Of a stretch of 64,000 bases of DNA, positions 1-64,000 are shown one piece after another. The translations under genes and the position numbers were made by a program. The stretch spans positions 558,001-622,000 of the forward strand of contig JABYQQ010000011.1 in the NCBI GenBank assembly GCA_022605405.1, written 5' to 3'. The notes beneath the pieces are model-generated. The model had not been told where the DNA came from and searched no databases. It saw nothing but the letters and a program-made list of their open reading frames with translations. The stretch comes from Earliella scabrosa (lineage: Eukaryota; Basidiomycota; Agaricomycetes; Polyporales; Polyporaceae). Position 1 is the first letter of the stretch. The number at the start of each line of letters is the position of its first letter.

Positions 1-2131
1 CGTCTTGGCTTGACATAGAAAAACGGAGACTCACCTGCAAGAATCGGCCCGTAACCCTTAACCAGCTGCGTCCCAGCAGTGCCCAACCACCGTTCCCTCA
101 AAGTATTGGGTACAGCAATTATTCCTCTGGTGGCGCCCTCATGCGATAGCGAGATTGTAAGTTATGAGGATGAGGAAGCTTCCCTGCGCAGGCGCTCGCA
201 GAGACTGAATCATGTCGAATGTGTTGAGAGCCTCGCGGAGTCCTCCGAGTCGAGGACTAAGGCTAGAGTGCAAGCAACAGGCAGGGAGCCGCGGGCACGA
301 CTGAGCGGGACACTGGTGGTCGGGGCAAGGAATGTGCTCATCAGCCTCATCTGCGGACAGGGACGCGTGGGAAGGCCCCATGAGCGCGCGCTTAACTCTA
401 TCCTATGGGAACCGCGTCAACTCTCTTGCAACGCAAGTCATAGGCTACGAGGATATTCAACGGAACGGCCCGTGTACTATGTCTAATTTGTGAGCTTCTC
501 AATATCTCTCTAAACATGCCTCTCTAAACATTGTCGAACCTCAAAAGTGCAAACTCGTCGACTCCTTCGTCCATCCGAGTTTGCCTGCCAAAATCGAGGT
601 TGAAGACATTCTCAGAGTCCTCACCCCCGAAGCCCCCACAGAACGGACCACGGCGGCGAAGGCTTTTTGCGTTTACGGCAAGATATTTTTGATGATACCC
701 CATACACAGCCGACAAAATCCCTCCCCACAGAACCGAATCCAGCCCCTTACCTGCCATGAATATCAACGAGTCTAGCCAAGCAACGCCGATGGGCAGTAC
801 TGACCGAGATCTTCTCTGCACTCAGACAACAGCTCATGCATACAGTCACGATGCTTGGGGGCGATGAGCTCTCTATCTCTCGCACCCGGTTCAATCCTCC
901 TAGCTAATCGCGTCGGGCACGAGAGTTTCGCACAGCCCGTCTACCCGGACTCTTTCACTACTAGATGGTCACTATCCACGGAATGATTGAACACCTCCGA
1001 GGCTCCTCCATAATCAGGTCTGTAGGTCTCTGGCTCAACAGCAATCTCGACCGTAAACCACCGTGCTCAACTCTACTTCATTCAGAACCCGTCAAGATCT
1101 TGTTCTCGTCTCCCTTCACACCTGCGTACTTGTCCCTCCTGTTCCAATGCGCCAACCTCAAGACTAGGCCAGGAACGTCTCACTTTGTGCACACGCAAGC
1201 TGATTGTGGCGAAGTACGCAAATTCTCAAGTCGTACAAAGTTCCGCAGCCAGCCGGAGACAGAACGACGGACTAGATGACATTGAGACCGCGTCCCAGTA
1301 CCACCGAGAACGTGACCAGAGAACGAAGCCCTGTTCCGCCGAGATGCCCTCGTCTTAGAGCGGTGACTAGTCCTCAAGCTGTGCCTGAATCACGCTTGGC
1401 TACAACCTCTCCGGTATGTATGTGTACCTACTCAGCGTCCTCCGCGCTCACATCACGACCCTAGAAGGACGATAGTGTTGCACAATTAGCTCGTGAACTC
1501 GACGGGCAAACCGGACTCCTGTTCCCACCACTGTCGGATTCCGGTGTGGCAGTCTTCAAACAGCAGTAGCTCCGTCGGCTTCAGGAATGCGGTAGTATGT
1601 GACCTGTCGTTCCATGAAGGGAGCCCCGCTGGTTCCGCGTTTGATCCTCCGACGGGCCGGTGACGCTTGCTGACATTACAGCGCCAGGTAGTATATATCC
1701 ATTGACACCTTCCACTCCTTTCAATGCTCACACCATCATTCTAGTTGCGCAAAGTCTCAATAACACCGGTGCCTACCTCGATGTTGCCGCAGATAACATC
1801 TGAAATTTTTAAATTCCACGAACTTGTCCGTATCTTTGCGGTTCCGATCCACAGGGTCCCATTTGGTGATCGCCCAGGGATTGACAGCGGAGCTTGCATT
1901 ACCATCACCGAACAGGCTGGATACGAGCCTTGGTGGCCTCATCTGGAGAGGTGGACAGCGAGGTGCTCAGGCCTGAGATCCGAGTGGTGTTGAAGCGCAT
2001 GCGCGCGAGGCGTGCTAGGACAATGACGAACTCGCAAACATACTTCATTGAAAAAGATATAGCACGTAGTCCAACAGTGTCCCAACCAGCATTCTACTAG
2101 TGTCCGATTGTGCTATTGCAGTCAGAGCAGA
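1..2131. other. Left edge, no firm gene
   Basis: This stretch has many short overlapping frames but no recognisable domain. The only coding-like piece is the short open frame at 494-760, listed separately. No repeat array or RNA gene is visible. Confidence 0.4.
494..760 (+). CDS. Possible exon or gene relic, unrecognised
   Basis: An 88-codon open frame follows an in-frame TGA at 491-493 and ends at a TGA at 758-760. It has no clear ATG, so it would have to be an internal or last exon, or a relic. The translation looks protein-like: a mixed hydrophobic and acidic stretch (VEDILRVLTPEAP), then a basic and hydrophobic stretch (AKAFCVYGKIFLMIPHT), then a Pro-rich tail. I do not recognise the family. 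A chance open frame is a real alternative. Confidence 0.22.
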   Translation, partial: ASQYLSKHASLNIVEPQKCKLVDSFVHPSLPAKIEVEDILRVLTPEAPTERTTAAKAFCVYGKIFLMIPHTQPTKSLPTEPNPAPYLP

Positions 2132-3877
2132 TCACGATTCGAGCGCAACACGCCAAATGAGGGGGACGTAGTCTAGAGCGCCCGAATCCACGTCGCTACA
2201 TACTACCTTGCCTACGACCCGCTGTATCTGCTCGATAAGGCGCTGATAAGGCTGACTACTACGCGGCCTGTCTACGAACTCCAAGTGCAGATCTTGCAGC
2301 TGTGAGTTGAACATACACTTGCGGCTCCACAGACACCCTTGTAAGGATTCCAGAAAGTTGGGGCAGTACGAGATGTGCTCGATGTGTAGGTGGTGCAGCT
2401 TTGGAAGGAGGCATTGGAGGGTCGCGGAGCCTTCAACCTCAAACAGAGGTTTGCCTGGCGGCATGTCGCTCGGTTCAGAACGCAGCTGACTGGCCCAGAG
2501 CGCGTGGACGAGCGGTGTAGGACAGTAGGCTTCCGAGTCGTGGATGTAGAACTCGAGAAGCTCTATATGAGGAAATGTAGCGAATAGGTCGATCAGGGTG
2601 TCTGTCGTGGCTCTGTGCTTAGGACCGCATGACGTTTGGGCGATGTCTTCCACGGAGAGTCTCATCTCTTCGATGGGGGAGGAACCGAAGAACTGGGTGA
2701 AGTCGCGCAAGGCGTCGTCGAAGCTGTATGCCCAACATTGATTGGTATCGCTCTCCATTGCGAGCAACACCGTGATGCTCCCGCCGTCCCGAGTATCCGC
2801 CCAGCAGAATAGCTTGGCGTAGTCGTAGTCCACCTCGGACGCCCGCTCCGCGCTGACCACGGCGGCTCTGCTGTTTTGATATAGAGGAATGCAGCGAGGA
2901 TCTTTCGGGAGGATGTCCACCAGCCCGATGATCTCGTCCTCCCCTTCTGGCCCCACAAAACCCGTCATCGAGACGAAGAGCCGAATATGTTTGTTAAGGT
3001 GGAGGTGCGACAGCAATGCCCGAAGAACCTCTGGTTTGTTGTGCGTCAGAGATAGAGTGGCCAAGTCGGAGAATTCGACAATGCGAGTGGAGTAGAAAGG
3101 GCCTTCGGTGGTGAAGTATTCATTGTCAAAAAATGGGAAGGAGTTCCCAAGTTCGAGATGACGCAGAGAGCCGCGGGCGCATTGCTGAAGGACCCTGAGG
3201 AAGTCGTCGAAGGTGAAAGAGGGTTGGAACATGGGGGCATCCATGAGGTGAAGGTGCGTCAAATGATGTAGGATAGGAGCCTCCCAGTCAATCTGCACTG
3301 ACGCACAGCGGATTGATGATAGATTGGGAAAGCGGCCGCGATCGAAGTCAAACCATCTCTGGATTCCTCCTATGCCCGAGTGCTCCCATCGATTGCACAT
3401 GATCTCCTCCATCGCCGGCATGTCCACGCGTGAGAGCTGTCTGAGACAGTTGTACGTGCTCAAATCAGGGCGGAGAAAGAATAGCTTGCGGATGTGGCGT
3501 GCATGGGCCACAAGCAGGTATAAGGCAGTTGGGACCGTCCTAGCTGTATGGAAGACAATGTCCACGACCCGGTGACGGGAGCGGCGTAGAGCAAGTTCGA
3601 GCCAGCGGCTGTCGTTGTAGACTGCGATGTTCGTCCACAGGGAGGAGTTATCGTGCGCGACCTCACGCCAGTACCGACATACGAGGGTGACAGAGAGCCA
3701 CTCCGAGACCTCGGCAGGATAGCACCAGTCGGAATACTGAGTAGAGTACCAGGTAACTGGTGCAGCAGCAAAGGAGAAGATCTCCCCTAGAATCTCCGGG
3801 GGGAACCTCTCGATGGGCAAGGCCGGAAAAGCGGCCAGGGGGAGTAGGGGGAAGGTTACTTGCGTAAGTTGTGGCAT
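2132..3877 (-). CDS. F-box-like domain protein
   Basis: A single open frame of 581 residues from the ATG at 3877. The frame is open further upstream to about 3990 but lacks a better ATG. Residues 15-75 form a basidiomycete F-box-like domain: the core LPIERFPPEILGEIFSF, an Ala/Trp-rich spacer, then LVCRYWREVAHDNSSLW. The rest is a long Leu-rich region with repeated short L-x-L-x-x-L strands and His-rich turns, as in the degenerate leucine-rich repeats of fungal F-box proteins. F-box proteins act as substrate adaptors of SCF ubiquitin ligases by binding Skp1. Here the role comes from domain similarity only and the target is unknown. It is the downstream neighbour of two small paralogous genes on the same strand. 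No intron is needed, although an upstream short exon is possible. Confidence 0.85.
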   Translation of the reverse strand: MPQLTQVTFPLLPLAAFPALPIERFPPEILGEIFSFAAAPVTWYSTQYSDWCYPAEVSEWLSVTLVCRYWREVAHDNSSLWTNIAVYNDSRWLELALRRSRHRVVDIVFHTARTVPTALYLLVAHARHIRKLFFLRPDLSTYNCLRQLSRVDMPAMEEIMCNRWEHSGIGGIQRWFDFDRGRFPNLSSIRCASVQIDWEAPILHHLTHLHLMDAPMFQPSFTFDDFLRVLQQCARGSLRHLELGNSFPFFDNEYFTTEGPFYSTRIVEFSDLATLSLTHNKPEVLRALLSHLHLNKHIRLFVSMTGFVGPEGEDEIIGLVDILPKDPRCIPLYQNSRAAVVSAERASEVDYDYAKLFCWADTRDGGSITVLLAMESDTNQCWAYSFDDALRDFTQFFGSSPIEEMRLSVEDIAQTSCGPKHRATTDTLIDLFATFPHIELLEFYIHDSEAYCPTPLVHALWASQLRSEPSDMPPGKPLFEVEGSATLQCLLPKLHHLHIEHISYCPNFLESLQGCLWSRKCMFNSQLQDLHLEFVDRPRSSQPYQRLIEQIQRVVGKVVCSDVDSGALDYVPLIWRVALES

Positions 3878-3949
3878 GGGAAGTGCGACGTGGCAGATGG
3901 CAGATGTTATGGCCTCCCCCAGATCCTCGGTATCCTTGGTTTGAAGCAC

Positions 3950-4921
3950 GGGGTGCAGAGACAGCGGCTTCTGGGTATGAATCAGTGATCGCCGTTGTCT
4001 GTAGATGCATGATGCCCACCTTTTGACAGTTATGGGACATCAGTCGGGCAGACGAGGAAGGAAACGTCAGACTGTAGTCACTGGACAACGCTAGACGAGC
4101 ACAAGTGAGAGCCACGCGAGAGGTTTGTTAGTTGAACGCGTTCATGGGCGGCATATAGGGAGCAGGTTCTCACCCGTGGATCAGTTGGGTGTGCTTACCT
4201 AGCCGAGTCTCGCCGCACGGTTTATATGCTGGCCAACGAAACGCGTCCGTAACCGAGAGGGATCACTCCCAGGCACTAGTATGGGAAGTTCGCGTCTGTT
4301 GGCTTAAAGCTGATGGTGTACGGATTGTGGGCCAGATCACTCGTGTTCAGGACGGTATGAGCTGGGAGGGACGTCAGAGTACACTTCATCCAGGTAGCTA
4401 TAAGCCGATTCTTCGTTTGGGGTTCACTGTGGCAGCGAGTGTCGCCGCTATGAGGTGGGAACTTCACAGAAGGCGGGCAGGTGTTGATAATCTGTCGTAC
4501 GTCAACTGTTGACGTTATTGCCGCAGCACGTCAGCCCACGACTCGTTCATCCTTTGACTCGCCGTTACACGTGGGTTCTACTGGCCCTGGGGTCCTGCCA
4601 GCACGTTGCTCCAGCGTGAGGAAAAGTTGACGAATGACGAGCTGCAGTACGGCGAGTCCGTAACGGCATCGGCATCAATACCGGGAGATAGAGGTTGTGC
4701 ACAAGTACAGGTAACTCGAGTGTCGAACGGAACCCCTAGACGCCGGCTGGGGAAAGCAAACCACAGGGCGGCTAGTAATGACTAGTCTAACAGAGATACG
4801 TCCTAAGCATACTCATTGAATCATCTCGTACTTTGCTACCGGCCCATGCTACTGACAGCAGAACTCAAGAGGGATCTGAACGGTATTGTAGCCTATCCGA
4901 CACACCGCAGTCCGGTGAGTA
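3950..4921. other. Intergenic, no gene seen
   Basis: About 970 bp between the F-box gene and the first small paralogue. Open frames are short on both strands and have no coding character. It probably holds the F-box promoter, on the 4.0 kb side, and the 3' end of the paralogue. Confidence 0.4.
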
Positions 4922-5789
4922 CTATCCAGCGCTGGAACTACCCTCCTCCATGATGGCGTCGAGTCCAATCCATTCAGAGCTTCTTGAGCGGTCTTGGCGA
5001 GTACGACGGAATGATGAAGCTCTAGACATATCGAAAGAGTTCAAGTAATTCTGAAATAACGTGATGCAAACAGCAAACGCACCTGATCCAGTCCACAGAA
5101 CCCTGGGCTTTTGGGGACCTCCTACGTTCCCCTTCGTGATCCTCTGCATCTAAGCTCACACTGCTACGGTACAGTCGCATTGCGTCAGATTTGGGCATTA
5201 CGATGAGCCTGCCTGTTACTACTCACCTGGTCTGCATACTGGACGCATCTGATCCTGGTGTCCACGATACGAAATCAGAAACTCCCGGTCTCCAAGAGGA
5301 ACCACGGTATTCATCGCCGCGGCAGAGTCCAACCGCCCAAGGGAAACCACCGTATTCATCACCCCGGCTCAGTCCAACGGCTGTCGACAGGAGGGTGCAC
5401 TTGACTAGGGTATAGCCCATCCATACCGACTGTGGGAGCTCGATGAAGCCGGGGAAGATGGTCGTGACGAGCAGATACTCGTACGCGTTTCCGAAGGACT
5501 CGTCGCAGACAAGGAAAATCAGGGCATCGGTCCGCATACCCTCAATGCCCATGATGAGTCCCTGGATACCGGTTGAGATTGTAATCCACGGATGGACAAA
5601 TACACCATGACGGTTGGAGGAGGAGAGGTAGTTGAGGTTGAGCGACACTCTCATCCCGAGCCGTAACGGGCGGGAGGGCCGCTCGATGACCTCGTAGACG
5701 CCGCCGCAGACGGAGTTAGCTGGACGGCGAACTGCAACACGAAGCTTGAGTGTAGGGAGGTCGGAAGATATACGAGAAGTTGACTGCAT
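4922..5789 (-). CDS. Small three-exon protein, paralogue A (unknown function)
   Basis: Model: exons 5227-5789, 5083-5163 and 4922-5021 on the minus strand; both introns are phase 2 and the total is 247 residues. The donors read CAG/GTGAGT and CAG/GTGCGT; the acceptors end in GTAG and CTAG. Exon 1 encodes a compact beta-rich domain starting near residue 16 (LRVAVRRPANSV, then E-x-PSRPLRLGMRVSLNL) and ending about residue 125. After it comes an in-frame tandem duplication of about 12 residues (GLSRGDEYGG, then GLCRGDEYRG). The C-terminus is polar, rich in Ser, Arg and Asp. The neighbouring gene at 6167-6961 is a diverged copy with the same exon structure and phases. I do not recognise the family. 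The domain layout (about 120 residues plus an acidic or Ser-rich tail) suggests a small interaction domain, but that is a guess. Confidence 0.6.
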
Positions 5790-6166
5790 TGGCTGCCCTC
5801 AAGATGACTGACTCGAAGGGTGGAAAGTCTGGGGGGAGCAGCTAGGAGTGAGGTTGGTTACGCTTATGAGAAGAGAAAAGCCGCTGTTGTATCAGGACCC
5901 GGTCCGCGGCGATATCATCTGTGCATCCGTGCACACGAGGAGTGCGGCTAAGACTGCCGCTGTTCTTTGTCCAGAAGCGAAGCTTCCTTCGACGAGCCTG
6001 AAACGCGAGGTGCGGCTCGCCCATCATGTGTGCATTCTCCGCATACCCTTGTCCAACCTTGGTGCCCGAAGCCATGAAAACATGCTTGATGGGGCGACCT
6101 GACACACAGTAGAGCATATCCCGTTGATACACAACGTAGAGAGAGAGGAGGATACAAGATAGGCTT

Positions 6167-6961
6167 CTAGATCTCCTCAGAGCTACTCGCACTAGTACCG
6201 CCGTCAACATCCCTATCAATTATGTCGTACCCATCGTCTTTCTCTTCTTCGTCTTCTGTGAGAGACATCACTGAATTGGATTCATAGCCACTATCTGACG
6301 CTTCGGCGTCATGCCTGTTGCAACATCGTAGGGGTCAGGGATGCCAGTTCTGGACGGGGCACGATACAAGTACTCACCTGATCTCGCCATGGAAGGGCCT
6401 TCGCCATGGAGGAATGGTAGCACGAACACAGTCTTGGCATTGTTGAGGAGGAGATATCCCGCTGAGGAACGTAAGTTGAGGTCGGCTTCGTAGAAGTTCT
6501 ACAGACATCGCTCACCTGAATCCCACCCTGGATAAATACTCCGTGAATTCCTCGGATGTTGTCTCGTTGTTGGTGTCACCGCCGGCCTCAGTCATGGAGA
6601 GGGCGAGGAGGTAAGGTTCGATGAGGAGGTACCCGGCAAAGAGGCGAGGAGGTAAGGTGATATACTTCTCCTCCAGGGGAACAATCAAGTAGACGTAGAT
6701 CCCGGACGGGGCGTCCTTGCGCACGATGACTTCGACGGCATCGAGGTATAGAGAGACAACAGAAATAACTGTGCCCTCGGCGCCGGTAGGGGCGATCAGC
6801 CAGAGCTGGCCCTGTCGATAGAACCGGATTTCGAGGTGGACCTTGCTCCCCAGAGTGAGCTTCGTCGACGGGGGCTCGATGGCTTTGAAAAGTGGCGGTC
6901 GAACCCCTGGATGCGCGGGGCGTATGATGCTAACTGCGACCGGGATATGAATGTCGGCCAT
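6167..6961 (-). CDS. Small three-exon protein, paralogue B (unknown function)
   Basis: Model: exons 6516-6961, 6378-6461 and 6167-6314 on the minus strand, phases 2 and 2, 225 residues. The start is the ATG at 6961; the frame is open further upstream but only from a GTG. Residues 1-130 mirror paralogue A: V-x-IIRPAHPGV, then E-PSTKLTLGSKVHLEI, then a string of beta-strand-like segments ending in YLIVPLEEKYITLPPRL. Exon 2 has a CQDC pair. Exon 3 encodes a very acidic, Ser-rich tail (SDSGYESNS, then SLTEDEEEKDD, ending SASSSEEI). The shared phases and the shared ATC-AG exon-2 ends in both genes support tandem duplication. Function is unknown. The acidic tail suggests a regulatory or nuclear protein, with low certainty. 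Confidence 0.65.
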
Positions 6962-7078
6962 GGTGAGATAGGAGAACGAGTGTGAGTAGGCGGCGACGAA
7001 CGTGGTCAGAGGTGTAATGAACGGAAACACGGGTTCAGCACCTGGACCGTCACCAATGATACTTAAGTAGCGGAACAC

Positions 7079-8450
7079 CCACTAACATAATTATTTTTCC
7101 CATGCCCAGTAGAGACCGTGCGAGCGCAGACAGAGAAGCCTGTTATCGGAGGGCGACTAACAAGTCAAACAGTTATGTTGCGCGATGAGCTCCTGGAGGT
7201 TGACCGGCGTGCTGGAGCTCGTGAGTTAGCCTCAGTTGCGGCTTGAGCACCCGCAAATTACTGGCAAAGCAAACGAATGTCCTTGTACCTAACCACTGGG
7301 CAGCGCTCCTCGAACGCTGATCTTTACGTCTACCGTCACTAGGACAAAGGACGTCGTGGTCGGAGCATGCGCTCGGTCGGCGAGCGGAGCTAAAGTGGCT
7401 ATATTCAGCATTGTTTGGTCAACTAGCGTTGCGAAGAACGGCGGTAATGAGTTGCTTCCTTGCGCAGCACTGTGAGATGAGAAGAAGTCTAGAGAAGTCT
7501 CAACCGACGGCTCTCAGGCTGAGACTCAGGTCAATATCCAATCATGCCTACGCGGCATTGAACCACGAGGTACCCAAAGCCACCGAGATCTGGAACTTTT
7601 ATTATTAGCTCCGAGGCACTTGATGAGCGCTCTACTTCTCTCTGGTTGCTCACAAACAAAGCAAGCCGGGTAGTATTCCGGTCTGGCCTGCACAAGGACT
7701 TTCGCATTTCTCTTACGTCCATTCAGCTTCCATCTCCTGCACCCCATCTCAGCTATATGTAATGTTTATGTTACGCTCTGTTGGTCTGGTCATGTATGCG
7801 ACCCTTTCTCCGCTCTGTCCTCTCTTCGAGACCTGCCTTATCCTCGGCTACACGTCTGCGCCATCACACGTGATCGCGTCTATTCCCTTGACGCTCATTG
7901 TGCCTGCCTGTCCCACCTCTGTAGCTCCCTCAGTACGATACACCTCGCAGCCCCTCTGTATCTGGCTGCGAGTCTGTTATATAGCACAGCTGCCTTGTCT
8001 GCACGTGCATGGCTTGAGCGCGATCTCATCCCAACCTCTGTCACCTCGCGTACACATACGCGCACCTCTTCCCATCATTTCGCATCTCTCTCACACTCGT
8101 GTCCTCCAACATCCGCCCCGTGGAGTTGCTCTACCCTCGCCGTTTCTCGACCCCGTCAATGACATCAACAGTCACTCCAACCATATCTGATACCCATTCA
8201 TCGTATGACAGAAGAGCAGAGAGATATCAGAAACTCATGTAGACAGTCTGATTGAGGGAAGATACGGCATGATACCACACATGGTCAAACAAGTGTCGAA
8301 TCATGTTTGTCGATATTTGTTGCGCGTATCAGGGCGTCGGAGTGCGAAAGATCCGACGAGTCAAGCAAGAGCATGGATATGGACATGGCAAGCTAGGAAG
8401 CGGCAAGTATGGGGTCTATATGTATCACCAAGTTCGTGTTAAGCATCTGC
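7079..8450. other. Intergenic, pyrimidine-rich stretch
   Basis: No gene is recognised. Positions 7780-8190 of the plus strand are strongly pyrimidine-rich, which opens one 142-codon frame of low complexity. A short ATG frame at 8159-8242 lies after it. This could be the leader of a lost or unrecognised gene. No repeats were noticed. Confidence 0.35.
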
Positions 8451-10570
8451 CTAGTCTCCGTCACCAGAGTGGCCCCTGAGTGCAGGTAGATGAGCCCGAG
8501 AAGGATACGGGGGTGCACTTGGGGTCGCTGGAAACCCTGTGCTCGCATTCCTGGGAGACGGCAGAGGGGTGACTGAACCGCCGGATGAATGGTAGCAAGG
8601 CTTGGTGGTATCGTGACTACTGACAACACTTCCCCTCTTCATTCCGACGAAGGGCAGAGGTGAAGGTGCAGTCGTGGCCAGCTCAGCTGGGGTAGGTTCA
8701 AGCGGAAGCCAATGGCACTGTGCGTCCGCGAGGCTGAGCTGTGGCATCCTACGTGTAACAGAAGTAGACGAACCTCCAAACCCCTCTTGCTGCAATAGAA
8801 GCAGGCTGGCTTCGCCTCATCGCACTGCGATTATAGCATTAACAATAGCTTAGAATGGCAGAGTAGAGCGCGAATATATATATCTACCTTTATCTTCTTC
8901 TGTTTGCACGTCGCGCACCCAGTCTTGGAGCGAAGAGCGAGGAGGTAAGGCGAATACCGATGTTGATCGGCGTTATCTCCTCTGACGACAGGACTTTTGG
9001 CGGAAGCGAGGGGCTTGGACGTAGAACGGGAATGAGAAGCGAAAGTAGGGGTAGATGACGTCGCACGAGGAGCGGAGGGGGATGGGGAAGGGTTAATGGC
9101 TGGAGAAGAGGAGACAGGAGCGTGATATGGCGGTAACAATGACTGTGGATGAAGCGGACGGGTCTCGACTGCGACTTGTGCCACTGCCACTTCGACGACA
9201 CTGGAGGAAGCAGACAGATGATTTGGATCAAAACGGTGTTCAAGCTCCAATCTTGGGGCACCTTCGACGGCACGGGAAGTGGCCGCAGGACGGTCTTGAC
9301 GCGGAGGAGCACGCCTCTGAGGACCAGGAGCATCATACGGCAGCACCGATGGCTGCGGATGAGGCGGACGCGGCTCGACTGGGGCGTGTTCTACCTCCAA
9401 TCTCGGGGCACCTTCGACGGCACGGGAAGAGGAAGCAGGACGGTCTTGACGCGGAGGAGCACGCCTCTGAGGACCAGGAGCATCATACGGCAGCACCGAT
9501 GGCTGCGGATGAGGCGGCTCGACTGGGGCGTGTTCTACCTCCAATCTTGGGGCACCTTCGACGGCACGGGAAGAGGAAGCAGGACGGTCTTGACGCGGAG
9601 GAGCACGCCTCTGAGGACCAGGAGCATCATACGGCAGCACCGATGGCTGCGGATGAGGCGGACGCGGCTCGACTGGGGCGTGTTCTACCTCCAATCTCGG
9701 GGCACCTTCGACGGCACGGGAAGAGGAAGCAGGACGGTCTTGACGCGGAGGAGCGTGCCTCTGAGGACCAGGAGCATCATACGGCAGCACCGATGGCTGC
9801 GGATGAGGCGGACGCGGCTCGACTGGGGCGTGTTCAAGCTCCGGTCTCGGGGCACCTTCGACGGCACGGGAAGAGGCAGCAGGATAGTCTTGATCCGGAG
9901 GAGCATGCCTCTGAGGGCTATGTGCATGATACGGTGACACCGAGGGCTGCGCATAAAGTGGACGGGGCTCGACTGGGGCGTATCCAAGCTCCACTTTCGG
10001 AGGACCCTCAACGACATGAGAAAAGGCAGAAGGAGGGTTCTGATCCAGAGAAGCACGACTCTGGGGGCCAGGAGCAGTAACCGTAGCATCTATAACTTCA
10101 GGAGAGTCGATGGAAGAATCGAACCTCTTGAGAACCGGCTGGTCGGGAAGGGTGGCGGACGAGGCCGTAATTGCGGAGGTAGCGTTACAGGCGGGGCCAG
10201 ACGGCAAGGTAGTAGGTGCTTCGTATACATGGGGGTGCTGCTGCGGCCAAGCGGCTGGAGTTGGTGTCACAGTTGGTGTAGGGTATGCACAAGGGTAGGG
10301 GCTCGTCGAGGTAGAGAGAGGAAGTGTATGATGTGCACCAGAGAGCACTGAGCCGTGAATGCCGGTAGGATGGGGGTTGGCATGAGAAGGGAAGGGGGTG
10401 TTGGGATAAACTCCGGGATAACAGTCTGTCGCGGACGGCGGCGGGGTAGCGTAGGGATTCCAAGGAGGGAAGCTGGGAGCATTATATGGTTGCGAGTATG
10501 GCTGACACCACATTGCGCTAGGTTGAGACTGAGTTACAGACACCGCATGGCGGGGAGGGTGCCCACTCAT
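8451..10570 (-). CDS. Pro-rich repeat protein with C-terminal Zn(II)2Cys6 cluster
   Basis: Model: exons 8888-10570, 8774-8824 and 8451-8717 on the minus strand, both introns phase 0, 666 residues; an in-frame ATG at 10672 is an alternative start. The N-terminal 550 residues are Pro/Ser/Gln/His-rich. They include five to six tandem repeats of about 50 residues, each carrying RAVEGAPR, EHAPVEP, SVLPYDAPGPQR and APPRQDRPAS. The zinc cluster is assembled across both introns: Cys552 and Cys555 end exon 1 (GCATCKQKKIK), Cys562, Cys569 and Cys572 lie in exon 2 (CDEAKPACFYCSKRGLE), and Cys579 opens exon 3. The spacing C-x2-C-x6-C-x6-C-x2-C-x6-C fits the fungal Zn(II)2Cys6 DNA-binding family, so a nuclear transcription factor is likely. 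The C-terminal position is unusual; most family members carry the cluster near the N-terminus. No fungal-specific middle homology domain is visible. Confidence 0.75.
9240..9990 (-). repeat. In-frame coding minisatellite, unit about 150 bp
   Basis: About five near-identical units of 150 bp (50 codons) plus degenerate edge units lie inside exon 1 of the zinc-cluster gene. One unit has lost 6 bp (two codons), so the reading frame is kept. Because the period is a multiple of three and the units lack stops on the other strand, long antisense frames also stay open here; I treat those as by-products. Confidence 0.9.
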
Positions 10571-12444
10571 GGCTGGCCAAGAGGGGTGTAGATGAGGCCC
10601 ATCTGGGTGTCTAGAGCAGTGAGCGGGGGGGGGGATAGTAGCTGGGAAGATGGTGAGCAAGACTCGGGGCATGCTGAGCTTCAGGAGGATACGATTGGTG
10701 ATTGGTCACGTATCGCCCTAATCGTCAGGTCAGTATCTCTGGAACACCAAATCAGAAGACAATACCGACCGTTGTCAGTACCCTCTACACTCCGCTGCGA
10801 GAACGGTCGGTTGCAGTGTTCGCAATGGTCTGAATAAGGTTAAACGACGGTGAGCTGGCTTCCTAACTCGAGCATCAACTTACGATTTGGAGCACTATTG
10901 GTGTGCCGGTGGGGACCGTCATTGGAAAGAAAGGGGCTGGGCCCACCGGGTCTGGAGAAGAGCAGTAAGCGCGACCATAGCTATCGCGTGGAAAGACCAA
11001 CATACAGGGGCGTTCTGTGGGCAAACGGGTCGGGCAGGGGAGGGAATAGCCAAAGCGAGGATGCGGACATTGTTGGGGAGAGTCGGAGGGGTGAGAGATC
11101 TGACTGGTGAGGGAATGGCTAAGGCGAGGACGCTAGGGTTGTGGGGGTGGGATTCGGAGCGCTGCTATCGTGACTAAGATCAGTCATCAGTAGCGAGCCG
11201 AGCAGAGTCCGGCGCGAGGAACGCAGCGGACAAGGGGCACCGTGGGTCGAAACATTTGTTTGCCGGAACTCAGCTCTCTCAGGTTATATATCACCGAAGT
11301 CTGATCGGTGATCATCTCATCGCAGATGGCTGCTAGTTTACATACTAAGCGCAACACGGGGATTGCCACCAATAGCCTCCAATGCATTCAATCGAACGTA
11401 ACTGAGCACCAGGAATTGAAAGGAACCAGACACGTGTAAAGAGTCTTTGGGTATACGGGTACTCACCATTTTAAACTTATTCTGGAAGTCAACAGCTGCG
11501 CAGCAGCGTGTAGTAGAAAATATCTCCGATGTAATTCATGCGTGGAGAGAGGTAAGGACTACCCTCTACCCGTATGCGACGAAACGGCCCGGCTCCTGGG
11601 GGGGGAGTACTGCTTGACAGATAGAGTCACCTATGATGACCAAGATCAAGAGCTCTAGGTTGTGTGAGTTTGCGAACTCTGATATCGGGGAGGACAGTTG
11701 GGGTTGAACTTGGGTTGAAACGTTGAACGTTGAACATTGAACGGTTCCCAGGTTCTGATTAGTAATCATGCTTACTAATGTCACACGTTTGTGCTGGCGA
11801 TGTGACAGTCACTTAAGGGGTTAATTCTTTCCCCCAAGACACTGCGGTCTTCCCACAACCTGCCCTCACTATCTCTTGCCATAAACGCGCACCAGCTTGT
11901 GAAATATGTCTCAATGCTGCCGTTGAAGCTCTCCAGGACCTCAACGAGCGACCCGAGATGGACAATTGAGTCAAATTCTTCACGTTCTGGCGTCGGCAAG
12001 CCATGGTCAGCAGAGCACCAGATTGAGAGCGATAGCAAGTGAAATCTGTCAAATGAATGGTAACTCTGCCTCAATCTCAAAAACTGTCATATGCTGCTGT
12101 TGCTCAGCATCATGGACCCGAATCTTCACTTGCACAGGTACTTGCTCATCATGAGTCCAGAACATATGCCGTTGAGAGCTAAGCCGGCGGGCTCGCGCAT
12201 CTTTACGTCTTGATTTCAGAGTTGCCATCCGGCATTGCAAAGCCGTTTCCCATGTTATCAATGCCGCCGCCGCTTGGGCATCCTCGCGAAAAGAGCCAAG
12301 CAGTACACGGTCCGAGGTTACTCTGGTCAGACATCGCCTCAACAGGTTGGGATCCCTCCCCCCTGCCCCTGGTGTTACAACCAGCTCCCCCCCTTGCTCT
12401 TACCACGGAACCTCACCACGTTGGATCTCCCCCTCATTGTCAAC
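10571..12444. other. Divergent intergenic region between two repeat-protein genes
   Basis: About 1.9 kb separates the starts of the minus-strand zinc-cluster gene and the plus-strand ten-exon gene, so it should hold both promoters. A G-run lies near 10627. A GA/GT-rich stretch at 11035-11130 repeats a block of about 20 bp twice (gagggaatagccaaagcgag and a variant). Short ACGTTGAA direct repeats lie near 11715-11745. No gene is recognised. Confidence 0.4.
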
Positions 12445-15400
12445 ATGTCTTCGGTCGCGAACATCGAAAGTGATGGTCGAACGGCTCTTGGGATTGACAT
12501 ACTGTGAGTCTCCTCCCTATTTGAAGAACGATCTAACTCACAATTGACTCCCTCGGTACGTAGGGCCTCTTTGTGCAAGGAAGACCTTTTAGTTCGTCCA
12601 GTCCCGATGAACTTAGCCTCTAGTGCACGCTGACGACTGTTCCTAGCGTCTTGTCCGCGTGTCATGGTCATGCCCCAATACTGTCAACGCCGTGAATCTA
12701 CTTGACCCCGCTCAATTATTGCAACGAGCGGCTGTACTCACGGTAAAGTGGGAACGCATTCGTCGCTGGTGCCAGATCCGGGACGCAAAAGTTGGAGACG
12801 GATGTCCTCAGCGGGGCCGATCTCGCACAGATTGGAAAATTGACGAGCATGTCTTCAAGTTGGTTCAGCGTGGTGCCATCTCTATTCCCGACGATCAGGT
12901 ATGGACTTTCTACTGCCCTCGCGGGAGTCTCCTCAAGCTCACAACTGTGTGTTCCAAGCCTGATGGCAGCTCTGAGCAACCAAGAATGACCATCTTAGAT
13001 CCTACTCCCATGGAGGGGACCGCTGGGGTATCGTACCATGGTCGGGCGAAATTGCTCTCAGCTCCATCATCGGAAGAGATCATAGGCAGACAGCCAAGAT
13101 GGCCGTCAGTACTGCCCCAGCCGGGTCCCGCTCCGACCGTCACTTCCCCCAGAGTTGAGACCGAGCGGTCCCCGACAGCACCTCCCGCTCCGACCGTCAC
13201 TTCCCCCAGAGTTGAGACCGAGCGGTCCCCGACAGCACCTCCCGCTCCGACCGTCACTTCCCCCAGAGTTGAGACCGAGCGGTCCCCGACAGCACCTCCC
13301 GCTCCGACCGTCACTTCCCCCAGAGTTGAGACCGAGCGGTCCCCGACTGCACCTCCCGCTCCGACCGTCACTTCCCCCAGAGTTGAGACCGAGCGGTCCC
13401 CGGCAGCACCTCCCGCTCCGACCGTCACTTCCCCCAGAGTTGAGACCGAGCGGTCCCCGGCAGCACCTCCCGCTCCGACCGTCACTTCCCCCAGAGTTGA
13501 GACCGAGCGGTCCCCGACAGCACCTCCCGCTCCGACCGTCACTTCCTCCAGGGTTGAGTCCCGGTCGGCGAAAGCACCTCCCCAGCCTCGGAGTTCCGCT
13601 CCGACCGTCACTTCCCCTAGAGTTGAGTCCCGGTCACCGAAAGCACCTCCACAGCCGAATCCCGCTCCGATACTTCCTCCCTTGACCGCTGAAGACGTCA
13701 TCATGTATCAACGCGGAGATGAGGGTTCGAATGCTGTTTTTCCCACCATGGCTGCCGCTGCCACCTATCAGGCCGGTGCGGACGGTGCTGTACCACCACC
13801 CACTTCAAGCCCACTGCTTGTGAACAAGAGCGTACCTCGTAATACCCTCTCACAGACGCAACGCAAACAATGCTCCGCGCGTGCACCTTCTAAACGTACT
13901 GGAAGTCTAGCATATTCCGAGTTCGACCTGACGCGGCTCAATCCTCTCCTATATGGAGCTCTGGAAGCATGCGAATTTGTAGGTTGTTGTCTCAATCTGA
14001 GATGTTCTCCACGAGCAGCTAACTTGTAACTGCATCTGTATAGTTCGACGACGATTACGATGGAAGCTCGCGTGCATCATCTCCGACTATCAACTCCGAG
14101 TCCGTGGAGTCGGACATGGACGCTCCGATGTCAGACGACTCAGATCTTCAAATCGACGCGAGATCCGGGCTGGATCTTCACCGCGAGGCAATTCGAGAGG
14201 CTCAGTTGCGCAAGGTGCGGGGTATCTCAAGCTCTCACAATCAGATGTGCTTTCTGACAATCATATGTTGCGCATCACTCAGGCTGAACAGGTATGTATC
14301 GGCAAATCTCACTCGCCCTCTAATAAACAACCGCTGAGTCAATCTGTCTTTGTGATGATCGTCCTACAGCGAGCCTCAGGCGTGTGTACCACTTCTCTAT
14401 CTTACTTTGCTGCATACAGAAGTGACCGTTAATATTGACAGGAGACTCCTGTCTATCTATTCACACCACCGACTCGGAGGCATCCATCGGTTGTGAATAG
14501 ACACACACCTCCCGTGCGTGATATCGAGGCCCTCAGGAATGCGTGGCCCGGCATCGAGAAGCTAGTTGGATGCGGGAAGATTGTTGCCATGGGCATGGAT
14601 CACCGCGGATCGGATGCAGGCGAAGGCACTCCGGTCCTCTATGTCTTCAAGGATGTCGAGATGTTATTCTATCCGGCGGAAGAGCGGACTACCATTCAGG
14701 CCTCAACCTTGGTCAGACTTCTCAAGGACACGGTGAAGGTCCCTCATGGTCAGTTCTTTTCTTGACTGCTTTCCGTACTTCCGCTAAAAGAATATCTAGG
14801 TGGTGTATACTTCAGCTTGCAGCACACCATCAATGGTCGGCACTCCTACGACCATCTTGCATACCTGAAAGAGTCGCACGAGCTGGAGCTGCTAGGGGAA
14901 GACCGACCCGTAGACCTCGAGTTGCTAGATCCGAAGAAGACGTCCCAGAGTGTTAGCTTGGAGGGAGTGCACTTTGCTGCCTTCTATCATGTCGTCCTCG
15001 TGAGTCCCTCATCATCATATCATCTTGGTTCATCACACCCACGGGATTGAATGGTGGTCTAGGTGTCCTCTCGGGACAAGCGTCGTCGTGCAGAATCTGA
15101 CCTTGAAGAGGATTCGAACCACGATTCCACATTGGGACGTAACCGTGTCCGTACTGCATCGAGGTCGAAGAAGGGGAAGACGCCGCGCATTCACTACACG
15201 CCACAACAGAAGCTCGCACAGACGGTTGCCTGGTTGGAGAAGACTCAGAATGGCAGGTTCATGAAGCTGCCTGAGGTTCAGGAAATGCGCGAAGACGAGG
15301 AGAACGAGATCAATAAGTATGGTCCCCAGCCCATTCGCCGTCTTCTTCGGTGGTTTGAGGTCGCACACATGCTGCTTGAGCTCGGGCGCGTCGACCACTC

Positions 15401-16770
15401 TGCTGGGCCTGCAGCCGCTGGACAACTCATCACTCATAAAGCTGTTGCCGAATTCCTGCACCGTGGGCATGACTGGGTCACGCACTCGAAGACTTGTTTG
15501 AGCGCCATACAGTCCGGTAAACCTGCGGTCAAGGCGATCATGAAGAATCTAATCCACGCGAACGAGCCCATCGGGGCAGATACTCTGGCAAAGATGTTGA
15601 AGGAGGCGTCTTCGGAGGGCTCTGATACCATGAAGACTCGCATCACCAAGAAGCGTCGGGTCAACTACCCCACTCCAGCCTCCATGTCGGAGAGTGAGCT
15701 TGACGATGTCTTCGACGCTCCTCCTCCGAGTCGCAAGCAACATGCCCCCAAGTCCGTTGCCCCCTTTCTCGCTACGCGCAAGCCAGCCGAACCCAAGCCC
15801 GCAGTCGCCGTGCCTCAGCCCGCCGTGTCTAAGCCTAGACCCGTACCTAGGCCTAGGCCCCTCACCGCATCAATGTCCGTGTCTACAGTCTCATCCGGAA
15901 TTGGTTCGACGGCGGCGTCCAAGAAGAGCTCGTTCACGAACTCGAATCTTGAGGGCTGCAAGCGGCGACAGCATTGTTCTGAAAGCGACATGGACGACGA
16001 CAGCTCAGCGAACGAGGACCCTCGGTACAGGTTCGAAGTGAGTTCATCTTTTTGTGTGCGAAGACAGGAGATCTTTTCCAATGGAGATGAAGGAGAAATT
16101 GACGGTGACTCTCAGATAGAAGATGAATATGAAGAAGGCCCACAGGCGTACCCCAGCTATAGATCATCTGTTGTTTGCGACACGGAGGATGAGGACGAGG
16201 CAGACGTACACGAGTCAAGTAATGAAGGTTCCCCGGTCGACACATTTACTCAAGAGTCCGACGACCCAATGAAGCGTTACCCAGGTGGAGTGAATCCCCT
16301 CAATTACGACGATATATGATGACTAACCTGACACTTAGATCGGAGAGCAGACTCAGAAGAGAGTCCGGAGACTTCGGATGATGAGGGCGCTAACTATGCG
16401 CAATCTGCTAGGATCAACGAGACTGACTTGCGCCAACGTTCTCGGCATGGGCAGACACAACTTCAAGGCGATGAAGGTGAGCTTACGGTCACTATGTGCA
16501 GGGTATTTAGTTGCTCATTGTAATCCCGAAGGCTCGGCGCGTGCCGACAGTCCTGATTACCCAGAGCCGCGGATGCCCCACCCTCGCCCCCGGTACAGGG
16601 GCGTGAGTGCACAATCCGCAGCAACGGGGGTACTCCCTACCGAATCCAGCACTGAGTTGCACAACCAACCACTCGCGGGGCCCAGTCAAATTCCGCCACA
16701 GAATGCCGCACCTAGAATTGAATGGAAGTCTGTGCAGATGGGGAAGTTCAGAATTGAGATACCTAAATGA
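12445..16770 (+). CDS. Ten-exon gene for a ~1,234-residue unrecognised protein
   Basis: Model: 12445-12503, 12564-12591, 12647-13978, 14044-14214, 14283-14291, 14442-14748, 14800-14999, 15063-16284, 16339-16476 and 16532-16770. Every junction has GT/AG ends and matching phase, and the sum is 1,235 codons. The 9-nt exon 5 could be skipped without changing frame. Residues about 190-370 hold seven perfect 19-residue repeats (core PTVTSPRVETERSP) and two diverged ones (RVESRS). Exons 6-8 are more globular, with segments such as WPGIEKLVGCGKIVAMGMD and GVYFSLQHTINGRHSYDHL, then a basic patch after the last of these (SRDKRRR, RSKKGKTP). The C-terminal third has several acidic runs (SESDMDDDS, DTEDEDEADV). 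The basic and acidic pattern suggests a nuclear protein; I recognise no domain. A further open frame at 16767-16991 may belong to an alternative 3' end. Confidence 0.7.
13131..13670 (+). repeat. In-frame coding minisatellite, unit 57 bp
   Basis: Seven almost identical 57-bp (19-codon) units and two diverged units lie in exon 3 of the ten-exon gene. Differences between units are mostly single bases (ACA/ACT/GCA at one Thr/Ala codon). The near identity points to recent unequal exchange or slippage. Confidence 0.92.
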
Positions 16771-17370
16771 ATCGACTTGGTGTACTACGAATATCACGAA
16801 TGACTCATGATGACTTGCATTCTGGCAGAGAGCGGAAGTGCGATACACGTTATGAAAATGATTGTGATACAGAGTATGTAGAGGAAGACGGCGAGCCGCG
16901 AACAGGACCGCGGGTGGGAAGTCTACGTTGTGCGTGGTCAAGGAATCACAGCGATGATGACGAGAAGGAGGAGGAGAGATTTCGCGCGTAACCCCGCGTC
17001 TCGCACGACGCAAGCACCCAGATCACACAGCCTCGCGGCTGTACGGCGAAGATGTAGCGACGATGAAAACTCTTCATAATAAAACGAAGTTCACCTAGAC
17101 GCAATTGAAACATCACGTCCTGCGCCCCAGTCAGGTGCCGGTCTCAACAACGTGGCTCGTCATTTGAGCGTGGATCTATTATCTGACCTGAGTCGGGATT
17201 TGGATTGATGCTTCTGGAAGCTTGAGTGTTTATATCAACTAACATCAACCCTCGAGTTGTTCATAATAGCGTGAAGTAGACGGTGATGAACATATATCAG
17301 GTCTCATAGCGTATGAACTACCAGGTAATACACGAACAAAGTGCCGCAACATCACTGGCAGGCACAGCGA
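16771..17370. other. Short intergenic region
   Basis: An open frame at 16767-16991 overlaps the stop of the ten-exon gene and encodes a polar, acidic or basic tail (HSDDDEKEEERFRA at its end). It may be an alternative last exon. The remaining sequence to 17370 lies between two converging genes, and I see nothing in it. Confidence 0.35.
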
Positions 17371-18325
17371 CTAAGTCCGAGGTAGACGCAGCTCCTCCAA
17401 GGGGACAGTACGTGGCCTCGCAGCGCGTTGAGAGAGTGTCGACACCTTCCAGTCATTGTACACTGACACCATCTCGTCCAAGAAGAAATTGTAGTGGATC
17501 CGAGTCATCTCGCGCACGATGGGAAGGAACTTGCCGTACCAGTTGTTTGTCTGTTCTGCAACGGAAGAGTTGAACACCCACTTCGTACCGTCCGTGAGTT
17601 CGGGAAACGATGCTGGGTTGCAGTTCATTGCGCAAAAGGCATCGGTATCCTTGTGCTTGACGGTGGCGTGGAAGACGTCTACAGGGAGCCCGACTTTCGA
17701 GAGCCTCGTCTCGCCCGACGCCAGGATATGTTTGAGAAGGATGCAGTTGTTGTCAAAGAAGCAGAACGACGGTTGACAACGAGGCAATTGGTGAGGAAAC
17801 GTTGCGAGAAGGAAAGCCTGTGGTACAATGTGAGCGACACGGCATGACCATCTAGTGTGCTAAATTGAAGACAGACCAAAGCATTAGAGGGGGACTCCGC
17901 TTCATAAAAGGTCGCGCGCGACACTATCACGCCGCAACAACGAACAATGAGCTGATCATTGTGGGTGTAACGACGAGTCAACGCGGACTTGAAAGAGCGA
18001 CCAGGGACCTTATCATGGCAGCCGCCCTCTGCACCGTTCGCGAGCGTATCTTCACGAGCAAGCGTGGTTGCGACTTCAGGATCGTCGAGAACATCCATAT
18101 TCATAGAATCCCGGCCGTCCAAGGCAGCAATCCGTATGGCAGACGCCTTGGAGTGTCCGGCCAGACGCTTCCTCAGGCGAAAGATGGCTTGTCCGCGTTC
18201 TCGTTTCTTCGTCTCGTAGGCACGGTGGCTGCCCTTGTTGCAGGTACGCATGCTGTCCGTCGCAGGCCGTTTGCATCCCTTGATAGCACAGAGACCCTCT
18301 TGATCACAGTGACGCAGACAGAACC

Positions 18326-18335
18326 TGTCCCTCGG
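18326..18335. repeat. Target-site duplication, left copy
   Basis: TGTCCCTCGG directly precedes the insert and recurs at 25605-25614. On the KDZ coding strand it reads CCGAGGGACA and encodes the P-R-D part of the CxC6 cluster in both flanks, which is what a duplication of host coding sequence requires. Confidence 0.85.
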
Positions 18336-18420
18336 AGCCCACTCAGTAGAAATCCTCACGTTAGTGTTCGAGCCGGGCTGACAATTGCCCACTCCAGTGG
18401 ACCAGCCGGGCCCGACCGGG
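18336..18420 (+). repeat. Left terminal inverted repeat of the insertion
   Basis: Matches the reverse complement of 25520-25604. The first ~25 bases match with a few differences and one indel. The inner ~55 bases, from GAGCCGGGCTGACAATTGCC onward, match almost perfectly. Confidence 0.85.
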
Positions 18421-18619
18421 CATAATATATGCCCACATGTATGTACCGGCCGGTACGTAAACGCATTGACACTGACACATCCCGGCCGGGAACTGCTGCC
18501 TGCCCACTGCCATATCCCGGCCGGGAGAGTGTGTTATGGTAGTGCTGTAGTGTAGAAACATGAATGCAGCCTGGCTGCTGTGTAATTTCAGCCAGAAAAC
18601 CAATTTACCCAGACAGGGT

Positions 18620-19175
18620 GGCAAGGTGCTCAGCCGGGTGCACCGGGTCGCTTGCATTAGCAGCATCCTGGATACAATCAGGGTGCGCACACACCCTGAG
18701 CTGACTACCCAGACACTTTAATGCCCACCTCAGCTGGTCACACAACCGGCCAAGAGCACACTCCATTCAGATAGAGCGGAAGATGTGTTCCTACCTCAAG
18801 CCGGGTGCACCGGGTCACCTCGAGCCGGGTGCACCGGGTCGCTCGCACCAGCGGCACCTGGGATACAATCTGGGTGTGCACCTATCTTGAGCTGACTATC
18901 TGAATACCATAATGCCCTCCTGAGCCGGTTGTGCGACCAACCAAGAGCACACTTCGCCTAGATAAAGAGAGAGATGTGCTTCTACCTCGAGCCGGGTGCA
19001 CCGGCTCGGTCACACCAGCGGCACCTGGGATATGATCTGGGGGTTCCCACCCTGAGCTGACTACTTTGACACTGTAATGGCCTCTTAATTTGGTTGCACA
19101 ACCAACCAAGAGCACACACCACCCAGATGGAGCAGGAGACGTGCTTCTACCTTGAGCCGGGTGCACCGGCTGCAC
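18620..19175 (+). repeat. Left array of ~165-bp GC-rich repeats
   Basis: Copies of a unit marked by GAGCCGGGTGCACCGG start near 18634, 18824, 18991 and 19156 (period 165-190 bp), with an extra partial copy at 18801. Units share the phrases CACCAGCGGCACCTGGGAT and CCAACCAAGAGCACAC. Orientation is opposite to the right array. Confidence 0.85.
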
Positions 19176-19306
19176 GATCACTGCATATCTGCATATTTTC
19201 CCATATCACCATTATGTGAAGTTGCATCATATATCGTCAAAAAGATAAATACATACACTGGTTGTTCTACATCTGCTTGCTCTGGCTGGACTACATTTCT
19301 GGTAGT

Positions 19307-19646
19307 GCAGACAGTCCGGCCGGTATACATACATTGCAATGCAGACAGCCCGGCCGGGATACATACGTTGCAATGCAGACAGTCCGGCCGGGATACATAT
19401 GTTGCAACGCAGACAGTCCGGCCGGGGTACATATGTTGCAATGCAGACACTCCGGCCGGGGTACATACGTTGCAACGCAGACACTCCGGCCGGGGTACAT
19501 ACGTTGCAACGCAGACAGTCCGGCCGGGGTACATACATTGCAATGCAGACACTCCGGCCGGGGTACATACGTTGCAACGCAGACACTCCGGCCGGGATAG
19601 CTACATTGCAATGCAGACAGCCCGGCCGGGTGTCCAGTGGTGCCAT
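19307..19646 (+). repeat. 34-bp minisatellite, ~10 units, CCGGCCGG-rich
   Basis: GCAGAC recurs every 34 bp from 19307 to 19613. Each unit joins a palindromic CCGGCCGG block to a TTGCAA core. The units differ almost only at the CpG dinucleotides beside the core. Looser CCCGGCCGGG-containing units continue to about 19830. Open frames on both strands here are repeat artefacts. Confidence 0.92.
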
Positions 19647-20135
19647 CTGTGTTTTCCGGCCGGGCCGAAGACATCATGACCCGGGTAGCCCGGCCGGGTG
19701 CACAGTGTCTGTACAGTAGTAGCCCAGCCGGGTATGCAGCATCCCCACAGTAACACCCAGACCGGGAAGACTGCATCTGTACTGAGGCATCCCGGCCAGG
19801 TGTACTCCATCTATACAGGAGTATTCCGGCCCAACAAACTATGTGTCTACAAGACTGGGTAAGCAGAATTTATATATACATACTCTGCACAGACACTCCA
19901 TTCAGTTATGGCTGTTGTTTGACCAACACCACTAACATCGTGTAGTTCAACATTATTTTACTCCCTTTCCAGCCCTCCGGCTGCATTTTGTTTACCCACA
20001 GCCTTGTGAATATGTCACAGTGTCACAGACTTGTATCATTTGCAGCTCATCAGGGCAAACCAATTTTTTCTGACTCCGCTTTTCACTACAATACGGAACC
20101 TTGCCCCAGCCTAACCAGGGCTGTTTGGCCCGGCC

Positions 20136-20280
20136 ATTCCACCCAGCCCGATTGACCCGCCCAGCCCGACTGACCCGCCCAGCCCAATTGACCTGCCCAA
20201 CCCGACCAACCCGCCCAGCCCAATTGATCCGCCCAGCCCAAATGACCCGCCCAGCCCGATTGCCCCGCCCCGCCCAGTCC
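20136..20280 (+). repeat. 18-bp minisatellite, ~8 units
   Basis: Units of the form GACCCGCCCAGCCCRATT follow each other with an 18-bp period. Variation is largely C to T or G to A at CpG sites (CCCGATT/CCCAATT, GACCCGCC/GATCCGCC). Confidence 0.9.
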
Positions 20281-20917
20281 ACCTGCAGTTGCTGCATTCT
20301 TTTCTCTTAGTGAGTACAATCATATTTCCTCTTTGAGCTCTCAGTCACAAAGATCAATGTGTTGATCAACTCTGCTGCCTGCATCAAGCCTGTGACAGCA
20401 TCAAGCCAGTTCTGTGCAAGATCCTTGGTGGTGCCCGCAAGCTGGAGGGTCTCAGAGATATTGACATGGTAGCTGGTCACAGGGTGGTACTGCAAAGGGT
20501 TGGATTATGGAAAACATTGCCTACAAACTTGCACTCACCACCCATGGATCAATGCTGCGCCGCCAACTGGGCCCTGCCCGGTCCGGCCTGTCCGGCCTGC
20601 CCGGCTTCATCAATGCATATTCACCATCAGTTCTGGTGAAGCAGGTAAAGACTACCACCTGTAGTTTCCAGTTTTGTATTACAAAACACCACAGATGTAG
20701 TGAAACTGTTGTATATTTTGGAGAGGTGTTTTGTTCAACTCTTCACCTTTGTAATAGCAGTGTTATTAGACACTGTAGCACAATACTGTTGTATAATCCC
20801 CTGTAAATCAGAGGCAGTTTTTGTATATCTATTGTATAACTGACTTATGTCAGCCTGATCAGATCTTTGTAAATCTGCTGTAGAACTGACCCATGTTAGG
20901 CTGATTAGATGGAAGAG

Positions 20918-22490
20918 GTATCTCTTGCTCTATTTTGAGATAACCAGGGCACCTATGCTCATGAGCAGAATGCCATCATGTAGAGATACATTAGGGCTAA
21001 TGAACACATTTTTGTTCAGTGTGATACATGGGGTATTGGTGGAGATATAATGTATTTTGTTTTTGCAAAAAGTGGCCACTTTGTCTGGTCTATTGCTTAG
21101 GTACCCCTGGGTACCATCCAATGTCTCTACAACCATTGTGTAGGGATTAAGTAGGGCTTTCGAAAAATATATCATACACCCCAAACTGTCCACATTCACC
21201 CACCCTCTCCTCCTGACCCCCTTCCCATCAATCCCCTTATATATCCCTTTAGAGGCATTGGATCAGCTTGCAAATTTGAGAGTATATATTAGGATCATAG
21301 TACAGCCCACTATTAAAATATTACATGCCACTGCTGTCTACAACCTCCCAGTTATAGCAAACAATTTTGTGCATGCACATTAAATATTCTCTCTATATCT
21401 CAGCAACCAAATTACCAATTAGCAAGCAGTCTTTTGCAGTCTGTCAGTATGTAATGGAACTATATTCTCACCAACTTCCATTTCTCAGAGATGTCTGGAT
21501 CTATCTGCATAATGCTATCAGTTGTGAACAGAGATAACCACTTGGTACCAGATCTAGTGTGCTGTACTTCTCCATATGTTCAGATAGGGGTCTCCTAAAT
21601 GCTCTGTACTGAATGCAAAAGAAATCACGGAAAACGGTTGAGTAGTTGTGGTGCTATGGCAAAAGATGTGCCTGGAGGCTGTTATGTGAATAGTACAGCT
21701 GCATGTGCTGTGCAGAATTCATAAAACACCATCCAGCACATCTTTTGCCATATCACCACAACTACTCAACCGTTTTCCATGATTCTTTTTGCATTCAATA
21801 CAGAGCATTTAGAAGACTCCTATCTGAACATATGGTGGTGTACAGCACACTAGATCTAGTACTAAATGGTTATCTCTGTTCACCGCTGATAGCATTATGC
21901 AGATAGATCCACACATCTCTGGGAGCTATAAATTGGTAAATAGCCAGTGCTATGGTATAGCAGCAGAGTGAGGAAAATTGCATATCAATTGGTGGTCAGA
22001 CTGCGAAGATATAGGGGAAATATTCAACGTGCATGCACAAAATTGTTTGCTATAACTGGGAGGTTGTAGACAGCAGTGGCATGTAATATGTTAATAGTGG
22101 GCTGTACTATGATCCTAATATATACTCTCAAATTTGCAAGCTGATCCAATGCCTCTAAAGGGATATATAAGGGGATTGATGGGAAGGGGGTCAGGAGGAG
22201 AGGGTGGGTGAATGTGGACAGTTTGGGGTGTATGATATATTTTTCGAAAGCCCTACTTAATCCCTACACAATGGTTGTAGAGGCATTGAATGGTACCCAG
22301 GGGTACCTAAGCAATAGACCAGACAAAGTGGCCACTTTTTGCAAAAACAAAATACATTATATCTCCACCAATACCCCATGTATCACACTGAACAAAAATG
22401 TGTTCATTAGCCCTAATGTATCTCTACATGATGGCATTCTGCTCATGAGCATAGGTGCCCTGGTTATCTCAAAGTAGAGCAAGAGATACC
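20918..22490. repeat. Central 1.57-kb inverted repeat (palindrome)
   Basis: 20918 onward is the reverse complement of the sequence ending at 22490, with the centre near 21704. The outer parts of the arms match closely (a few percent differences); the inner parts near 21380-21440 and 21950-22020 are more diverged. Each arm keeps the same 89-codon frame (20930-21199 minus, 22208-22477 plus) with two or three amino-acid changes; I do not recognise it. The arms are visibly more AT-rich than the rest of the insertion, so this may be a separate element nested in it. Confidence 0.88.
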
Positions 22491-23189
22491 AATTGTCCGG
22501 TTCCGGCTCAACCGGTGGCACCGGCTTATTTGGATGCACTATCGCAGATGGTCCATTTGGGGGTTTAACTGAATTTCTGCAGATAGATAATTACTCTAGG
22601 GATTGCCCTGGTTAGAATGTTTCCACTCCTCACTCCAGCCGTTGCTCTCCAGGCTTGCCGGTCCGTCCGGCACAAAACAGAGACCGTCCAGGCCGCTCAA
22701 CCCGGAGATCATTACCCATCATCTGTGGCTACCAGTGGGGGGTCAGGTGTGCCAGTTAATGTCTCATCAACAGATTTTACATCTATTGAGATTAAGAAAC
22801 CCTTCATTACAACTGCTTTCTCAGATGATAGGTCACCTGTCTCGCAGACCGGCTCATGCGGGTCATCCGGTATTGCCACTGAATACAGCCCTGGGGGAAT
22901 CTTAGATGGCACCATGGACCCTTTCCACTTTCTACACAACAGAAAGCAGGCGTGGAAGCAAGTACTCCAGACACATGGCCACCAGCACACCTTGTCTTCA
23001 CATGTCTCTATTTGTCAATGACAGAATTACAATAATGTGCTTGTAGAGACAATCACAGAAGATGTGGGAACAGTGATGATGTCGGAGTATGTGTGATGTG
23101 TAAGAGATGATGTTGTGATTTTTGTGCAGCAAGACCAGTGAGTGCTGTCATTTTAACACCAACCAAGAAACAACCTGTATCTGACCTGG
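22491..23189. other. Unique segment inside the insertion
   Basis: Sequence between the palindrome and the right array. An open frame at 22617-23021 (plus) has no recognisable domain. No function is assigned. Confidence 0.3.
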
Positions 23190-23701
23190 GTGGTTGCACC
23201 GGTGCACCCGGCTCGAGTTAGGAGCACATCTCAAACTCCATCTGGATAGAGTATGCTCTTGGTTGGTCACGCAACTAACTTCAAATGGCATTTTGGTTTC
23301 TTGATAATGAGTCCTGAGTGGGTGCACACCCCAATCATATCTCGTGTGCCGCTGGTGCAAGCAAGCCGGTGCACCCGGCTTGAGGTAGGTGCACATCCTG
23401 TACTCCATCTAGGTGGAGCAAACTGGCTTGGGAGGCCCGTGCAGTGTTTGGATAATTAGTATATAATGAGTGCACACCCAGATCATACCCTGGGCACCCC
23501 AAGTGTGAGCGAGCCGGTGCACCCGGTTTGAGATAGAAGCACACCTTTTGCTCCATCTGAATAGAGCCTGCTCCTGGTCAGTCACAAAAGAAGCTTGGGA
23601 GGGCATTTTGGTGTCTGGATAACCAGTCCTGGCTGGATGCACATCAAGATTGTATCTCAGGAGCCGCTGATACGTGTAAGCCGGTGCACCCGGCTCGAGG
23701 T

Positions 23702-23993
23702 AGGTGCACATCTCCTGCTCCATCTCAGCAGATTCTGATCTAGATATGCTGTGCCACCCACTCTCTACACCCTCCATGATATTTGGTAAATTTGCCAGAC
23801 TCCATGGAGAACTAGGGCAAACTCCATGCCCTGGGTTAGATTTGGAAGCCGGCTGGTGCAACCCATCCAATCATGCGAAACATGAAGTACATTACTAACA
23901 GCGGCAACAATGTAGAGTCAACCATATCATGGCACCATTGCGTATGATAGAGTGAGAGATCATTAGACTACAGAGCTCCAACCGCAGCTACCA
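23702..23993 (+). repeat. ~290-bp direct duplication, copy 1
   Basis: Nearly identical to 24934-25226, including GATTCTGATCTAGATATGCT and TTTGGTAAATTTGCCAGACT. Only a handful of differences are seen, so the duplication is recent. Confidence 0.88.
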
Positions 23994-24155
23994 GGCTGTC
24001 TGAACTGCAACACATGTACCCCGGCCGGGCGGTCTGCATTGCAATGTATGTATCCCGGCCGGGCTGCCCGCATTGCAACGTATGTACCCCGGCCGGGCTG
24101 TCTGGACTGCCAGGAATGTAGTCCAGCCAGAGCAAGCAAATGTGGGACAACCAAT
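23985..24155 (-). repeat. Inverted short copy of the 34-bp array
   Basis: Three 34-bp units in reverse orientation, followed by the reverse complement of the sequence that precedes the left array (TTGCTCTGGCTGGACTACAT). This shows that the left and right halves of the insertion descend from one ancestral half. Confidence 0.85.
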
Positions 24156-24933
24156 ATATGTGTTTACCTCCTCAACAACATCTCATGCAACTTGACATAA
24201 TGTTCAGATGGAAAAATGTGTAGATATGCAGTGACTGACCAAGCCGGTGGAGCCGGCTTGAGGTAGGAGCACATTTCTCGCTCCATCTGGCCAAATCCCG
24301 CCCCGGTGTCTTGTGAACTTAGCTGTATATAGCATTACAGTGTCCGGGTAGTCAGCTCAAGACTGGTGCACACCCAGATCGTATGCCGGGTGCTGCTGGC
24401 GGGAGCAAGCCGGTCAACCCGGCTCAAGGTAGGAGCACATCTCGTGCTCCATCCGGGCAGAGTTTGCCGTCGGTTCGCTGTGCAACCAGCTTGGGGAGGC
24501 ATTATGGTGTCTGGGTAGTCAGCGCGGGGTGGGCGCACACCCATATCATATCACGAGTGCCGCTGGTGTGAGCAAGCCGGTGCGCCCGGCTCGAGATGGG
24601 AGCACATCTCTCTTTCCATTTGGGCAGAGTGTGCTGTCGGTTTGCTCTGCAACCAATTCAGGAAGGCATCACGGTGTCTGGGAGGTCAGCGCAGGGTGGG
24701 CGCATGCCCAGATCATATCTCGGGTGCCACTGGTGTGAGCAAGCCGGTCGACCCGGCTCAAGGTAGGAGCACATCTCTCGCCCCATCTGGGCAGAGTTTG
24801 CTGTCGGTTTGCTGTGCAGCCAGCTTGAGGAGGCATTATGGTGTCTGGGTAGTCACCTCAGGGTCGGCGCACTCTCAGATCGTAGTCCGGGTGCCGCTGG
24901 TGTGACCAAGCCGGTGGACCCGGCTTGAGGTCG

Positions 24934-25226
24934 GTGCACATCTCCTGCTCCATCTCAGCAGATTCTGATCTAGATATGCTGTGCCACCCACTCTCTACAC
25001 CCTCCATGATATTTGGTAAATTTGCCAGACTCCATGGAGAACTAGGGCAAACTCCATGCCCTGGGTTAGATTTGGAAGCCGGCTGGTGCAACCCACCCAA
25101 TCATGCGAAACATGAAGTACATTACTAACAGCAGCAACAATGTAGAGTCAACCATATCATGGCACCATTGCGTATGATGAAGTGAGAGATCATTAGACTA
25201 CAGAGCTCCAACCGCAGCTACTAGGC
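24934..25226 (+). repeat. ~290-bp direct duplication, copy 2
   Basis: Second copy, 1,232 bp to the right of copy 1. It ends where copy 1 runs into the inverted 34-bp units. Confidence 0.88.
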
Positions 25227-25519
25227 AGCTGAACATGTCACCTTGAGACAGTACAGATACAAGTCGTCATTAAGTACATGGTGTGCTGTCCCTCTGTATG
25301 CCTGCTGCTATGCTGCTGTATGCCCATAACTATACTATGCATGCTTAAGATACTGTCCCAGACTCTCATCGTATCCAGTCAATGTGTGCCAAAGTTGAGT
25401 GCTCTGACCCGGACCAACCGGTTTTGACTGCATCCCCTGTGACCCCGCACCGGCCGGTTCATTTGACTGCAATATGGCAAAACACCCCGGCCGCATCACT
25501 CCAGTGCCATAGAAATGGT

Positions 25520-25604
25520 CCCGGCCGGGCCCGGCTGGTCCACTGGAGTGGGCAATTGTCAGCCCGGCTCATACACTACAGTGAGGTATTTCTACTGAAG
25601 TATG
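25520..25604 (-). repeat. Right terminal inverted repeat of the insertion
   Basis: Inverted partner of 18336-18420. Inner differences are mainly GACCGGG against GGCCGGG, again a change in a CpG-rich context. Confidence 0.85.
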
Positions 25605-25614
25605 TGTCCCTCGG
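25605..25614. repeat. Target-site duplication, right copy
   Basis: Perfect 10/10 match to 18326-18335. The KDZ coding sequence to the right ends LVSPRD at this point and resumes as PRDRFC at the left copy. Confidence 0.85.
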
Positions 25615-27152
25615 CGAGACCAGAGGTTCACGGCAATGATCGACGTTACAACGCGGGTGGCCGATGGTAACTCCATCCATCACACAGGCGGAGAGTCGTT
25701 CTGAGTCGTGTGTTAGACGATTGTAAGCGCTATAGATATATACATACTTGGGGGACTATCCGGGCCCGCCCGAGGGATGATCTTCTCACATTCGTCACAC
25801 GCATGGGCCCAGTGTGGTTGGCCGGTTCCGACCATGCGACTGTTGCGAGCGTCGAGCGCTGCATCGAACCGCTTTGTATGCTGGCCAGTATGAGGTAAAG
25901 ACAGAGGAATGCCGCGACGGGCGCTGTCGAGAAGTAGGGCGTGGAGGTAGAAGGCATTCCAAACGATGTCAGTGGTGAGAAGATGGGGATTATGCTCCAA
26001 GGTGAGACCAGCATTGTAAACGCGCGCGATAGTTTCTCCCGAAGCACTATGCTCGCACTATTAGAATGAGAACAAAGTGATAGACCAAGGGATGACGTAC
26101 TGAGCGAAGGCCATTTGCGCCCTAATGAGCTTCATGAGATCACGATCGATGTAGGCGTGTTCTGCAACTTCAATCGCTGGCGGAATGCCGCCGTAGTACC
26201 GGCGAAGCGCCCCGGATGAACTCGCCTGCTGTACATAGTAGTTGGGACGATAAGTGGTATTGCATCCTGAGCGATATAGCACCAATGAGAATAGAACTCA
26301 TGATTCAACCCCTGATAACCGATGGAAATCACATACCTGCGCAGTAGAGTGTAACAACCCAGACAGGAAGCACTCCGCGACGAAGGGTGTACATGTACGC
26401 CAAGTACCCCTTGCGATGGCCTCCGAGCGGTTTCCCATGGTCTTTGCAGCCTACGGTGGCGCACTTGGTGAAAGGGGCAACCATGACCTCTGCCCCTGTG
26501 TGCGATTTCAAGATAGGCTGTTAGACCATACGAATGGGATTTACATACCTATATCGCGTTGCAAAGCCTGAGCCGATAGACGTCTGTCCAGCGTTGTGAC
26601 GCCTATCTCCTCGTCCCAACCTCCTTGAAGTGCCAAATCCCCAAGTGCCTCCCAAAGCGCATCAATCTCTGACATTGACATAGAGAGGACAGCGCACATG
26701 ACACTTCGAATGTGAGCGGGAAGGGCCGGCCTGCCAAAGATCGTAGTACGAGGACACTTGAGGGTGATGAACGAGGACAATCGATGGACGACAGAGAAGA
26801 ACTGGGTGACTTGTGTATATTGTAGTCGAAATTGAAGACGGGGATTTTGAGCAAGCCTGGCGGAAACTTCATGGAAGAGAAACATGACGTTTGCATAGAG
26901 GGGGATGATAGTGAGAACGAGGCAGGACACAGTGGGCGCTTAAGCGCAGTACTTCGTGAGGAAACGTGCGGACTCACGATTCCAGCGCACCCGCTTACGT
27001 CTCAAGCATGCAGCCATGTTGTCAATCGCAGTCATCAAGCCCAGGTATGACCAGAGTCAATCCACGTTCGTCCCTGCATTCGCTGACGAGTCTCATGTTG
27101 GAGACCAACTTCAACTAGTACTGATTCAGGAACTTCGTTGAACTTCAACAGC

Positions 27153-28903
27153 ATGACGACTCCACGTGCCCTCCTTGTGGGGGACATCGTCGACGAGATT
27201 GTCGAGCATGCGGCCGTCAATGGGACTCGGAGAGAGTCGAAGCAGCTTCTCGCACGCCTCGCTCGAGTTAGCTCGATCTTTTGCGATCCCTGTCTCCGCC
27301 GGTTGTGGGCGAACATGAACTTCCTAGACCCCCTGTTCAAGCTCTTGTCGCATTGCGAACCCATTCCTGGCTCAGCTGTATTTGTGGATGACGATGGAGA
27401 GTCGACAGAGGAAGCCATCGATTCACGCGGCACCGTCCAAGTACAAGTTGCTGCCGCCAGTCGTTTCCGCTTGGTGAGTACCGTGCTCGAATTTCGATGA
27501 ATCGCAGGATTTATGCCCAGGTCGACATTTTTGCTATACAATAGAAGCTGCGCGGAGACACGTCATCAGAAAATATCGCATACTTTCAAGCTCGAGCTCG
27601 CCTTATCCGCGTTTTACGTCTCTCTAGAGAGAGCGTAGCTTCGCTAGAGCTGTCATGCTGGCACACTCTCACTCAGCAGGCCGGGCATCCTCTTCTACCT
27701 TTTCTCCAAGTTCTCACTCTCCCGGTGACTCCGCCATATCATACAGAGGCAAGACTCATCGTGACTTCATCCCTCCGCGAACTCTCGGTCATCTTCCCAG
27801 CGTGGCATGTCATCGACTTGAACAACGAGATCGGGGATTTTTTCAACGACATCTTCGTACGTGCCCCGCATCTCACGCAGCTCAAGCTCGAGTCCGAGCC
27901 TTCATACTGTGAAGAGCCCATCGCTTACGACGATGAACCGATTGACCTGTCTTACCGTGCCTTCCACTCGGCGTTGTCGGCAGTCCGACGATGTCAAGCT
28001 TTGGAGGTCTTCGACACCATATCAATGGAGGTCCCAATCACAGATGTAACCCTACTTCACGTCTTATCGACTCTTCCATGCCTTCGGCACGCCTCCATCA
28101 AGGTGTGGCTTCCATATGAAAGCTCCAGCACCGTACTCCCAAGATTCCGCAGTTTGTTCAGCCTTGTGGTCTCAGGAGTCACACAGGGACACGAGCTGAA
28201 CATTTTTGACTGCCCACATCTCTGCAGTCTCAGCATAACACAACATACCTACCCGGGGTCCCCTTGGTGCCCCCAAACACTGGAGATCGTTGCGCGGCGC
28301 TTCTCGCACATCCGCCATCTTTCCTGGACGGCGTGTCACGGGAGGTGGAGCGCCTTCGAATCGGAGTCGAAGAATCAAGCCCTCTCCTCTCTCTTCCGCC
28401 CCCTTCATAGTCTCACCGCTCTTGAGACGCTCACCATGGATGTCGGGCCGATCGTGCAGGAGTCCGAGATTGAGGTGCTTGTCACCGGTCTCCCTCAACT
28501 TGTCGATCTCCGGCTCACACACTGCAATCCGTGGTACTACTACGACTCAACCTGGCAAGCTACTCTGAGTGCGCGAGCGCTCGTTATTATTGCTCAAGCC
28601 TGTCCGGCCTTACGGTCTCTTCACCTGTCTAGGATACATGTCCCAGAGGCGAGCTTCCCGGAGGTCGAAGCGTACTCAATCATCGCACACCCTCTGCGCT
28701 CGCTTTACATTGCAGAGCTAGAGTGCAGGCACCAGAACGTCTGCGCAATGATCATTGACATGACCTTCCCATGGCTTGACATTGCTGGATGTAGGAGGCA
28801 GGAGAGGGAGATGCGTCAGGCTCACTATACACCGGCGTCTGAGTCCCAATGGCCAGACGTCCTGATCCGGCTGGAGACGTTTCATCGAGGGCGAGATGAG
28901 TAG
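27153..28903 (+). CDS. F-box-like / leucine-rich protein
   Basis: Model: exons 27153-27473 and 27545-28903, a 71-nt phase-0 intron, 559 residues. Residues 8-60 form an F-box-like helix set (LLVGDIVDEIVEH, LLARLARVSSIFCDPCLRRLW, then LFKLL). The rest is a series of Leu-rich segments typical of fungal F-box proteins (RSLFSLVVSGV, LCSLSITQH, LPQLVDLRLTHC, LRSLHLSRIHV). It would act as an SCF ubiquitin-ligase adaptor by family analogy; the substrate is unknown. The ATG is only 118 bp from the start of the KDZ gene on the other strand, so the two share a short divergent promoter region. The gene is undamaged. Exon structure (F-box in exon 1, repeats in exon 2) is common in this group. Confidence 0.85.
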
Positions 28904-30576
28904 TCCCCTGGTTGGTGTCGTCTACGTGTACCAGAAGAGCGTCCCATTAATCCATTACGATTCTGATATCCGATGGTTTCAAAATGCCTGAGATGAGATC
29001 CCGTCGGCGCCAACTACATTGCCACCGAGGCGTGAACTGGGACTAGCTTCGGCGGTACGTGAGATGATCAGGTACTTCAGTAACTGAAACAACCGGGTAG
29101 AATGATGGGGACTGTGCTGCCTCGCAGTGATCAAAGGTAGGAGGCAGACGTTCGGTCGTCTGAAGCTCGCGGATTCACGTGCATCTTCATACGTGAATGC
29201 ATCGTCCTGCGTTGCGTAGCGTCTCACGATGAGCTGATACACCTCGGATGGTACATGGGTACGGATGGCAACTTGAGAGGAAAGAAGAAGACTATAGGGA
29301 GATGAGGTCAGGATGACAACAACGTAATCACTTGTAGTACTTCTGTGGGACTACCCGCTGCCTGATGCAGTGAGCGTTCGTATGACAACCAAACACACTA
29401 GCCATGAATTACGATAACTCTCTGAATTATCGCCCCATTTCCCGCTTCCCCGCCAACGTGTCCAGCTTCTGTCCGTGCCGCGAGTTCATGGGCATCTCCA
29501 GGGTCGACAGCATAGCCGAGCTCACGCATCTCATGAGCGCATCGTATAGGACGCACCTTCTGGAGCCACGTAGCAGCCGGTCAACTCTGTGGCCTTTTCA
29601 CGGGTATCAAAGCGAGACTTGCGTCAACAGCCGGCGTAAATAGCGTTGTGCACCACCAGCCAAGTATACGCGCCGCTAGCCCGGATGTATCCGTCAATTG
29701 AGCATGAGGTGGCAGGGGCGGCTGGACGCATCCCCGTTGAGGGCACATCGCCCTCACTTGTTGAGCGCGCGGGGATGTCGGGCGGCGCGTGCCTTACGCT
29801 TCGTTTCTGCTTGAGTGGTGCGCTGTTCTGATTGTGCCGTCTCGACAGGTCGGAATCTGACTGTGATGACGATGCAGACTCGGAGCTTCGACTAATACGC
29901 GGTAAGGATGACATCCATAACCTGGATAAGATTGTGCCAATTGCCTCTCTAATTCTAGGACGCTCAGCTGCTCTACTATAGACGTGAACAGGGTCTACGC
30001 GCTTCCACTAGTACTATCAGTCCTCAATCGTCCGTAAGTAGGACGTGTGGGACGTTTTTGACAAAATCATGTCAGGATAATCGCTGTTCCTGACAGCGTT
30101 CTTCCTGAGCGGCCCGTATGGAAGCCAAAACTGCGTAATCCATTGATGTCTACGGTAGTTGACCTCCCAGGCCCCCACCTCGCTGACGTCGCTTAAACGG
30201 CATCCGAGGACCGCATGTACAGTGTTTCAACCCGCTGCGCTAGAAGCCGACCTTTTGCCGGAGGCAATTCATGAGCTATGTCGGGCCCGGCTACGATGTC
30301 TGACTCAAGCTCTGGAGCAGATAATGGGCACCGTCTCCACAAGCGGCCCTGCAAGCACAGTCTCTCTCTGTATGCGTCGAAACCGCATTCTAGCTCTCCC
30401 GCTCACTCTGCTCTCCAATGAAAACCATGTGCTACGAATTCGCCGACCGGGGGACCTGTCGGCGTGGCAATCTGTGTCGGTACACCCATGTCAGCGGCCA
30501 CGACTTCAGGAGGGTGAGCTTTCATTTCGGCAAGCATCTCGACTCAGCCCTTGCTTGACAGTGGCATGCGCAGATC
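28904..30576. other. Gene-poor stretch with decayed coding traces
   Basis: No intact gene. The plus strand near 29845-29910 has an acidic, Ser-rich coding-like stretch (SESDCDDDADSELR), and 29960-30030 a Ser/Thr-rich one, which may be relics of a gene of the 12.4-kb type. Open frames are short and have no domain. Confidence 0.3.
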
Positions 30577-31236
30577 ATGAAAGCCCGGCGAAACCAGCGT
30601 TTTGACCCGCCCTCAAACGGCGTCGATCACATCGCAGCCTTCTTCGCCGGGTACCCCGCGTTTGCGTACGACCCCTCTGTTCCCTTCATGGACGGGTTCC
30701 TCGACATGTGCGACCAATTCCAGTGGCGCGAGGACGATGCTCAGCGCAAGGACGCGCTGCGCGCTCTACAGGACGCCATGGTGCGCAAGTTCAACGACCT
30801 GTACGGGGTCAGTGCGGACGAGCTCTGGGCGTGGCAGCGGCTCTGCAGAGCAATTGGTATTGCGCCGGTGTCGAACAGCCTGCGGGATTGTCGCTCGGTA
30901 TGTGGCCCTCATCCACCACCCTGTACGAGTTCCTCACTTCGAATATTCGATCTTGCGTGGTACCGCTACACATGCTAGGCGGTCCTGGGGACTCATGTCA
31001 ATCTTTGCGACCTTCTCTGCGAGCGGACGCTCGGCAGGCCGAGACGGTTCACGTCTGCGGCGGCCCTCGCAGGTTATTCAACGCGTACTGGGAGGATCTT
31101 CCCGAAGAACAACCCGCACGCAGGTGCCCTGCTGCAAATTCTCGTTCGTAACATATCGGACGGCTCCACGCCTGGTACAGGACGAGGCGTGCAACAACGG
31201 GTGCGATCCGTGAGGGGCGCGGGCGGTAGCCAGTGA
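30577..31236 (+). CDS. Conserved fungal protein of unknown function
   Basis: Model: exons 30577-30897 and 30979-31236 with an 81-nt phase-0 intron, 192 residues. The start is the ATG after CAGATC. Residues 15-100 carry the hallmark segments of a family I recall as widespread in Agaricomycetes: FFAGYPAFAYDP, FLDMCDQFQW, ALVR-type helix MVRKFNDLYGV, then LWAWQRLCRAIGI and CRS at the splice. Exon 2 continues with THVNLCDLLCERTLGRPRRF and YSTRTGRIFPKNNPHAGALL, the expected second half. The family has no assigned biochemical role; no signal peptide or membrane segment is seen. The gene appears complete. The match to the family rests on memory of its motifs, not on a search. Confidence 0.75.
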
Positions 31237-34200
31237 GGGAAGGCTGCGCAGGGAAGCACCTCTTGTACGCTTGGAGACTGTTATGTACTTGAGCTCGATG
31301 ACCGAGGCCGGAATTCATGAAATCATAGCCAATCCTAGTTAACTGACTCGGAACTTGTATGTTGTGGCTCTATAGGATTCGACTCCTTGAAGATTCCATT
31401 AGTCTGGCAGAAAGTGGCTGTGCTGTTTGTCCCAGACACGTTTGTGGCGGGAGTAGCTCCATCTCAGCTTTCGGTCTTCGCCCCGTCTACACCGTCGCCA
31501 CGCTCACTCAGTCTCGTCCGTTTTTCCACCAGAAAGATACTATCCTACCGCGTTGTCCAAGCGACCAAATATTATTTAGGCGGCTTTCGAACTACTAGTC
31601 ACGTCTCCTAGCGTGCTACGTTCATCCAGCTACTCGACGTCGACGCCACCATCTCGGATGAATACGATCAAGTGGGCGAACAGGTGGACAGTCGAAACAT
31701 CAAGACCCTATGACCCGGACTAGACGCCACAGTCAGCCATCTGGCCTCATTGCAGCCACGGCCCCCGCTGCACCTGCCTCCGCGCCCAGACCTCTGTCGT
31801 GCGTCCGACCCGCGACTCCTCATGCACACGAGTTAGCTTTTTGGGGATTCCGCAACTTCTAGCGTGTTCTCGACGAGCTCTAAGGTTTAGGGTGCGACCG
31901 CTCCAACTCCGACAAGCCCTCCTTCTCGCCGTCACACTCCCTTCACGAAGCCTAGGCGTGCACGGAGTTCAGACGATGCCAGGTCAGTGCCAACATTATG
32001 CCTGCAGTGCCGCTATCGCCCGCCAGGTTGCGCGAACGCGAACCCACCCTGTACGACAGCGAGTATCGGGTTGAGCCATCGGCCAACTCTGCCTGATGAG
32101 AGAAGAACCTCCTCACGTACATATTCGACAAGCACGGGGCACGGGTTCCCGCGCACTCGGCCGAGGCATCCGCGATGGAAAACTGGAGCGCGAGATGAGG
32201 CGGATCGACGGCCGTCTAGGCGGCGTGATCACCTACCATGACCTTTGTGGTAAGCATTCGGGCTCCTCGTGCTGTCGGGAAGGCTGTCCCAGCCGATGTG
32301 CCCGCACCTCAGTTTCCAGCTTTCGTATGCGGTGCATCGGCTCTCGCCATGCTTCTCCTATTTGTATTCCGTTTGTGATTCATACGATACAATCGACGCG
32401 CATGTAGGTAGCAGCACATAACTATCATGGAAAGCACCTGACGTTCACCGTCATGGCGTGCGGCGCGAACGACATATGAGCACTCGTCTCCGCTTTCATA
32501 CTCTGGGCGAAACTCATACGTGCTTTGTGGTAGCAGGGAACCCATGTGCTTAGGACGTATCCCTAGAACCGTTTCATGCGATCACCTCAGCCGAATGCCT
32601 CCTGCAGCGCGCCTTCTCCTTCCCTCCGCCTGCGATCGCAGGTGCAGCGCGTACACCTCCTCTTGCAACGTCTGATCCGAGAGGGGAGTGACCAACTCTT
32701 CCTGCATCCGTGGAAGGGAGAGGGAGAAGGAGAGGACACGCAGTGGCGAGGCGCCAGCCCCAGTCCAAGGGAGTGCCACCGCCCGGGCCTCGCAGGCTGA
32801 GATCCTGAACCGCGCGCGGCCGATCGAGGGGACCGCGTTACAGCTGTTCTCAAAACGATAGGCCCCACGTGCTGAAAACACACTAACAGTCGGATGAGGC
32901 GGACGTCCAATATTACGAGGCCCGCGGGCGTGGCGAGACGAGGCGAGGGCGTCAAGGGCACGGCTGCGTCCCCGCAGGCTTCGTTGTGACACCCGAACGT
33001 ATGCGGCGTCTCGGAGATGGATTTTCGTGGTGAGACCTCTGGGCGTATTTTTCGAAAATGGGCCTATCGATATGAGAACAGCTGTAAACGCCGCTCTCTC
33101 CCTCCCATTTGCGGAATATGCTCTCAGGGTGATGGACTCGTTCCTCACCCGATGGTTCCGGATGGGCCGGGTCAGAAGCACGAAGCACTCATTACCCTGA
33201 CTAAGTTGGTCGAGGCTCAATTTCACATGTGCACGGAAGTGTGCAGCAGAATTCCTATCAGTGGTGTCGACATTTCGAGGGAGATACATACGTACAAGTA
33301 TCGCCGCCACTGCCTCTTCGCTCCATATCTTGACTTGGAGTCTCCATGCGGACGGCGTACATGCCCAAGGAACGTCAGCTTGCTATCCCAATGAGTATGC
33401 GGCAGACTGACTCCGTCGATAGGGTGACCTTTCCTACGCATGTACTAAATAGCTACCTCCGAACGACGATCCAGCATCGAACACTTACAGTACCGCCTTG
33501 ACGCTGAATCATCATCGCCTTGGTCGAAAGACGGCTCCGATTTGCATCTGTGACTGCTCGTGAGACAGCGGAGGTCGTCTGGTGCACAAGGGGTCAGTTC
33601 CTAGGCGCTCTGCTAGTAGATGATATGACTCACTCCGACGAAGATAAGTGCATCTCTGGAGAGCCCTAGATCGTAAAGAAGCCGATTATGTGCGGGGCCT
33701 AGAGCTCTCAGTGTCATATAGCCGACATGAGACAGAGTCGATACTCTTCGTGAAATCGTCTCTTGATATAATGCTTGAACCCTCTGATTTCCTCCGCGTG
33801 GATCGCCTAGACAGTCTACCGGCTAGGTTAGGTGAATTAGCGTGAGGCTCAGGTACAGACGGAACCACGCGCGAGCTAGAAGACGACTTTTCAGCACAAG
33901 GGAAGCCTGATTAGCAGAACTCAAAACGCTCGCCTCTGCATGCTGTTGGGCCGTGAAATCTGACAGACTAGAGTTCAGTGGGGCGATTTGCGCCCTAGGC
34001 CGACGGTTCACTCCTGAAAATGTCAGGAAATGGAGGCTGATGTGTATATGTTACGGTGACGAGAGGAGACTTCTGATCAGAAAAGGATAACAGGAAGGGA
34101 GTCACTCATCGCTTCAGAACTGATAACCGCGTGTTTTGGAGCAACAATTTCGTGCAGGAGACGATCTACAGGGGAAGACATGAAGATCATGACAAGTGGA

Positions 34201-34242
34201 CACTTCCGGGATCAAAGCGAAGCCCTCAGCGCACAAATCCAT
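31237..34242. other. Gene-poor stretch
   Basis: No gene is assigned. A 242-codon frame on the minus strand at 32582-33310 is the longest open stretch but is Arg/Ala-rich and without a domain. An imperfect inverted repeat (32832-32877 with 33048-33094) lies within it. The rest shows only short frames. Confidence 0.35.
32832..33094. repeat. Imperfect inverted repeat, possible small MITE
   Basis: ACAGCTGTTCTCAAAACGAT followed by AGGCCCC at 32840-32866 is mirrored by GGGCCTATCG, TATGAGAACAGCTGT at 33060-33085, with further loose matches outward. The arms are about 45 bp, roughly 80% alike, with a loop of about 170 bp. No target duplication was identified. Confidence 0.5.
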
Positions 34243-34391
34243 GTGCTCGAGCGCGGCGTCGTAGCGCACTAGTTCGTGTGCTCGAGCGCGGCGTCGTAGC
34301 GCACTAGTTCGTGTGCTCGAGCGCGGCGTCGTAGCGCACTAGCTCGTGTGCTCGAGCGCGGCGTCGTAGCGCACTAGTTCGTGTGCTCGAG
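34243..34391. repeat. 35-bp tandem repeat, 4.2 copies
   Basis: A 35-bp unit beginning GTGCTCGAGCGCGGCGTCGT starts at 34243, 34278, 34313 and 34348, with a partial copy at 34383. The full copies differ at one base (AGTTCGT/AGCTCGT). There are no spacers, so this is not a CRISPR array. No gene covers it. Confidence 0.92.
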
Positions 34392-35169
34392 TTACGCGTG
34401 TGCTCAATGCCATCGACGGCGTAGATATAGTGTAATAGCCAGGATAGTCAAGGCATGGTCCTCACGCACGCCGAAGTCTGTCCTCCGTATCTCCCGTGGG
34501 TTATGGTGTGCACCGGCATTGAGTAGCCTTGCCACCTCGGCGCGGTTTTGGTCTGGCGAGAGAGAGATGGACTGACCATGAGGACTGGGACGAGGTGTTC
34601 GAGCATGTCCGGTGATCTGGGTAGGTGGGATTCAAGTCACTCGCGAAACGTGTCTGACAATGTGAGGAGCATACATTTGGCCAGTGAAGGTAGGAGGATA
34701 CAAGTCCAATCCATGTTGACGCTAAGCAAGATATAGATGTTCGTTGGTGGTGCGTATGTGCTGATGTACGACGACGTACGCACCCAAATGTCCCTGATCC
34801 CCATCCTTATTTAGCTTGCTATCTCAGAGCATTACGCAGAAGTCACCGGGCTACCGAGGGAAGCGGTGACACGTCAGCCGGGGTTGGGAGAGGCATACCA
34901 TCTGGACTTACGCACGATGGAAAGGACTACTACCGAAGGAACCTTTCAGGTGGGTGCGTTCAGGCGACTCCTGTAGTCGTGGCATAGATTGCAGGTGTCC
35001 AACGTAGGAGGAAGGGAGGGCAGGACAATGGACATGCGACGAGGAGGAGGAGGAGGAGGAGGACCAATTTCGGTGGAGGGAGCCGACGACGGTCAGAAAG
35101 AGACGAGGCAATGTGATTTGAAATCGAAGCGCAACGACAATCAATCGGAGATTGAAACATTGTTTATCG
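34392..35169. other. Gene-poor stretch with a GGA microsatellite
   Basis: No gene is seen. A GGA/GAG trinucleotide run lies at 35039-35063. Confidence 0.4.
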
Positions 35170-36510
35170 GCTGCGAGTGCTGTTCATTTCGGTGCCCCAG
35201 TGCCTCTTCGCATTCGATCCTGTTTCTCTCGCGCACATACTCGTATACGAGAAGTTATGGCAGTCCAGCGCCCTCATTCCCAGCCTTATCGGCGTCGGCT
35301 CGCCGCAGAAGGCCAGCTGCACAAGCGGCAACGACGCCGAGTCGCGAGACGTGCGTTCTCAATCGAGTCAATCCCTGGTCAATCCACAGCATGCGCGCGT
35401 TGGTTCCTGTGACTTTCCGTAAGGTGGTCGAGTGGAAAAATGGGTGCATGGCGCGTCTTACCGAGGCTTAGGCTGCCCCAAACGCAACCTGTTCCCGACG
35501 GGAGAAGTGGCAGGGATGTTCGAGGCTAGATGTGTGCCATTGGGGCAGTTGGGCGACTGTTTATGTCATCGGACTTGCAGGTGCGTCGGGCAGCTTCTTC
35601 CATCTATGCTGAGGAGAACTCACCACGATGTACGCTTGGATCACCACTTCAATGCAGGATGCGTCTGATGAACACCTTGCCGCCTCGCCTCGAGAGCGTC
35701 GTCTCTCAACAAGTGAGGCGGGCTGTGGGAACTTGACATCCTCTCCGCCCCAACCCTCGATGATTAACGGTATGTTCATCACCGTGCCGTTCGTATGGTC
35801 GCTGTCTTGACCACGTCCAGCCACCCTCACAAAGTGATCAGGAAAGTCGCTGGTCCCAAGATCGAACAGGCCGAGATGACTGGAACAACACATGGTGAAG
35901 AAGCTATTGAGCGCACTATGTGAGTCTTGCCGCATGCACTCCGCCGCAGTAGATAGCTGACAGTCCACGCCAGCACGCTCCAACGTATCTATCGATATCG
36001 TGCGGTACCAACGGATCTCTGGCGGGGACATCCTCAACAGCGTCAACATCTTCGTGCTCGCTCTCCGTAACCTAGATCCTCCTCTGCCTCCTCACCATAT
36101 GCCCCGCTGTCCACGATCTAAGACCGTCTACGGACTTCACTGTTCACCATAATCCTGTTCGAAGCGGGTTATTCGCGAGCCACCGCGCCTGATCCCTCCA
36201 GTACAATGGTCGGTCCGCGTTGCAATGCAGCCGCGACCCCCGTCAAGCTGCAGACGCTGGACGAGGAGACCGACAGCGTCGTTATGCCCAGGGGCAGCTG
36301 CGTGCAGGTCCGGATTGGGGCGTTCCACCTCAACCGCCAGGTCTGGAGCTCCGACGAGTGTGCATTCAAGTGAGCATCTGGGTTCCTTTACGTCCATCGT
36401 CGGTCCGCGCTTCCTTACTCTGCGGCTGCGGCTGCTGGCCCAGGAAGCGATCAAGGTGCGGCCGGGGTTGTACAACCACATCCGCCCATTCTCCGCAAGC
36501 ATCAAGGTGA
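35170..36510 (+). pseudogene. Cytochrome P450 relic, frameshifted
   Basis: Pieces of a basidiomycete P450 appear in order but in different frames. FAFDPVSLAHILVYEKL lies near 35200-35250. AEGQLHKRQRRRVARRAFSI lies near 35305-35365; this matches the VEG-x-x-HKRQRR-x-x-x-PAF segment after helix B'. MRALVPVTFRKVVEW lies near 35390-35435. The late segment MPRGSCVQVRIGAFHLNRQVW lies near 36278-36340; it matches the P-x-G-x-x-V-x-V-x-I-x-x-x-x-R-x-x-x-W block before the heme loop. A degenerate VRPGLYNHIRPFSASIK follows after a possible intron at 36371-36449. The middle (I helix, ExxR) and the FxxGxRxCxG heme loop were not found. It is a decayed gene and would give no active monooxygenase. Clan assignment is not possible by eye. 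Confidence 0.6.
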
Positions 36511-39500
36511 GTAGTCCGTATGCCCTGATCTGTATGTACACGATGAACTCAGAGCGCGCCCCGCAGTCATTCTTGGGAGACACCGCACACAGCCCGCCCA
36601 CGCAGGTAGTGATCCCAGCCACCCGGAGGCGTCTAGTCAGCAGTGTTGGAGGATAACGCAGAGCCTGTGCCAGCCTGAGCAGTGTCTTGAGCTAGCGTAG
36701 CAGTCGCGCTTGACGCAGCCGGTGTAGGGGTAGAAGTAAATCAAGATGAGACGCCTATCAGCTTTCGAGGACGGGCGAGTGAACACGCTTGCCAACGAGG
36801 CGCAAGACTTCCGTCGCGTAGCTTTAATGAATGAACGTCAGAACCCTAGTCCATACTCTAAGATGCAGATGCAGGAGGGAGGAAGAGCACACGCGGACAC
36901 GCAGGACGCAGACAACGAGTCGGACGCGGAGGGGAACGCACCTCAACATCACGATCGCGTCCGCACTCGAAAGCACCGCGGAGGCATGCACGATGTCCAA
37001 GGACAAGCCCATCGGTCCTTGACGAGGGTGGATGAACCGGCGGCGGGACAACGGTGGACAGAAGGCTGGGGATGAGATGAGCAGAACGAGGAGGAGGAGG
37101 AGGAGGAGGAGGAGATAGAGGTAGAGCGATTGCGGCGCAGGGAGTGAATGGAGGGGGTAATCGCAGTGCCCATGCGGATTGAACTGGAGGTATACTTGGC
37201 GGCCGGACGGACGTCGTCGCAATGGGTCTTCACACAGTACCCCAGAGTTTCGCAAGCGACTATGGTTGGAGATTCGTGCCCTAAGTTGCGGGCCAAACCC
37301 GTCCACGGGGGCCGAATCTTGCACGTGGGTACGTAGACGGGTACAACACGTCGCTCTCTCTCCGTCCCGTTGCATTCTCCTGAGCCTGATCTGTTCATCG
37401 GGCACACAGCGCCGACTAGTACGTACCGATCCCCCCGGCACATACGAGAGGGGCGGGACGTGCACTTCGTCATGTCAGACGTTATCTCGACCTCGGAAAT
37501 GGCTGGTAGTCGAGTCGTGATCCTTGCCCGTCCCCAATTCCCGCCCGCGCAAGCGTGTGTCCGAATCATAGTCCGAGGGAGACCCCACAATGGCGAAGGG
37601 GGAGGTAGGGTCGTATATTGACAAGTGTCCTGGGGTCTTGGTGTGCCGCCGTTCGGTGTGTGGTGGTGAGGAGCAACCGGGGGAGGACTCTTGGAAGGCG
37701 CTTTGTCATTCATCTATAGGGTGTGCAATCACCGCTCTCGTTCAAAGCGCGGAGAACAACAAGATGCCCGGGCCGACTGTGCAAATCCACGCAGTCCAGA
37801 CGAAGACCGCGAGCTTGTGTACGACGCCTCCGGTAGAGAAGGGGGGTATCGTCGTCTCGAGGGGCTCCATGTTGGCGACCTGCAGCGTGTCGAGGTCGTC
37901 TCAGCGCAATAGAGGTGCTTGAGCGACGACAAGGCGCGGTGGCCGCCGGCGTGTAGCTTCGGGGCTGCCCTCAAAGGATCATCCAACAGGACGTGTAACA
38001 AAACCGTCGCTCCTTTTTGGACAGCGTCATGCGAATGCGTTGTAGCCGCCTGCCCGTCAAGGTGTTCCTGTTCCTGTAGCTGCGTCATGGAGGAGGTGCA
38101 CATTCGAATGTCCGTGCATGGAGAAGGCCGTGTGTATTGCTGTCGTCGAACTGAAACTTGAGCGAGGGTGGAGAGCCCGCGGGAAGATTCTGCGCTGTGA
38201 CATATATATGCGCGGTATCTATGTTGCATTCCTACTAACGACCCTCGCAGAAACCATCGGTAGAGCGCGTAGTAGTCGCCTTGTCGTCGCAGAAGTCTTC
38301 TACAAGGTCGAGCACCGAGCAGTCTGCAAGCGGAGAATCTGCGTGAAGGCGATTAGTGAACGCCGAGATCGCAGTCTGGCAAAGCGATCGTACCGACACA
38401 ATCGGCGTTGAAAGGCTGCAAAGGGCTGCGGCGATGTTCGAATGCTGTCCGTGGCGAAGAGACGGAGAACGTACCCATCCAGAGAAGCGTCAGCCATAGG
38501 AAGTGAGCAAATGATAGTGCGCACATGCTGTTTGACCATGGTGCAGAACGGCTCCGCCAGTTCTTAGATGTCGATCACGCGCAGGAAAGCGGACATCTAA
38601 CGATGAGGGTCGCGGGTCGGTGGACAGATCGACGGGTCGTCTGGGAGGTGTATACATACGGTGGGGCGGTGAGGGGAGATGATGAAGGATCACCAGCGTA
38701 ATCCCGAGTGGCGATAGGCCTGACGAAGGTTCATGCGCGGAAGCATCATCTCCACTGAGCAATCTGAGAGGATCAAGGGATCGTCAGAATCGGTACTCGA
38801 CGGTCCCAAATTTAACATGGATACTTCCTGTATAATCTACTGAGTTGGGGGACACTGAGGTTCGTGGGTTTACATATCTAAGTTTGGGGCGATGTGGGGA
38901 TCATGAGTCATGGATCTAAATGGAGGTTCTGGAAATTTCCCACTGGGCGGGTTGTGATTGGCTGAGGGGCCATTCGGAAGGTGGTCAGCACGTCCGCGTA
39001 AGTTCTCGGTTTTTTTCCGATCCACGACTCGAATGTACGGAATATGTCGGAGTTCAGAAGCGGAAATCGGGGCTTTTAAGATCAAACTCGACGGGCAATA
39101 TTCACTCGGCGCGCGCTATGGTGAGACTCTCAAAGTACTGGCTGCAGTATTCGATATGCCCTTACATAGTACGTGCGCATATATACCGAGTTGGCAGTGC
39201 CGACGTCGATATTAGGGTTCTCTCGGACCATGCGTGTGGCCGTGGATCTACAGCCGAACAGTATATCTTCTGGGACTGTAGAGTTTTGCTATCGAGATTG
39301 ATGAGTCGGGCCCAGGGGGGCATCTTCACCGCATGGGAAGTCACCGCATGGGAAGTTGATCAGGAACGCAGCGAATGGCTGTCATTTTGGAAGGTTGTGG
39401 TGGCTTGTTGGTTGTGTGTCTTCATCGCCACCGTGGCGCCGACATGCCACGTGTTGCACACTGGTACGTGCATGTGCCCCCCGGGGTGGAAGGAGGCATG

Positions 39501-40976
39501 AAGATGTATTTACAATCCAATGTTGCCAATAAGAAGTATAGTTACGTGGTATATATTGCTGGTATCTACAACACAATGGGACGATGCGAATCAGCATGTA
39601 TCGATCCGAAATGGAGTCCCCAAAGCGCGGAAGACAGCATGTACCACGGGGACCAATTGTTGATGCCTTCCATTTAGGAGAAGGTCAACGTCACTGCAAC
39701 CCCGTGGACCGCAGGTAACTTTGATGGAGTCCTCGCCTTCTACAGGTCATAGAAGGAAGTCGGGATGTCAAAAGGGTAACCGGTAGCCAACATAACGTAT
39801 GCTAATCCGCCATTGAGAGCATTATCATCTTCAGTACCAGGAGGTCCGCTGTTGCCCATAACCCAGTTACCGCCCAGCTTGACTAAACACTGTAGGGACG
39901 TCTATCGCACAATTGCGGGGTGCATCGAGTTAGAAATTGTTTGGCTCCCCCATCGACTTACGTAGCACTCACCACCTCTCTTTCCGAGAAAGAGACTCTC
40001 GACCTCCAGCGATGACGTATTGAGAGAATACACCGCTCTAGCGATCACGATTGCGGGCTTCTGCATGAACGTCCTCTGCAAGACAGCGGCGAGGGCATGC
40101 AACTCGACACTGTTCTCGTAGGCAGTAGCACCCTTTCTTCAGACATCTGCATACCTCCAGCACGGAAAGCACAGCCGACCCGGCGGCTGCTCCGTGTCAC
40201 CCTCATCTTCTGCATACCAGGTGTCGTTAGCTTTGCCAACATTGCACTGGTCATAACGGGCGTACCATCGCCGACCTCGCCACTTGCAGCGCTTCGGGCG
40301 ATAGCATGAGTCGTGGCTCCTACCTCGAGATATCCTCTGCTTCTGCACGCCGTGCTTGCCAATGCAGGTAAGTAAGCTCCGCTCCAGCCTGACAAGCTGG
40401 CACTTGAGAAAGACTCGTTCGCGGGGACGGAAGCATCATGACTTCGGGTCGTGAGCCTGATGGCGGTGGTTGCTGGCTGTTTACTCTTACTCGGTTAGTT
40501 CAAACGAATGTGATAGCATAAGGAGTGTGACGACGTAAAGAGCGTGGGTACAAGCGAGCGACCGATACCTAATATCTCGACAGAGAATTATCGGCCCCTT
40601 ACAGATGGAGGAAGCAGGAAACAGCAGCAATATGCAGACGAGACTGTCACGACGCGTTGCGCATGTACGCATTACACAACGCACACAGATGGCGGAGTCC
40701 CTAGTATAACACTATCAGTGAGCAATCGATTCCCAGACGGTACTGACGTACCTCACGAGGTTGCACGGACATTGCTCTCCCACAAAGCCGGCATATGAAC
40801 TCCCCGCCACGAGATAGTTCCTGGAAGAGGGGGACATGTTCGTTAGCATGTAGCTGCGGCGCGGTGCATATCTACTCACTACTTTATGATTGATCATCGA
40901 TGGAGGATCGGAACGAAGAGGATAGAAAGTGTCGTTAGTAGACAGACCGCGAAGTAAGTGGCAAATATCAACTGAC
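36511..40976. other. Gene-poor stretch with low-complexity frames
   Basis: No gene is assigned with confidence. A GGA/GAG trinucleotide run at 37081-37112 gives poly-Ser or poly-Leu frames on the minus strand. Open frames of 160-254 codons at 36949-38229 (minus) are compositionally biased and have no domain. At 40850-40790 (minus) a short piece FICRLCGRAM with a CxxC pair may be the 3' part of the Pro-rich gene that starts at 42951. Confidence 0.3.
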
Positions 40977-42951
40977 CTCGTGCACGCCGTGCAGGCCGGG
41001 AGGACGGACCGGGAGGCGCGATACCGGTCGTCGCATGTGCCCTGACTTTGGAAGGCTCTGATGAGGCGCTTGTAGCAACGCCGCTTGTAGCAACGCCGCT
41101 TGATGTTCGCCCCGCATTCAAAGCACGTCCGTGGATGAGGTCGACCACGCGAACCTCCTGGAAATCAGGTGATCGTTGTGTGGCTGGCAAAATGGCACGG
41201 TAGCGAGGAGCTGAGGCTGCATGGGATGCCTTATCCAACATATGTGGAGTCAGGGGGTTTGTATCACGACGAGATGCAGGGGGCCGCATAGTTGAAGATG
41301 ACGGTGGTCGTACGTAGGTACCCTGCGTGGATTGCGGCGCACTTCGGGAGGCAGGGGGCGGTGGTAGAGAACGGTCGTGATCATCGTCCGGAACGTACAT
41401 GGGCGGCGCAGGGGGTCGAACTATGTGCCGACGAGTGTCAGAGGTGCCGGGAGGTGCAGAGGGTGTTGAGAACAGCTCCGGCTCCTCGTGAGGGAACGAT
41501 CGCATTCCCTGTGCCGGTTCCGGAATGTACGATGACGGGCACCGTTCCGGAGCGTCAGAGGACACCGGGACGCCGAGCGGAGGCCCACGAGACGATGCGG
41601 GGGCGAGGGCAGGTAAGCTATAGGGCGGATACATGGTCCCGGTAGAGGTACTTCCTGTGTATGCAATTTCCTGTTTTGCTTCGCGCCTTCTTGCGTTTGA
41701 ATCCTACGTAGAGTTGGTGTTAGCGTACTCCCGAACGAACTGTGTAGTATGTCGCTGCACTTACCACCGACAGTCTGCTTGTGTGTTCCAAGGAGCGCTG
41801 AATGGATACAGACCCGTGCTGGTGAGGAACATGCAGGGGTACGGGAGGCGCTGGACGCGATGATCGGGATGGTAGGAGCTGTGGCTGCGCGAAGGCAAGA
41901 AAGGGGTCGTCGCTGGATACGCTGATCCTGGGCTACAAGATCGTATTGAGTATGAGGGTGCGATTCAAGATGAACGGTCACCAACCAGAGACGCAGGAGC
42001 TGGATACATAGATGAGTTTACGGGGGCAGAAGGTGCAGCTATAAATGAGTAAGTTCGAGGGCGTCGGCACACGTAAAGAGGCAGATAGATACCAAGAAGA
42101 CAAGAGCCTATGCATAAATAATCAATATCAACACGGAGCATATTAGAACTGTTGAGTTGAGAAGGGACGTACGTATATGATATTGCTGAGGTTCCAAGAA
42201 CGGATGCTGTTGCGACACGGACCATCCAGAACTTTGTTCCAACGATTCCAGGGAAGAGAGGTGTTCATGAGTCGGGGGGGTGGTCTGCATCGAAGGCAAG
42301 ATTAAGTGACTAGGGATCGCGTCTGTGTGAAGGGGTCCAGGGTAGGTGGTGGACGATGTTGACGGTCTTCGCGCCATGTTCAACGAACTTGCGGGCGCCG
42401 CTGGCAAATGCGAGTGAGCCTGAGCAGCACGAAGAGCACACAGAAGAACATACATGGGGGGTTGTTACGTTGCTCTACTCCAGATGTGTCACCATCGGGG
42501 GTTTCATGACCGATGCGCAAGCGGGGGATGTGCCGGTGGTCGTTCACGAGACTCTCGGGGGGCGGGCAATGGCCCATTTGGGAACACTATCGCAGTTCAA
42601 TAAGTGAAAAACGTTGCAGCATCATGAAACCATACTGGGAGGCCCTTGAGGCATTCGTCACACGATCTTCCATGTCCATCTCTCTCTCCTGGGTTTGAAA
42701 GGACGAATGTGGACGGTACTACGAATGGCTGAGGGACAGGATAGTACAGATCAGTATGAAGCCGTGCACTTTACTAGCAACCCGCACAAAGCAAGACGTA
42801 CATTGATACTTGGCAGAGCATAAGCGTTGTGGATGACTGGAGGAGGAAGGACGTAGCTACCATCGTCGACTCTGAACAGCGATCTGTCCGCTGCATCTCG
42901 CGTCGAGGACTGAGCCAGTTGGTGAAGATCATTGGACTCGGAGGAACTCAT
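40977..42951 (-). CDS. Pro/Ser-rich multi-exon protein, 3' end unresolved
   Basis: Exons on the minus strand: 42802-42951, 42636-42728, 42454-42586, 42173-42400, 41986-42038, 41765-41932 and 40977-41703. Phases match through all of them, giving about 517 codons from MSSSESNDLHQLAQSS. The donor at 41985 and the acceptor at 41933 were chosen to keep the downstream frame; neighbouring alternatives exist. The protein is dominated by Pro, Ser, Thr and Gln. Short Cys pairs occur at residues about 74-83 (SCDECLKGLPCSQMGHC). A basic patch (NARRREAKQE) and a small tandem repeat (SGVATSGVAT) are present. A likely further exon near 40850-40780 would add ICRLCGRAM, a CxxC knuckle. This may be a regulatory nuclear protein with a terminal zinc knuckle, but no family is recognised and the end is open. 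Confidence 0.5.
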
Positions 42952-45396
42952 CGCGCCTGTTGATGCGCGCCAGTGCGCGTTCAGCTTGGCTCAGATAGGC
43001 AGCGCAGAGGACAAGCGATATGCAGGGGGAGGATGGGCAGAGATCGAGGGTAAGCGGGTCCAGTGGAAGGTGTAAGGACGATGCGCTCGCAGTATCTAGA
43101 TCTAGCGCGTCAGTTGAGCGCTATTTTTGGCTCAGGACTGCGAGGACCCTTGCTTTCCCCACCGCCTCACATTTACGTCCGCATGAGGCACGTTGACGAT
43201 GGCGTTCGAGAGCGTATTCATCCTGTTCTAGTCAGGAATATCAGTTCATATGCACAAAAATTCAGTGGTGCGATTGAAGCTTGTATCGGTCTGATACAAC
43301 TGGGCGGTACAGAAAAGAACGTTCGAAGGACGCGAAGCACGAGTGAAAATATGTTCAAGTGCGGATCTCAAGGTGCTTCCAGGCACCGCTCGCGGCAGAA
43401 GACCTCGAGCGAGGGCCTGGATGCGGGGAGAAAAATTGAATTGGAGTACTGCGTACGTGTTACGTCGTGACGACATCAGGAAGACACCATGAAGGAAGTG
43501 GGCATAGGTACTGCGTGTGACGGACTATGTATCAGGGAAAGACAAGCCGCAGTTTGTCGTAGAACCGTGGGACGGCCTACATGCTTGTAGGTCGCACTAG
43601 GGGATCTGCATGTGAAGGTGCAAGGCATTAATGAAACGGTATCTATAACGAGGAGAGAGGAGCACTTACCGGCTGCGCTCACGTTGCGCAGCGCACAATC
43701 TGCATGCCGAACGCGACACTTGGCGGCCGGCGTGTCAGGCGTGTTGCGGAAACTGATCACCATGGCGTCTATATCTTCGCCAATCGTCCTGCATGAATCG
43801 GAACCCTCATTGCCCCCTGCGTCGATGTCCTTCGGAGACATTAAGCCGTTCTTCACCATCGCTTTGCGGCGCACATGGCTGCAGCGTACCCGCACCCGCA
43901 AACTAGGGTTCACTGTAACGAGTGAAGCAGGGAGATCGGGGAGTCGACGGGGCTTCTCACGGCGGCGCGATACTGTTAGGGCCTCCTTCGGACGTAGTGC
44001 TGTCTTCCTCGTCGGCAATCTCGTCGGTATCTGAGGTCAATGAACTTGTATACAGCTTCATCGAGTTCACTGGCACCGAACGGTTAAAGAGTCTGGCATG
44101 GGGCCTGGCGGAATGACAGTTGTTCGTCATGCACAGCGGCTACGGCAAACGCATCGTTCCCGTGCTTTGTAGGAGAGTGTGGATGGTCTGGACGAACGTT
44201 CTGATACACGATTCATCGCGGTCTCGGAGGACGTTTGCTACGACTCGGATGACGAAGATTGACCGAGAGGTCCACCTGCGGCAGAGCAGGGTATATTTCC
44301 ACAATCACGAGGGAATCGGGATATTATCGCATTGAGTGGAGAAGTACGGAGAGAGGCATGAGTACGTACATGATGGGGCCCGACAGCTCCAGCCAGGGCT
44401 CGAGGACCGCGATCTGAGAGGCGCAACGCGAGTTCCTGCGGGGGTTTCCGATCGATTGTGTGCATTCGGGAGGGGATGGCGGCGCATAAAATAGCTCGTG
44501 GCGCAGAGATGTATACGAGACCTTGGGTGTCCAGTGTTGATGACGGCGAGGTGAAAGATGGAGATATATAGACATTCCAGACGTGGTAATGAGTGGACAC
44601 TGGAGGAAAGGGAGCTGGCTTGCGGCCACTCGTCGCCTCTGTTCATTTCCCACGCGTCCCGATATGGTCGTCTATTTCGACTGAGGACAACATATAGTAC
44701 GGATTTTGCGGCCCGAAGAGCTTGTACATGTTTGTCAGAGCAAATCGCGTCCTATAGTGTACGCTCGCTTCGCTCAACCGGAAAGTCAAGCGCAGCAGTG
44801 GAGGGAGGAATTTCGGTACTAGGGCGAGCGCAAGTCGACTTCACTGAAGACTTGCACGCTATCAAGACGGCGACGGCACCGCTCGCGGGGACACCTCCAT
44901 CTCCTTATCATATGCACTTCTGGCAATAAGTTGTAACGTTAACGCTGTCCAGCTAAGACGCTGTGGTTCGGCGTCATTATTGCTGGTTCTCACTGCTCAA
45001 GCCGAGGGTCTGCTCGACAATATGGTGTTCGACCCTTGAACCGAGACGATCGCGTTCAAGGACACGCTTTCGAAGTTTCCGTTTCCATACACCCCACGGC
45101 CGCAGTTTTGGGAGAGATTTGGGGGCTCTCGAAGTAGATCGCAGTTGACGCAATCGTCAATTTGGGTCTGGCCCGGTGGGCATTCTAGAAGGCGTTGTGG
45201 ACGGCAGAGGCGAGCCCGAGGACAAGCATATGTTAGATACGGCCTTGCAGTCAATATCAATGGCAGAGGGGAGAATAATAACTCTGTGTGACGCAACCCG
45301 TGGCGTTGTAGGCCCAGAGCGCGAGGTAGTAAGCAAGAGCGCATTATCCGGTTGGTTACGTAGACATCTTCGAGCAGGACTAGGCCGGACCCAGTA
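42952..45396. other. Region with fragmentary frames only
   Basis: Both strands have open frames up to 180 codons (for example 43476-44018 minus and 43612-44034 plus) that overlap each other in antisense. I cannot decide whether either is real. The minus frame has a CRVRHADC stretch. No domain is recognised. Confidence 0.3.
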
Positions 45397-45605
45397 GCTT
45401 CAAGATTGTTGCATGGCGTGCTCGCACCCGTGCCAACGTCCGGAACATCTCGTCGCACTGTTGGCGAAGTTCCTGGTGTTGAATCCTACTGTACCCTGTT
45501 CTATCCTTCCGTAGTATTGCCTCGCGTGGGTATCGGTATTGAAATTCAATGACGTGTCCAGGTCCGCCTGAAGGGCCAGTGATATAGGACTACAACAATA
45601 TTGTA
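45397..45605 (-). CDS. Possible exon downstream of the MYND gene
   Basis: After an acceptor-like TTGTAG a frame of about 65 codons runs to a TAG. It encodes a plausible globular or helical piece (YPREAILRKDRTGYSRIQ, then ELRQQCDEMFRTLARVRA, ending ILKLLGPA). It may be the last exon of an alternative transcript of the MYND gene, using a donor before that gene's stop, or part of another gene. I do not recognise it. Confidence 0.3.
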
Positions 45606-45637
45606 CAGAGTGAGTATACATAAGCATGACGATGAAG

Positions 45638-46485
45638 CTAGTGATGGTGGACGAAGAACTCGCGTATGTCCATCACATCGTGTTCGGTAAAATCCACATA
45701 ATCGAAACGAGCATGATTCACCATCTTGAGCACCAGCACCGTTCCTGGCCAAGGGCGCGGCACAGGCTGTACACCCTTGGTCAACGAGCCTATGGCACGA
45801 TTGGGGAAGCTGTTCGTGCGATACGACTCCAGACAGTAGTACATGTGGAAGGGAGATTTGAGAAAGCGCATGCCTTGACCGAACTGTATCAGTGTACGAG
45901 CACAAGGGTGAGGGAAGTACTCTTCTAGGGCTGGGACGAGGTGCCCCGACCGTGCCCCTGTCGTGGGTCTCGTGAGGCGAACTTGGACGAATTGCGGGTG
46001 CTCTTCCCAACGCGATGAGGATAGAAGGCGTATCTGCATGACGATGGACACTTACCAATGGCGGGATGCGCTAGCAACGCGGTGATGGTGCATACGGTCT
46101 CCTCCGGGTTGGCCCCGTCTTCACGCTCTGGCTTCAGCAGCATCGCCAACAGCTTCTCCGACTTCCGGAGAGCGTCAGCCTGAACAAGGGCCTCTTCCCA
46201 AGTTCGTCGTAGCGTCGGGGAACAGCACTGGCTGTGAAGAGGCCAGTCCTACAGAGTTGTCAGTATTGGATAACAACAGGAGCGGTGAATTGCAATGCGT
46301 ACCGTCAGAAAGTGAAGCGGACCACAGTAAGATGGCCCCGTGTCACATAGGGCGCATGAAAATAAGGAGGGGATCCCACAGACTGTGCATCGCGGGACAG
46401 GTATCATGCGCAGCGCAGTGATGGGATTAGGATGGCGGGGTAGTATGGTGGTGGTGTCGACAACAGTGCTGACAACGGTGGCCAT
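45638..46485 (-). CDS. MYND-type zinc-finger protein
   Basis: Model: exons 46303-46485, 46056-46248 and 45638-45981 on the minus strand, phases 0 and 1, 239 residues. Residues about 35-75 form a MYND finger assembled across intron 1: CTVCG, then CALCDTGPSYC, then H at the fifth ligand place (PLH), followed by DWPLHSQCC. Canonical MYND has Cys at that place; His can also bind zinc. The C-terminal part matches a basidiomycete MYND family I recall: VRLTRPTTG, MYYCLESYRTNSFPNRAIG, then PRPWPGTVLVLKM and YVDFTEHDVMDIREFF. MYND fingers bind proline-rich peptides in partner proteins. The role here is unknown. The start at 46485 is the first ATG downstream of an open but unlikely leader. Confidence 0.72.
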
Positions 46486-48065
46486 GGGGTATGACTGTTC
46501 ACGTGGCAGTCGTGATGGGCAGGATTTGGTGCGGGAGATGTGGCACGCAGTGCAACTGACGAGCAGTGTTAATCGTAGGATGGCGGAAGAGGGGCAGGGA
46601 GGACGCACGTTGGGAGAATATCTCCATGCAGGCAGCATCGATAGCTGGAGGGTATATGGCATATCTGATAATTCTACACCCTAAAAAACCAATATTATCA
46701 TTAATTTGGGCTCTGGGGATGATGAATTTTACTCACCATTGAGCACGTTTGGCTCCTCATGCCAGCATAGGGTGTCCGATGTCGTGCTCAACTATTGCAT
46801 TGTATACATAACACCCAGTGGGGAGAGGTTACGTTTCCAAGATTTATTGCTGAACGGGATAATCTCCGTTAACGCGTCATTGAAATGTGCTGATAATGTA
46901 AGTCCCAATGACTGACTTACTCTACACCCAATCAGAGGTCCCTCCCTGGTTAACATCGAGGTCGCCGATCGACTTCCACCTCGTTGCATACTTGAAGCGG
47001 CTCAGAGTGAGTCCTGACTCCGCTTGAGGACGGTTTTGGCTATATACCACACATTCCACAGGCTCTGTTGCGGGACAACAGACAACGTCATGAATGCACG
47101 AGGGCGTGCGGGCGTACCAGACACTGAGCTCAGAGATCAGGAAGCAAATGGCGCCTAAGTATGAACGTCAACACCAAATTTTCAGCTCCGATAGGAGAGG
47201 TCCGAGGGCGATGCACGCCGAGGATCTAGCCTCGAGCCAAGCGCCTCGGCTGCGCTCCGTCGGAGCGAGAGGAAACATTACACAGGATTGTCACTAGTGA
47301 CTGACTGTCGGTTCGATTGCTTGTATTACTACTAGTCATTCACGATGAATTCGGATTTAACCACCACATTGAGAACATAGTGTCATTCGATCTTCCCCAT
47401 AGGGCTGCGGACATGTACATTGTACGATGCAAGCGACAAGCGAAGCCCAATCCGATGCCATCGCTATGCGACCCCTAACAGGTCGCGCCGGAGTGCCCAT
47501 CCAGACGTCCTTCTCGCATAACGTCTTCAGGAAGACATTTTACACTTCTTCCGTGGTCTGTGCGATGAGTACTGAACTTCGCGAGCCGCTCGTAGTCGGC
47601 AGGGCGGCCATGAGCGGCGCGGCTGCATCATCCTGCGTCGTACAGGGCGATCGCGTGCGTCCCCATAAAGTCGTACTTCACAAGCTCTGTAGCGGCGTGA
47701 TCAGCCTCTGCCGCACCCCGCGCCGGACATGCCGCAGCGTCATACAGAATGAACTCACAGGAGAGGGGGACGAAGAAGCTCTGAGGTCAGGAGACCCGTC
47801 AGGACGCTGCATATCGCCGGGTAGGGCTGGGGAGGTTTGGGGTGACGTTGATCTCGTCAAGTAGAGAATTATTCTGATAGGGCCACCAACACCTAGAGAC
47901 TGTATCCGTCAGCACATACACGTCGTCGATGTATTCTGCCAACCGAGGGGCCCGGTAGAACGTCCATGAACGCAGTCTAATTGAGACGATGACGACACAA
48001 CTCTCCCAACCGGCTGCTGGCCAAGACGCGAACGATCTGCCATGCGACACGGCCGGAACGGACAA
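46486..48065. other. Region with no assigned gene
   Basis: Short frames on both strands, the longest being 145 codons on the plus strand at 47427-47864, without recognisable domains. No repeats were seen. Confidence 0.35.
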
Positions 48066-49071
48066 TCATCGGATGATCGTTGGACGTAGAGAGCCGTCGG
48101 CGTCGTCGGCGACTGCTGCTACGTGGTTTGAATGGCAGCACGAGGCCGCTTTTGAGCCTGGGCTTGGCTCGGGGCCTCCGGAACACGCCACTTCGGGGCT
48201 AAGTTCAACACGGAGGGTGCAGCAGGACCCGGGGCAGCATGGACAGTGGAACGGGGGCCTGGACATGCGTTCGCGCAGGCGCGGCAGGCGGGCGGAACAC
48301 ATTCCGAGGCTCTGAGAGGAGTCGGTCTTGAGTTCGCTGACAGTGGTGGTGAGGGCTCGGATGGCGTCACCCAACCCTTCGGCTTGCTGCTAGACTCGGG
48401 AGACCCTGGAACTCCCGCTCGTGGAGTTCATATTTGGCCTCTACAACTTGCGTCAGGAGCGACACGCGCTGGTCTATCTCTGGCAGCTCCCCCATGCCAC
48501 CTCCGTTGAGCGCGGACGAGGAGCGCAGCTGGTATTGTATGTCAAGGGAGGAGTTGGTGAGCGTGGGGATGGCCTCGCGGAGCATCGCTCTGTTCACTGC
48601 ATGAGCCTTGAGCAGCTGCTCGAGTGTGGTCACCATGAGGCGAAGATCGCCCTTCAACGCAAAGATGTTGTTCTTCACGACGTTGTCCCGGACTGCGAGA
48701 GACATGAGAGAGTCCAAGAGGGACGACGGGTGTAGATCTGAGTCTGGGGACACACGACGGGCCCTGCTCTTCCCCTGGTCGACTGGACGGTCTTGCGCTC
48801 GCACCGGACGTGGCTGCTCGTCCGCGTCTCGGGGTGCCCAATCGAAGAGCGAGAATGGGGACCGAGGCGGCCACGGGTGATTGCTGGACAACGGGCGACT
48901 GGAACTGCTTAGCCGTAGTTAGCGCTAGAAACATGGAGCTGGACTGACGGATGAAGGGCCGACGATAGGCGGGAAAACTGCTGGGAGAAGACGTATGGGA
49001 GCGGCCGCTGGATCTTCGGTATACTCCTGGTCAGCCGTGGAAGCTCCGCTAGCGTCGTTGCCGAACGTCAT
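48066..49071 (-). CDS. Coiled-coil protein, boundaries uncertain
   Basis: The minus strand from about 48917 to 48446 encodes a clearly protein-like sequence: a Pro/Arg-rich start (PWPPRSPFSLFDWAPRDAD), then helices with heptad spacing (LLDSLMSLAVRDNVVKNNIF, LKGDLRLMVTTLEQLLKAH, AMLREAIPTLTNSSLDIQYQL). A 56-nt intron (48390-48445, GTAGAG to TCTAG, phase 0) joins this to QQAEGLGDAIRALTTTVSEL, which continues the coiled coil. An upstream exon starting at the ATG at 49071 (MTFGNDASGASTADQEY) is likely, joined through an intron ending CGGCTAAG at 48918; its donor is not settled. The 3' end may lie anywhere near 48066-48370. No family is recognised. A structural or dimerising role follows from the coiled coil only. 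Confidence 0.45.
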
Positions 49072-49901
49072 ATCCAGCTCGGTATCTTGACCGGCGTGAC
49101 GGGACGGATGGCCGTCAATCTACGTCTGAGCACATTCCGATGAGATGTAAACAGATAAGCGTGATACAATATACAGGGTGGCCGTTTGACAAGTGATAGA
49201 GCCAGTCGAAAAGTTCGACCACAGACGAATGAACGCGAACAAGTGGAGATATGGGCAATCAACGAGATGGTATCCAACCCAATGCAATAAACCATGGATG
49301 CATCCAATCGGCGGGAGAAGAGTAAGTGCAAGCGGGCAGGAAAGTAGAGCATGCATCCAAAACCAAAAGAAGACATCGTGTCATGAATCAGTCAGCAGAG
49401 GCACATAAGTACGCTGGAATGGGAACGTACCGAGTACGGTCGCCTACGGCCGGGCTGCAGAGGAGCTCTTCGAGAGGAGATGCGCGGGTCTGTACCTGCA
49501 CACAAAGTTCCAAGCGTCGACGTTAGTACCCCGATAGAGTTGTGTCAATGAGACAAAGCCAGGACGAGACCAACGGACCTCGAGAGAGACATACAAGAAC
49601 GGCTGGCCCAATCATCTAGTTCCCTATCACCGACGAGACCGACAAAAACTGCTGACGGCGTTGTCAAGGAGTACGATGGAATCGCATCCGCACACCGTGA
49701 CATGCAAGGGACGGTCAAGAGAGAGGAAGGATTTGAACTGGATTTGAGACAGAGCAGAGACAGAGACAGCGGCGGGCAAGCGACGGGCGCTCGTCCCGTC
49801 GGCGCAAAGTTCAAACATCCCACGCTATACAGCACGTGACGAACTCGTCCGTCCGTCTAGTCTCTCCTCTCGAACGGACAACAGGCATTACTTATCCGCC
49901 C
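49072..49901. other. Divergent intergenic region
   Basis: Lies between the coiled-coil gene (minus) and the Gln-rich gene (plus). Short frames only. It should contain both promoters. Confidence 0.4.
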
Positions 49902-50001
49902 ATGTCCGATTCCGATGAGTACTTTGATGACGATCTCGTTCTTGATGATGAAGCTCGGGCTATACTCGACGCCGAGGAGAGCAAATGGTTAGGGCAGCGG
50001 C

Positions 50002-50056
<55 letters not shown>

Positions 50057-50660
50057 GCCACCCGCACCACCACACACGGCGGAGTTGACGCGTACGGCCC
50101 TTCGACGACCAATCGAGCCAGACGCTTTTGTTCCTGCAGCAAAGATACCAAGAACGATGCACGGGGCGGGATCGGATGCGCCAGGGGGTACGTCTTCTCG
50201 GGCGACATCTGCTGCTAGCCCTAGAGGTTCTCCTGTTGTTCCTGCTGCTCCCCCTCTTCCTCCTCTCCGTCCTCCCCATCCTCCTCATCGTCTCGTCCCT
50301 ACTCCTCACCCCTCCAAACCTCCTCCCGTTCTCGCAGGCTCGCGGAACAGGCGACCGCACTCTACACTCAGACAAATTCAGGCTGCCCTCGCCGAGCCGA
50401 CCATCCAGAAAGCATCCTCTGCTGGAGTCACGCCACCACGGCCAGATACGACACCCTCTCCTAGTACCATCGATCGACCAGGAAGTGTGGGTGGTCTTTC
50501 GGGTCAAGCCAGTGCGTCGTCGGCAGCTCCACGGCAACCGCATCCGTTGCCCGCGCGCGAACGTGTCCCAGACAGGGATCTTGGAGCAGAAGTCGACGCG
50601 CTAAAAGCTGAGCTTCAGGAGGTGCGTCGTGTGGTGGACGAACTGAGACGCAGTGATTGA
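49902..50660 (+). CDS. Gln-rich protein with acidic N-terminus and C-terminal coiled coil
   Basis: A single open frame of 252 residues from the ATG in CCCATGTCCGAT. Residues 1-30 are acidic with aromatic and Leu positions (SDEYFDDDLVLDDEARAILD), reminiscent of N-terminal RPA-binding motifs of DNA-damage proteins such as ATRIP/Rad26 or FANCM/Mph1. A run of 19 Gln follows at about 35-53, then a long Pro/Ser-rich region. The last 25 residues form a predicted coiled coil (EVDALKAELQEVRRVVDEL). In ATRIP-type proteins a coiled coil also follows the acidic tip, but the large helical C-terminal part would be missing here. The protein may be a truncated relative or something unrelated; the resemblance is weak. 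Confidence 0.55.
50001..50057 (+). repeat. (CAA)n microsatellite encoding poly-Gln
   Basis: Eighteen CAA codons and one CAG in frame with the Gln-rich protein. Pure repeat tracts of this kind are length-variable. Antisense frames of poly-Val and poly-Cys here are artefacts. Confidence 0.95.
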
Positions 50661-52100
50661 GTGCAGTATCGGTGACGTGCGACAGGTGCGACGGCATACC
50701 AAGTGGCGGTGAGTCCATCGCTCCGGGCTAGCTGCTCAACGATACTGATGCTAGCATCTGGACTGTAGGGCCTCATTCTCTCAGGTCGCGCCGATCCAGC
50801 AAGTCGAGGTTTCCTTGTATGATGCCCGAGCGTGAGTGCGAGTCCTGACCCTAGTAGGGCTGCTATCGGTGCGTACAACCGTTGTCCCTGCAAGATCGGG
50901 ACATCCTGACAATGATTCAATGCAGACTTCTCTGTCTCCTTTCTTGACGCAGCTAATGGCAAGTTCCTGTCACGCAGTGACCTGGTGCATGCTGTGGTGA
51001 GCTCAACGTTCTCGATCTACTTCTTCTCGCATTGATGATGAACTCGCCTCTCTAGAAGCTCATGTTGGTGTTTCGTAGATCGTTGCCGCTGCGCCCTCGC
51101 GTATAGTATCGTGGATGTGTCGTCATACATTTAGTGCTACTGTGCAATCCACAGGTGTTCAACCGGTATCCGCGGAGGCCTATCTACGGATCACATTGCA
51201 CGGAGGGGTCTCACAGGCTTCGTGTATGTGGTAGTGTGCAGGCTTCCGCGTGGTATCCTAGTTTCCGCTATTGTTTGGTGATATTTCTTGCTAATGGAGA
51301 TTCCTCGTGTATTGCAGACCTGTGCGCGATTCCGGAGACCCAAGTATGACTCACAATCGGCCTCGACGTCTTCTACACCCTGCATCCGCACTACTAGGTG
51401 CGCGGAATAGCGGTCATGGAGACGAGTTCTACGACGCGTACGACCAGTGCCGTGAGCCCGTCAGCGCCCAACGTTCACGGCACGAACGATGACACAGATA
51501 TCGTGGACGGCGCGCAATCTCGGACGGACAGAACTGCGGTCTTCTGCGCTTCATCGGCAACGACGCACGTCAACGGGGGGTAGACTCCTAGTGTATGCCG
51601 CCATTGTGTGTTGACAGGATGTAGGTGGCGGTCCAACATTCTACAGAGGAGCAACGGCAAATCCGTGAGGCAGGTACGTTCAATAGTCTGACCATGTCAA
51701 CCCGAGCTCATCTCTGTAAAACCTTGTCTTTCTCGCTATCATACAGCCTCTGAGCTCGCTCCGAGAGACCCCTGCCAGTAAACATTTAGCGAGGGGTGGA
51801 ACCGTCGGACGATGAGTGTACTCATTGTCTAGTGAAGCGGGAGAAGGGGTAGACGTGCCGCGAGATCCACACGACACCAGTACTCAGCTACACTGCCCAT
51901 TAGCGATGGTCTAGTACTTACTCACAAAAGCGAGCGTAGAATATCGGGATCGTCTGCCTTGCAGTGGGGTACTGAACGTGTGTTCCGGTGACCTCGTCGC
52001 GTCCTCCGCTACGCTCATGAATGCTGTCGCCTTCTCATACAGAGCATCCAGAAGAGCTGCGGTCAGCAACAATACAATCCGACTGTGCGCACCTTGTCTT
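50661..52100. other. Gene-poor stretch
   Basis: Short frames only. A segment near 50931-50995 could encode an exon (FLDAANGKFLSRSDLVHAV followed by GTGAGC), but no partner exons were found. Confidence 0.3.
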
Positions 52101-52102
52101 TC

Positions 52103-52661
52103 TCTACATTAAGCTTGAGCACATCGACCACCACCACCTCCTAGTCCGCGTCGACGACGGACCCGGCTCATCCCGCCACATGACGTCGTCGCCGTCTCTT
52201 TTCCCCGTCGTTGCCTCTCGCCTACTCGCTCTCCTCGATAACGATATTGGAGCACTTCGGGTAGAAATACCGGTTGTCGAGCGGGAGCGCAGCGAAGTCG
52301 TCGATCCGCTCCTAGCTGTGCGGGGAGATGTCGAAGCATCACCAGTACTCGTGATATTGAGCGAGTTCTGGTAGAGGGACGGGAACTCTGCGCCTGGCTA
52401 TTGAACAAATGGGTTGAACAGGACGAACGGATCCGGAGGGCAAGTCAGATCGACCGCACCAAAGAGGAAGAGCTTGCCACCGCCTGGTTGGGATGAGCGA
52501 ATAGAACACTTCGCGCATTCGAGCTGAGCATGAATGCGCGGCAGCTGGAGGCACCAGCATTCACAGCGTTGCGTACGGGAATTGTACGGGAATTGTACGG
52601 GAAGCGGACGCTCTGGCAGGGCGAGCACGTCGGGCACACGGAGCGTGATGTAGTGCGTCAA
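52103..52661 (-). CDS. Possible Ser/Arg-rich protein, one in-frame TAG
   Basis: On the minus strand one frame is open over about 185 codons apart from a single TAG near 52402. Before it: QRCECWCLQLPRI and QLECAKC, suggesting a Cys-pair zinc knuckle. After it: a strongly Ser/Thr/Arg-biased stretch (TSTGDASTSPRTARSGSTTS, SLSRRASRREATTGKRD). The TAG could be the 3' end of an intron (TTCAATAG), but no donor gave a consistent frame, so this may equally be a pseudogene. No family is recognised. Confidence 0.3.
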
Positions 52662-52679
52662 CGGGCAAGTTGTTCGAAG

Positions 52680-52830
52680 GTCTCATGGCTTAACGGATTA
52701 GTCGTATCTTTGTTTTGCTCGGAAGCGCCGAGCCGGGGTTCGACTCCCGGACGCTGTACCGCGGATCCATCTAGCGGACACATCCGCGAGACGATCATTC
52801 CCTTGCGTAATAATCGTCGCATTTCATATT
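52680..52830 (+). mobile_element. tRNA-related SINE-like element, copy 1
   Basis: TGGCTTAACGG at about 52686 fits the polymerase III A box, and GGTTCGACTCC at about 52738 fits the B box perfectly. The implied tRNA cannot fold properly (mismatch in the T stem, no acceptor stem), so it is not a working tRNA. About 30 bp after the B box lies a tail motif, GCGGACACATCCGCGAGACG continuing ATC..CCCTTGCG, that recurs in the same place in the second copy at 62 kb. Confidence 0.55.
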
Positions 52831-53227
52831 CAAACCCCGCCTCTCATATCCAAACCTCGCTCCCCTAAGTACCTGTGCAGCTCTTTGCACCTCTCCCGTT
52901 CGCGGCTCCCTCCTAGACTCCCATCCACATCTCCGTCCGTCAGTACACGCTACCCCTAAACAGACCTGCCAACAAGGTTAGTGCATCGTTCACGTCCCCA
53001 TTTTCATCGCATTCCCCACAGCATGTACGGACAACGGGAGGGACCGTGCAGCGATCCAAACCGTGTCAGAACCGCAAGATGTCGCCCCCAGTGTTAAGCA
53101 CGACGAATGCAGACCTTCTCCGTCTCTGAATCACGCCCGACCGGACCAGATTGCATCACCTCTGACCTACAACGCGACTCTGTGAGTACTGACGAAATCA
53201 CCGTTCCTCAGCCTCAATCCAATTAAG

Positions 53228-53982
53228 ATGCAGTCCGATGCATCCGCACACGACACATTGGTCAAGTACGTCACCATGCTCCTTTAGCCGGCTCCCTGAT
53301 TGACTGACTGCTATTAGGCGGCTGCGAGACTTCCAGGATTACGAATCCGAACACCCGTACCCGTGGTTCGCGTTGACACGCATCCCCTCGGATCATGTCT
53401 GGGAGAGAAAGACCACAGAGTACGCGGTACTCTCTGCGCGCGGAGTACTGCTCTCATTGTGGACGACTGGAACGGTGAAGTCCGCAAGAATGGAGGCAGG
53501 GTTCGGCGACACCGCGAATTCCTACATAACAATCCATCTCGACCGCGAGGAAGATCGCCGAGCTTTGGCTGCTATATACAACAGTGCTCTTGCCGGAGAA
53601 CCATACAACGAGCCTCTCAGGGGTCCTGTCTCCACGTTCGATGCCAACATTCATCATCACTGGGCGCGTGTAAGTCCCATTAACTCCATCAACGCGCTAG
53701 TTTATAACTAATCTGTCCCTCTCTCCATAGCTACCGCTTGCCGTCTACGACGCCACAGCTGCTTACAAAGACCGATCCGAAATGGTCCCCATCTATCCAC
53801 CCGTTGTCGAAGCCAGCGACATCGTGCTTGTCGAATCGGTCGCAGTTCGAATAGACGACATAAGGGGATGCCGCGTAGAATTTGTCGTCCAGCAGATTTC
53901 CATACTCCACACTACCAGAGCTCCTCCTAGTGTACCTCGCCCCGGGATCGTGCCCCGCGTACCTTTTCCATACGTTATGTGA
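53228..53982 (+). CDS. Small three-exon protein of unknown function
   Basis: Model: exons 53228-53265, 53318-53669 and 53731-53982, phases 2 and 0, 213 residues. Introns are 52 and 61 nt with GTACGT/TTAG and GTAAGT/ATAG ends. The protein starts MQSDASAHDTLVKRL and looks globular: RDFQDYESEHPYPWFALTRI, WERKTTEYAVLSARGVLLSL, RREDRRALAA-like helix (DREEDRRALAAIYNSAL), then IVLVESVAVRIDDIRGCRVE. No signal peptide, membrane segment or known motif is visible. All exons are clean, so it is probably a live gene. Upstream short frames at 53024-53160 may be leader sequence. Confidence 0.65.
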
Positions 53983-56900
53983 CCTATGTAGCTTCAATCT
54001 ACTCGACCGGTACCAACACATCCAGTGTATTCATCTGATGTCCTCGTCGTTATTACCTGCTTACGAAATTCATTGCCTACGGGAATTCGCGCCAACGACA
54101 ACAGATTATCCAAGAATCCGCTTATCAATATGATAGTGCAGGACTGCCCGGAGGCACCAACAGGACGCAGAACAGTGCCCATGTGAAGACCGCGATGCAT
54201 TGAGAGTGAGCGGTCTCGTCATCCGACGTCCACGTCGGGACACCATGGGGTCACGCTGCTGCTCGGGACAGTACTATGCATTGTCTTCAGCGACCTGTTC
54301 CAGGTGCGGCATGTCCGCGAGGAAGATCGCGAGGTTGCGGGATGTTCTGTGAGACCAACAGGGGACATCGCCAGGAGGAACGTGGATGAGTAAAGTGGGC
54401 ACGTCCTATGGATGATGGATGAGCAAATTTGATGGCGGCAGGGAGAGGCCATAGATCTACAGATGAGAGGTCGAAGGGCACCGCTATCAGCTGTTCCTGT
54501 ATAACATCGGGCCCGGCGGCCCCGGCCCCTCATATGCAATCTCCTATATGTGAGCGATGGGGTCCTGCATCTGGTAGACCGTCTTGACAAGCACATCGAT
54601 CCCTCCTTCCCTCCTGCTCTGCCTCCTTAGGCGGCAGTATGCTCGTCACTTCCTTCCGCCGCTACGCTCGAGCCTACGAGGGTGTTCAGGGCAGCGAGGG
54701 TCTCATTCCGGGCCGTCGTGCAGCATGACACGCCACGGCGACGAGACGGTATGCCCCACGATGACAAAGTCAATGGTGAACGGAGCCACGGGACGGTGAA
54801 CGTCGCATGAAGAGCACATCACCCGGTGGAAAGGACAAAGGATAGAAGCGCAACGGGAAGTCTAGACGTGCCCTTGGTGACGTGACTATCAAGGTAAACG
54901 ACGTCAATGACTTCGAATCTGCGCGATGCGCTACCTTGCGTTGGAGGCGGATATCGGGGCCGGGAGTCAGTAGCGTTTGGCGCGGTGCGGTGACGGGACC
55001 CAGACACACCTATGCATGGTATCCTCCGCTCCGCTCCTGCCCGCCCCTTGCGAGATTGTCGTCCCACTCATGTTGAATCTTACCGGCCAGAGTGTCGCGT
55101 GATCCCGCAGCTTGTGACGTGGCCAGGGCATCCATCGTTGCTGGCTTGTAAGGCATAGAATAAGGGCTTAGGAAACGAGGCAGAGAGATTCCTGAAGAGC
55201 TACAGGACGTCGACGCGCACAATCGCGATGATGGGAGGAAGAAGACGGTGCTCGCGGTCTCCCAAGCGCGACCGCCCCACCACATCTCGCTCGACCCGAG
55301 CGATCATGCGGAAATGGACGTGCGCTGCTGCTGTCACGGAGGCGGCATCTTTGGGCTCGTGGTCTTCTACGTACTTGACTGACAATTGGGTGCACAGGGC
55401 GGTGAGGGTGAGTGCAGGGACCACCACGGGGCGAGGCTTCAGGATACCTCCGCTCCGGTGTCGCAGGCAGATCGCCCACAATTTCAGCAGATCTTGACCA
55501 TCAACGCCGCCTTCGTTAGCATAGATGTACGGCTATGGTGCGGCATTGAGAACTGTTCCCTGCACAGCGCGCCTGAGGCCTCAGGTAGAAACGATGGAAG
55601 TTGCGTGTCAGGCATTGCCTCTTCGCGAGAAGTCGTGACGCACCGACGACCTCCCAGGGTCTCGTCCTTCGTTGCCCTTCCGCGCATCCTTTCCAATGCT
55701 TCGACCCGGTCGGCGACAACCCGCAGATCCAGTCATGAGTCTTCAGCAGTCGAAAATCATTTGGTTGAAACGGCATACCCGCATGGCGATCAATGACTAT
55801 GATATGCAGGGATCGAGTCTTGCTGTGCAGGGATCGTAGGAGTTTCTTCAGGAAGAACGATACCGTGGATCGCGGGCCGCGGGTCGTTCCCGACATCGTA
55901 GTAGCCAGCCGGGGAGAACGGAAGGGGGCGGAGGAGCCTAACCTATCCGCTTCTGATTCTCGTGGCGGTGACGAGCAGCAAAACCCTATCGCATCGCGTC
56001 CGTGCAAGACCTCGGAGGTTAAAGCTTCGAGGGTAGAACAGGGAGTCCTTGCGGAACGTGGGCATGAAACTGTCTGAGACCAGGTAGTTCGGGGTGTAGA
56101 AGCCCATGGAGAAATTGTGAGGAACGTTTCAAGTTACTTGAAGCGACCAAGGACGAATGGGGTCCACCACGATGACTGTGTCGATGTTGATGATATAAGA
56201 TGTGAAGAGTCTGAGGATTACAAAGTATTCGCGCGTCAGTAGTTGTGTATTGGCGATGAAGGGGCTCAGACGCACCTGTGCTACTGTACGAATTCTGGCA
56301 ACATCCTGGTCTCCTCTCTTGCACGTCTCGCGGAGATTCATGGCCGCCTCACGGGTGTACATGGTGTCTCGCGGTTTTCAAATCACTAGAGTGGGTCATC
56401 GATGTGTCTGAGTCAAGAGAAGTGCGTGTATGACGAGCTAGGTCGCGGGTGAACGAAAGCTGAGTCCTCGAGTCCTTGGCCGATGACGAGAGGACGCGTC
56501 GGCTTGTGCCGAGCCACACCAAGACTGCGTTAGCGCCCGAAGGTTCTTTCTCTCCTTACGACGATCCCCTCGACTGCGCGTCGGTGCACTACTTTTTGCC
56601 CCCTTCCGCTACTTGTACCGCCTGCCATGCAGGATGCGGCATTCTCTCATCCGGCACGCACCATAACACACCTTCAACGTCCTGCCTCCGACCGCACCTT
56701 CGCCATGACTGTGAGCCGCCCGAGACGACAGAAAATCAAGACCAGTTCGAAGCTCGAGCTTATAGAGATGAAGAGTCTGCAGCACCTCGGAGGGCTCATA
56801 TGTTGGCCAGAGGAAGTGTCCATGATGACCCTACGCAACTTGCGAGGTTGATGCGGTGAATATATGGGGTGAGTAGTTGTTTTTTCCTACAAATGAGAGT

Positions 56901-58737
56901 GCGGCTGACGTCGGGAATATGCAGGAGCCAGGAGAGCACCTCGTCCACGACATGGCCAATGGGCGCGCTGAGTACGAGAAGATCCCCTGCTCTATCTTCG
57001 ACGTACCCTTAAAAGGTCAAACTACCCCGCGTAAATGTCCCCCGACCTTCACTTGAACTGCGATCTCGAGTCTCGGCTTTGGGATATCTCTGAGAGCGAG
57101 GTTCTCTGGCAAAGCTGGTGAGTGGGTCACTGTCGCGGTTTGCGATCGCCTGCACTGACTGATCCATCTACTCGGCCACTCATATGCACCACAATATTAG
57201 TTACGTGTGTCAGAGCCTCCCGCCAACAGTGCCGTTGCATCCCATTCCCTCTAACTGCCAGAAGACGGAGCCGGGAGGCTCATGCAAGAGCGTTGAGCTG
57301 CAGTCATACTTCGCTGTGATCCCGACGTGCTCCCGCTGCAGTGAGTCGTTCACCACCCGGTGCCTTGGAATAGGTTGATTACAACTAATCCCCACGCGCC
57401 AATACAGCTGTTCCCAAACATGTTTGCTGTAAATATTTCCGTGTTCTCCGGTCTGTCGTCACTATACGTTCTCGGCGTCTCCGTGACCCTCACGGCCTAC
57501 GACGTCCGAGTTAGCGCGGCCTATCCTGCGCTGGACCCGCTGTCAATTCATTCGCTTGCCGGACGTCCAGCGCCAGCGAATCAATTGTCGACGCCAGCAG
57601 CGAATCCGCGAGCGGCCCATACTCGATGATCGTAGTTTCTTGGTTCAGACATGCATGACTTCGTCGCGGACACCCGACTCCGAACTCGGTGCACTGCGTG
57701 ACATCGCCGCACGTCGTTCAGCTTCTCTTCATATAGTCACGTCGATGTCAGGCTTTGAACGCACCCCTTCCGTTCGCAAATTGAAGTCGCGCTACAGCAC
57801 GATGAGACGGCTCAACGCCCCCAACGATATCGCCCCGTACCCTGGATGCTCCGCTCGTCATACGTCTTCTGCTCTTTCACCCTCACATGTTTGCCGCGAC
57901 GAAAGCCAGCGTGGGCGGGGATACATGCGATTTGCATGCGAAGATGGGCCTTAGAAGTTCTACCTCGCCCTGCTCATACCGCCTATCGCTTCCATGCTAA
58001 TTCGGCACCTGATGAAGCAGTGGGTAATGTGGATTCAACCCAACTCTAAGTGTAACGATTGCTTGGAGTTGCCCTACCGGATTGCAGGAACGGTTTCCCG
58101 CATGTGGGCTTCAACAGCCGGAATATGCACCCTGTGTACATTACTCATAGGCAATCTCCCTATGGAGAGGGCCTGGCCTTTGGTGAATAGAGTGTCGTAC
58201 ATGTGTCATCCTCCCAAGTAAGTAGGTGTTTTTGTACCTCCCCAGCCTGATCGAGATTTCCGTACGCTAGCGTGGTCTCCGAGGGCTGGATGCTCGCGTG
58301 TACAGAGATGGAGTTCGGAGTAGACCCGGAACAGCTTCCATCACCGCCCGAGGCAACGTCAATTGAGGGCAAGGGAAGTTAGATATATGACCGCCCTTAC
58401 GTGGAACCTGGAAGATTTACGTGACCACCCCCGGTGATTGGAAAGTGATTGATTTGTGAACGATCGCTGGCTCGAGCTCGAGCGTCGAGAGAGCCTCGAG
58501 GAGATCGACCTGACATCCCGAAGGGATCACCGGCCAACAAATGCGCATGCGCTGCGCAGCCTGATATCTCTGATGGTTCCGGACCTGTTTCGCGGCGGAC
58601 TGCAGCGGCGTGGAAGGCAGGTACGAGGCGCTTTCCATCCTTAATAGCCACTCCGCATAAGTGTCGGAGGTGTACCACACAATCGGCCGCCTGTTCTCTA
58701 CGCTGTCGGGCATCTACGTACCTCGACTCGATTCCGC
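53983..58737. other. Gene-poor, probably decayed region
   Basis: About 4.7 kb of overlapping short frames on both strands. A 95-105 codon frame on the minus strand at 55200-55520 (LLKLWAICLRHRSGGILKP, QLSVKYVEDHEPKDAAS) has protein-like composition but no recognisable family. Frames at 56476-56859 and 57556-57954 (plus) have none either. No repeats were noticed. Confidence 0.3.
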
Positions 58738-58922
58738 CCACCGAGCACGCTCCTCAGACACCGCATCGCCTCACTCGGGAGTGCAATCGAGCCGTTGTTC
58801 GCGCTGCGTCCGTCGACATTCTACGGCTTGGAGGTCGTCATGCATTCATGACGGACCGGGACATCGAGGCGATGACCAAGAGCTGGCCGAAGCTCGCAAC
58901 GCTCCATCTCACACCCCTGTAG
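58738..58922 (+). pseudogene. F-box/LRR protein fragment
   Basis: About 60 codons ending in a TAG: a basic helix, then VDILRLGGRHAFMTDRDIEA and MTKSWPKLATLHLTPL. The segment T-D-x-D-I-E-x-M-x-K-S-W-P-x-L-x-x-L-x-L is a recurring feature of the Leu-rich region in basidiomycete F-box proteins. The upstream part has no matching frame, so this looks like a relic. It sits just 5' of an intact F-box gene, which suggests a small local family. Confidence 0.4.
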
Positions 58923-59195
58923 TCCGGAGAAGGCGGCCCCGTTCCGCTCCCCTCGCGCGCGATTGTGTTCGACACTGACAGTATCTTCATTAACTATGTC
59001 GCTCTGGATGCCGCGCATGTCAAAAGAGGCTCAGGAAAATATATTGTCGCGAAGCACGAGCCTCAGCGTCCCGGATGTGGAGGCCCACACTGAAATAGGG
59101 ACGCGCGCTCGCATTTTGTCTTCATCTTTTGTTCTCCCACATCCGGATTCCTACATCTCCTCCCCACCTCAGTTTCCCTGCCCCCAAGTCCGTCC

Positions 59196-60542
59196 ATGGT
59201 ACCATTAACGTACGTGGCGTGCGTTCACGCTGGGGTTTCATACAAATTGATCTCCTCTCCTCTACAGCGTCCCTGTTGAGCTCGTAGACCAGATAATCGA
59301 TGACCTCGATCTCCGCACTCTCATGGCATGGCGATTAGCATCCCGAACGGCATACGACCGCGTAGAAGACATTCTTTACCGTGAACGACGGGCCGTTGTT
59401 GAGTACTACTTCCCCGACGACGCCGATCTTTTCCTCGTCAATCTCGACGAGTACCGCGGCATCATCGTCGGACATGCCGCTCTCGCGTTCCTTCTCCGTG
59501 ACCGACAACTCCTATCCAACTGCGTCGAGGTGGCTATTGGCAGGAGGCAAGCCCAGGATTTCGAGGATCTTCTGCTCTCTTACCATTGGATTCAGTTCAT
59601 CTCGCAGACCCCGGACCCACCCAGCCCGGCGGAGACAACCGTCAGGCTCTTCCGCACCAAAAACGGTCGTTTTCTCAAGCTCCTTCTATCCCGCACCAAC
59701 ACGCCCCTCATGCCCCTCACCGACTACGATACCAGCGCCCTGATGAACTATGTCTCCCGGTGGAGCTTCGGGTGCGCATATCCTCTCCTCACCCTCCAAA
59801 GACTGGGCTTGATCCCTCGACCGTGGGCTTTTACGGCCCTTCCTCCTCCCGTGACACCTGTCCAAGGCGCAGGCCATGCAAATGGCGGCGGCGTTGCGGG
59901 AGGTGCCATTGTGCAGGGGCCTGGTGGCGTCCCCGCGCCCGCATCACTGCCCAGCGTTGCCCCACCTGCCGCAGTCCAGCCGGAGAAGAAGCAGGAGCCA
60001 GACACGTCGTCGAGCGACTCTCTGAAGAGCCATGGGTTCGTCTTTGCAACTACCCCAGCCCCCCTCCTCCAGCCTGACGTCCCCGCGCGATGTTCACGGC
60101 ACGATACGCCGTTCGAGTGCCACGAGTCGCTCTTCGCATGTCCCCAGCAGTGGCGTCACCTTGGGGACAGAGGGTCGTTCGTCGCGTTCTTTGAGGTCTT
60201 CCGTGTCCAGCCCCACGACCATGCCCTCGCCCATCATCCACCCTACAATCCCACGCTGATCTGGCGGCTTGACCACCTATGGGGTGGATGTGAGGGCCAT
60301 TGCCGCGATAAGGATGTGTTGCTGGAGGATGCTGTGACCGAACAGGGGAGGATTATTACGTCGAGCTCTGTGGGTTACGGCCCACACTTCGCTGGCTGGC
60401 GGTTGTTGTACGAGCCTAGGCCACCAGTATGTTGTTCATGTTCAAGTCTGTAATGCCATTGGGCTCACCTTAACTCAAGAACGCTGGTCCAGACGAGGAG
60501 TGTCCTCGATGTGCAGACAACCGAGCTCGTGGCGTCGTCTAG
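59196..60542 (+). CDS. F-box-like domain protein
   Basis: Model: exons 59196-59209, 59268-60426 and 60480-60542, phases 2 and 0, 411 residues. The first exon encodes only MVPLT. The join gives MVPLTVPVELVDQIIDDLDL, followed by RTLMAWRLASRTAYDRVEDI and LYRER: a standard short F-box. The middle has Leu-rich and Tyr-rich segments (YRGIIVGHAALAFLL, LSNCVEVAIG). Residues about 190-255 are a Gly/Pro/Ala-rich linker. The C-terminal part holds several Cys/His residues (CSRHDTPFECHESLFACPQQW, GGCEGHC) and ends in CPRCADNRARGVV, so a zinc-binding fold is possible. As an F-box protein it would link substrates to an SCF ubiquitin ligase. The 14-bp first exon makes the start less certain than the rest. 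Confidence 0.8.
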
Positions 60543-61984
60543 GCTTCGGATGTTCCGAACGTTCATGATGGTGGACAGTGGGGGCCGGCACCCCACTGGC
60601 AGGGAGATGGATGGGGCCAACCTCAGGAGATGGCCGGTCGTAGGCTCACGCTGGTGACATGATAGTCGTTATTTCCGTGTCCAATGTATGAGTTCCACTC
60701 GTGAGGCCGCAATGTGCCACCACCAGGTGCGAGCAAGAGCCTGCCGGGGTGTTCGTACGCGTTGGGCTAGGGGTAGACAATTACTATTACTTACGATTGC
60801 GGCCCGCGTAAGTAATAAGACTTGTATCATTACTCGTTCCGTTGCCCCGAAAGTACTCGTATCGTAACGCTGATGTCACGTTGCAAAAGGAGAAAGGTCC
60901 GATGACCTTGAATAAGTTAGGTACCATCCTCACACAACTTCAGCAGACCTTTTGAGCGTACTTCAGTAAGTTCATAGAACACTTATAAGGTCCTGCTGAA
61001 TGTCTCACGAGTGGTATGGTGCCATCGGCAGGCCGTACACGCACAATGATGGCTGGTGATAATTGTGATGGTATTGTTGTACTCTACTACATGTAGCAAC
61101 GCCCACCAGTACTCCCTGTTCAGGCACACACTGACATCACAGAGAAGTACATTGTACGCTGTAGCAACCGCGGTGCGCACGAATCAGAGAAACAAACACT
61201 CACCAGATAATAGATGCGTTGCAACCCGAACCCCTCGAACGCGTTGACAAGCACCCTCCGGCGCTCCTCAAACTCCACACAAAGAGCCCACGCCCGTCGA
61301 GACCCGCGGCCGCGGCATCCTGCATGAGCGGGCTCGAGCACAAGATGATCCAGGTTGTCGTGGCGAACGAGAGCCCAATAACGGACAGCGGGCGGATGAC
61401 CCAGCGATGCGCTAGCCAATCCCAGCAAAGAGCTGTGCGGGCGACGAAGGACTAGGGAGGGGAGAATGTACCTCGTCCGACAGGTCGCTTGAGGGGCTGG
61501 CATAGGAGCCAATATGTGAGAAGTTGTAGTCAGCGCCATTTGCGTACGGAGCAAGGATGATTACACGTACCATGAGACACATTCTCTGGCGAGGCGTGGT
61601 CGGTGACCATAAGTGACATGTCAAAAGCACAGAGACAAGAAACAGAGCATTACGGAGGGTCAAGCGCAAGTGAAGACGACGACCAGCCTTGTTGCCAGGG
61701 ACCCGTAGAACGAGAGACGAAGCAGCGAGCACATGACAAGAAGCAGTAGTGAGTCAACGACAGCCAAGTTCTGGAACGAGCGAGACCCAAGACACAGCCA
61801 GTTTAGCAGCGTGGAGAGCGACAACGGAAGCAGTAAGAGAGACGAGAGTTAGAGTTGCCGCTTGCGAACAACCTGACAAATCAATCGGAGTTTCAATATG
61901 TCGGCCGAAGCCGCCTGGGGTACGAAAGCGCCCATGTTGTCTTGATTTCGAAGGCAAGAAAGGTCGCGGCTACATTAGGGGGGT
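60543..61984. other. Intergenic, possible membrane-protein traces
   Basis: No gene is assigned. On the minus strand, 61560-61900 contains hydrophobic stretches (LTLVSLTASVVALHAAKLAV, RNALFLVSVLLTCHLW) in different frames that could be relics of a multi-pass membrane protein. Evidence is too weak for a call. Confidence 0.3.
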
Positions 61985-62085
61985 CAGAGTGGGCGAGCCG
62001 GGAGTTCGAATCCGGGGGGACCCTCACTTGCATTTATGCGGATACATCCGCGAGACGATCGAAACCCTTGCGGATGTATCCGCTA
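61985..62085 (+). mobile_element. tRNA-related SINE-like element, copy 2
   Basis: AGTTCGAATCC (B-box-like, one mismatch) at about 62004 lies 28 bp before GCGGATACATCCGCGAGACG, which continues ATCGAAACCCTTGCGG. The tail is the same as in copy 1 at 52.7 kb. Here GCGGATACATCCGC and GCGGATGTATCCGC form a 14-bp inverted repeat around an 18-bp spacer. The element lies against the 3' end of the hAT transposase relic and replaces its last codons. The 5' limit is not defined. Confidence 0.5.
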
Positions 62086-64000
62086 TACTGAGACTGCTCA
62101 ATGGTGAGACGGCCGCACGAGAAGGCGGGCTCGGCATCGACGGAAGTAGCTAGTGTAGACATCGTCAGCAAACAGGAAACATGTTCTCTCACTTAGATGG
62201 AGCTAGACTCACCCATAATGGACAAAAAGTCGAGTGCCATACGCACGAGAGCCGGATCCTCGGAGTTGCTGGCCAGTGCGGCACTCCAGTACGCCAGCGG
62301 GTCCTTGACTGTCGCCCGAGGGGGTGCCTCGAGGTACTCTTCAAGGGTGTCTTGAGATCGCCGGATGGAGCAGCCGGCAATGGATGCGAACATGTCACGT
62401 GTCGCCTGCGTGCCATTCTAGGAACATTCCCTGTCAGTCCAGACTGCATTCACATATGATGACAGGACATACAGAAGCGGCGCTTGCACTTTGACAACCT
62501 GGGCGCACACGCGAGCGTGCGGTGGAGGTGGAACCTGCCACGTTGTCAGTGCGAGTCGGCTTGGTCGGCTTGTACTTCGTCTGCCACTTCTCGGGGAGAA
62601 GACGGCACACCTTGTCGATCCAGTCCGCCGGCCATCCAGCCTTACAGAAGTACTGGAGCTTGTAGACCGGGTTGAGTGCTGTGCAGTGTGAAGTTATTAG
62701 TAACAGTGCAAGACCTTCGACGATGGAGATCGTACCCATGGCAGACCGGTATATGTCAATCTTGTCGGTCTTTGAGTACTATTGATCCAAAAGAAAGCAG
62801 CCACACTGCGCAGCCATGTGGACAGCCAGGGTGAGGTTCGGGTTTGCGATGAACTCGTCGACGTGCTTCGTGAGCACGTCGATGAACGGGATGACTTCGT
62901 GGACAAGCGCACAAGTGCTTGAAGAGATCTCGTTGGTTGCGAAGAGAAAAGGCTATGAAAGAGGGACATTAGCCTTTCTGTTCTTCATCTCGATCGCACG
63001 GGCAAGCACCATTGCGACGGTGTTCCATCGAGTCTTGACCATTTGCACAAGTACCTCACTGTTGAGGCCGGCGTCGATGGCGAGCTGGGAGAGGGTGGTG
63101 CGGATCTGAGAACTGTGCCAAACTTTCTGGGAGAGCTTGGTGATCTGGGATGTTGTGTTCAACTCATGGAGTGAATGGTATATCAGCAGTGGGATCGATG
63201 AACCTTCTCGATGACCACTTGGCCGAGCCTGACCTCCTCGTCAGAGAGAGTGAGCTCCAGGTGCTCCGCCTCCAGGCGTTCAAGTTCAGCCTCGTCAGCG
63301 GCCTTGGGGTCTTCATCGGGTCACCGAGCACCTCGACAGCTGGATCGACCCCACATCCATGGCGCCGAACAAATTGAGACATGATGGCCTGCAGAAACCG
63401 TATGTCAGTGGATACGTGAGACGAGGGAGCTGGAAGGAGATACACGACCTTGACAACAAGATTAAGCACATGCCCGAAGCACCGCACACACGTCTCAGAC
63501 CCAAGGGAGCCTGGGACGAGGGTGGCCAGTTTGCGCATTATTGTGCCATTCGTTGACGTGTTGTTGCAGGTAACTGCAATGACCTAGATGTTCATGACAC
63601 TGTGTGAGTACGAGGCTCGAAAGCACCATCCTGCTCTCAATGTACCTTCTTCGCGATGCCGTACTCTTGCAGACATTTGAGGAGCTTCTCTGTGATGTAT
63701 TCCGCAGTGTGTGCATTGGTCAGCCTGCAAAGCCTGTGCAAAAGTCAGCTAGCTCACGACACTCACTGGATGAAGTCAAGAATAATACATTTGATTTCTC
63801 CCTCCTCGTGCCAGCAAGGAAGATGACATTCGGTGACGTCCACCCATCAAGACAGATGTTGACGGCATCGGGAAGGTCCTGAAAGCAGACAATCAGCACT
63901 CCAATCAGTGCGCGAGGGCGGATACTAACACTTCGTGTGAGATGACATACCTTGAGATGCTTGCGCACGCGGATCTTGGTGCTCTTGAAGATGTCTTGGA
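62086..64000 (-). pseudogene. hAT-family transposase pseudogene, runs off the right edge
   Basis: Minus-strand blocks appear in family order: NICLDGWTSPNVIFLAG (~63850), EIKCIILDFIQ in another frame (frameshift), LTNAHTAEYITEKLLKCLQE (~63700), VIAVTCNNTSTNG (~63570), TCVRCFGHVLNLVVK (~63460), an acidic linker, MVKTRWNTVAMVLARAIEM (~63030), LVHEVIPFIDVLTKHVDEFI (~62880), FLLDQ-stop-YSKTDKIDIYRS (TAG near 62780), LNPVYKLQYFCKAGWPADWI (~62650), the dimerisation segment DPLAYWSAALASNS (~62290) and ATSVDAEPAFSCGRLTI (~62120). hAT proteins are DDE transposases with a C-terminal dimerisation domain. Introns are still recognisable, but a stop, at least two frameshifts and a missing C-terminus make it a pseudogene. 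The N-terminal zinc finger would lie beyond 64000. Confidence 0.85.

Follow-up and report, generated by a model that had tools for sequence, protein, structure and literature searches.

Kyakuja elements are TET+ DNA transposons of Agaricomycetes, with Polyporales among the host orders (Kojima 2025, PMC12730594). In the accessible part of that report, the descriptions of TET+ Kyakuja families are based on consensus sequences, target site duplications are 7 bp long in Kyakuja and 8 bp long in Zisupton and Dileera, and the Laccaria families Kyakuja-1_LB and Kyakuja-2_LB have CA..TG termini and no terminal inverted repeats (TIRs). According to the same part, an AG-type TET/JBP is also found in some Zisupton, and this type therefore does not separate Kyakuja from Zisupton. 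For Cryptococcus, the accessible part of another report (PMC12810828) describes the elements KDZ1-3, which are about 9.2-11 kb long, encode CxC1, have TIRs of 139-241 bp and were observed to be mobile; the duplications are 8 bp in KDZ1 and 4-8 bp in KDZ2 and KDZ3, and the authors saw no evidence that clearly non-autonomous copies were being mobilised.

The stretch of DNA analysed here, hereafter the window, comprises 64,000 nt (C11:558001-622000), and one exon of a KDZ-associated gene in it is split by a large insert. The host fungus is a wood-rot fungus. We consider, with a probability of about 0.82, that the insert is a Kyakuja-like non-autonomous KDZ DNA transposon, whose ancestor was a TET+ element of the type represented in this genome by 20-kb copies, and which was moved in trans, most likely by the transposase of these copies. 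A literature search outside Repbase, largely of titles and abstract openings, retrieved no description of this element family.

A sequence-only reading of the locus had proposed a 7,269-bp insert, with boundaries known to the base from a 10-bp target duplication. The 10-mer TGTCCCTCGG is indeed present at both edges of the insert: it occurs in the window at positions 18326 and 25605 only, and not on the opposite strand. To the length of the duplication, a search of the same genome for the element termini gave a different answer. At least 28 end matches were found (this count being a lower bound), among them 13 complete copies, and the left and right 7-bp flanks are identical in 13/13 of these (control: mismatched left/right flank pairs were identical in 0/156). 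The base preceding AGCCCA is G and the right terminus is TATGTG in every complete copy, the terminal dinucleotides being GA on the left and TG on the right throughout; the right-hand eighth base is G in five copies, T in five, A in two and C in one. Since the left base is always G and the right eighth base is variable, the element was assigned to positions 18335-25606, i.e., 7,272 bp. Thus, a 10-bp duplication is ruled out by the 7-bp duplications of the 13 complete copies, the rest of the 10-mer being coincidental flanking bases, and the boundaries proposed from it are therefore not supported either. An 8-bp duplication was also rejected (the eighth base matches in only 5/13 complete copies). 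The ends had been described as inverted repeats of about 85 bp; they are inverted repeats of about 90 bp, which are imperfect and contain a 67-nt core at 93%. The features of the locus are collected in Table 1.

Table 1. Features of the insert and of the interrupted gene, in window positions.
Feature	Position	Strand	Remarks
Inserted non-autonomous KDZ element (probable)	18335..25606	+	7,272 bp; termini GAGCCC...TATGTG, fixed by 13 complete genomic copies
Left copy of 7-bp target site duplication, TCCCTCG	18328..18334		Identical 7-bp flanks in 13/13 complete copies
Right copy of 7-bp target site duplication, TCCCTCG	25607..25613		Two-site match in window and comparison of genomic copies
Left imperfect TIR	18335..18422 (extent approximate)	+	Outer 100 bp 98% identical to 20-kb copies
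Right imperfect TIR	25518..25606 (extent approximate)	-	Outer 100 bp 100% identical to 20-kb copies
Left subterminal array, 165-191-bp units	18632..19171		166-bp array at 449-1332 of 20-kb copy C26
34-bp tandem array with CCGGCCGG motifs	19306..19630		9.6 copies; C26 likewise has 34-bp arrays
Nested right-truncated palindromic foldback element	20656..22490		Left end CACCTGTAG; CpG o/e 0.11; related palindromes elsewhere
Palindrome left arm, 755 nt	20917..21671	+	92% complementary to right arm; 64 nt between arms
Palindrome right arm, 755 nt	21736..22490	-	Pairs with left arm
Right subterminal repeats, 167-bp spacing in much of region	23121..25121		Inverted relative to left array; 166-bp array at 18586-19954 of C26
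Inverted counterpart of 34-bp array	23994..24104		3.3 copies
Host gene, C-terminal part	17374..17859 (open-frame extent)	-	No Pfam match; by eye closely similar to P0019 C-terminus
Host gene, split exon downstream part, rest of CxC6	17682..18334 (open-frame extent)	-	PF18721 E 1.9e-9, profile 25-65
Host gene, split exon upstream part, first part of CxC6	25607..25755 (open-frame extent)	-	PF18721 E 6.2e-10, profile 1-26
Host gene, CxC5 second part	26064..26297 (open-frame extent)	-	PF18718 E 1.5e-15
Host gene, CxC5 first part	26332..26520 (open-frame extent)	-	PF18718 E 3.2e-7

The interrupted gene had been taken for a KDZ transposase gene. Its product is a CxC5-CxC6 protein, both domains scoring above the Pfam cut-offs, and to this extent the designation stands; the KDZ domain itself (PF18758) went unmatched when eight pieces of the host were searched at E up to 1 and four proteins homologous to it at E up to 10. 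As had been claimed, the reading phase is restored once the insert is taken out: with 7,279 bases deleted, the exon parts on either side join in phase. The host gene had also been said to be otherwise undamaged; this is borne out for these two parts, which differ from two paralogs mostly at third codon positions and by only two indels, each of 9 nt. The empty KDZ-associated sites that had been proposed as a check were found in two paralogous host genes, at C23 and C21, where TCCCTCG is single-copy. A predicted structure of paralog P0019 (mean pLDDT 46.2) was set aside. An inverted-repeat search for the TIR of the host element (window positions 8000-45000) was likewise unproductive, the 25 longest of 34 pairs all lying inside the insert.

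The complete copies are distributed over 12 contigs, each with its own identical 7-bp flanks. Ten are 7.1-8.8 kb long and have no coding centre, and three are 20.1-20.9 kb long; one additional right end extends to a contig end. Together with the empty paralogous sites, the copies with their own flanks bear out transposon insertion. The sequence-only reading had not recognised the insert as a KDZ derivative in its own right, devoid of the coding centre, belonging to a set of at least 10 such copies and containing a nested palindrome.

Full domain reading was carried out on one 20-kb copy, C26. It encodes KDZ (PF18758, E 5.2e-36), CxC2 (PF18803, 5.7e-26) and CxC1 (PF18802, 2.1e-6) domains, and also a TET/JBP oxygenase (Tet_JBP PF12851, E 3.5e-17), in which alignment to CcTET chains revealed the HxD motif and, by offset from it, equivalents of Gly331 and Asp337. 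KDZ and TET are present in all three 20-kb copies. These differ from one another by 10, 21 and 25 substitutions in 16,601 aligned bases and are 100% identical in the KDZ segment.

In their outer 100 bp, both ends of the 10 short copies match the 20-kb copies at 98-100% identity. Further in, identity is 83-85% on the left side (at 200-300 bp) and 73-83% on the right side (at 700-1300 bp). A short copy aligns with C26 piecewise, 1-2292 with 1-3354 and 4237-7271 with 17780-20604; the coding centre of C26 has no short-copy counterpart among the matches listed. Judged by these alignments, short and 20-kb copies belong to one family with conserved ends and a diverged interior. Because its ends are common with those of the KDZ/CxC2/TET-coding 20-kb copies and the coding centre is missing, the insert is classed as derived from a TET+ KDZ element and as non-autonomous. 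Since the interiors are about 15-30% diverged, the present 20-kb copies are not its direct parents.

By its 7-bp duplication, as compared with the accessible descriptions, the element can be classed as Kyakuja-like. The insert further shares a 3′ TG terminus with Kyakuja, and the 20-kb partner KDZ, CxC2/CxC1 and an AG-type TET/JBP with HxD and the equivalents of Gly331 and Asp337. The insert differs in its left terminus (GA versus CA in Kyakuja-1_LB and -2_LB), in its imperfect inverted repeats, in having no coding centre and in its nested foldback; as the GA terminus and the inverted repeats depart from Laccaria Kyakuja, we file it only as Kyakuja-like. Insofar as the other systems are described, Zisupton and Dileera belong to the same KDZ group but make 8-bp duplications, and hAT7 makes 7-bp duplications but has a hAT transposase rather than KDZ (PMC12730594). 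Cryptococcus KDZ1, KDZ2 and KDZ3 resemble the 20-kb partner in their KDZ transposase and the insert in having TIRs, but duplicate 8 or 4-8 bp.

According to the favoured reading, a 20-kb-type TET+ KDZ ancestor would have shed some 14 kb of its coding centre and acquired the foldback insertion, while retaining its ends and subterminal repeats, the presumed recognition targets of the transposase. The enzyme that moved the element in trans would most likely be the KDZ transposase encoded by this genome's 20-kb copies, and we infer this transposase to be intact and active. Moving probably by cut-and-paste, the 7,272-bp element would have entered the CxC6-coding exon with duplication of 7 bp. A source for the insert, which had been suggested to be still active, thus has a plausible candidate. 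With boundaries set by 13 genomic copies and, for this insertion, by two empty paralogous sites, and with a probable TET+ partner identified, a single fungus allows tests of whether KDZ elements are mobilised in trans and of the proposed link of TET/JBP to escape from silencing. The Kyakuja-like pattern would also take in elements whose inverted repeats are long and whose termini are asymmetric (GA/TG).

An assembly artefact or segmental duplication in place of transposition might be suspected because the closest copy is on the same contig, at a distance of only about 22 kb. However, its flank is TCTCGGT and not TCCCTCG, and copies with their own flanks are spread over 12 contigs, making this explanation hardly credible. 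The closest copy differs by 0.72% over core columns, and on this relative scale the insertion is young, as had been claimed. Mutator-like elements have 9-11-bp target duplications, and the literal 10-bp repeat and the inverted repeats of roughly 90 bp would suit such an element; the 7-bp duplication in 13/13 complete copies and a 20-kb relative encoding KDZ and CxC2, not a MULE transposase, rule out this membership, which we regard as extremely improbable. Movement by a KDZ transposase other than that of the 20-kb family is unlikely, though less so than the two preceding alternatives. In this genome the KDZ protein segment has 79 matches, several at 52-61% identity and none inside the window, and so another transposase could act; against this, among at least 28 end matches the KDZ domain is found in the three 20-kb complete copies, the further right end reaching the contig end.

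Instead of being a mere passenger, the palindrome could have a function in the short family, for instance by giving rise to hairpin RNA. Its left arm is kept in 10/10 complete short copies at 98-100% identity and has no counterpart in the 20-kb copies among the matches listed, and related palindromes retain the 64-nt arm spacing in 11 of 12 other places having both arms. On the other hand, related palindromes with 80-84% identity are located elsewhere in the genome. A longer one, at C2:2593823-2596499, has its own ends, the end sequence being the same as CACCTGTAG, and does not match the flanking KDZ sequence; inspection of both its ends revealed no clear target duplication. The low CpG o/e of the palindrome suggests decay. 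A functional role is therefore doubtful, and somewhat less likely than the action of another KDZ transposase. Still more speculative, and given little credence by us, is the idea that the non-autonomous family parasitises TET+ autonomous elements, keeping only ends and CCGG-motif subterminal arrays and profiting from the partner's TET activity, and that silencing of the family is shaped by its inherited 0.75-kb hairpin, which would serve as a methylation or small-RNA decoy. With the foldback inside the insert and the insert inside a KDZ-associated gene, three mobile layers are nested at this locus.

The window corresponds to C11:558001-622000 in a genome of 51.7 Mb and 48 contigs. A search of that genome with the left end of the window insert retrieved at least 28 end matches, which resolve into 13 complete two-ended copies spread over 12 contigs, ten of them 7.1-8.8 kb and three (C26, C35 and C37, labelled by contig) 20.1-20.9 kb in length. 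C11b is a lone left end that matches over 186 bp only (among the listed matches over 120 bp), and C18b is a lone right end whose element reaches the end of contig C18 and whose arrays are nearer to a 20-kb copy than to a short copy among the 12 matches listed per query. Every complete copy (13 of 13) has the same 7 bases ahead of GAGCCC as behind TATGTG, while none of 156 mismatched left/right combinations has agreeing 7-bp flanks. Since, in addition, the base preceding AGCCC is always G (13/13) and the eighth right-hand base varies (G in five copies, T in five, A in two and C in one), the target duplication is 7 bp, which sets the boundaries of the element listed in the table. The sequence-only reading had proposed a 10-bp duplication. 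The sequence in question, TGTCCCTCGG, is found solely at 18326 and 25605, but consists of the real 7 bp plus TG and G: on the right the TG belongs to the terminus of the element and on the left it matches by chance, and the G is the first base of the element on the left but matches by chance on the right. Deletion of 7,279 bases keeps both exon parts in phase.

Coordinates of the window insert, its parts and related places in the genome
Feature	Sequence	Positions	Details
Window insert	window	18335-25606	7,272 bp; C11:576335-583606
18-bp tandem array inside insert	window	20142-20275	7.4 copies
Foldback	window	20656-22490	CACCTGTAG end at 20656; right arm ends at 22490
Left arm of foldback	window	20917-21671	
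Right arm of foldback	window	21736-22490	
Right 420 bp of insert	window	25187-25606	
Copy C11a	C11	546813-553992	
Empty site, match to flank 17700-18335	C23	398253-398888	88%
Empty site, match to flank 25605-26400	C23	398880-399685	85%
Empty site, match to flank 17700-18335	C21	141987-142606	80%
Empty site, match to flank 25605-26400	C21	142599-143408	82%
Longer palindrome	C2	2593823-2596499	CACCTGTAG at both ends
Three host-like CxC6 matches	C16	479896-520309	spaced ~19.56 kb

The search for empty sites that had been proposed was carried out with each flank as a separate genome query. The two flanks adjoin at paralogous genes on contigs C23 and C21, with one TCCCTCGG each. At three places on C16 and at a single place on C4, portions of both flanks align with a spacing near the empty length, but these are only suggestive as empty sites, since the alignments end before the site; the remaining matches involve one flank only. 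The homologous protein P0019 (C8Q76DRAFT_632028), which contains the sequence seen at the C21 copy, is continuous across the insertion site, and SPRDR is unchanged in 10 aligned proteins (of 21 found).

The host had been taken for a KDZ transposase gene. Its matches to CxC5 (E 1.5e-15 and 3.2e-7) and CxC6 (E 6.2e-10 and 1.9e-9) are above the cut-offs of Pfam, which describes both as KDZ transposase-associated, but PF18758 (KDZ) had no match in eight host pieces or four homologs. CxC6 is cut in two by the insert (profile positions 1-26 upstream and 25-65 downstream). Differences by codon position were counted in the two exon parts beside the insert. Relative to C23 they number 9, 13 and 27 downstream and 3, 0 and 12 upstream, with no indels; relative to C21 they number 12, 15 and 40 downstream, with two 9-nt indels, and 0, 1 and 12 upstream. 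For these two parts, such differences fit a coding sequence constrained until recently. Host-like CxC6 matches also recur on C16, where their spacing points to tandem repetition of a large KDZ-associated element.

Divergence among copies was measured in 4,194 core columns, picked to omit most tandem arrays. The window insert differs by 0.72% (30 sites, of which 19 are derived in C11a) from copy C11a, which lies ~22 kb away in opposite orientation with a different target duplication, an arrangement as after local transposition. Seven further copies differ by 0.10-0.36% from each other and by 2.10-2.22% from the window insert, and therefore represent a burst younger than the lineage of the window insert; copy C1 is 3.65-4.03% from every other copy. 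Changes on the insert's own branch (11 sites, ~0.26%) bound its age, in relative terms only.

The short copy compared with C26 matches it piecewise at both sides (1-2292 to C26 1-3354 and 4237-7271 to C26 17780-20604), with none of the matches listed falling in the coding centre, and subterminal arrays of 166-bp-class and 34-bp units are common to the two. Between the ten short and three 20-kb copies, the terminal 100 bp at either end is 98-100% identical; further in, identity is down to 83-85% on the left (200-300 bp) and to 73-83% on the right (700-1300 bp). The right 100-420 bp is 96-99% identical in nine of ten short copies, the divergent C1 falling to 93% and 87%; over the right 420 bp, the values against the 20-kb elements are 96-100% in nine of ten and 87-98% in C1. 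This kept stretch may reflect either exchange with a 20-kb element, giving a mosaic end, or selection on the end. Conserved ends over diverged interiors are the pattern expected, though not a proof, if one transposase were to act on both size classes.

The three 20-kb copies differ pairwise by 10, 21 and 25 substitutions per 16,601 aligned bases, without gaps, in a count that excludes the end arrays, whose lengths vary between copies. Of the 14 C26 open frames run against Pfam, three scored above the cut-off (with KDZ, CxC2 + CxC1 and Tet_JBP), and matches to HMG-box and PRIMA1 stayed below theirs; C35 and C37 likewise hold KDZ and Tet_JBP, stop-free. The TET segment aligns to CcTET (8jkk, 7vpn; E ~1e-17) with HxD present, and the Gly and Asp named in the consulted part of PMC12730594 are present by offset. 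TET+ KDZ-type loci are abundant in this genome, which holds 39 Tet_JBP matches, 29 above the Pfam cut-off, several of them a few kb from KDZ matches.

According to the sections consulted of Kojima 2025 (PMC12730594), two Laccaria Kyakuja families make 7-bp duplications, have CA..TG termini and lack TIRs, and Zisupton and Dileera have 8-bp duplications. The consulted sections of PMC12810828 describe Cryptococcus KDZ elements with TIRs and duplications of 8 bp or 4-8 bp, and report no clearly non-autonomous KDZ copy seen moving there. Judged by these sections, the Earliella family shares its duplication length and TET type with Kyakuja but has another left terminus and has TIRs, and is therefore assigned to KDZ and to no narrower lineage.

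Nested in the window insert is a palindromic foldback with arms that are 92% complementary and 64 nt apart. Its left arm is present in all ten complete short copies (98-100%). Beyond the KDZ family, both arms were found at 12 places (80-84%; 40 of 46 candidates scored), with the exact 64-nt spacing in 11 of them, and a longer palindrome lies on C2. The CpG observed/expected ratio is 0.11 in the foldback, 0.48 in the whole insert and 0.77-0.78 in the 20-kb copies, compared to 1.00 in the window outside 15001-30000 and 1.07 in the host stretches; judged from base composition, the low CpG suggests past cytosine methylation and deamination.
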